From Mycobacterium sp. UM_CSW (GTDB taxonomy: Bacteria; Actinomycetota; Actinomycetes; Mycobacteriales; Mycobacteriaceae): DNA of 32,957 nucleotides. Shown here piece by piece: positions 1-32,957 of the stretch (the first letter of the stretch is position 1; the number at the start of each line of letters is the position of its first letter). Where the stretch lies: contig NZ_AUWQ01000068.1 of the NCBI RefSeq assembly GCF_000455205.1, forward strand, positions 1 to 32,957, read 5' to 3'. Both the position numbers and the translations under genes were made by a program. Below the pieces are notes generated by a model. The model had not been told where the DNA came from and made no database searches. It saw nothing but the letters and a program-made list of their open reading frames with translations.

Positions 1-3000
1 CTCGGCTTGCCGCGTTTTCCAGCCGCGGTGCCCGTCGGCTAAGTTCGTCGAACCTTGCGCGCGCGTCGTCGAGATCCGCCTCGTCGAATACCTCGCAGCG
101 GTTGATCCTGTCGCGCTCGAACGTGAGAAGAACGACGTCTCGCCACTCGGCGTTGAAGCCCTCTTGCGTGGTCCCGTGCACCGCATGTGTGACGACCGCT
201 CCCGAGCCGCTCAGCCGATGTACAGCCTCGAGGTAAATGGATGCTTGCGGCGCGAGCTCCCACACGGCTCGAAGGGATACACCAAGATCACCCGGCTCAA
301 TCGCCACGACCGGTCGATGATCGAGATTGACCCAGTCCGGCGTTATCGGCGGGAGTTCGTGCCGGCCAAGCGCGGCGTAGCTAGCCGTGGTTAGCGACCA
401 TGTCTGCGCGTGGGGGGCTGCTTCGCCGGCGAGGTACCGCGCGTCCAGCTCCGCGAAGGCGGCGTCGAAGTCGTCGGGCTCGAAAATGACGAACGTCGCA
501 ATCTGGTTGTGCGAGTTGACTTCGACGACGCTCAGCACATCCGTGGTGAACTCCGCGGACCCGCCACCACCGACCGAGGCGTGCGCGAGGATGAGGCGCT
601 CTCCGCGGGTTGCAATGACGACAAACGCCGTATACGTGATCCCGACTTCGGCGGCGGCCTGCATGTTTGCGATCTCGGCATCCCGACCTTGCCGGATCCC
701 TGCGTTTACGGTCCGACGGCGATCGTCAGTCACGAAGTCGTCAGCCAGGACCTTCGTAAGCGCATCCCAGTCGCGGGCTGCGAAGTGCGCCGAGTGGCGC
801 TCGGCCGCTCGGCTGGCCGCGTTGTCAAGCCGCCGCGCCTGCGGCCGTAACGCCTCGAAGCGCGCGAGGGCGACATCGAGGTCCGCCTCTTCGTAAACCT
901 CCACCAACGGTCCGTCGGAAACGAACAGAAATGTGCGACCCCACTGCAATTCGTTGCCGTGTGCGTCGGTGCCTTCGATGACGAGGGTGGAGACGAGCCC
1001 GTGGGCCTCGAGCGCATGTACCGTCCTCATCCAATAGCGGGCATCGGGCACCAGTGTCCACAGCTCCTCGATGGCGCGCCCGTAGTTTTCCGCCGACCCG
1101 AACGGGACGCGCCGACGGTCGGCCCACGCAAGTCGCCCAAGCATCGGCCCCGGCTCGTGACGATTGAGCTCCCCCACCGTGTCCATTACGGGATGCAAGA
1201 CGCGTGCGTAGGCTGCCGCTTCGCCGGCGAGGTAGCGCGCGTCGAGCTCTGCGATGGCGGACGTGAAGTCGTCGAGGTCGAACAAGATGATCGCCGAAAT
1301 CTGGTTCTGGGAGTCTATTTCGAGGATGCCTAGTACCTCGTTGACGAACTCGCCTTTGCTGCCGGAGACGCGCGCGAGGATGAGGCGCTGCCCACGGGCC
1401 GCGATGACGGCGGACGTGAAGTAGGTGATCCCGACGTCGGCGGCCGCCCGCAAATTTGTGACCTCGGCATCCCGACCGTGCTTGGTCCCCGCGTTTACGA
1501 CGCGCCGACGATCGTCGACACAGATGTCGTCGGCCAGCACTTTCGCGAGCGCATCCCAGTCGCGCGCTGCGAAGTGCGCCTTGTAGCGTTCGGCAGCTTG
1601 GCTCGCCGCGTTTTCCAGCGGCGGTGCCGGTCGGCTGAGCTGGTCGAACCGCGCGAGCGCGGCGTCAATGTCCGCCACGTCGAATAGTTCGCAACGGCTA
1701 AGGAGATCGCCGTCGAACATGAAAATCGCGATGTCCCGCCACTCGGCCTCGAATCCCTCTTGCGAGGTGCCCTGCGCTCTGAAGGTGACAACCACTCCAA
1801 GATCGCTCACGCGATGCACAGCCTCGATGTAGCCATTGAGGTCGGGTGCGTATTCAAATGTGTCGTGGAGGAATACGGTCATATCGCCGGGCGCGAACGC
1901 TGCTCCGCGCCGGTGGTCGATGTTGGCAGAGTCCGGCGCCAGCGCGGGTAGTTCGTGTCTGTTGATCGCCGCGAAGCACTGACCAACGAGCAACCACGCA
2001 TTCGGGTGTGCCGCCGCTTCGCCGGCGAGGTAGCGGGTATCGAGCTCGGCGACGGCGGCGTCGAAGTCGTCAGGGTCCAACACGACGATTGTCGCGATCT
2101 GGTTGTCGGAGTTGACTTCGGCGACGCCCAGCGCGTCGCTCTGGAACTCCTCGGACCCGTTATCACGGCCCGACGCACGGGTGAGGACGAGGCGCTGACC
2201 ACGTGTTGCGATGGTGACGAACGTCAAGCGCGTAAATCCGGCCTCAGCGGCCGACCGCAGGTTTGCGATCTCGGCATCGCGACCATGTCGAATCCCAGCG
2301 TTTACGGCCCGCCGGCGATCGTCGATAACGATGTCGTCGGCCACGACCTTCGCGAGCTCATCCCAGTCGCGGGCTGCGAAGTGCGCCGAGTAGCGCTGGA
2401 CAGCGTGGCACGCAGCGTTTTCCAGCCCCGGCGCCGAGCGGCTGAGTTGCTCGAACGTTGCGGTCGCGGCGTCAATGTCGGCCTCTTCAAATAGCTCCCA
2501 ACGGCTGATTAAGTCGCCCTCGACCGTGAGAACGTAGACCCCTCGCCACTCGGCTTCGAAGCCTTCTTGCGAGGTCCCATACCCCACATAGGTCGTAACC
2601 GCTCCGAGGTCGTTCAGCCGGTGCACAGTCTCGATATACATGCCGCCCGTGCCGCCGTCCCACGACTCACGGACGTATGCAATCGCATCATTGGGTGCGA
2701 CGGCTGTTGCCCGGCGGTGGTCGATATTCATCCAGTCGCGCGTCGTCGCTGGGAATTCGTACCGGTTGATCGAGGCGACGATACGCGTGATGGCAGACCA
2801 TGTGCGCGAATGCGCGTCCGCTTCGCCTGCGATGTAACGGGTTTCGAGCTCGGCGATCGCGGCTTCAAGGTCGTCGGGGTCGAACGCGACGATCGCCGAG
2901 ATCTGGTTGTCGGCGTTGATCTCGACGACGTGCAGTAGATCGACGCGGAACGCGTCGGGTTTCTCGTCGCTGCGCGAGAACCGGACACGGGTGAGGACGA

Positions 3001-3232
3001 GGCGGTCTCCACGGGTGGCAATTGCGTCTGACGCTGTTTCCGTGACCTGCTGGTCGGATGCCAACCGGAACTGTGTGATCATGGCATCCCGGCCGTGCAG
3101 GGCCCCAACGCCTACCACACGACGACGATCGTCGGTGTAAAGGTCGTCGGCCATTATCTTCGCGATCGCATCCCAGTCACGGGCCGCGAAGTGCGCTAGG
3201 TAGCGCTCGACCGCTCGGCTTGCCGCATTTTC
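1..3232 (-). repeat. Tandem in-frame repeat array, four full units of about 0.8 kb plus the start of a fifth
   Basis: Each unit begins with an (E/D)NAA(S/C) motif followed by AHFAARDWD. Unit starts on the minus strand are at 3232, 2422, 1615, 826 and 19, giving unit lengths of 270, 269, 263 and 269 residues. Every unit has two halves. The first runs from AHFAARDWD to a segment ending ARYLAGEA. The second holds NRHE, IDHRR, EAVHRL and GTSQEGFEAEWRD. Both look like SnoaL/NTF2-like folds (inference from motifs). DNA similarity is visible as well, for example the segments near 763, 1551, 2359 and 3169 that all read as close variants of catcccagtcgcgggctgcg. The second half of unit 3 (about 830-1200) is clearly diverged and lacks the TSQEGFEAEWRD box. 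Confidence 0.9.
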
Positions 3233-6200
3233 CAGCCGCCGCGCCTGACGGTTTGTCTCTTCCTCGAATCGGGCTTGCGCGGCGTCGAGTTCGGCGATCG
3301 CGGCATCCATGTCTTCTAGGTCGAAGAAGATTTGCAGGCAGATTCGACCCTGTTCATCGATGCCGTATATCTGGAGAAATTCATCCTGCGGCGCCCCGGG
3401 GCTCGTATCAATAGTGCCCACCACCAATCGAGCGAGAGCGAGTCGCTCGCCTCGCACGGCTATGTCGTGCGCGGTGAGGCGCACCCCGCTCGCCCCTAGG
3501 ATTCGCCCAATCTCATGGGCCCAGTTTTCCGGTGAGACAATCGCTCCCGCGGCATGTGTAAACCCGATGACCTTGCGGTGACTCTCGCTGAACACCTCGG
3601 GCGCATAGAGTTCCTTGAACTCATCCCAGGCCTCGCGATTGATCGCAGCTCCCAGGCGTTTGCCGGCCCGTATACATGCATTGTCGAGCTCGACAACCGG
3701 CGGCGGTTCGGGTGGCGCAGGGACACTCCGGGCAGGGCGTTGTCCGACTACACGCCGCGCTTTCTCCGCAAGTGCCGCAGCGCCTTTCCGCTCATACAGA
3801 TCTACGGCCCGCTCGGCGGCGGCGCGTGCACCCGCAGCATCACCTCCAGCGTCTAAAACCGTTGCCAGTGAGGCACATGCGTCGCCGTGATCAACCAGCG
3901 CGTCGGTGCGCTCGGCCAGGGCGACAGCGGCCTCGGCGATTCGTCGAGCCTCACCGTGTTCACCGCTGCGCGAAAGCAGGAGCGCCCGCAGAGTCCGCCA
4001 ATGGATAGACGGTTTCAAAGCGTGGCCGGCGAGTCGCTCACTCTCCAAACACAATTCGTCAGCCTCGCCGTGTCGGTCGAGCGTTAGACACGCGCGGCCC
4101 AGAAACGCGGCTGTCTCCGCAGTATCGGCGTCCAGGCCCATGCGACGAAAACCGTTGTACGCCTGACGCAAATGCGGTTCGGCCGCGGCCGGATCGTCGG
4201 CGATCAGCTCAACGATGCCGGCGAACTGCTCGACCTCAAGCAACGCGTGCCGCAGCCCGAGTTCGGTGACTGTACGCCGCGCCGAGTCGATCATCCGCCG
4301 GGCCGCCTCGGCGCGTCCCCGGAAGGCCTCCAACACGGCTTGGCACCGCGTCGACGTCGCCTCGACCGCGGGCGACTCGGTTGTGATTCGCAAGAGCCGC
4401 ACCACGTCGAGGCACCGCCCACCCGCACGCGGAACCGGGTTGGGACCCCACAGCGCGGCAAGTGGTGCGCCCGCCAGCACCGCGTTGACCCGCCGGTGGT
4501 CACGCGCACGCCGTGCCGCCGTGAGGGCGTCATCCAGCGCGATCTCGCCGTCGCCGATCCTGCCTAGGCGGGCCAGGCACGCAGCCCGAACGGTATGAGC
4601 GTTGGCTTCGCCTGCGGCATCGCCTAACTCGGCCAGTTTCTGGGCGGCCACACCTAAAGCGGTTTCAACCTCGTCGAGTCGCTCGGGATGGATCAGCATC
4701 GACAGCTGGCCGTCGAAACACGTCGCCCACGCCGCCAGCCGCACCGAATTGACCGTCGCTTCTTGCAATTTGGAGACTGCGCCCGCCGCGGAAGCTACGT
4801 CGCCAGCGGCCAATAGAGCCTCGCAACGCGCGACTAGCAGTTCGGCCGCCTGGTCGTCGCGGTCTGGCAACTCGTCGTCGATCTCGTCCAGCGCGTGCAA
4901 CGCTTGGCCGTATAGATCGGCGGCGCCTTCGTAGCCGAGGCGCGCCACCGCCTGGTCTCCCGCACGTCGGCAGTATTCGACCGCCTTGGCCGCGTTTCCC
5001 GCCCACGCACATTCGAAGTAATGGTGGGCCAGTTCGGCCAGCAGCTCATCGTTGGCACCGGGCTGGGACTCGAGCGTCGTGGCGATGCGCTGGTGCAGCC
5101 GCATCCGCCGCACCGACGGCAGTTCGGCGAGCAGCGACTGACGGACAAGGGCATGGTTGAATCGGTAACGGCCGCCGGGCTCTTCGATGACGATGCCGGC
5201 CTTACACGCCCCGTCGAACGCGTTGACGAGATCATCCTCAACCACGCGCTCAACCAGTTCTACCGAGAACCTGCTACCGACCACCGCGGCCGCGGCAAGG
5301 GCATCGTTCGTCTCTGCTGGAAGCCGAGAAAGGCGGCGGCTCACGGTTTCCCGTACACCTTGTGGCAGGGTAGTCGGATCCCACACACCGCCGGTCTCAT
5401 CCAGATGGCGCAGCGCTTCAATAAGGAAGAACGGGTTGCCTCCGGTGACCGACGCCAACGCCCGGGCAAGTTCTTCGTCGTCGTAGCCGGCCTCGGTGAC
5501 GTACGCGGTCACGTCGGCTTCGTCGAGGCCGCTGAGCGTAAGGCGGTTGAAAGTGCCAGAACCAGAGCCGCGGTGCAGGTCTGCGAGCATCGCCGCCAGG
5601 GGATGCGAACGGTCAAGGTCGGTGCTGCGGTACGTGCCGACGATCTGCACCCGCGCGCGATCGCCGAACCGCAACAGATGCCGCAACAACAGCAGCGTGG
5701 GCTTGGCCGCCCAGTGCAGGTCATCGAGGATCAGCACGACGGGTGCGCCGGCGGAGGCGACTTCCAACAGTGCGACGACGGCGTCGAACAGTGCGTAGCG
5801 CTCGGTTTCCGGATCGGCGCGGGTTGGCGCGGCGAGATCGGGCAGGACGTCGGTCAGCCCGGGAACCAGAGGAAGCAATGCTTCAACGCCGCGCATTGCG
5901 CGGAGCCGGGTGGTGCCGAGGCAGGGCATGAGCGAACGCAGTGCCTCCGCGAAAGGCTGGTAGGGCGCACCGAGATCTTCATCGCAGCGGCCGTAGAGCA
6001 CGATCGCTTCTAACTGGTAGGCCTGCTGCGACCACTCGCCGGCCAAACGTGTCTTGCCCACGCCTGGTTCACCGGCAATCAGCACCGCGTGCGTGCCGCC
6101 CGCCAGCGCGATTTGCCAGGCGGACACCAGCCCTGCGAGCTCAGGGCCGCGTCCGACGAACGGTCCGGGGCCGGTCAGCACCGCGGGGAGGGCCGGGCGC

Positions 6201-7534
6201 TCGATCGGTGCGTCGTTTGCCTTTTGCGGCGGTGCGGCGGTCTCCAACCGAAGCTCGAAAACATGCTCCGGACGCGCCAGGTTCTTGAGCTGACGCATCC
6301 CCAAATCGACGAGCACAACATCGTCGGGCAGTGAGTCGATGACCAGTTCGGCTATCGCACCAGAGCACAGGATCTGGCCGCCTATTGCCAGCGACCGCAG
6401 CCGTGCGGCGCGGTTGACCGCGCGACCGAAGTAGTCGCCGTCGCGCAGCTCGACCTCACCGGTATGCAGTGCAACGCGGATACGCATCGGGTCTTGCAGG
6501 CGCCACGGTTCGTGGAAGATTGCGTCCTGCAATTCGATTGCGGCGTTGGCCGCCGCCGAGGCCCTTTCGAAGACGGAAAAGGTGGCGTCCCCCTCGCCGC
6601 GCGTCTTGATCAGCCGTCCGCCGCGGGACGTGACAACCTGTTCGACAAGCTCATCGTGGCGCGCGAGTGCCACCGCCATGGCGTCGGCGTCGGCCTCCCA
6701 GGCGGCAGTCGATCCTTCGATGTCGGTCAGCAGGAACGTGACTGTGCGCGTTACAGTCGGAAGATCTTGTGCGGCAGGAATTTCTAGCGCAGTGTCCTGT
6801 CCGACGATCGCTGCCTCGAGCCGGCGAAGATCAGGCCCGGGGTCGACCCCCAGTTCATCGGCGAGTAGCGCACGCGCTCGTTGGTAAGCGGCCAGCGCCT
6901 CGCCCTGCCTACCGGCGCGGTAGAGTGCGAGCATCAGCTGGCCCCATCGTCGTTCGCGCAGCGGCGCCTCGGCCACCGCGGCCTCCAGCTCCCCGACGAT
7001 CTCCGCGGCGCGGCCCGTTGCAAGTAGGGCGTCTGCCCGGTCCTCGACCAGTGCGGCGTGGCCCTCGATCCAGCGTGTCTTTTCGGATGTTCCCCGCCGG
7101 GTATCGGGCAGTTCGGGGGTGCCGCGCCAGAGGGTCAGCGCCTCCTCGAAGCTCGCCACCGCTTGGCTGGTAGCGCCAGCGGCGGCCGCATCACGGCCCA
7201 GTCGAGCGGCCGATTTGTACCGCGAGGCATCAACCTCGCTCTCGGCGAGGGTCCAACCCGTCCCCATCGTCAACACAAAGCCGTCGCCCAAGGCGCGGCG
7301 CAGCGCGGAGATGTGAGTCTGCAGGGCTTTGGCGGCGGTGCGTGGCGGATCGTCGCCCCAGAGCAACTCGAGCAGCGTTTCGGCCGACATGACCGAACCG
7401 CTGTGCAGGCCGAGCATCGTCAGGATGGCGCGAGGTTTGGCGCCCGGGATCATGACGGGCGCTCCGTTTTGCCGGACCTGGAGAGGTCCCAAAACCCCCA
7501 GTTCCACCCATGGAAGCGTACTCACATTGCCCAT
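1..7534 (-). CDS. Giant SARP / class III cyclase / STAND ATPase / NTF2-like array regulator (partial)
   Basis: At least 2,511 residues; the C-terminus lies beyond the left edge. No stop occurs in this frame. The ATG at 7534 is preceded by an in-frame TGA, which fixes the start region. Domains in order: OmpR-type winged helix (about 10-95); bacterial transcriptional activator domain (about 100-245); class III cyclase (about 262-420) with metal aspartates D271 and D316, D367, and transition-state N374 and R378; STAND/AAA ATPase with Walker A GEPGVGKT (488-495) and Walker B LDD (D604, D605), then GNPFF near 700; helical TPR-like repeats (about 820-1280); one divergent NTF2-like module (about 1285-1430); then tandem units starting at 1435, 1705, 1974, 2237 and 2506. 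Inferred role: a cytoplasmic regulator coupling ligand sensing and ATP hydrolysis to cyclic nucleotide synthesis and DNA binding. Domain identities come from motifs; ligand and target genes are unknown. Confidence 0.93.
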   Translation of the reverse strand, partial: MGNVSTLPWVELGVLGPLQVRQNGAPVMIPGAKPRAILTMLGLHSGSVMSAETLLELLWGDDPPRTAAKALQTHISALRRALGDGFVLTMGTGWTLAESEVDASRYKSAARLGRDAAAAGATSQAVASFEEALTLWRGTPELPDTRRGTSEKTRWIEGHAALVEDRADALLATGRAAEIVGELEAAVAEAPLRERRWGQLMLALYRAGRQGEALAAYQRARALLADELGVDPGPDLRRLEAAIVGQDTALEIPAAQDLPTVTRTVTFLLTDIEGSTAAWEADADAMAVALARHDELVEQVVTSRGGRLIKTRGEGDATFSVFERASAAANAAIELQDAIFHEPWRLQDPMRIRVALHTGEVELRDGDYFGRAVNRAARLRSLAIGGQILCSGAIAELVIDSLPDDVVLVDLGMRQLKNLARPEHVFELRLETAAPPQKANDAPIERPALPAVLTGPGPFVGRGPELAGLVSAWQIALAGGTHAVLIAGEPGVGKTRLAGEWSQQAYQLEAIVLYGRCDEDLGAPYQPFAEALRSLMPCLGTTRLRAMRGVEALLPLVPGLTDVLPDLAAPTRADPETERYALFDAVVALLEVASAGAPVVLILDDLHWAAKPTLLLLRHLLRFGDRARVQIVGTYRSTDLDRSHPLAAMLADLHRGSGSGTFNRLTLSGLDEADVTAYVTEAGYDDEELARALASVTGGNPFFLIEALRHLDETGGVWDPTTLPQGVRETVSRRLSRLPAETNDALAAAAVVGSRFSVELVERVVEDDLVNAFDGACKAGIVIEEPGGRYRFNHALVRQSLLAELPSVRRMRLHQRIATTLESQPGANDELLAELAHHYFECAWAGNAAKAVEYCRRAGDQAVARLGYEGAADLYGQALHALDEIDDELPDRDDQAAELLVARCEALLAAGDVASAAGAVSKLQEATVNSVRLAAWATCFDGQLSMLIHPERLDEVETALGVAAQKLAELGDAAGEANAHTVRAACLARLGRIGDGEIALDDALTAARRARDHRRVNAVLAGAPLAALWGPNPVPRAGGRCLDVVRLLRITTESPAVEATSTRCQAVLEAFRGRAEAARRMIDSARRTVTELGLRHALLEVEQFAGIVELIADDPAAAEPHLRQAYNGFRRMGLDADTAETAAFLGRACLTLDRHGEADELCLESERLAGHALKPSIHWRTLRALLLSRSGEHGEARRIAEAAVALAERTDALVDHGDACASLATVLDAGGDAAGARAAAERAVDLYERKGAAALAEKARRVVGQRPARSVPAPPEPPPVVELDNACIRAGKRLGAAINREAWDEFKELYAPEVFSESHRKVIGFTHAAGAIVSPENWAHEIGRILGASGVRLTAHDIAVRGERLALARLVVGTIDTSPGAPQDEFLQIYGIDEQGRICLQIFFDLEDMDAAIAELDAAQARFEEETNRQARRLENAASRAVERYLAHFAARDWDAIAKIMADDLYTDDRRRVVGVGALHGRDAMITQFRLASDQQVTETASDAIATRGDRLVLTRVRFSRSDEKPDAFRVDLLHVVEINADNQISAIVAFDPDDLEAAIAELETRYIAGEADAHSRTWSAITRIVASINRYEFPATTRDWMNIDHRRATAVAPNDAIAYVRESWDGGTGGMYIETVHRLNDLGAVTTYVGYGTSQEGFEAEWRGVYVLTVEGDLISRWELFEEADIDAATATFEQLSRSAPGLENAACHAVQRYSAHFAARDWDELAKVVADDIVIDDRRRAVNAGIRHGRDAEIANLRSAAEAGFTRLTFVTIATRGQRLVLTRASGRDNGSEEFQSDALGVAEVNSDNQIATIVVLDPDDFDAAVAELDTRYLAGEAAAHPNAWLLVGQCFAAINRHELPALAPDSANIDHRRGAAFAPGDMTVFLHDTFEYAPDLNGYIEAVHRVSDLGVVVTFRAQGTSQEGFEAEWRDIAIFMFDGDLLSRCELFDVADIDAALARFDQLSRPAPPLENAASQAAERYKAHFAARDWDALAKVLADDICVDDRRRVVNAGTKHGRDAEVTNLRAAADVGITYFTSAVIAARGQRLILARVSGSKGEFVNEVLGILEIDSQNQISAIILFDLDDFTSAIAELDARYLAGEAAAYARVLHPVMDTVGELNRHEPGPMLGRLAWADRRRVPFGSAENYGRAIEELWTLVPDARYWMRTVHALEAHGLVSTLVIEGTDAHGNELQWGRTFLFVSDGPLVEVYEEADLDVALARFEALRPQARRLDNAASRAAERHSAHFAARDWDALTKVLADDFVTDDRRRTVNAGIRQGRDAEIANMQAAAEVGITYTAFVVIATRGERLILAHASVGGGGSAEFTTDVLSVVEVNSHNQIATFVIFEPDDFDAAFAELDARYLAGEAAPHAQTWSLTTASYAALGRHELPPITPDWVNLDHRPVVAIEPGDLGVSLRAVWELAPQASIYLEAVHRLSGSGAVVTHAVHGTTQEGFNAEWRDVVLLTFERDRINRCEVFDEADLDDARARFDELSRRAPRLENAASR

Positions 7535-7627
7535 CGTCGGTGGGGCGATTCAATACCTGGTCAAGATCGAGTAAAGGCGCCGCGCGCCGCCAGCTAGCTA
7601 ACTTCAGTAAAGGGGGTCCGGAGCGGC

Positions 7628-7963
7628 TCAGACCGGCACCCAGACGGTGCCTATGACAACGCCCCAATGCTGAAAGCCGTTACTCCACGCCGGGGCGTCC
7701 GGGGCCCACCAGGGCTTTGGTGGGGGCGGCGGCACGTCCGGGCGCGCGAATGAGGGCGCATATGGCGGCGGCGGTGTGTACCAGGCCGGCGGGGGCGGCG
7801 GTGGGCTGCACACCATCGTCGCCGGATTCCACGACTTGTTGGAGCCGCATCCCGCCGAGCTGACTCCGGCCGTCGCGACCGCGGCCGCCATTGACACGAA
7901 CGCGACCGCGATGACGGCCAGACGACGCCCAAACAGCTCATTGCACGCCTGCAAAAGGACCAT
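7628..7963 (-). CDS. Small secreted proline-rich protein, function unknown
   Basis: A 111-residue protein. The ATG at 7963 has an AAGG ribosome site about 8 bases upstream and is preferred over the longer TTG start at 8008. Residues 12-35 form a positively flanked hydrophobic segment ending VSSAG, consistent with a Sec signal peptide. The cysteine after it (C39) does not sit in a proper lipobox, so lipidation is doubtful. C39 and C52 could form a disulfide. Residues 54-85 are runs of proline with Tyr/Trp, followed by a Trp-rich C-terminus. Short exported proline-rich proteins of this type are common in mycobacteria and mostly uncharacterised. It lies downstream of the ferredoxin gene and upstream of the giant regulator on the same strand. 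Confidence 0.75.
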   Translation of the reverse strand: MVLLQACNELFGRRLAVIAVAFVSMAAAVATAGVSSAGCGSNKSWNPATMVCSPPPPPPAWYTPPPPYAPSFARPDVPPPPPKPWWAPDAPAWSNGFQHWGVVIGTVWVPV

Positions 7964-8020
7964 ACTGACCTTGGATGGCTTCAGCTTATGCTTTCGATAC
8001 GGCCACAACCAGGCGTCCGG

Positions 8021-8329
8021 TCAACGCGTGAAACCCCATTCGGCTTCGCTCGCTTCGGTATTAACGTGGGCGGCGGGGTCCTCATCGGTGGTTGGCTGCG
8101 GCGGCACGTCGTCCGGTCGTCGTTCGTCCATTTCCATGATGGCGTGCACCGGGCAGTCCATCAGGGCGCGCATGACCGCGTCGCGGTCGGCCTCGGGCAC
8201 GGTGCCGTCGCCGATCAGGCAGGCGTATCCCCAGTCGTCGAGCGAGAAGTAGGCGGGCGCGTGCTTGGCGCAGATGCCGAACCCGTCACACAGCGTGCGG
8301 TCCAGGTGGATTCTCATGCCCTCGCTCAC
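8021..8329 (-). CDS. [3Fe-4S]-type ferredoxin
   Basis: A small electron carrier. Counting from the internal ATG at 8317, the motif C10-DGFGI-C16 and a later MDCPVHAI cysteine give the three-cysteine pattern of mycobacterial P450-type [3Fe-4S] ferredoxins, with no fourth cysteine in the first loop. A GTG at 8329 overlaps the TGA of the upstream NuoF-like gene (GTGA), which suggests translational coupling, so I use it; the ATG at 8317 is the alternative and removes four residues. The C-terminus has an acidic, proline-containing tail of about 35 residues beyond the ferredoxin fold, longer than in the second ferredoxin of this window. It probably accepts electrons from the adjacent flavoprotein and passes them to an oxygenase or P450 not identified here. 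Confidence 0.88.
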   Translation of the reverse strand: MSEGMRIHLDRTLCDGFGICAKHAPAYFSLDDWGYACLIGDGTVPEADRDAVMRALMDCPVHAIMEMDERRPDDVPPQPTTDEDPAAHVNTEASEAEWGFTR

Positions 8330-9606
8330 GCGTAGACCACCGCCTCCACCTCGTAGGGTCGCCCGGCGCTGAACGCGTTGGCGCGGCACGGTTCACATGA
8401 CTTGTCGAGATGCTGGGCCACCGCTTGCGGGAACTGGTCGAGCATGCTTGCGGCCACGTTGGTCGCGGCGTCCAGCGTGGCGCAGGCTCCGCGCCCGCGC
8501 AGCGTCACCGACCAGTGGCGCAGCCGATCCAGGTCCTCGGGGGTGGCGGCGCCGTCGCGGAGCGCCCCGGCGGCGGCGGCCATCGCGGCGGTGCCGTTGA
8601 AGCACGAACCGCATTGGCCCGCGTTCTCGCGATCGAAGTAGGCCAACACCGACGCGGCGACCGCCACCGGGCAGTCGTCGGCGAGAACCGCGATCGCACC
8701 GCATCCCAGTCCGCTGCCGAGGTCGCGGAACGTCTCGTGGTCCAACGTGGCGTTCAGCACGCTGCGATTGAGCAGCCCGGCGAAGTAGCCACCCAGCAGC
8801 GCGCCTTGGACGCGATCCGACGAAACACCGTGCAGAGCAAGCAGATCGGCGAACGGCAGGCCGTGCGGGACCTCATAGAGGCCCGGCGGCCGGCCGCCGC
8901 CGGTCAAGGTCACCAGGAAGGTGCCGGGCGAGGACGGCGTGCCCAGCGAGCGGAACTCCGCCGCGCCGTGCCCTTCCAGGTAGGGCAGGTTGGCCAGGGT
9001 CTCCACATTGCTCACCAGGGTGGGCAGCCCGCCGACGCCCTTCTGAAATGGACGCGGCGGCTTGTCGGTTGGCTTGACGGGTCCGCCGTTGATCGCGCGG
9101 GTGACCGCGGTCTCCTCGCCGGCGATGTACCCCGGGGCGACGTTGACCACCTCGATCGCGATGTCGCCGGGCGGGTGCTCGGCAAGCGCGGTCTGGACAC
9201 TGCGGGCCGATTCCGCGTCGGACAGGTAGACGTAGGCGCGGTCAGCGGCCACCATCGCCGTGGCCAGCCGCAGCCCGTCGAGGACCAGGTGCGGCCGGTG
9301 CCGCAGCAGCCATCGATCCTTGATCGAAGCGGGTTCGCCCTCCTCGCCGTTGGCGACGACGACCGCGCCACCCGCCGCGCGCCCGTTGTCGCGCACGGTG
9401 CGCAGCTTCACTGCCATCGGAAAGGCCGCGCCGCCCCGGCCCTGCAGCCCGCTGCGCTCGACTTCACCGAGCAGTTCGTCGGGGTCGGCGAGTGGACAAT
9501 AACCGCCGAGTTCAAGGTACGCCGCGCGGTTTTCGCCCGCGTGGCCCGGTCGATCACCCAGCAGCCGCGACGGACAGCCGGGCCAGGAGGTGACGGTGAT
9601 ATCCAT
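8326..9606 (-). CDS. NuoF-like NADH-binding flavo-iron-sulfur protein
   Basis: 426 residues resembling the NADH/FMN subunit of complex I (NuoF, 51 kDa family) but encoded outside a nuo operon. Visible motifs are the glycine-rich GRGGAAFP (56-63), NGEEGEPAS (86-94) followed by KDR, GYIAGEETA (159-167) and SNVETLAN (199-206), all typical of the FMN/NADH site. The iron-sulfur region reads ENAGQCGSC, giving C332 and C335, with a later GRGACATL (C375). The first cysteine of the classic ESCG motif is alanine here (A329). An extra CEPC pair (C404, C407) lies near the C-terminus. There is no NuoE or NuoG gene beside it; the ferredoxin gene overlaps its stop codon. Likely role (inference): an NADH:ferredoxin oxidoreductase. 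Confidence 0.88.
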   Translation of the reverse strand: MDITVTSWPGCPSRLLGDRPGHAGENRAAYLELGGYCPLADPDELLGEVERSGLQGRGGAAFPMAVKLRTVRDNGRAAGGAVVVANGEEGEPASIKDRWLLRHRPHLVLDGLRLATAMVAADRAYVYLSDAESARSVQTALAEHPPGDIAIEVVNVAPGYIAGEETAVTRAINGGPVKPTDKPPRPFQKGVGGLPTLVSNVETLANLPYLEGHGAAEFRSLGTPSSPGTFLVTLTGGGRPPGLYEVPHGLPFADLLALHGVSSDRVQGALLGGYFAGLLNRSVLNATLDHETFRDLGSGLGCGAIAVLADDCPVAVAASVLAYFDRENAGQCGSCFNGTAAMAAAAGALRDGAATPEDLDRLRHWSVTLRGRGACATLDAATNVAASMLDQFPQAVAQHLDKSCEPCRANAFSAGRPYEVEAVVYA

Positions 9607-9624
9607 CGCCTAGCTCCCCATCGT

Positions 9625-9630
9625 TAGTCT
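9625..9630 (+). promoter_or_regulatory. Candidate -10 box of a leaderless transcript
   Basis: TAGTCT fits the mycobacterial TANNNT -10 pattern and ends seven bases before the ATG at 9638, with no recognisable ribosome binding site between them. That spacing would put the transcription start at or next to the start codon. Prediction only. Confidence 0.4.
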
Positions 9631-9637
9631 GGCGCAC

Positions 9638-10111
9638 ATGCGAACCGCGGTAGTGCGCGTCAACGTGGATCCTTCCGGCGTCCTCACAGCCGAACAGCTA
9701 GGACACGGCATGACCGCACTCCTCGAGCTTGCCGGCGAGCTGGGCTTGGAAGTCGTCGAGAACAACCTCGCGGCCATGCCGGCCGGTCGACGCGAGGTGG
9801 AGGTGCTCGTCGCCGGCGAAGACGCCGATGCCGTCAAGCGCGTCGGACTTGAGTTGTGCGGCAAGGCATTTAGCACCGCTCCGACGGCCGGCGTCGTCAC
9901 GTTCATCAGCCGGGGGACCGACGACGACGCGCACGGCGTGCTGTCCGGTTTCGGGCTCACCGGCGAGATCGTTCGGACACCCGGCGATGACGGTTTAGAC
10001 ATCGTCCACGTGACCTTGCGCGAGGCCGACCTGGATCGCGTTCCGGAAAGCCGGATTCACACCGCACTCGAGGCGTCCCTCAACTGCGAGGTTCGCATTC
10101 GCACCGTGTGA
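9638..10111 (+). CDS. Conserved-looking hypothetical protein
   Basis: 157 residues that I do not recognise. It is soluble, with no signal peptide or membrane segment, and reads as alternating strands and helices with two similar-looking parts: an N-terminal MRTAVVRVNVDPSG strand region and a C-terminal DIVHVTLREADLDRVPESR region. Only one or two cysteines are present and no catalytic motif stands out. It starts 31 bases from the divergent NuoF-like gene and ends five bases before the convergent hydrolase gene. Codon use is typical coding, with strong GC at third positions, and the start is probably leaderless. Sharing a divergent promoter with the NuoF-like gene hints at a related role, but nothing in the protein shows it. 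Confidence 0.7.
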   Translation: MRTAVVRVNVDPSGVLTAEQLGHGMTALLELAGELGLEVVENNLAAMPAGRREVEVLVAGEDADAVKRVGLELCGKAFSTAPTAGVVTFISRGTDDDAHGVLSGFGLTGEIVRTPGDDGLDIVHVTLREADLDRVPESRIHTALEASLNCEVRIRTV

Positions 10112-10116
10112 ACGCA

Positions 10117-10998
10117 TCAGGAGCCCAAGAATTCGAGGATGGCGGGGGCGGCCTGCACCCAGGTGTCGAACATGTTGAAGTGCTTCACCCTGCCCGCCGC
10201 GCGGTCTTCGGACGCCCGCTCCCAGGCGTCCTCCGGCCAGGGCGGGTCGATCAGCTTGGAGCCCTTGATCAGGCAGCTGACCTCCAGCGACGTCCGCTTC
10301 GGGTGATCCATGTCGTTCTCGCCGCCACGAATGATCAAGGTGGGGACCTTGATTCGATCGAACATTTCGTCCTCGACACCCGGAATCGTCTGTCCGGGCT
10401 TGGAGACGAACGCATTGAGCCAGCGCAGCATCACCTTGAGAAACTCGTCGGAGTCGAAGTCGAGGAACCGCTGCTTGTTGGCGGGGTTCTGCTCGATTCG
10501 CTCGCGCCATTCCTGCACCTTCATCACGCCGTCCATTCCGGTGCCGCGCACCGCGAGAATGCTCGGGATGATGTAGAAGGAGCCCAGCACGAAGGTGCCG
10601 TAGATGCCGCCGACGATGTTCCACACCACGAGTTTGGTGACCATCTCGGGGTAGAGCATCGTCGTCAGCATGGAATCCCTTGCGCCGCCGGAGCCCCCGG
10701 CAAGGATGCAGCGCTCGAAGCCGAGACCCGTCACCAGTTTGTGCAGCGTCTCGGCCCGCATGTGCGATTCGCTCTGGCCGTAGAACTGCACATCCGAGGC
10801 CCCGCAGTTGGGCCTGTCCCACAGCAGCACCCGATAGCCGCCGGCGGCCAGCGCGTCGGCCAGCGGGCGCAGGCCCTCGATCTCCTTGCTGAACCGCCCG
10901 CCCGGCGTCAGGGCGATGAGATCTCCTGTGTCACCGAGGATTTCGTAGACAACGTTTCCGCCGTTGACCTCGAATGTCGACACAGATGCTCCCGTCAC
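10117..10998 (-). CDS. Alpha/beta-fold hydrolase
   Basis: 293 residues from the GTG at 10998, which overlaps the TGA of the Rieske gene (GTGA) and is therefore preferred to longer in-frame options. The N-terminal strands (VVYEILGDTGDLIALTPGG) and the LLWDRPNCGASD segment are typical of the fold. The nucleophile elbow GGSGGARDS places serine in a G-x-S-x-G context. A later strand, PTLIIRGGENDMDHP, carries the acid, and HFNMFDTW near the C-terminus offers a candidate histidine. The family includes C-C bond hydrolases of ring-cleavage pathways and epoxide or ester hydrolases; the substrate cannot be read from the sequence. It is the last gene of the amidohydrolase/Rieske operon, which suggests it acts on a product of the same pathway. 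Confidence 0.88.
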   Translation of the reverse strand: MTGASVSTFEVNGGNVVYEILGDTGDLIALTPGGRFSKEIEGLRPLADALAAGGYRVLLWDRPNCGASDVQFYGQSESHMRAETLHKLVTGLGFERCILAGGSGGARDSMLTTMLYPEMVTKLVVWNIVGGIYGTFVLGSFYIIPSILAVRGTGMDGVMKVQEWRERIEQNPANKQRFLDFDSDEFLKVMLRWLNAFVSKPGQTIPGVEDEMFDRIKVPTLIIRGGENDMDHPKRTSLEVSCLIKGSKLIDPPWPEDAWERASEDRAAGRVKHFNMFDTWVQAAPAILEFLGS

Positions 10999-11405
10999 GC
11001 CATTACCAGAACGTCGTTGCCGACGACTCGCACCGGGTAGGTGCGGATGCTCCACTCCGGCTTGACCGCGGTCGTGCCGGTCGCGAGCTCGAAACCCCAT
11101 TGATGCCAGGGGCAGTAGATGAACTCCAGGTCGCGCACCATGACCGAGTCGCCGGCGGCGGTCTCGTCGACGATGGTGCGTCCGCGGGCGCGCCCCGAGC
11201 ACAGCGGACCGCCCTGGTGTGGGCAGTAATTCGCGATGGCGTAGAAGGCGCCGTTGACGTTGTAGACGCCGACGCCGTGTCGCCCGATGGGCACGAGTTT
11301 GTGGGTGCCGGGCGGGATTTCGTCCACGGTTGCCACGACGTGTTCGCGACCCTGAGCGAGGCGGGGCTGGGGCGGCCTGGTGGTTGCCCCTTCTTGTTCA
11401 GGCAC
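10995..11405 (-). CDS. Stand-alone Rieske [2Fe-2S] protein
   Basis: About 136 residues. From the GTG at 11405, the two Rieske boxes are CPHQGGPLC (C61, H63) and YCPWHQWGF (C98, H101), so all four cluster ligands are present. A TTG at 11408 is the alternative start and adds one residue. The protein is only the Rieske fold plus a short N-terminal extension, with no mononuclear iron oxygenase domain, so it resembles a Rieske-type ferredoxin rather than a complete oxygenase alpha subunit. It sits between the amidohydrolase (gap of four bases) and the hydrolase (4-bp overlap), so these are surely co-transcribed. No oxygenase partner is encoded in this operon. Confidence 0.9.
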   Translation of the reverse strand: MPEQEGATTRPPQPRLAQGREHVVATVDEIPPGTHKLVPIGRHGVGVYNVNGAFYAIANYCPHQGGPLCSGRARGRTIVDETAAGDSVMVRDLEFIYCPWHQWGFELATGTTAVKPEWSIRTYPVRVVGNDVLVMA

Positions 11406-11409
11406 CAAC

Positions 11410-12555
11410 TCAGAACACCCGGGTCTGACCCTCGAGGACCGGCACGGTCTCCGGGAGGTGGTAGGTCGCGATCCCGTTCTTGTACATCACCGCGTCCCGG
11501 GCCGCCTTCGGAAGGTGCTTGACCAACCAGCGCGGGTCGTCGAACGTCCAGTGCGGGTAGTCGGAGGAGAACAGCAGGATCTTGTCGCACTCCATCCACT
11601 CCAGTGCGCGGGTCAACTCGGTCTTGTCTTCCGGGTAGTCCAGCGGCTGGGTGGTGAACTTGATGTGTTCCTTGACGTAATCCGATGGCTTGCGCTTGAT
11701 CTCGACCCGCGACTTGCGGGCTTCGTAGAGCGCGTCCATCCGCCACATCAGCGGCAGGATCCAGGAGAACGCGTGCTCGACGAACACGATTCGCAGCGTG
11801 GGGAATCGGTCGAAGACGCCGTCGAAGATCAGGCTCATCACCTGGTTGGCGGCCAGCAGCGAGTAGGTCACCATGAAATCGTGGTTGTAGCTGGGCAAAC
11901 CCACCGGAGGCGTCGGCAGCATCTCGTAGTTGCTGCGCGACAGATGGCAGCTCACCGTGATGTCGTGCTTGGTGGCGGCCTCCCAGATGGGGTTGTACTT
12001 CGGGTGACCCCATGAGGGCCGCGGCTCGGCCTTGATCAGGATCTGCGCCATGTACGGATGGCCGGCCCACGTCTCGATCTCGCGCGCCGCCCCCTCCGGA
12101 TCCTCGATCGCCGCGCAGATCGAACCGCGCCAGCGCTCATGCCAGTTGTTGTGGCTGTCGAGCCAGTGGTTCGCCTGCCAGTGGTTGAGCGCGGTCGAGA
12201 ACGCCTGGTGCGCCTCGGCCAGCCGCGGTGTGCGGCCGCCGGGTTCCAGGATCGCGATGTCGGAGCCCGCTTGCATGATCAGTTGCCGGAAAGCCATGTC
12301 CGGGTCGCTGCAGGCGAACTCGCCGTCCGGCGGGAAGGCGTCGGCGCGCATCGCGAAGGTGTGCGCGTAGTCGGGGGCGTCGTAGTAGATCAGCTCGCCG
12401 ACCTTGTGGTCCAGGAAGAACTTGCTGCGCCACGGCTCGGGGATGTACTGGGTGAGCTCGCCGCGCCGGGGCACCGGGTGGATGTCGGAGTCGACGCACC
12501 GGACGGCTATGCGCTCGGCGGCGGGGACCCGTTCGTGTATGTGAGTCAGCGTCAT
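11410..12555 (-). CDS. Amidohydrolase family protein (metal-dependent, ACMSD-like superfamily)
   Basis: 381 residues; ATG with a clear GAGGAG site upstream. It fits the Amidohydrolase_2 TIM-barrel family, which includes decarboxylases and hydrolases of ring-cleavage acids. Likely metal or active-site residues are D24 and H26 in DSDIH (the first histidine of the usual HxH is aspartate), H204 in SCHLS, E260-H261 in VEHAFSW and D332 in SSDYPHW. The late aspartate and both later histidines are kept, so it is probably active. It lies directly downstream of a paralogue (gap of 37 bases) and upstream of the Rieske gene. Substrate unknown; a decarboxylase or hydrolase role on a cyclic or aromatic acid is inference. 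Confidence 0.9.
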   Translation of the reverse strand: MTLTHIHERVPAAERIAVRCVDSDIHPVPRRGELTQYIPEPWRSKFFLDHKVGELIYYDAPDYAHTFAMRADAFPPDGEFACSDPDMAFRQLIMQAGSDIAILEPGGRTPRLAEAHQAFSTALNHWQANHWLDSHNNWHERWRGSICAAIEDPEGAAREIETWAGHPYMAQILIKAEPRPSWGHPKYNPIWEAATKHDITVSCHLSRSNYEMLPTPPVGLPSYNHDFMVTYSLLAANQVMSLIFDGVFDRFPTLRIVFVEHAFSWILPLMWRMDALYEARKSRVEIKRKPSDYVKEHIKFTTQPLDYPEDKTELTRALEWMECDKILLFSSDYPHWTFDDPRWLVKHLPKAARDAVMYKNGIATYHLPETVPVLEGQTRVF

Positions 12556-12592
12556 CTCTGTCTCCTCAGTCTCCCTTGTCCTTATTCTGCGA

Positions 12593-13684
12593 CTAGCCCG
12601 CTGCCAGGTCGACCGAAATGTCGATCCCGTACAAGTTGGCCGCGTTGCGCCAGCACAGTTTGTCGCGCTGTTCGGCGGACAGCGACGCCGGCACCCGGCC
12701 GACGTCGTTGCTCTGCCAGTGCGGATAGCTGGAGCCGAACATCACCATGTCTTCCTTGCCGGTGAAGGCGAACCACTCGCCGGCGAAGTCGGCGTCGGGC
12801 GGGCCGTCGAGGCTGCCCTGCACGAAATACACGTGGCCGGGGATGTAGTCGCTGGGGATGCGCGGTGCCCAGGGCGTCTGTTCCAGGTGGGGCCGGCCGA
12901 ACGTGTCCATCCGCCAGATGAACGGGGTAAGGAAGTCGGCGGCGCCGTCGGCCCAGACGAACTTCAGGTTCGAGAAGCGCTCGAACACACCCTCGGCGAT
13001 CATGTTCATCAGGTGATACAGGTAGTTCAGCGCCATGAAGCTGACGTACTGCTCGTAGGTCAGGGTGTGCCCGGACGGCGTCGGGGGGAAGCCGATGCCC
13101 TCCCCCGTTTCGACGTGCACGGCGACCGGAAGCCCCGCGTCGGCGGCGGCCTCCCAGAGCGGCCAGAACTGGGGCTTGCCGTACAGCTCGCGGGATTGCA
13201 GCGGGACGCCGAGCTGGACGATGCGGGGGTGGGCACGCCATTTCTCGATTTCGCGCAGGGCGCCTGCGATGTCGTCGGGGTTGACGCGGATGGTGCCGCG
13301 GAAACGCTCGCCGAATTCGGCGGAGTCCAGCCAGCGCGACACCATCATCTCGTTGTGGGCGGCGTGTAGCGCGGTGCCAAGGTGACGGTCGGGCATGATG
13401 CCGCGTCCCATCGGATGCAGGATCGCCATGTCCACACCGCGCTTCGAAAACAGTTCGTTGCCAACGAATTCCGGATCTGAGCCGGGATACTGGCGGTCCG
13501 GCCCCTCGGTGTTCGGCGCGTATTCGCCGCCCGGCGCGCCGTACCAATCCATCTCGTAGTCGGGGAAGCCACGGCTCTTGAACGGCTCGCGCAGGAATGA
13601 GCGCAGGTCCTTGTTGGACGAAAAGAAGACGTGCACGCTCGCGTCGATCAGCGGGGTGCGGGTTCCGTCGGCGTGTTCGATCAC
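12593..13684 (-). CDS. Amidohydrolase paralogue with altered metal-site residues
   Basis: 363 residues from the GTG at 13684, which has GAGGGG about ten bases upstream and begins at the conserved strand just before IDASVH. An in-frame ATG at 13768 would add 28 residues but runs through an operator-like palindrome, so I do not favour it. It aligns along its length with the downstream amidohydrolase (for example GVFERFSNLKFVWADG against GVFDRFPTLRIVFVEH). Compared with it, the first motif is D14-A-S-V-H18, H190 is kept, the internal histidine is aspartate (D246), and the aspartate of SSDYPHW is serine (S319 in GSSYPHW). The metal site is therefore degraded or reshaped. It may be a non-catalytic partner of the downstream enzyme, or have a different chemistry. 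Confidence 0.85.
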   Translation of the reverse strand: MIEHADGTRTPLIDASVHVFFSSNKDLRSFLREPFKSRGFPDYEMDWYGAPGGEYAPNTEGPDRQYPGSDPEFVGNELFSKRGVDMAILHPMGRGIMPDRHLGTALHAAHNEMMVSRWLDSAEFGERFRGTIRVNPDDIAGALREIEKWRAHPRIVQLGVPLQSRELYGKPQFWPLWEAAADAGLPVAVHVETGEGIGFPPTPSGHTLTYEQYVSFMALNYLYHLMNMIAEGVFERFSNLKFVWADGAADFLTPFIWRMDTFGRPHLEQTPWAPRIPSDYIPGHVYFVQGSLDGPPDADFAGEWFAFTGKEDMVMFGSSYPHWQSNDVGRVPASLSAEQRDKLCWRNAANLYGIDISVDLAAG

Positions 13685-13741
13685 GTAAACCGCCCCTCGG
13701 CTCGGGAAGCCAAAGTGAGCCCGATCAGGGCATCTGATAGA

Positions 13742-13756
13742 TAAACTAACATTCTC
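13742..13756. promoter_or_regulatory. Degenerate copy of the GAGAAT-N3-ATTCTC operator
   Basis: This site matches the 15-base palindrome (compare 16826-16840) at 11 of 15 positions; the ATTCTC half is intact. It lies about 58 bases upstream of the first amidohydrolase gene, where a repressor would sit. Confidence 0.4.
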
Positions 13757-13860
13757 GGCGGTCGCCAATCAACGGTATTTCGGTAAGCATTTCGATTAAA
13801 CATCGGCCCTGGTAGCCATCGGTATTGCCGTTATCTGGGTAAGTAGCGTTCTTGCTTGAG

Positions 13861-13875
13861 GATAATAGCATTCTC
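13861..13875. promoter_or_regulatory. Near-perfect copy of the GAGAAT-N3-ATTCTC operator
   Basis: GATAATAGCATTCTC differs at one base from the reverse complement of the site at 16826-16840. On the minus strand it contains TATTAT, a plausible -10 box for the amidohydrolase operon; on the plus strand it precedes the membrane protein gene. It probably serves the divergent promoter region between the two. Confidence 0.55.
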
Positions 13876-13930
13876 GCTCTTGTCGGGTGAATGCCGACCG
13901 GTGCCCGCTGGGCGCCGAAGCGGGCCTGCA

Positions 13931-14605
13931 GTGGACGGTACGATCCGTCGCGTGGTGAGGGCCGTGCACGCGTCCATGGTGCGCTGGATCGGCCTCCTGT
14001 TCGTGATCGGCGCAGCCCTGTTCGCGTTCGGCGTTCTGCTCTCGCTCCTTCCAGCGTCGCCACCGCTGCTCTCGGCGTTGACCTACGCGGTGGGGGCGGT
14101 GTTCTTCACCGCTGCCGCAACGCTTCAGCTGATCCTCGCTCGCCGGGAGCTGCCCGAGGCCGAGCAGCACTCGCTGCCGCTGCGGGCGCGCACCACCGAC
14201 TGGCTGGCGGCGGCCATTCAGTTGGTGGGCACGGTGCTGTTCAACGTCAACACGGTGGACGCCGCGGTGACGATCGGTGCCCGCCCGGAGCTCATCGACG
14301 TCGACGTGTGGGTGCCCGACATCGTCGGCTCCGTCGCGTTCCTGGTCTCGTCGGCGATCGCGATCGTTCCCGAGGTCCGGGCCCGGCGACACTCCCACGT
14401 TGCCAGCGCCTCGCAGCGCATCGCGTTCCTCAACTTCGCGGGATCTGTGCTGTTTCTCGCCTCGGCCGTCGGCGCGCTGGTGTTGCGCTCGGGGGCGGAC
14501 GTCAGCCTGGTGTGGGCCAACATCGGCACGTTCTTCGGCGCGCTGTGCTTCCTCGTGGCGGCCTGGCTTTTCGGCTGGCCTCCGCGCCAGCCACACCAGA
14601 GTTGA
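13931..14605 (+). CDS. Multi-pass membrane protein, possibly YrhK-like
   Basis: About 224 residues. The start is uncertain: GTG at 13931, GTG at 13952 and ATG at 13976 are all in frame and none has a strong ribosome site. Six hydrophobic segments are visible, roughly residues 18-40, 44-69, 85-105, 121-144, 157-182 and 187-214, separated by short loops, with an Arg-rich cytoplasmic loop after segment 2 (ARRELPEAEQ) and another after segment 4 (RARRHSH). The pattern of paired helices and the LFNVNTVDA segment recall YrhK-domain membrane proteins, but I hold that loosely. No catalytic motif is seen. It stands alone between a divergent amidohydrolase operon and a convergent dehydrogenase gene. 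Confidence 0.75.
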   Translation: MDGTIRRVVRAVHASMVRWIGLLFVIGAALFAFGVLLSLLPASPPLLSALTYAVGAVFFTAAATLQLILARRELPEAEQHSLPLRARTTDWLAAAIQLVGTVLFNVNTVDAAVTIGARPELIDVDVWVPDIVGSVAFLVSSAIAIVPEVRARRHSHVASASQRIAFLNFAGSVLFLASAVGALVLRSGADVSLVWANIGTFFGALCFLVAAWLFGWPPRQPHQS

Positions 14606-14625
14606 ATCCGCCCAACGGGATTCAA
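14602..14625. terminator. Hairpin terminator between convergent genes
   Basis: TTGAATCC and GGATTCAA form a perfect 8-bp stem around an 8-base loop. It overlaps the stop codon of the membrane protein gene and lies before the end of the convergent dehydrogenase gene. There is no T-run, as is usual in mycobacteria. Confidence 0.55.
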
Positions 14626-14750
14626 GCGCTAGCCGGGCCTTCGGGCGTCGCGTGTGAACTGCGGGCCTGGCCTGTGAATCGTGGCAGGAAAAATCGGCGA
14701 AATCCCTCCGCTGGTGCACAATCAAAGCCGTTACTGCACACTCAACGCGA

Positions 14751-15653
14751 TTAGCCCGGAAGCGGCTTCACCGGACCCACAGTGACACCGGCGGCCCTCT
14801 CGAACGGCTTGATCACCGTCGTGAAATCGGAGTCCGGGCCCTCCTCGAGCGCGGCCGCCTCCCAGAGCCGGGCCACCGTTTCGGCGACGTCGGTCGGGGC
14901 GCCGAGCGCTTTCGCTTCGTCGAGATACAGCCGCACGTCCTTGACCATCAGCCCGGTGGCGAAGCCGTAGTCGAAGGTGCGCGGCAGGATCGCGCGGGGG
15001 AACTTGTCGCGGCTCGCGCTCGTCGCACCCGAACCCGCGTTGAGCACTTCGATCATCACACCCGGGTCGAGACCGGCCTTCACGCCCATCGCGACCACCT
15101 CCGCCGTCGCGACCAACACGTTGGCCGCCAGGATGTTGTTGGCGAGCTTCATCGTCTGCGCCGCGCCGGGTTTCTCCCCGATGTAAAGCGGTCGCCCGAT
15201 CGCCTCGAGAACGGTTCGTATCACGTCGAATTCGTCGCGCGGCCCGGACACCATGACGGCGAGCGAACCCTTCTCGGCTCCGCCCACGCCGCCGCTGACC
15301 GGGCTGTCGATCGCCACGATGTTCCGTTTCGCCAGCTCGTCGCGGATGTGCACCGCCGTTCGGCTCCCGACGGTTGAGAAGTCGACATAGCGCTTGACGC
15401 GCGAACCCTCGATCACGCCCGCGGTGCCGGTGGCCACCTCCATGGATGCGGCCGGCGTCGGCAGGCTGGCCATGACCGTCTCGACCCGATCGGCGACGTC
15501 TTTCGAGGACGACGCGCCGTGCGCGCCGACGGTGACGAGGCGATCCAGCGCCGCGCCGTTCGTGTCGAAGGCGACGACGTCGTGGCCTTGTTGGATGAGG
15601 CGACGCGCCATGGGAAACCCCATATTTCCCAGCCCGATGAACCCGACCTCCAT
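14751..15653 (-). CDS. NAD(P)-dependent beta-hydroxyacid dehydrogenase (3-hydroxyisobutyrate dehydrogenase family)
   Basis: 300 residues, normal family length. The N-terminal Rossmann motif GFIGLGNMG (4-12) binds NAD(P). The substrate loop DSPVSGGVGGAEKG (116-129) and the catalytic lysine K169 in QTMKLANN, with N173 one turn later, are the hallmarks of the family. The all-helical C-terminal domain follows. It oxidises (or reduces) a short beta-hydroxyacid in the cytoplasm; 3-hydroxyisobutyrate, tartronate semialdehyde and related compounds are all possible. It is the second gene after the carboxymuconolactone decarboxylase-like gene, nine bases downstream of it, so the two are co-transcribed. 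Confidence 0.92.
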   Translation of the reverse strand: MEVGFIGLGNMGFPMARRLIQQGHDVVAFDTNGAALDRLVTVGAHGASSSKDVADRVETVMASLPTPAASMEVATGTAGVIEGSRVKRYVDFSTVGSRTAVHIRDELAKRNIVAIDSPVSGGVGGAEKGSLAVMVSGPRDEFDVIRTVLEAIGRPLYIGEKPGAAQTMKLANNILAANVLVATAEVVAMGVKAGLDPGVMIEVLNAGSGATSASRDKFPRAILPRTFDYGFATGLMVKDVRLYLDEAKALGAPTDVAETVARLWEAAALEEGPDSDFTTVIKPFERAAGVTVGPVKPLPG

Positions 15654-15662
15654 CGCCGACTC

Positions 15663-16043
15663 CTAGCCCTGATCCACTTCGGCGAACGCCTCACGCGCGA
15701 TGCGGAAGCTGTCGACGGCGGCCGGTACGCCGGCGTAGATCGCAACCTGGAGGAATATCTCGCGGATCTCGTCGCGCGTGACACCGTTCGTCAGCGCCGC
15801 CTTGACGTGCGTCCGTAATTCGTTGGGGCGGTTGAGGACCGAAATCATCGCCAGGTTGAGCATGCTGCGCGTCTTGAGGGCCAGTCCGTCGCGGCCCCAG
15901 ACCGCGCCCCAGCAATACTCGGTGACGAGGTCTTGCAGCGGCTTGGTGAAGTCGTCCGCGTCCGCCAACGCTTGGTTGACATACGCCTCGCCCAACACCG
16001 TCGAGCGGATCTCGAGTCCGCGCTGGTACGTTTCGCCGTCCAA
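15663..16043 (-). CDS. Carboxymuconolactone decarboxylase family protein (PcaC-like)
   Basis: 126 residues, the usual length of the single-domain family. The start is a TTG at 16043 with an AAAGGAGA ribosome site about eight bases upstream; no ATG fits. The sequence is all helical, with EYCWGAVWGRDGL, KTRSMLNLAMISVLNR, ELRTHVKAALTNGVT and EIFLQVAIYAGVPAA, a good match to 4-carboxymuconolactone decarboxylases. The two-cysteine CxxC of the AhpD peroxidase branch is absent. The classic enzyme decarboxylates gamma-carboxymuconolactone in protocatechuate breakdown, but no other pca gene is present here, so the actual substrate is open. It heads a two-gene operon with the beta-hydroxyacid dehydrogenase and diverges from the nitroreductase. 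Confidence 0.9.
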   Translation of the reverse strand: MDGETYQRGLEIRSTVLGEAYVNQALADADDFTKPLQDLVTEYCWGAVWGRDGLALKTRSMLNLAMISVLNRPNELRTHVKAALTNGVTRDEIREIFLQVAIYAGVPAAVDSFRIAREAFAEVDQG

Positions 16044-16068
16044 TGGTCTTCTCCTTTACGCCGCGTGG

Positions 16069-16093
16069 TCCTGATAGACCCTCCTGATAAACC
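16069..16093. repeat. Short direct repeat in a divergent promoter region
   Basis: TCCTGATAGACC and TCCTGATAAACC, 13 bases apart start to start, lie between the carboxymuconolactone decarboxylase-like gene and the nitroreductase. This could be an operator for one or both genes; no regulator is identified. Confidence 0.35.
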
Positions 16094-16125
16094 TTGTGTA
16101 ACAGCCCAGCCCCGAGGGAGACGCA

Positions 16126-16776
16126 ATGACCGGTGCAAGCAGTGACGTCTGGGAAGTCATGGCGACCGCCCGGACGATTCGGCGGTTCACCGACGAGCCG
16201 GTCGACGATGCCACCCTCACGCGTTGCCTCGAGGCGGCCCGGTGGGCCCCGTCGGGCGCCAACGCGCAGGGCTGGCGATTCGTGGTGCTGCGCTCGCCCG
16301 AGCAACGCGCGGTCGTGGCCAAGGCGGCCGCCCATGCCCTGGAGGTGATCGAACCCGTCTACGGGATGAGCCGGCCCGCCGACGGCGACAACAGCCGCCG
16401 CGCCCGCACCTACCGCGCTACGTACGAATTGCACGATCGCGCGGGCGAGTTCACCTCGGTCCTGTTCGCGCAGCAGCACTATCCGACGGCCTCCGAGCTG
16501 CTGCTCGGCGGGTCGATCTTTCCCGCCATGCAGAACTTCCTGCTGGCCGCGCGCGCCCAAGGGTTGGGGGCATGCCTCACCAGCTGGGCCTCCTACGGCG
16601 GCGAGCGGCCGCTGCGCGAATCCATCGGCATACCCGAGGACTGGTTGGTCGCCGGCCACATCGTGGTCGGGTGGCCCAAGGGCAAGCACGGGCCGCTGCG
16701 CCGACGACCGCTTTCCGAGTTCGTCAACCTCGATCGCTGGGGCCAGCCGGCCGACGCGCTGCTGGGTGCCGGCTAG
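16126..16776 (+). CDS. Nitroreductase family FMN-dependent oxidoreductase
   Basis: 216 residues, typical length. The N-terminal ARTIRRFTDEPV segment and ARWAPSGANAQGWRF match the FMN-phosphate binding start of the family (usual form R-x-S-x-R-x-F ... PSxxNxQPW). The central GGSIFPAMQNFLLAARAQGLGACLTSW helix-strand and the C-terminal IVVGWPKGKHGPLRRRPLSEFV complete the fold. Such enzymes reduce nitro groups, quinones, enones or flavins with NAD(P)H; dehalogenases and F420-related enzymes share the fold. The ATG at 16126 has a GGGAGA site upstream. It diverges from the carboxymuconolactone decarboxylase gene and is followed by the acyl-CoA dehydrogenase pair after a gap with its own operator. 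Confidence 0.92.
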   Translation: MTGASSDVWEVMATARTIRRFTDEPVDDATLTRCLEAARWAPSGANAQGWRFVVLRSPEQRAVVAKAAAHALEVIEPVYGMSRPADGDNSRRARTYRATYELHDRAGEFTSVLFAQQHYPTASELLLGGSIFPAMQNFLLAARAQGLGACLTSWASYGGERPLRESIGIPEDWLVAGHIVVGWPKGKHGPLRRRPLSEFVNLDRWGQPADALLGAG

Positions 16777-16825
16777 GCGTTCGGACACCTCGTAGCCGGT
16801 TTTCGAGATTATTACTTCCGACAGG

Positions 16826-16840
16826 GAGAATGCTATTCTC
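16826..16840. promoter_or_regulatory. Perfect GAGAAT-N3-ATTCTC operator overlapping a -10 box
   Basis: GAGAATGCTATTCTC has six-base arms around GCT. Its TATTCT fits a -10 box for the acyl-CoA dehydrogenase pair, 33 bases before the ATG at 16873, which has its own AGGAGG site. This suits repression by a TetR-like dimer. Confidence 0.6.
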
Positions 16841-16872
16841 GCGATTGGCGGTGACGACAGGAGGCGGCCCGG

Positions 16873-17871
16873 ATGCTGTTGGAGTTCGATGCAGATCAGC
16901 GGCTGTGGCAGCAGACCGTTCGCGACGTCGTCGCCAAGCAGTGCCCGCCGTCGCTGGTGCGCAGTGTGGCTGAGGACGGCGTGGATCCGAGCCCGCTGTG
17001 GAAGTCCTACGTCGACCAGGGCTGGACGGAGCTGAACGACGCGGACAGCGCCGTGGAGCTGGCAATCGTGCTCGAGGAGTTGGGGCGCGCGACCGATCCG
17101 ACCCCGTTTCTGGCGACGATGAGCCAGTTCGCCCCGCTGGCCGAGGATCGATTCGACCCGCACGAGGCCGGAACCGCGGTGTACGGCGGGGTGTGGGCGC
17201 ACCGGGACGCCGACGGCTGGGTGCTGGACGGCACGGCGCGCCATGTTCTCGACGGCGATCGCGTCGACCGGCTGGCGGTGGTGACCGACGCCGGGGTGTT
17301 CGTCGTCGCGGCCAACCAGGTGTCGGCCCGCCGCTCGGCGGTGTTCGACCCCGTACTGCACGTCGCGGACCTTTCGTTCGGCGAAGTCCGGGTGCCCGAC
17401 AGCGCCCGGCGCGCCGTCGACGCCGAACGGGCCCAGCACGTCGCGCTGACGGGCATGGCGATCACGATGGTCGGCGCCTGCCAACGCATCCTCGACCTGG
17501 TCCTCGACCACGTCCGCAGCCGGCAGCAATTCGGGGTGCCGATCGGTTCGTTCCAGGCCGTCCAGCACAAGGCCGCCGACATGCACGTCGCGGTCGAACG
17601 CGCCCGGGCGCTGGCCTACTTCGCCGCGCTGACGATCGCGGCCGACGATCCGCGGCGCCGGCTGGCGGCCGCGATGGCCAAGGCATCCGCGGGGGAGTGC
17701 CAGTCGCTCGTATTCCGGCACGGCTTACAGCTTTTCGGCGCGATGGGCTTTACCTGGGAGAACGACCTGCAGTTCGCGCTGAAGCGGGCCAAGGCGGGCG
17801 AGCTGATGCTCGGCGGCGCGGCGCAACATCGGGCGCGGATCGCAGAGGAATACCGTGCAGCTGACTTTTGA
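16873..17871 (+). CDS. Acyl-CoA dehydrogenase, short subunit
   Basis: 332 residues, shorter than the usual 380-400 and like the short partner of mycobacterial heteromeric acyl-CoA dehydrogenases (for example FadE28 of the ChsE1-ChsE2 pair). The C-terminal helical bundle is well preserved: DHVRSRQQFGVPIGSFQAVQHKAADM carries the RxQFG motif, and GAMGFTWENDLQF is typical of the short class. The middle FAD-binding beta domain is reduced and lacks the usual T-E-P-x-A-G-S-D loop. An AGGAGG site precedes the ATG. The gene overlaps the next acyl-CoA dehydrogenase by 17 bases, so the two are translated together and probably form an alpha2beta2 enzyme that desaturates an acyl-CoA, often a ring-bearing or branched one in this group. 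Confidence 0.9.
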   Translation: MLLEFDADQRLWQQTVRDVVAKQCPPSLVRSVAEDGVDPSPLWKSYVDQGWTELNDADSAVELAIVLEELGRATDPTPFLATMSQFAPLAEDRFDPHEAGTAVYGGVWAHRDADGWVLDGTARHVLDGDRVDRLAVVTDAGVFVVAANQVSARRSAVFDPVLHVADLSFGEVRVPDSARRAVDAERAQHVALTGMAITMVGACQRILDLVLDHVRSRQQFGVPIGSFQAVQHKAADMHVAVERARALAYFAALTIAADDPRRRLAAAMAKASAGECQSLVFRHGLQLFGAMGFTWENDLQFALKRAKAGELMLGGAAQHRARIAEEYRAADF

Positions 17872-19030
17872 TCCCGACGTCGAGGCGTTCCGGGCGGAGT
17901 TCGCGGCCTTCCTCGACGAAAACCTGCCCGACGCAAGCGAAACGCTTGAGCGCCCGCGGTCGGTGTCGCACATGCCGCAGTGGGCGCGCGACTGGCAGCG
18001 GCTGCTTTTCGACAACGGCTGGCTGTTGCCCAGCCAGCCGCCGGAATTCGGTGGTCGCAACGCGACGGTGATTCAGCAGTTCGTCTACCTCGAGGAACTC
18101 AGCCGTCGCCGGATCTATCACAGCTTCAACCCGCAGGGCATGAATATCGTTGGGGCGTCCCTGCTTTCGTTCGGCAGCGACGAACAGAAGCGACGCTGGG
18201 CGGTGCCGATTCTGCGGGCCGAGATCACCGCGTCGCTCGGGATGAGCGAACCCAGCGCGGGCTCCGACCTGGCGTCGTTGCGCACCCGCGCGGTGCTGGA
18301 CGGAGATCACTTCGTGGTCAACGGGCAGAAGGTGTGGACCTCGGGCGCCCACGATGCCGACGTGCTGCTGACGTTCGTGCGCACCAATCAGGATGCGCCG
18401 AAACACAAGGGAATCAGCGCGCTGATCATCCCCACCGACACCCCGGGTCTGGTGCGCCGGCCGTTTCCCTCGATCTGCGGTGCCGACGACCTGGATTTCA
18501 ACGAGGTGTTCTTCACCGACGTGCGGGTGCCGGCCGAGAACCTGGTCGGTGAGCTCGACCAGGGCTGGCGGGTGGCCAACGGGTCGCTGGGGCACGAGCG
18601 CACGATGATGTGGTTGGGTTTCGCCGACCGACTCGACAACATGATCGACGACTTTCGCCCGAGCACCGAAGTCGAGCGCGACCAGTACGCCAGCACGATC
18701 ATGGACAAGCAGGCGCTGCGCCTGTTGGGTTCGGTTGCCCTGGCGCGTGCCTCGCGCGGCGAAGACGACGTGGCCGCGATCTCGGTGCTCAAGCTGCTCG
18801 GGTCCGAGGCCGAGCTGCGCGGCATGGAGCTCGCGCTGACGTCGGCGGGATCGGACGGGCTGATCCACCCCGGGCAGACCGGCCCGTACGCGCACATGAA
18901 CCTGGACCACTACTTCGCCAGCTGGTTCGAGCGTTATGCCCGAAGCTTTTCCGGCACCATCGCCGGCGGCACCTCGGAGATCCAGCGCAACATCATCGCG
19001 CAGCGCGTGCTCGGCCTGCCCCGCGGTTAA
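17855..19030 (+). CDS. Acyl-CoA dehydrogenase, long subunit
   Basis: 391 residues from the GTG at 17855, full family length. SLGMSEPSAGSDLASL (127-142) is the FAD-binding loop; KVWTSGAHDAD follows; the C-terminal GGTSEIQRNIIAQRVLGLPRG is the classic FAD/subunit contact. E248 in LGHERT lies where the long subunit of heteromeric mycobacterial enzymes carries its catalytic glutamate (about 241-247 in ChsE2-type proteins), so I propose it as the base that removes the alpha proton. It introduces a 2,3 double bond into an acyl-CoA and passes electrons to an electron-transfer flavoprotein. The gene ends 85 bases before a convergent esterase gene, with palindromic repeats between. Confidence 0.93.
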   Translation: MQLTFDPDVEAFRAEFAAFLDENLPDASETLERPRSVSHMPQWARDWQRLLFDNGWLLPSQPPEFGGRNATVIQQFVYLEELSRRRIYHSFNPQGMNIVGASLLSFGSDEQKRRWAVPILRAEITASLGMSEPSAGSDLASLRTRAVLDGDHFVVNGQKVWTSGAHDADVLLTFVRTNQDAPKHKGISALIIPTDTPGLVRRPFPSICGADDLDFNEVFFTDVRVPAENLVGELDQGWRVANGSLGHERTMMWLGFADRLDNMIDDFRPSTEVERDQYASTIMDKQALRLLGSVALARASRGEDDVAAISVLKLLGSEAELRGMELALTSAGSDGLIHPGQTGPYAHMNLDHYFASWFERYARSFSGTIAGGTSEIQRNIIAQRVLGLPRG

Positions 19031-19042
19031 CGCCTTAAGGTC

Positions 19043-19103
19043 GCCCAACGTCACGCTGGCGTGACGTTCGGCGTCGAGTGCCACGCTGGCGTGACGTTCG
19101 GCG
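19043..19103. terminator. Palindromic repeat between convergent genes, likely bidirectional terminator
   Basis: AACGTCACGC (19047-19056) and GCGTGACGTT (19059-19068) form a perfect 10-bp stem around TG, extended by three more pairs after one mismatch. The right part, CACGCTGGCGTGACGTTC and a few more bases, is repeated at 19052-19073 and 19082-19103, 30 bases apart. Between two converging genes it could stop transcription from both sides; it also resembles a dispersed intergenic repeat. Confidence 0.5.
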
Positions 19104-19115
19104 GGGGCTAACTCA

Positions 19116-20534
19116 CTAGCTTTGGTCGCGGCCCACCACCTCGGTGTGGTTGGGGGACGTCGTGCCGGGCAACGGGATGCGGGCCACGTCCGGGGTGCCC
19201 AGCCGACCGGCCAGCCAGGGCAACGCGGTGGCGAAAGCTGCGCTGGCGGTGGGCCAGTCGTGCCTTCCCGGCTGGGCGACCACCGCGCAGTCGATGCCAT
19301 TCGCCCGGCCGAGGCCGCACAGGGCTCCCGCTGCGGCGGCCTGGTTACCCGGGTCAGTGGCGGCGCCGCGACCGGCGACTGCCATCGCGGTGCTGTCCAC
19401 GACGGTGAGGTCGCGATGCGGCGCCGGGGCACCGCCCGACGTGATCGCGAACCAACCGGACACTCCGGTGTAGCGGCCGTGGCGGCTGATCACCGTCGTC
19501 GGGTCGAATGCCGCCCACGCGTCGGCATTTCCGCCGAACAGGCCGGCGATGGTTTGCGCCTTGCTGCCAGTGTTGGGGGTCAAGTCGCCTTCGATGTCGA
19601 CGAAGGTGCTGAACAGTGTGGGGTGCATGACGGTCAGGTCCACCGCGCAGGTCCCGCCCATCGAGAAGCCCACGATGCCCCAGCGCGACGGGTCGGGGCT
19701 GACCCCGAAATTCGAGACCATGTAGGGCACAACGTCTTTGGTGAGGTGGTCGGCCGCGTTGCCGCGGCTTCCGTTGACGCACTCGGTGTCGTTGTCGAAT
19801 GCCCCGCCCGGGTCGACGAACACCAGCACCGGTGCGTTGCCTCCATGCGCGGCAGCGAAGGCGTCGATGGTGTCCACCGCGTTCCCGGCGCGCACCCAGT
19901 CGGCGGGTGTGTTGATCATGCCGCCGATCATCATCACCGTCGGCAGCTGCGGCGGCGGAGAGCTCGAGAACCATGCGGGCGGCAGGTACACAAGTTCCTC
20001 GCGGTGCTTGAAATGCGATGCGTCGGAAGGGATCTGCACCGGCACCAGGCGGCCGCGGGATGGCCTGGCGCCGCTCGCCGCCATCGCGGTGACGGTGGCC
20101 TTGTCGGTCTGGCCGGGTAGCGGAGCGGAGGTGAGCTGGTCCCACGCGCTCTGCACCGTCTGCACGTACCCGAACCACTGGTTAAGCACTAGCAGCGAGC
20201 AGAGCACACACAGCGGCAGGCTCAGGATCGATACGGCCCGGCGCCACCAGCGCGCGCCGCGCCAGCCGAGGATCACGACGGCCGCGGCGGTTCCGGCCAA
20301 TGCGATCCACACGTACAGCGCGGACGGCGCCTGCTCGGTTGCCACACGGCCGATGTGCCAGTGCGCCCCGGCGGCAGCCACGCCGCCCGCGACGACGGCC
20401 ACGGGCAGCCAGCACAGGAGCCAACGGCGTGATCGCCACGCGATGGCGAGCCCCAGCGCGAGCGCGGTGGCGGCATCGACCGTCAACGGCAGCCAGCCGT
20501 GCATCAACGAGATGTGGTTACTCAGGAGCTGCAT
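19116..20534 (-). CDS. Membrane-anchored esterase (alpha/beta hydrolase, esterase D/antigen 85-like family)
   Basis: 472 residues; the ATG at 20534 has a GGAGGAGG site. The N-terminal third holds about four membrane helices (roughly 13-33, 40-57, 73-92 and 99-118), after which the rest should face outside. The catalytic domain starts near 160. The nucleophile elbow is GFSMGG with S291, and H425 in QPGRHDW is a good catalytic histidine. The fold and VFVDPGGAFDND/DIEGDLTPN segments fit the putative esterase family that includes antigen 85 mycolyltransferases and secreted carboxylesterases; those with N-terminal membrane helices are common in mycobacteria and poorly defined. Likely role: hydrolysis or transfer of cell-envelope acyl esters (inference). 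It is a single gene, with a long hairpin upstream. Confidence 0.9.
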   Translation of the reverse strand: MQLLSNHISLMHGWLPLTVDAATALALGLAIAWRSRRWLLCWLPVAVVAGGVAAAGAHWHIGRVATEQAPSALYVWIALAGTAAAVVILGWRGARWWRRAVSILSLPLCVLCSLLVLNQWFGYVQTVQSAWDQLTSAPLPGQTDKATVTAMAASGARPSRGRLVPVQIPSDASHFKHREELVYLPPAWFSSSPPPQLPTVMMIGGMINTPADWVRAGNAVDTIDAFAAAHGGNAPVLVFVDPGGAFDNDTECVNGSRGNAADHLTKDVVPYMVSNFGVSPDPSRWGIVGFSMGGTCAVDLTVMHPTLFSTFVDIEGDLTPNTGSKAQTIAGLFGGNADAWAAFDPTTVISRHGRYTGVSGWFAITSGGAPAPHRDLTVVDSTAMAVAGRGAATDPGNQAAAAGALCGLGRANGIDCAVVAQPGRHDWPTASAAFATALPWLAGRLGTPDVARIPLPGTTSPNHTEVVGRDQS

Positions 20535-20638
20535 CGTGATTCCTCCTCCCGGCGGCCAGCGATCGGCGCGTGTGAGAGAAGGATTAGATGTCGGCCTCTA
20601 CGAAGCCTCTACGGATTCTTGGAGCCCCGGCCCAGGCC

Positions 20639-20698
20639 GCGAGCAGACACAAAAGCCCCTCACCACGCGGCGTGTCGGGGGCTTTTGTGTCTGCTCGC
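20639..20698. terminator. Long 21-bp-stem hairpin downstream of the P450 gene
   Basis: Positions 20639-20659 and 20678-20698 are perfect reverse complements (21 bp), with an 18-base loop that can itself pair CACG with CGTG. It follows the end of the P450 gene by 22 bases and precedes the esterase gene on the same strand, so it probably ends the SDR-ferredoxin-P450 transcript. There is no T-run beyond the stem. Its perfect symmetry also suggests a mobile or dispersed intergenic repeat. Confidence 0.65.
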
Positions 20699-20720
20699 GT
20701 GGGAACGGGGTCAGGCCCAC

Positions 20721-22097
20721 CTAGTCGATGACGGCGGCTTCCTTGCGCTCGGTGATCGGCCTGGCCAGCTCCTGCTCGTCGCAGATGCGTTGCAGCTTGT
20801 CCAGCGTCTCGTCCAGGCCGGCGCCGACCCTGCGGCCGGGCGTGAAGGTGGCCGGCAGCTTCCGCATCCCCTGGATGACGCCGATGGTCTCGTAGTGGAC
20901 GGTCCCCTCGGGGTAGCACGTGTAGTCGGGCATCCGGTCCAGGACCGCGGTCAGCATGGACTTGAACACCGTGCGCGCCACGTTCGATCCGGCGCAGCGG
21001 TGAACGCCGAGCCCAAAGCTGAAGTGCCGGTTGCCTTTGCGGTCGAGGATGATGTCGTCCGGGTCGTGGAACACCGCGGGGTCGCGGTTGGCCATGGCCC
21101 ACGAAATCCACAGCCGCTCGCCCTCTTTGAAGGTGGTGCCGTCGAGTTCGACGTCATCGGAGAAGGTCCTGCCGTCGCCAGGAGCGGGGGTGAAGTAGCG
21201 CAGGAACTCTTCGGTCGCGGGATCGAGCAGCGTCTCACGCTGCTTGCTGAGCAGCTCGCGCTGATCGGGATGCTGCGAAAGCCATTCCAGCGAATGGGCC
21301 GTCAGCGCCGTGGTGGTGTCGAAGCCGCCGCCGATAATCAACCCGAGATTTCCGATGATTTCCAGGTCGGGCGCGGGCTCGCCGTCGATCCGCATTTCGA
21401 GCAGGGCATTGACCAGGCCGGGCCGCGCATTTTCGCGGATCTCGATCATGTTGTTGATCAGGTCGATCCCCATCTGCCGGTGCATCTCGGTGACCCGTTG
21501 GATGTCCGGGGAATGCTCCGGGGTGTACACCGCGGCGTGCGTCGGCTCGCTGTACATCTGCCAGTTCTTCAGCGGGATGCCCATCATCGCAAGCGTGAGC
21601 ACGGCCGGCACGATGTTGGCCAGGTCGTCGACGAAGTCGATGCGGCCTTCCTCGATCTTCTCGTCGAGGCAGGCGCGCGTCACGTCGTCGATGAACGGCT
21701 CCCAGCGCTTGACCGCGGCCGGCGACAGGTAGGGGTTGAGCACGGCGCGGTAGGTTTTGTGCTCGGGGTTGTCCATCTCCAGGATGCCGCCCCGGATGCC
21801 GTTGATGCGGCTGGCGGTCGGGATCGAAATGCCTTTGTAGCCACGGCGTTCGTTGTTCACATCGTGGTCATTTGACACCGCCGGGCAGCGGGCGAGCTCG
21901 AAGACCTCGTGGCTGCCGGCCGCCACCCAATGTCCGCCGTAGGTGTCGCTCCAGGCCATCGGGCACCGGGCGTGCATCTCCTCGGTGATGTCTTTGAACC
22001 GCGACCGGTACTCCGGGGAGTGCCGATCGAAGTGATACCGGTTCCGCTTACGGTCGCTGTCGCTGACCTGGTCATCAACGCTGTCGTCGACGCTCAA
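20721..22097 (-). CDS. Cytochrome P450
   Basis: 458 residues from a TTG at 22097 with a GGGAGA site about ten bases upstream; no better start is in frame. The I-helix is GGGFDTT (256-262), with D260 where most P450s have acid-alcohol pairs; the ExxR motif is E297-R300; the heme loop FSFGLGVHRCAG places the heme-ligating C368. Soluble, no membrane anchor, class I bacterial type. The C-terminus has an extra tail of about 25 charged residues after the last expected strand. It is the last gene of an operon with two SDRs and a ferredoxin and would use that ferredoxin (14 bases upstream) as electron donor to hydroxylate a lipophilic substrate. The CYP family number cannot be given from sequence alone. 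Confidence 0.95.
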   Translation of the reverse strand: MSVDDSVDDQVSDSDRKRNRYHFDRHSPEYRSRFKDITEEMHARCPMAWSDTYGGHWVAAGSHEVFELARCPAVSNDHDVNNERRGYKGISIPTASRINGIRGGILEMDNPEHKTYRAVLNPYLSPAAVKRWEPFIDDVTRACLDEKIEEGRIDFVDDLANIVPAVLTLAMMGIPLKNWQMYSEPTHAAVYTPEHSPDIQRVTEMHRQMGIDLINNMIEIRENARPGLVNALLEMRIDGEPAPDLEIIGNLGLIIGGGFDTTTALTAHSLEWLSQHPDQRELLSKQRETLLDPATEEFLRYFTPAPGDGRTFSDDVELDGTTFKEGERLWISWAMANRDPAVFHDPDDIILDRKGNRHFSFGLGVHRCAGSNVARTVFKSMLTAVLDRMPDYTCYPEGTVHYETIGVIQGMRKLPATFTPGRRVGAGLDETLDKLQRICDEQELARPITERKEAAVID

Positions 22098-22111
22098 GGC
22101 ACTGTCTCCCT

Positions 22112-22312
22112 TTACGTTTCATCCGTGATGATGATGGCTTGCTCCGGGCAGGAGTGGGCGGCTTCGCGGACCAGATCTTCTTTGTCGGCCGGCACCACCT
22201 CGTCGATCGCCGACGAACTGCCGTCGATGTCGCTGAGCTGGAACGAATCCGGCGCGATCATCGCGCAAAGGGTGTGGCCCTGGCAGCGTTCCGAATCGAC
22301 CCAGACCTTCAC
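22112..22312 (-). CDS. [3Fe-4S] ferredoxin, P450 redox partner
   Basis: 66 residues, GTG start with an AAGGAGA site. C10-QGHTL-C16 and C55 in HSCPEQAI give three cysteine ligands with histidine (H13) in place of the fourth, the pattern of mycobacterial [3Fe-4S] ferredoxins serving P450s. The rest is acidic, which suits docking on P450 and reductase. It lies 14 bases upstream of the P450 gene and 21 bases after the SDR, so it is certainly in the same operon. It should carry single electrons from a ferredoxin reductase to the P450. No matching reductase is encoded in this operon; the NuoF-like protein at 8326-9606 is one possible source. Confidence 0.93.
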   Translation of the reverse strand: MKVWVDSERCQGHTLCAMIAPDSFQLSDIDGSSSAIDEVVPADKEDLVREAAHSCPEQAIIITDET

Positions 22313-22333
22313 GGTGTCTCCTTGCGAGTTGTC

Positions 22334-23209
22334 TTAATTCTCGTAGTCGTACCACTTGAGGTAGCCGCCGGCATCGACGCGCAACTGCACGCCGGTGACA
22401 TAGCGCGCCTCGTCGGAGGCCAGCCACAGGACGGCGTTGCTGATGTCCTCGGGTTCGACGTAGGGGATTTTCATCGCCTGCTGCACGCCGAAAACCGGCT
22501 CGGCGTCGGCCCGCGTCGGGCGCTCCAGGTCCGGCCGGAACGAGCGGTACATCGGCTCGCTCTGCAGCATCGGGGTGTTGGTGTTGGTTGGATGGATCAC
22601 GTTGGCGCGAATGCCCAACGGCGCCAGCTCCGTTGCCAGGTCGTGAACGTAACGCGACAGCGCCCGCTTGGAGTGGATGTAAGCCATGCCGCCCGGGTCG
22701 GTGCCGGGGTTGTCCTTCTTGGCGGTGTCCATCAGCGCCGCGGTGGATCCGGTGGCGACGATCGAGGCGCCCTCGCGCAGGTGCGGCAACGCGACCTGGA
22801 TGGCGTTGATGGTGCCGATCAGGTTGGTGTTGATGACGTCGCACCACGCCTGCAGCGGCGGCCGTCCCTTCATGCCGGCGACTCCGGCCTGCGCCACGAC
22901 GATGTCGAGCCTGCCGAACTCCGCGACCCCGTGCTCCAGGGCCGCGCTCAGTTGCCCGGCGTCGCGCACGTCGGCCTGGGCGATCACCGCGCCCTGCCCG
23001 GTCTTCTCGATGAGCCGGGCGGTCTCCTCGAGGTCCTCGGGTGCCGCCATGGGGTAACCGATGGTGTCGAGGTCGCGGCACAGGTCGACGGCGATGATGT
23101 CGGCGCCCTCTTCGGCCAGCCGCACCGCGTGGCTGCGGCCCTGCCCGCGCGCCGCGCCGGTGACGAAGGCGACCTTTCCCTTGACGCGCCCTGGTGCGCC
23201 GTCTCCCAC
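22334..23209 (-). CDS. Mycofactocin-coupled SDR oxidoreductase
   Basis: 291 residues from the GTG at 23209, which has an AAGGAGAG site. The N-terminal VTGAARGQGRSHAVRLAEEGADIIAVD block (written here in part: TGAARGQGR at 17-25) is the signature of the mycofactocin-associated SDR family, which holds its NAD tightly and passes electrons to the redox cofactor mycofactocin rather than exchanging NAD. The catalytic triad is S155, Y177 and K181 (YIHSK). An insertion after the second strand, DLDTIGYPMAAPEDL, is also typical of the family. It likely oxidises a secondary alcohol. Position in the operon between an SDR and ferredoxin-P450 suggests it acts on the product of P450 hydroxylation. Confidence 0.92.
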   Translation of the reverse strand: MGDGAPGRVKGKVAFVTGAARGQGRSHAVRLAEEGADIIAVDLCRDLDTIGYPMAAPEDLEETARLIEKTGQGAVIAQADVRDAGQLSAALEHGVAEFGRLDIVVAQAGVAGMKGRPPLQAWCDVINTNLIGTINAIQVALPHLREGASIVATGSTAALMDTAKKDNPGTDPGGMAYIHSKRALSRYVHDLATELAPLGIRANVIHPTNTNTPMLQSEPMYRSFRPDLERPTRADAEPVFGVQQAMKIPYVEPEDISNAVLWLASDEARYVTGVQLRVDAGGYLKWYDYEN

Positions 23210-23232
23210 ACTCTCTCCTTTTGTGTCGATGC

Positions 23233-23934
23233 TCAGGTGTTTCGGCCGCCGTTGACGCCCAGTATCTGGCCGGTGATGTAGCCGGCCTCTTCGGAAATCA
23301 GAAAGGCGCACGCGGCCGCGATGTCTTCCGGCCTGCCCATCCGGCGCACCGGGGTCCGGGCGATGGTCGCCTCGATGTCGCCGAGGTGTCCGTGTTGTTC
23401 CGCGGCGCGCAGCATCGGGGTGTCGATGAACCCCGGCGGTACGGCGTTCACGGTGATGCCGTTGGGCCCGTATTCGAGGGCCAGCGACTTGGTGAGGCCG
23501 TTGACCGCGGACTTGGCGGCGACGTAGTGGCTCATGTAGGGCGCACCGGAATGCGTGCTCGACGACGAGATGTTGACGATCCGTCCCCACCCGGCCTCGA
23601 CCATGTCGGGCAGCACCGCCTGGGTCACGTGAAAGACGCCGTTGAGGTTGACGTCGACCACCCGCCGCCACTCCTCGAAGGTGATGTTGGTGAAGCGCTT
23701 GAAGCCGTCCAGCCCGGCGGCGTTGACCAGGACCGTCACGGGCCCCAATTGGGCTCGGATGGCCGCCAGCGCGGCATCCACCTGCGGCCGGTCCGTGACG
23801 TCGGCGGTGAAAGCGAAATCGGCTTCCGACGGCCTGAGGTCGATCGTGGCGACATCAAGACCGTCGGCGCGCAGGCGCTGCGCGACCGCTTGACCGATGC
23901 CGGATCCGCCGCCGGTGACCACCGCGGTCTTCAC
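23233..23934 (-). CDS. FabG-like short-chain dehydrogenase
   Basis: 233 residues, GTG start at 23934, a compact classical SDR. TGGGSGIG (7-14) binds the nucleotide; the NAAG motif (71-74) is present; catalytic residues are a serine in the run S123-S126, Y137 and K141 (YVAAK). The C-terminal VNGGRNT ends like FabG proteins. The DLRP segment after strand 2 suggests NAD rather than NADP. It oxidises a hydroxyl or reduces a ketone, possibly a 3-hydroxyacyl thioester or an alcohol intermediate. It is the first gene of the operon with the mycofactocin-type SDR (23 bases downstream), ferredoxin and P450, and its promoter region is shared with the divergent aldehyde dehydrogenase. Confidence 0.92.
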   Translation of the reverse strand: MKTAVVTGGGSGIGQAVAQRLRADGLDVATIDLRPSEADFAFTADVTDRPQVDAALAAIRAQLGPVTVLVNAAGLDGFKRFTNITFEEWRRVVDVNLNGVFHVTQAVLPDMVEAGWGRIVNISSSSTHSGAPYMSHYVAAKSAVNGLTKSLALEYGPNGITVNAVPPGFIDTPMLRAAEQHGHLGDIEATIARTPVRRMGRPEDIAAACAFLISEEAGYITGQILGVNGGRNT

Positions 23935-23994
23935 GTCGAGACCTCATCTCCAAATGGGCTCGTCTCAGCCACAAAGAATCTCCCTTACAATTAT

Positions 23995-24009
23995 GAGAAC
24001 CTTACTCTC
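23995..24009. promoter_or_regulatory. Degenerate GAGAAT-N3-ATTCTC operator near the SDR/P450 operon
   Basis: GAGAACCTTACTCTC keeps the outer GAGAA and CTC and matches the perfect site at 11 of 15 positions. It lies 61 bases upstream of the first SDR gene, next to a minus-strand CATAAT that could be its -10 box. Confidence 0.4.
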
Positions 24010-24171
24010 GGCGCGAAGCGGCGTGCAACATGGTCGTGAAACCGCGCGCGGCCTGCGCCAAGTGGCCCGTTACCCGGACATGTGCGCAATAACGCCGCTG
24101 GTCGGCGGCCTGGTCCCATTCCTGAGACTTTCTTGAATTATCGAGACCCGAATGTAAGATTCGCCGGGGAA

Positions 24172-24186
24172 GAGAATGAAATTTTC
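24172..24186. promoter_or_regulatory. Degenerate GAGAAT-N3-ATTCTC operator near the aldehyde dehydrogenase
   Basis: GAGAATGAAATTTTC matches the perfect site at 12 of 15 positions and lies 30 bases before the aldehyde dehydrogenase ATG, the same distance as the site in front of the acyl-CoA dehydrogenases. The rest of the 281-base gap shows no gene. Confidence 0.45.
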
Positions 24187-24215
24187 GTGACCGTCACCAC
24201 ATGAGGGAGTAGGGG

Positions 24216-25715
24216 ATGCCAGTGCAGGACACGGCAGAGACCACCGCCGCGCCCGAGTCACAGGTTGATCGCCGACTGCTGATTGACGGCCGGCTCGTCA
24301 CGGCCGACAAGACATTCCCCTCGATCAACCCCGCCACGGGTGCGGTCGTCGGGTACGCCCCAGACGCCGGCGTCGAACAGGCCCAAGCGGCGATCGCGGC
24401 GGCCCGGCACGCCTTCGACACGACCGACTGGTCGACCAACGTGGAGCTGCGGATCCGCTGCCTCGACCAGTTGCACACGGCGCTGGTCGAGCACGCCGAG
24501 GTACTGCGGGAGCTGACCATCGCCGAAGTCGGCGCGACGCGGGCGCTCACCCAGGGCGCTCAGCTCGACGACCCGATCAAGATCGTGCGCTTCTACGCCG
24601 ACCTGCTGCGCACCTATCAGTTCTCCGAGGATCTCGGCGAGATCGAATCGCGGGGCATGCGGCACCACCGCTGGGTGGAGAAGGAAGCCGCGGGCGTGGT
24701 GGCCGCCATCATCGCCTACAACTATCCGAACCAGCTCGCGTTGGCCAAGCTGGCCCCGGCGCTGGCCGCCGGATGCACCGTGGTGCTGAAGGGGGCGCCG
24801 GACACCCCGCTGGTCACGCTGGCGCTCGGCGAGTTGATCGCCAACCACACCGACATCCCGCCCGGCGTGGTGAACGTCCTTACTTCCTCGGACGCGGCCA
24901 CCGGGGTCGCGTTGACCACCAGCCCCGACGTCGACGTCGTCACCTTCACCGGATCGACGGCCGTCGGACGCAAGATCATGGCCGCCGCGAGCGACACCGT
25001 CAAACGCGTCTTCCTGGAGCTGGGTGGCAAGTCGGCCGTGATCATGCTCGACGACGCCGACTTCGCCAACGCGAGCCTGTTCGCGGCGTTCAGCATGGTC
25101 ACGCACGCCGGGCAGGGCTGCGCGCTCACGTCCCGGCTGTTGGTGCCCAGGTCGCACCATGACGAGATCGTCGAGTTGATCGCGCAGAACTTCGCCAAGG
25201 TGCGCCACGGCGACCCGGCCGATCCGAAGACGCTCATGGGTCCGCTCATCAACGAGCGCCAGCGCGACAAGGTCGACGGCATGGTCCAGCGGGCCGTCGC
25301 AGCGGGCGCGACCTTGGTCACCGGCGGCAAGCGGTTGGATCCCGGCTACTTCTATGCGCCCACGCTGCTCACCAACGTCGACCCGGACAGCGAGATCGCC
25401 CAGGACGAGGTGTTCGGCCCGGTGCTGGTGGTCATCGCGTTCGAGGACGACGACGACGCGGTGCGGATCGCCAACAACTCGATCTATGGGTTGGCCGGCG
25501 CGGTCTTCAGCCGCGACCAGGACCGCGCCCTCGCGGTGGCCCGTCGGATCCGGACCGGGTCGTTCTCCATCAACGGCGGCAACTACTTTGCCGCCGACAG
25601 CCCGTTCGGGGGCTTCAAGCAGTCCGGCGTCGGCCGCGAGATGGGCGTCGCCGGGCTGGAGGAGTTCTTGGAAGGCAAGACTTTTGCGGTTCCCGTTGTG
25701 GGGGCGCCCGCATGA
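24216..25715 (+). CDS. NAD(P)-dependent aldehyde dehydrogenase
   Basis: 499 residues, full length. Every catalytic element is present at standard positions: N169 in AYNYPN, K192 in VLKGAPDTP, the cofactor loop FTGSTAVG (244-251), the general base E268 in LELGG and the nucleophile C302 in AGQGCALTSR. The C-terminal EDDDDAVRIANNSIYGLAGAVF and SPFGGFKQSG segments are as in the family. It oxidises an aldehyde to a carboxylate in the cytoplasm, with the cofactor not decided here. The ATG at 24216 has a GGGAG site, and its stop overlaps the start of the CoA-transferase (ATGA), so the acid formed is probably activated to a CoA ester by the next protein. It diverges from the SDR-ferredoxin-P450 operon. 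Confidence 0.95.
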   Translation: MPVQDTAETTAAPESQVDRRLLIDGRLVTADKTFPSINPATGAVVGYAPDAGVEQAQAAIAAARHAFDTTDWSTNVELRIRCLDQLHTALVEHAEVLRELTIAEVGATRALTQGAQLDDPIKIVRFYADLLRTYQFSEDLGEIESRGMRHHRWVEKEAAGVVAAIIAYNYPNQLALAKLAPALAAGCTVVLKGAPDTPLVTLALGELIANHTDIPPGVVNVLTSSDAATGVALTTSPDVDVVTFTGSTAVGRKIMAAASDTVKRVFLELGGKSAVIMLDDADFANASLFAAFSMVTHAGQGCALTSRLLVPRSHHDEIVELIAQNFAKVRHGDPADPKTLMGPLINERQRDKVDGMVQRAVAAGATLVTGGKRLDPGYFYAPTLLTNVDPDSEIAQDEVFGPVLVVIAFEDDDDAVRIANNSIYGLAGAVFSRDQDRALAVARRIRTGSFSINGGNYFAADSPFGGFKQSGVGREMGVAGLEEFLEGKTFAVPVVGAPA

Positions 25716-26917
25716 GGCCGCTGGAGGGCATCCGTGTCCTGGAGGTCGCCATGTACGGGTTCGTCCCATCGGCGGGCGCCGTGCTCGCCGAGTGGGGCGC
25801 CGACGTGGTCAAGGTCGAGCACGCCGTGACGGGCGACCCGCAACGCGGGCTGCGGCAGACCGGCATGCTGCGCGTCGAGGGCGACCCGAACCCCAACATC
25901 GAACACGCCAACCGTGGGAAGCGCAGCATCGGACTCGACATGTCCGTGCCCGAGGGCAAAGAGGTGCTCTACGAGCTGGCCCGCCGGTCTGATGTGTTCT
26001 TGACCAGTTTTCTTCCCGCTCACCGGAAGAAGTTCGGCATCGACGTCGAGGACATTCGTACGGTCAACCCGAAGATCGTCTACGCCCGCGGGAGCGCGCT
26101 CGGTCCGCGCGGCCCCGAGTCAGAAAAGGGCGGCTACGACATGACCGCGTTCTGGTGCCGGGCCGGAACCGCCGCGACCATCACGCCGGCAGGGACGCCC
26201 GGCATGATCGCGCCCCCCGGCCCGGCCTACGGCGACACCATCTCCGGCACCAACCTCGCCGGCGGCATCGCGGCCGCGTTGCTCAAGCGCGAGCGCACCG
26301 GCGAGGCGTCGGTCGTCGATGTGTCGTTGCTGGGCAGTGGCTTCTGGGCAATGGGACACACGGTCGCGTTGACCAAGCATCTGGGTCAGCGGCTGGAAGC
26401 GCCCCCGCCCGGGGTGCATGGTGCGCCCAACAACCCGTTGGTGGGGCTGTACACCACGTCCGACGGACGCTACATCTCCTTCGTGATGATGCAGCCCACC
26501 AAGTTCTGGGCCGACGTTTGCCGGCACGTCGAGCTGCCGGAGCTGGCCGACGACCCCCGCTTCGCGACTGTCGAAGAAATCGCCGCAAATACACCGGAAG
26601 CCGTCGAGATCTTGACCAAGGTGATCGCAACCCGCACGCTTGCCGAGTGGAGCGATCGCTTTGCCACGCTTGCCGGGCCGTGGGCGCCCGTGCAGGACAC
26701 GTTGCAGGCGGTCGACGACGCCCAAATCCGTGCCAACGAGTACCTGGTTCGCGCAGGCGAACTCGATCTGGTTGCCAACCCGGTCCAGTTCGATGTCGCC
26801 CGGCCGCACACCGGCCCGGCGCCCGGATTCGCCGAACAGACCGAAGAAATCCTGATGGAAATCGGACTCGATTGGGATCGCATCATCGAGCTCAAGACGG
26901 CCGGCGCGGTCACTTGA
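25712..26917 (+). CDS. CaiB/BaiF family (class III) CoA-transferase
   Basis: 401 residues, the normal length. The N-terminal PLEGIRVLEVAMYGFVPSAGAVLAEWGADVVKVE is the family opening, and D175 in AYGDTISG corresponds to the catalytic aspartate (Asp169 of formyl-CoA transferase) that forms the acyl anhydride. RERTGEASVVDVSLLG closes the core; the interlocked-dimer fold is inferred. It moves CoA from one acyl-CoA to a free acid. The start overlaps the aldehyde dehydrogenase stop by four bases, so the two are translationally coupled. In this setting it would activate the acid made by the aldehyde dehydrogenase for beta-oxidation by the acyl-CoA dehydrogenase pair; the CoA donor and exact acid are unknown. 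Confidence 0.94.
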   Translation: MRPLEGIRVLEVAMYGFVPSAGAVLAEWGADVVKVEHAVTGDPQRGLRQTGMLRVEGDPNPNIEHANRGKRSIGLDMSVPEGKEVLYELARRSDVFLTSFLPAHRKKFGIDVEDIRTVNPKIVYARGSALGPRGPESEKGGYDMTAFWCRAGTAATITPAGTPGMIAPPGPAYGDTISGTNLAGGIAAALLKRERTGEASVVDVSLLGSGFWAMGHTVALTKHLGQRLEAPPPGVHGAPNNPLVGLYTTSDGRYISFVMMQPTKFWADVCRHVELPELADDPRFATVEEIAANTPEAVEILTKVIATRTLAEWSDRFATLAGPWAPVQDTLQAVDDAQIRANEYLVRAGELDLVANPVQFDVARPHTGPAPGFAEQTEEILMEIGLDWDRIIELKTAGAVT

Positions 26918-27043
26918 GTGCTACAGGGACCGGAGCTGTGAGAAATGTGTGAGCCGAACGCCGCTTTTCATCCGATGAGCTGTCCGATAACGGTTTTGAA
27001 TTTTCCATTCCACCTGGACACCGCATGAGTCATAATCGCCGGA

Positions 27044-27077
27044 CGCTTCAAGACACGAGGGCCCTCGTTTTGAAGCG
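27044..27077. promoter_or_regulatory. Inverted repeat upstream of the mce operon
   Basis: CGCTTCAA (27044-27051) pairs with TTGAAGCG (27070-27077), and the inner ACGAGGG pairs with CCCTCGT with no loop, the two stems separated by a small asymmetric bulge. A plausible -10 box, CATAAT, lies at 27031-27036, so the repeat would fall at or just after the transcription start. The lack of a loop favours a DNA operator over a terminator. The rest of the 363-base gap (26918-27280) holds a candidate small reading frame and nothing else I recognise. Confidence 0.5.
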
Positions 27078-27107
27078 CCAACTCACGCGACAGAACGGAG
27101 GAGTGGC

Positions 27108-27275
27108 GTGAGGATGGTAGTGGCAGCGACGCCGGAGGCGAATGCCGGAATGTGGCTGCCCGCTACGCATTTCGACTGTTCCAGCAGGCTTTTGTGGCCG
27201 TCGGTCCAGCCAAATCTACAGCTTTCCGTTCAGCCGAACAAGACCATCGGTCTCGAAAATGCCGGAAGGAACTGA
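27108..27275 (+). CDS. Candidate small protein or leader peptide before the mce operon
   Basis: An open frame of 55 codons (GTG at 27108, or ATG at 27114) ending with TGA five bases before the first permease gene. A strong GGAGGAG site sits four bases before the GTG and ten before the ATG. The product begins MVVAATPEANAGMW (from the ATG) and has no membrane segment or known motif. About 69 percent of its codons end in G or C, lower than the neighbouring genes, so coding is not certain. If translated, it would be coupled to the permease gene. It may be a leader peptide, a small operon protein, or chance. Confidence 0.35.
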   Translation: MRMVVAATPEANAGMWLPATHFDCSSRLLWPSVQPNLQLSVQPNKTIGLENAGRN

Positions 27276-27280
27276 GGCCG

Positions 27281-28099
27281 ATGGCGATTAAGCGTGCGGG
27301 CCCGGAGCGATGGACCGGGGGCATATCGCTCGGCCGCGGCTCCAAGCCCATGGAAGCCGTCGGTGGCTTGTTCGCGATGTCGGCCGACGCGATCAAGTTC
27401 GTGTTCCGCCGGCCCTTCCAATGGCGCGAGTTCTTGGAGCAGTCGTGGTTCGTCGCGCGGGTGGCGCTCGCTCCCACCCTCCTGGTCGCCATTCCCTTCA
27501 CCGTGCTGGTCAGCTTCACGCTCAACATCCTGCTGCGCGAACTGGGCGCAGCGGACCTTTCCGGCGCGGGTGCGGCCTTCGGCGCGGTGACCCAGGTCGG
27601 CCCGCTCGTGACCGTGTTGATCGTGGCCGGCGCCGGTTCCACGGCGATGTGCGCCGACCTGGGATCGAGAACGATCCGCGAAGAGATCGACGCGATGGAA
27701 GTGCTGGGCATCAACCCTGTTCAGCGCCTAGTGACCCCCCGCATGCTGGCCGCGGGTCTGGTGGCGCTGCTCCTGAACAGCTTGGTGGTGATTATCGGCA
27801 TTGTCGGCGGCTACGTCTTCTCGGTGTTCGTCCAGGACGTCAATCCCGGGGCGTTCGCCGCCGGCATCACGCTGCTGACCGGCGTGCCCGAGGTGGTCAT
27901 TTCCTGCGTCAAGGCAGCGCTTTTCGGCCTGATCGCCGGGCTGGTTGCGTGCTACCGGGGACTGACGGTTTCCGGCGGCGGCGCCAAGGCGGTCGGCAAC
28001 GCCGTCAACGAGACGGTGGTGTACGCGTTCATGTCGCTGTTCGTCGTGAATGTGGTTGTCACGGCTATCGGTATCCGCATGTCGACCAAGGGTCACTGA
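27281..28099 (+). CDS. YrbE-A type permease of an mce transporter
   Basis: 272 residues from the ATG at 27281, which has GAGG about eight bases upstream; a longer in-frame GTG (27152) would add 43 residues of non-typical sequence. It is a MlaE-family membrane protein: about five hydrophobic helices (LAPTLLVAIPFTVLVSF, GPLVTVLIVAGAGSTAM, AAGLVALLLNSLVVIIG, AALFGLIAGLVACY and a C-terminal helix) and the conserved cytoplasmic loop REEIDAMEVLGINP that contacts the ATPase. With the second YrbE it forms the permease of the Mce lipid importer, which is powered by the MceG ATPase encoded elsewhere. It is the first typical gene of the operon. Sequence resemblance is to YrbE4A-like proteins, but I do not assign an mce group number. 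Confidence 0.93.
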   Translation: MAIKRAGPERWTGGISLGRGSKPMEAVGGLFAMSADAIKFVFRRPFQWREFLEQSWFVARVALAPTLLVAIPFTVLVSFTLNILLRELGAADLSGAGAAFGAVTQVGPLVTVLIVAGAGSTAMCADLGSRTIREEIDAMEVLGINPVQRLVTPRMLAAGLVALLLNSLVVIIGIVGGYVFSVFVQDVNPGAFAAGITLLTGVPEVVISCVKAALFGLIAGLVACYRGLTVSGGGAKAVGNAVNETVVYAFMSLFVVNVVVTAIGIRMSTKGH

Positions 28100-28118
28100 G
28101 GAGGTGTAGGGGCAAACC

Positions 28119-28967
28119 GTGATGACGCTGCGAGCCACGTATCCGCGCCTGACGCGGCAGCTGGAGAAGCCGGTCAGCACCCTGAGCCGGATCGGCGATC
28201 ACACGCTGTTCTACGGAAGGGCGCTTGCCGGGGTTCCTTTCGCGGTCCGGCACTACAGGCGCGAGGTCATCCGCCTGATCGCCGAAATCAGCATGGGTGC
28301 GGGAACTTTGGCCATGATCGGCGGCACGCTGGTGATCGTCGGCTTCCTGACGCTGGCCGCGGGCGGCACGTTGGCCGTGCAAGGGTATAGCTCACTGGGC
28401 AACATCGGCATCGAGGCGCTGACCGGCTTCCTGGCCGCCTTCATCAACGTGCGCATCGCGGCGCCGATCGTCGCCGGGATCGGTCTCGCGGCCACCTTCG
28501 GGGCCGGCGTGACCGCGCAGCTGGGCGCCATGCGGATCAACGAAGAGATCGATGCGTTGGAATCCATGGCCATTCGGCCGGTTTCGTATCTGGTGTCCAC
28601 CAGGATCGCGGCCGGGATGATGGCGATCACGCCGCTGTATTCCATCGCCGTCATCCTGTCGTTCTTCGCCAGCCAATTCACCACGGTGGTCCTGTTCGGC
28701 CAGTCGGGCGGGTTGTATCAGCACTACTTCTCGACGTTCCTCAACCCGATCGACCTGTTGTGGTCGTTCTTGCAGGCCGTCCTGATGGCCATCACGATCT
28801 TGTTGATTCACACGTACTTCGGCTACTTTGCTTCGGGCGGACCGGCCGGTGTCGGCGTCGCGACCGGCAACGCGGTGCGAACCTCGTTGATCGTGGTCGT
28901 GTCGGTGACGCTGCTCGTCTCGCTGTCCATCTACGGCACCAACGGCAACTTCAACCTGTCGGGCTAG
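28119..28967 (+). CDS. YrbE-B type permease of an mce transporter
   Basis: 282 residues from GTG at 28119 or 281 from ATG at 28122, after a GAGGAGG site. It is a MlaE-family permease like its neighbour, with helices at about LAMIGGTLVIVGFLTLAAG, GFLAAFINVRIAAPIVAGIG, ITPLYSIAVILSFFAS, LLWSFLQAVLMAITILLI and the C-terminal SLIVVVSVTLLVSL, and the loop NEEIDALESMAIRP. The N-terminus is a cytoplasmic Arg-rich extension. It pairs with YrbE-A in the inner membrane to move lipid delivered by the Mce proteins. It follows YrbE-A by 19 bases and precedes MceA by 19. Confidence 0.94.
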   Translation: MMTLRATYPRLTRQLEKPVSTLSRIGDHTLFYGRALAGVPFAVRHYRREVIRLIAEISMGAGTLAMIGGTLVIVGFLTLAAGGTLAVQGYSSLGNIGIEALTGFLAAFINVRIAAPIVAGIGLAATFGAGVTAQLGAMRINEEIDALESMAIRPVSYLVSTRIAAGMMAITPLYSIAVILSFFASQFTTVVLFGQSGGLYQHYFSTFLNPIDLLWSFLQAVLMAITILLIHTYFGYFASGGPAGVGVATGNAVRTSLIVVVSVTLLVSLSIYGTNGNFNLSG

Positions 28968-28986
28968 GGAAGGTGGTGAAAGGACA

Positions 28987-30264
28987 GTGACGCGCGCTTT
29001 CGGGCCGGGCCCCATTCACCGGTCCGAAACCACCAGTGCCGCACGGCCCGTCGCGGCCTCGCCCGGGCGCCACTTCGGCGCGCAGTCGTACGCGCGGCCC
29101 CTGGCCGGCCTGGCGACCATCGTCCTCATCGGCCTGGTCTTCGCCGTCGCGGTGGGCCTGTTCCGGGGCGACTTCACCACGAGCGTGCCCGTCACCGTCG
29201 TCTCACCGCGCGCCGGACTGGTGATGAACCCGGACGCCAAGGTGAAGATGCGCGGCGTCGAGGTGGGCAAGGTCGACTCAATCGACGTGCGGCCCAACGG
29301 TGAAGCCGTCCTGCACCTGGCGATGCAACCGTCGCAGATGCACTTCATCCCGGCCAATGTGCTCGTCGACATCGCGTCCACCACGGTGTTCGGCGCGAAG
29401 TTCATCGAGCTGGTACCGCCCGCCGAGCCGTCGCCGCAGTCGCTGCGCGCGGGTCAGGTGCTGGAGGGCAAGCACGTGACCGTCGAAATCAACACGGTGT
29501 TCCAGCAACTCACGTCACTGCTGTCGACGATCGATCCCGCCAAACTCAACGAGACCCTGGGCGGCATAGCGTCTGCGGTCAACGGCCGGGGCCACAAGAT
29601 CGGCCAGATGCTGCACGATCTCGACTCATTCCTGGCCACCCAGGAACCGAGCCTCCCTGCGCTAAGCCATGACCTCGAGGCCCTGCCCGTGGTGAGCAAC
29701 GCCTATGGCGACTCGGCGCAGGACCTCCTCGCCACCGCCGATAACGCGGTCCGAATCAGCAAGACGATCGTCGACGAGCAACAAAATCTGGATGCCTTCC
29801 TGATCAGCTCGATTGGCTTGGCGGACATGGGCAATGACGTGGTGGGCGGCAACCGGCAAGCGCTGACGGACGACCTGCACCTGCTGGTGCCGACCACCGA
29901 TCTGCTTAACCAGTACCACCAGGCGCTGTACTGCGGCATCGCCGGGTCACTGGGCAACCTGCACGCGCCGGACCTGCCCGAGCCGATGGTCAAGGTCACC
30001 GTCGTCATCGGCCTCGGCGCGGAGCGTTACCGCTACCCGTCCAACCTGCCCAAGGTGGCGGCGACCGGTGGGCCGCAATGTCTAAACCTTCCGGTGGTGC
30101 CCTTCGACGTTGCGCCGCCGTTCCTGGTGACTGACAACGGCTCCAATCCCACGGCGTACGGCAACCAGCAATTGCTGCTCAACTCCGATGCGCTCAAGCA
30201 GCTGCTGTACGGGCCGATCGATGGTCCGCCGCGCAACACCATGCAGATCGGGATGCCCGGATGA
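28987..30264 (+). CDS. MceA family protein
   Basis: 425 residues, GTG start. One N-terminal transmembrane helix (about 42-60, LAGLATIVLIGLVFAVAVGL) is preceded by an Arg/Pro-rich cytoplasmic tail of 40 residues. The MCE domain follows (about 65-145), with the typical VMNPDAKVKMRGVEVGKVDSI and ANVLVDIASTTVFGAKFIEL segments, and then the long helical Mce C-terminal part. It is exported and anchored in the inner membrane facing the periplasm, where six Mce proteins are known to build a lipid tunnel in characterised systems. It is the first Mce subunit after the permease genes, hence the A position. The stop overlaps the MceB start by four bases. Confidence 0.94.
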   Translation: MTRAFGPGPIHRSETTSAARPVAASPGRHFGAQSYARPLAGLATIVLIGLVFAVAVGLFRGDFTTSVPVTVVSPRAGLVMNPDAKVKMRGVEVGKVDSIDVRPNGEAVLHLAMQPSQMHFIPANVLVDIASTTVFGAKFIELVPPAEPSPQSLRAGQVLEGKHVTVEINTVFQQLTSLLSTIDPAKLNETLGGIASAVNGRGHKIGQMLHDLDSFLATQEPSLPALSHDLEALPVVSNAYGDSAQDLLATADNAVRISKTIVDEQQNLDAFLISSIGLADMGNDVVGGNRQALTDDLHLLVPTTDLLNQYHQALYCGIAGSLGNLHAPDLPEPMVKVTVVIGLGAERYRYPSNLPKVAATGGPQCLNLPVVPFDVAPPFLVTDNGSNPTAYGNQQLLLNSDALKQLLYGPIDGPPRNTMQIGMPG

Positions 30265-31301
30265 CCGGCTCGCGCGGGATGATCATCAAGTTCGGGGCGT
30301 TCGCCACCGTGATGATCGTGCTGACCGTGTTCTTGTTCTTCATCTTCGGGCAGTACACCACCGGTTCGACGAACGGGTATTCGGCACTCTTCACCGACGT
30401 GTCGCGGCTGAAGACCGGAGAGACCGTGCGCGTCGCCGGCATCCGGGTGGGCACGGTCAACAGCGTCAAGCTGCGCGCCGATAAGAAGGTCGAGGTGAAG
30501 TTCGACGCCGACCGCAGCGTCGTGCTGACCACCGGCACCCGCGCGGTGGTGCGCTACCTGAACCTGGTCGGTGATCGCTACCTCGAGCTGACCGACGGCC
30601 CGGGATCCACCAAGGTGCTGCCGGCCGGGTCGCAGATCCCGCTCGATCGCACGGCACCCGCCCTCGACATCGATCTACTGCTGGGCGGCCTGAAACCCGT
30701 TACCCAGGGCCTCAACCCGCAAGACGTCAACGCGCTGAGCGCGGCGCTCATCCAGGTGTTCCAGGGCGAGGGCGGAACCCTGCAGTCGCTGCTGTCGAAG
30801 ACGTCGTCGTTCTCCAACACGTTGGCCGACAACAACCAGACGGTGCAGGAGCTGATCGACAACCTCAACACCGTGGTGGCCACCGTCGATAAGGACGGCA
30901 CCAAGTTCTCCGGGGCCATTGACCGCCTCGAGAAATTGGTCAGTGGATTCGACCAGGACCGCGACACCATCGGGACCGCGATCACCGCCCTGGACAACGG
31001 GACCGCCTCGATCGCGGATCTGCTCACCCGCGCCCGCCCGCCGTTGGCCGCGACGGTGGACCAAGCGAGCCGGCTGGCGCCGCTGCTGGACAAGGACAAA
31101 AACCTCCTCGACACCTCGCTGCACAAGTTGCCACACAACTACCGCAAACTGCTCAGGCTCGGGTCGTACGGCGCCTGGTTCCCCTATTACCTGTGCGGGC
31201 TGGCGCTGCGCGTGTCCGACTTGCAGTACCGGACGGTGGAAGTGGGCATCAAACACCAGACCACCGGGCGGTGCGCGGAACCGAAGGACCCCGATGAATA
31301 A
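30261..31301 (+). CDS. MceB family protein
   Basis: 346 residues; its ATG overlaps the MceA stop (ATGA). An N-terminal membrane helix (about 9-29, KFGAFATVMIVLTVFLFFIF) is followed by the MCE domain with YSALFTDVSRLKTGETVRVAGIRVGTVNSVKL, then a helical region with heptad-like Leu/Val spacing (VQELIDNLNTVVATVDKDG and so on) and a C-terminal segment with two cysteines (WFPYYLCGLALR and TGRCAEP) that may form a disulfide. This matches MceB proteins in length and order. It should line the periplasmic lipid channel with the other Mce subunits. It overlaps MceC by eight bases. Confidence 0.94.
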   Translation: MTGSRGMIIKFGAFATVMIVLTVFLFFIFGQYTTGSTNGYSALFTDVSRLKTGETVRVAGIRVGTVNSVKLRADKKVEVKFDADRSVVLTTGTRAVVRYLNLVGDRYLELTDGPGSTKVLPAGSQIPLDRTAPALDIDLLLGGLKPVTQGLNPQDVNALSAALIQVFQGEGGTLQSLLSKTSSFSNTLADNNQTVQELIDNLNTVVATVDKDGTKFSGAIDRLEKLVSGFDQDRDTIGTAITALDNGTASIADLLTRARPPLAATVDQASRLAPLLDKDKNLLDTSLHKLPHNYRKLLRLGSYGAWFPYYLCGLALRVSDLQYRTVEVGIKHQTTGRCAEPKDPDE

Positions 31302-32376
31302 GTACCGCGGAGCGGGCCTCATCAAGGCCGGATTCATCGGCGCCGTCCTCATCGCGCTGGTCATCGCCGTCGGGCTGAACCCCGACCAACTGGTGCAGCG
31401 GGCCACCACGGTCCGTTACCAGGCGCTGTTCGCCGACGCCGGAGGCCTCGCGCTGGGCAACGACGTGACGATCTCGGGGATCAAGGTCGGCAGCGTGACG
31501 GGCATGGAGCTGCAGCACGGTGACGTGTTGGTGACGTTCACGGCCAAGGGGAACATCCTGCTCGGCTCCGCCAGCACCGCACACATCAAGACCGGGTCGC
31601 TGTTGGGTCAGCGGGTGCTCACGGTCGACTCCGCGGGCAGCGGCAACCTGCATCCGATGGCGGTCATCCCGGTGTCGCGCACCTCTTCGCCGTACTCGCT
31701 GTCCGAGGCCGTCAACGACCTGACGACCGACCTGCAGGGAACCAACACCGAGTCGCTCAACCAGTCCCTGGACACGCTGTCGGCGACCCTGAATCAGGTT
31801 GCGCCGCAATTGGGTCCCGCTTTCGACGGGGTCAGCCGGCTTTCCCAGACCCTCAACGCCCGCAACCAGACCCTCGGGCAGCTGCTCAAGGGCGCCGCCG
31901 ACGTGACGGGCGTGCTCGGGCAACGCAGCCAGCAGCTCAACACGCTGATCCTCAACGCCAACGATTTGTTGTCGATGCTGGTCGCGCGGCGCCAGGCGAT
32001 CGTGCGGCTGCTGGCCAGCACGTCCGCGGTGGCCCGGCAGCTCTCCGGTGTGGTGCACGACAACGAGGCGAAGCTGGCGCCGACGCTGGAGAAGCTGAAC
32101 TCCGTGACGGCGATGCTGGAAAAGAATCGCGACAATCTCGCCCAAGCGCTTCCCGGGCTGGCGAAGTACGAGCTGACGCAGGGGGAGACTGTCTCGAGCG
32201 GCTACTACTACAACCCGTTCATCCCCAACCTCTTCCAGCTGGAGTTCTTCCAGTGGTTGTTCGACTACGCCTTCGGGTTCCGCGCTTACGGCGCGCCCGG
32301 CCAACCGCCGGACACCGCCGGGCCGCGCGCGTTCTTCCCGTGGCCGTTCAACCAGGACCCGGGAGGACGGCCATGA
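31294..32376 (+). CDS. MceC family protein
   Basis: 360 residues from the ATG at 31294, which overlaps the end of MceB; the longer in-frame reading upstream is a shadow of MceB. A membrane helix (about 9-27, IKAGFIGAVLIALVIAVGL) precedes the MCE domain (YQALFADAGGLALGNDVTISGIKVGSVTGM). A long helical stretch follows (SLDTLSATLNQVAPQLG ... LGQRSQQLNTLILNAN), typical of the tubular part of Mce assemblies. The C-terminus is rich in Pro, Gly and aromatic residues (FFPWPFNQDPGGRP). It overlaps MceD by four bases. Same import complex as its neighbours. Confidence 0.94.
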   Translation: MNKYRGAGLIKAGFIGAVLIALVIAVGLNPDQLVQRATTVRYQALFADAGGLALGNDVTISGIKVGSVTGMELQHGDVLVTFTAKGNILLGSASTAHIKTGSLLGQRVLTVDSAGSGNLHPMAVIPVSRTSSPYSLSEAVNDLTTDLQGTNTESLNQSLDTLSATLNQVAPQLGPAFDGVSRLSQTLNARNQTLGQLLKGAADVTGVLGQRSQQLNTLILNANDLLSMLVARRQAIVRLLASTSAVARQLSGVVHDNEAKLAPTLEKLNSVTAMLEKNRDNLAQALPGLAKYELTQGETVSSGYYYNPFIPNLFQLEFFQWLFDYAFGFRAYGAPGQPPDTAGPRAFFPWPFNQDPGGRP

Positions 32377-32957
32377 CGGGGCTCGGGGCGATTCCGCGCA
32401 ACAAGCTCAAGGTGGGGCTGGCGATCGTGCTGGCGGGTCTGCTCGTGGTCGGCGCGGCGATCGCCATCCGTAACACCTTCTTTCGCCCGACGACGATCAC
32501 CGCCTACTTCCCCACGGCCACCGCGATCTATCCCGGCGACGACGTGCGCGTGTCCGGCATGAAGGTCGGCACCATCTCGTCCATTCAGCCGCAGGGGACG
32601 CGGGCGAAGCTGGTGATGCACGTCGATCGCAACGTGCCCATTCCGGCGGAAGCGAAGGCGGTGATCGTCGCGCAAAACCTGGTGGCGGCGCGCTACGTGC
32701 AGCTCACGCCGGCCTACCGGTCGAGTGGTCCCACCATGCATGACGGCGCGGTGATACCGATCGAACGGACCGCGGTGCCCGTCGAATGGGATCAGGTCAA
32801 AGAGCAATTGATGCGTCTCGCAACGGAATTGGGCCCCAACAGCAAGGTGTCCACCCCGTCGGTGGCGCGGTTCATCGACAGCGCCGCCGACGCGCTGGGC
32901 GACGGCAACGGCGAGAAGCTGCACCAGACGCTGGCTCAACTGTCCGGCGTCGCCCGG
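32373..32957 (+). CDS. MceD family protein (cut by the right edge)
   Basis: The first 195 codons are present; the gene continues past the window. The ATG overlaps the MceC stop (ATGA). An N-terminal helix (about 12-31, KVGLAIVLAGLLVVGAAIAI) and the MCE domain (ITAYFPTATAIYPGDDVRVSGMKVGTISSIQPQ ... AVIVAQNLVAARYVQLTP) are visible, and the first part of the helical C-terminal region begins (QVKEQLMRLATELGP). MceE and MceF should follow outside the window if the operon has its usual six genes. Confidence 0.93.
   Translation, partial: MTGLGAIPRNKLKVGLAIVLAGLLVVGAAIAIRNTFFRPTTITAYFPTATAIYPGDDVRVSGMKVGTISSIQPQGTRAKLVMHVDRNVPIPAEAKAVIVAQNLVAARYVQLTPAYRSSGPTMHDGAVIPIERTAVPVEWDQVKEQLMRLATELGPNSKVSTPSVARFIDSAADALGDGNGEKLHQTLAQLSGVAR

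Follow-up and report, generated by a model that had tools for sequence, protein, structure and literature searches.

The locus

The window, by which we mean the whole analysed stretch of 32,957 nucleotides from Mycobacterium sp. UM_CSW (G000:C68:1-32957), has at its left edge a single minus-strand frame of 2511 codons (2..7534) that runs without a stop to the edge of the contig. A preliminary description had proposed one frame of at least 2,511 codons joining five parts, a SARP head, a nucleotide cyclase, a STAND ATPase, a TPR-like region and an NTF2-like array. Both the frame and the five parts are borne out, the parts by Pfam search, with the TPR-like region only below the cut-off.

All features of the gene lie on the minus strand. 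The SARP head consists of a Trans_reg_C winged helix, the DNA-binding part (7283..7438; aa 33-84, 35.3 bits against a cut-off of 26.2), and of BTAD, the second SARP part (6806..7234; aa 101-243, 129.9 bits, above the curated cut-off). It is followed by a class III nucleotide cyclase domain (6347..6748; Pfam Guanylate_cyc, aa 263-396, 34.3 bits, cut-off 21.9), and by an AAA_16 or STAND NTPase with Walker A and B motifs (5645..6163; Pfam, aa 458-630, 92.4 bits, above the curated cut-off). The TPR-like region (3665..4837) has a TPR_12 score of 19.9 bits, below the curated cut-off of 30.1, and phmmer matches the same stretch in the frames that are listed as having SARP, cyclase and STAND.

The array starts with a single N-type NTF2-like domain (3236..3694, approximately aa 1281-1433), which the unit profile matches with its first half at window positions 3281-3688 (E-value 8.8e-20). 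Alignment and profile then define two-domain NTF2-like units 1 (2426..3235), 2 (1619..2425) and 3 (830..1618), the last with a divergent second domain. Unit 4 (23..829) is the one that we modelled, and the gene exits the contig within the first 7 residues of unit 5 (2..22), recognized by its LENAASR motif. The window array thus has nine NTF2-like domains, one single and four complete two-domain units of 263-270 aa, so that the earlier count of at least four and a half units was about right. Pfam finds SnoaL_2 in 3 stretches of the protein (74.6 bits, cut-off 27).

Chance, a sequencing fusion or a missed stop is ruled out as the origin of this frame, since the identical order of parts is found in closed frames of many other genomes. 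One of the closed frames with this architecture is a complete paralogue in the same genome, which has 13 units in 5105 codons. The synteny seen in three relatives indicates that the other end of the window gene lies on contig C17 of the same assembly; the two contigs are treated here as separate, not joined.

The window neighbours that Pfam can name are metabolic and lipid-transport genes. We considered a conserved neighbourhood as a clue to the ligand and rejected it, as neighbours recur merely in subsets of loci. At ten loci, the window not among them, one gene lies upstream on the opposite strand, and we take it to be a GAF-type sensor kinase. Among the 65 loci where 1 kb or more is available past the array, 14 have a Peptidase_S51 gene at most 14 bases from the array stop; the window, C17 and C28 stretches do not have one there.

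Family distribution and the constant head

We sampled 148 genomes from the genus, 249 from the order and 296 from the phylum. An array match is found in 65 of the 148 Mycobacterium genomes (for G063 and G105 on the basis of one match each), and the mycobacterial setting proposed from the letters alone stands. The named scan of relatives covers the best 80 of 223 matches (69 loci), and the absence of a species there carries no meaning. An array of at least four and a half units had also been called unusual. That picture is incomplete: the gene is a family member and not a lone oddity, and the search for the same architecture found far longer relatives. The longest frame has 7523 codons and 22 units. 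In 45 closed frames the number of units ranges from 2 to 15 (both 2-unit cases are first pieces of frame-split genes), and the array runs almost to the stop in 45 of 49 closed frames, where fewer than 60 aa follow the last unit. Among the titles and abstract openings covered in the open-licence literature, with subscription journals outside its scope, we found no description of the same architecture.

Outside the genus, SARP-cyclase heads are found at 39-51% identity over most of the query. Three of the four stretches taken there encode SARP-cyclase proteins in frames of 1201-1298 codons, which the STAND query does not match; in the fourth, that query matches a cyclase frame of 3330 codons three times. 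None of the four has a match to the array unit.

Heads of the family share 78-86% identity with that of the window protein. The head tree covers 54 of 56 heads, those of at least 1200 residues. The cyclase residues Asp271, Lys310, Asn374 and Arg378, which we take to be the metal, substrate and transition-state residues of a class III cyclase, are kept in 54-56 of the 56 heads, and the STAND Walker K, T and DD in all 56. This near-invariance argues that both the cyclase and the ATPase are used. The claim that the main catalytic residues are present holds for the first-metal Asp and for the Lys, Asn and Arg; the second-metal Asp lies in a motif, KTRGEGD, that has two extra residues compared with solved cyclases. 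Cyclase relatives in the PDB are 3mr7, Ma1120 and lipJ/1ybt. Class III cyclases work as dimers.

The array modules

The AlphaFold2 model of unit 4 (pLDDT 93.8, pTM 0.90) has the ketosteroid-isomerase/NTF2 fold, and its Foldseek matches are ketosteroid isomerase, limonene-epoxide hydrolase (LEH), Lsd19/MonB and Rv0760c-like folds. Together with the SnoaL_2 match, these support the cone-shaped alpha+beta fold of the NTF2/SnoaL superfamily for the units, as had been predicted. The assignment comes from Pfam and the model, because the unit sequence profile finds no significant relative in the PDB (best E-value 0.34). In a model of two consecutive units (pTM 0.56) the joint between them is placed with low confidence, so the model shows no route for a signal along the array.

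The conserved residues of the unit are D36, R38, R75, E104, D171, R173, H205, E229 and E247. Along the strands, the variable positions alternate and are occupied by a mixture of small, large, polar and apolar residues, the pattern expected of pocket walls; this reading comes from column patterns and not from coordinates.

Unit comparisons used only units matching the profile nearly end to end, and of the duplicate loci L024 and L086 only L024 was kept. Identity between units averages about 50%, also within one array, where a few close pairs reach up to 80%. For 558 of 575 full units the best match lies in another frame; it lies in the unit's own array for 17, where random expectation is 8.3. 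Recent tandem duplication is therefore ruled out as the general origin of the arrays. Unit order is conserved in 854 of 952 unit comparisons, against 0.50 in shuffles. The arrays are ordered sets of distinct modules and not recent tandem copies.

Five gene pairs, chosen among the best of the unit-order comparison, have a dN/dS of 0.057-0.113 for the head and of 0.155-0.533 for the units, the latter in 38 of 38 unit pairs. In a single gene pair, the dS of units spans 0.04 to 0.89, versus 0.25 for the head. These dN/dS values and the spread in dS imply that modules turn over separately, yet under purifying selection.

A putative promoter element and the predicted reach of the SARP domain

Beyond what the preliminary description had noticed, the region upstream of the gene has a triple 11-bp direct repeat, CTTTACT-N4-CTTGACC-N4-ATTGAAT (7548..7576, minus strand), which perfectly matches a consensus built from 49 aligned array-gene upstream regions. 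It has the classical layout of a SARP site, and we propose that it is a SARP site in the promoter of the gene itself. The alignment left out L039, L044 and L059, which have no start motif, and genes with fewer than 280 bases before the start motif. Information content is 1.80 bits in the repeats, 0.90 in the spacers and 0.32 upstream, which gives the element sharp boundaries, and the triple repeat has 0 matches in 100 shuffles of the window.

Past the third repeat lies a putative -10-like hexamer, GACGAT (7533..7538, minus strand), with A in position 2 in 49/49 genes, A in position 5 in 49/49 and T in the last position in 48/49; its spacing from the third repeat is close to that reported for SARP promoters (PMC10936776). 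The gene probably does not start at the listed ATG (7534), because this ATG overlaps the conserved hexamer and because a GTG nine bases downstream (7523..7525, minus strand) is conserved across the 49 aligned genes (G 46/49, T 49/49, G 49/49). This GTG is the probable start codon.

With at most 3 mismatches, the home genome has sites exclusively before its two array genes (the window site is one of them), and there is no third such site, and no candidate for a second transcriptional target at that threshold, in its 6.39 Mb. Among the 148 Mycobacterium genomes, a site with at most 2 mismatches occurs in 61 of the 65 array genomes vs. 4 of the 83 others. Both scans stop at 3 mismatches or fewer.

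In three genomes, G062, G054 and G080 (0, 2 and 2 mismatches), the site has no array gene behind it, and tblastn (E-value 1e-5) finds no traces of the window protein near it in the stretches taken. We read these sites as probable promoter scars; in G062 and G054 the orphan site lies directly before a Peptidase_S51 gene, which it could serve.

A different reading is that the protein is a transcription factor with a wide regulon, in which the triple repeat would be the strongest site among many weaker targets. SARPs usually activate other genes, as described in PMC10972967; one true array promoter departs from the consensus at 4 positions, a distance that the scans did not count; and sites with 3 mismatches occur in five genomes without an array match (G100, G107, G114, G129 and G131), while the backward-sequence control at 3 mismatches gives no site in the 148 genomes. 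Against this reading, the home genome offers no further site within 3 mismatches, the closer sites track array genes, and a GACGAT hexamer is absent from the stretch inspected just after each of the five 3-mismatch sites. In four of the five genomes no head or array relative was found near the site; the fifth has a SARP-like match of 32% nearby, not downstream of the site. We consider a wide regulon possible, if somewhat doubtful.

Proposed function and alternatives

The window protein is one of a mycobacterial family of giant, probably cytosolic regulators, which may well be self-regulated multi-input sensors with a cyclic-nucleotide output. Each module would offer one or two pockets, and the occupancy of the array, or of particular modules, would be relayed via the TPR-like region to the STAND switch. 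An ATP-dependent self-assembly could then join cyclase domains with each other, and SARP domains on the 11-bp repeats. The SARP head would act on its own promoter, most likely as a positive feedback controlling how much receptor is made, and the protein would signal outward mainly by the cyclic nucleotide rather than through a broad regulon. Fast turnover of modules under a fixed head would let the receptor track changing small hydrophobic ligands.

A more specific version, which we put forward tentatively, is a combinatorial receptor repertoire: an invariant, self-induced SARP-cyclase-STAND switch joined to an ordered library of interchangeable two-domain ligand modules, up to at least 22 and possibly more than 25, that genes would gain, lose and exchange. 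Each species would then carry its own list of compounds to sense in a single protein of about 7,500 residues at most, reporting by cyclic nucleotide, with the SARP domain acting on its own promoter only.

Rather than offering small-ligand pockets, the array could be a protein-binding platform, a scaffold or spacer, the diversity of units then reflecting differing protein partners. NTF2-like domains include non-catalytic versions (PMC3924330), the SnoaL_2 tails of ECF sigma factors are described as acting through contacts with the sigma core (PMC7730460), and the low confidence of the joint between units would also fit a platform. However, many of the most variable columns are mixed apolar positions inside strands and helices, not solely charged surface, and the best structural matches are ligand-binding enzymes. 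We regard a platform as rather unlikely.

A constant effector head with a fast-changing receptor part also resembles the NLR-like systems described in PMC10907252 and PMC7159879, and the gene could be a STAND-type defence or conflict receptor whose array recognizes products of phages or competitors. This is improbable: 0 PADLOC 2.0.0 families match the window protein, the scan of viral contigs found no relative (a mobile or phage origin is rejected on the same result), the window neighbours, where Pfam names them, are metabolic and lipid-transport genes, and neighbours in general recur in subsets of loci only. Least probable of all is that the units are strung-together isomerases or hydrolases with regulation secondary, because, although their nearest folds are ketosteroid isomerase, limonene-epoxide hydrolase and the two-domain epoxide hydrolases Lsd19/MonB, and although Asp 36 is D in 98% of 563 units and falls on isomerase residue 38 in a non-significant pairing with 3unl (profile 6-36 to chain 8-38, E-value 0.86), the position of the isomerase Tyr14 at that same weak offset is Tyr in just 12% of the units, no known catalytic set is recognized among the conserved residues, and the presence of a SARP head, a cyclase and a STAND ATPase in the same protein speaks for sensing.

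If the multi-input sensor is real, it would be an unusual bacterial design, in which one unchanging switch is served by a modular set of pockets, unlike designs with one ligand for one regulator. To our knowledge, the input is unknown for most mycobacterial nucleotide cyclases. The family offers a concrete candidate input device in its modules, a defined promoter site, and a gene series of 3 to 22 modules. At about 270 residues, a single unit is of a size suited to ligand screens and crystals, and the triple repeat allows a direct test of DNA binding. M. tuberculosis H37Rv is reported to have 16 genes with a cyclase domain (PMC4452763).

Comparison with known systems

Large SARPs of the AfsR type (SARP-NOD-TPR) share with the window family the N-terminal Trans_reg_C and BTAD, followed by a STAND ATPase and then by a TPR region, which in the window family is a weak TPR-like one, and their promoters, as described in PMC10936776, have 11-bp direct repeats near a weak -10, a likeness that here is one of sequence. 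The window family differs in the class III cyclase between BTAD and the ATPase, in the very long NTF2-like array that follows, and in having its home-genome sites (at most 3 mismatches) only before its own genes. The NCBIfam AfsR model matches aa 11-262 only, with 152.6 bits, far below its full-length cut-off of 1430.

The mycobacterial Mclx regulators (Rv0386, Rv1358 and Rv2488c) are soluble proteins with a class III cyclase beside an AAA/NB-ARC ATPase, according to PMC4452763. They end in a C-terminal LuxR helix-turn-helix, whereas the window family has an N-terminal SARP and the added NTF2-like array; Pfam finds no LuxR family in the window part of the protein, and in 45 of 49 closed frames there is little room after the last unit. 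The TOMM kinase/cyclase fusion TIGR03903 is matched partially over the cyclase, ATPase and TPR-like region (aa 328-1112, E-value 5e-39), but with 133.9 bits against a cut-off of 705.75, and the first part of the model is unmatched.

For the modules, the ECF41 and ECF56 sigma factors (SigJ, SigG) show SnoaL_2 serving a transcription factor as its regulatory tail (PMC7730460), although there it is one extension on a sigma factor, and here an array on a cyclase-ATPase. The polyether epoxide hydrolases Lsd19 and MonBI-MonBII are the nearest solved structures to the unit by Foldseek E-value, but they are enzymes, and a whole-length TM-score of about 0.4 implies that the domains are set differently. 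Both have two isomerase-like domains in tandem. Finally, a few zinc-ribbon cyclase-STAND proteins (L103, L104 and L102) have the cyclase, AAA_16, a TPR_12 match and a SnoaL_2 array; in them a zinc ribbon replaces the SARP head, the frames have 1877-2498 codons, and the units are strongly diverged.

A proposed reading

We hold it to be an even call whether the array protein is a self-regulated STAND receptor with a modular array of pockets and a cyclase output. The analysis establishes the architecture, the fold prediction, the constancy of the head, the order and turnover of the modules, and the promoter repeats. In the proposed mechanism, the array modules would bind ligands, the STAND domain would drive assembly, and the cyclase would be active as the output. 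We infer both the binding of the promoter repeats by the SARP domain and the sign of its effect.

The array gene in the home genome

Contig C68, in a genome of 6.39 Mb, has the window at its left end, and the array gene is a 2511-codon minus-strand frame that runs from 7534 out to the contig edge. Pfam finds Trans_reg_C, BTAD, Guanylate_cyc, AAA_16 and SnoaL_2 in the protein, all above their cut-offs, and a TPR_12 match that scores below its own. The part of the array inside the window has one single domain, four complete two-domain units, and the first residues of a fifth. A complete paralogue, 5105 codons from stop to stop, lies on contig C28 of the same genome and has 13 units besides two single domains; contig C17 starts within an array, in a 2600-codon frame with nine full units and a partial one.

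The other end of the window gene most likely lies on C17, which would give the gene about 14 units, because only two heads are found in the genome versus three array segments (the next best head matches are 31-47% identical), and because of synteny in relatives. In loci L027, L030 and L035, one array gene lies between homologues of the window upstream flank (75-88% identity, over part of it) and of the C17 downstream flank (90-91%), and these three loci alone have frames that cluster with the first gene-sized frame upstream of the window gene. A comparison of the C68 and C17 ends finds no exact overlap. In a tree of heads, in which 23 of the 51 inner branches have support below 80, the window head does not group with those three loci, a poor fit to simple vertical descent. 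This misfit suggests either exchange between the heads of paralogues or the limited resolution of the tree.

A constant head and a divergent array

The window head shares 78-86% identity with those of 55 other genes. Of the 56 heads, 54-56 retain the cyclase residues Asp271, Lys310, Glu314, Asp316, Asn374 and Arg378, and all 56 retain the Walker Lys and Thr as well as the two Asp of Walker B. Because the second-metal region of the cyclase, KTRGEGD, has two residues more than its counterpart in the best PDB relatives (3mr7, Ma1120), either Glu314 or Asp316 could be the second-metal residue.

The units of the three home arrays have a mean identity of about 50%, with pairs between 30% and 68%. 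Head and array evolve differently. In five gene pairs, chosen from the top of the list of pairs with conserved unit order, the heads are 93-97% identical with dN/dS of 0.057-0.113, versus 0.155-0.533 in 38 of 38 unit pairs.

The order of the units is conserved in 854 of 952 comparisons (138 gene pairs, each with at least 3 reciprocal matches), versus a mean fraction of 0.50 and a maximum of 0.55 in 100 shuffles. For 558 of the 575 full units in 75 frames, the best match is a unit in another frame; for the other 17 it is in the same frame, where 8.3 would be expected at random. Between L058 and L063, unit dS ranges from 0.04 to 0.89 around a head dS of 0.25, so some modules may have been exchanged, or lost and regained, independently, although a mixture of non-orthologous units could mimic this effect.

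Predicted structure of the units

A model of a single unit (window unit 4 plus 68 other alignment rows) has pLDDT 93.8 and pTM 0.90. In Foldseek, Lsd19 and MonB rank first, followed by many single-domain ketosteroid isomerases, limonene-epoxide hydrolases and Rv0760c. Whole-unit TM-scores to Lsd19 are near 0.4, which suggests that the two domains would be set differently from those of Lsd19. A two-unit model has pTM 0.56 and a poor joint, and the array is thus predicted as confident two-domain beads placed with low confidence relative to each other.

Searched as a sequence profile, the units give no significant hit in the PDB (best E-value 0.34). A weak match to 3unl (E-value 0.86) would pair unit Asp36, kept in 98%, with isomerase residue 38, and the position matching Tyr14 is Tyr in 12%; to the extent that one can lean on this alignment, the pattern would speak against isomerase chemistry. 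The variable strand columns alternate (82/84/86, 97/99, 114/116) with mixed size and polarity, a column pattern such as the walls of a pocket would give.

A triple repeat in the promoters

An alignment of ~280 bases upstream of 49 array genes has little conservation and then, abruptly, the block CTTTACT-N4-CTTGACC-N4-nTTGAAT (7548..7576, minus strand, in the window), followed by a -10-like GACGAT and a conserved GTG. The three heptamers average 1.80 bits of information, versus 0.90 for the two spacers and 0.32 for the 20 bases before. A review (PMC10972967) describes SARP sites as heptameric repeats with spacers of 4 nt or longer, sometimes with three repeats. In the AfsR structure paper (PMC10936776), the repeats are of 11 bp, with 8 bp between the 3' copy and the -10; in the array-gene promoters the gap between heptamer and -10 is 9.

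With up to 3 mismatches, the home genome has two sites, both perfect and both before array genes, and the reversed pattern has none there. A site with up to 2 mismatches occurs in 61 of 65 array genomes versus 4 of 83 genomes without arrays. The array genomes without one are G021, G063, G086 and G105, and in G021 the start of the array gene carries a site with 4 mismatches. Since site and gene descend together, function gains no independent support from this association; the stronger points are the contrast between heptamers and spacers, and the lack of further sites in the home genome.

Of the four sites with up to 2 mismatches in genomes without an array match, that of G064 precedes a head cut by the contig edge, and no relative of the window protein lies behind those of G062, G054 and G080; in G062 and G054 the next gene is a Peptidase_S51. 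The three array-less sites lie at L137 14013, L140 1038 and L139 1293 (0, 2 and 2 mismatches), the Peptidase_S51 gene of L137 and L140 being one found elsewhere behind the array gene. They could be promoter scars of deleted genes, or sites taken over by the next gene.

Sites with 3 mismatches occur in five further genomes without an array match (L162 to L166), and are not explained by the reversed pattern, which gives 0 sites in all 148 genomes. We see no GACGAT in the 40 bases after any of them, and no relative of the window protein in four of the five surrounding stretches; in G129, a 32% match to residues 10-315 of that protein lies near the site on the other strand. The five may be weak targets of other SARPs, chance occurrences, or relics. 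Before one array gene, at L142 12527-12580, the triple repeat occurs twice, in overlapping copies 25 bp apart.

Distribution and nearest families

Among the best 80 of 223 matches, relatives of the window protein are from Mycobacteriaceae, except for one MAG titled only Actinomycetota. At E-value 1e-30 or better, a profile built from 20 units has a match in 65 of 148 Mycobacterium genomes (G063 and G105 on one match each). In a sample of the order (249 genomes), all 16 genomes with matches at 1e-15 are of the genus Mycobacterium; in a sample of the phylum (296 genomes), the 4 with matches comprise three members of the genus and one distant genome.

The loci taken include 49 closed frames that combine units with SARP, cyclase and STAND. 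In 45 of these, which span 1951-5484 codons and 2-15 units, fewer than 60 residues separate the end of the last full unit from the stop. The two 2-unit frames (L045 and L067) are first pieces of frame-split genes, and without them closed frames begin at 2134 codons and 3 units. Counting the matches listed, the largest frame found (7523 codons, record of L028) has 22 full units, and a 6817-codon frame open at the contig start (record of L024) has 25. In L044, L045, L048, L067 and L075 the array gene is split into two frames inside the array, by real decay, assembly error at repeats, or some other cause. The M. lepraemurium array gene is in fragments. L076 1678-18920 holds a tandem pair of headed array genes whose frames overlap by ~30 bases, the second running off the stretch.

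The nearest families are the AfsR-type SARPs and the Mclx cyclase-ATPase regulators. The array protein does not have the C-terminal LuxR of the Mclx definition, and AfsR has neither the insertion nor the array. Outside the genus there are SARP-cyclase proteins that lack an array, and a STAND query has no match in the three examined. A second, zinc-ribbon-headed family of cyclase-STAND-SnoaL array proteins (L103 1526-8884, L104 1724-9220, L102 3551-9184) is found in two Mycobacterium genomes, of which G011 has a SARP-headed gene as well, and in a single genome that belongs to the phylum but not to the class. Given these two groups, the long array seems to have been elaborated in mycobacteria from older parts. 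In a phylum genome outside the class, a 3330-codon cyclase frame (L158 5048-15037) has three STAND matches in a row.

Other genes on the contig

The stretch 24216-31301 encodes an aldehyde dehydrogenase, a CoA transferase, an MlaE-type permease and two Mce proteins; it reads as an mce operon for lipid import next to catabolic genes, and shares its contig with the array gene. The minus strand at 11410-15653 and 19116-22097 encodes two amidohydrolases, a 3-hydroxyisobutyrate-dehydrogenase-like gene, an esterase and a P450.
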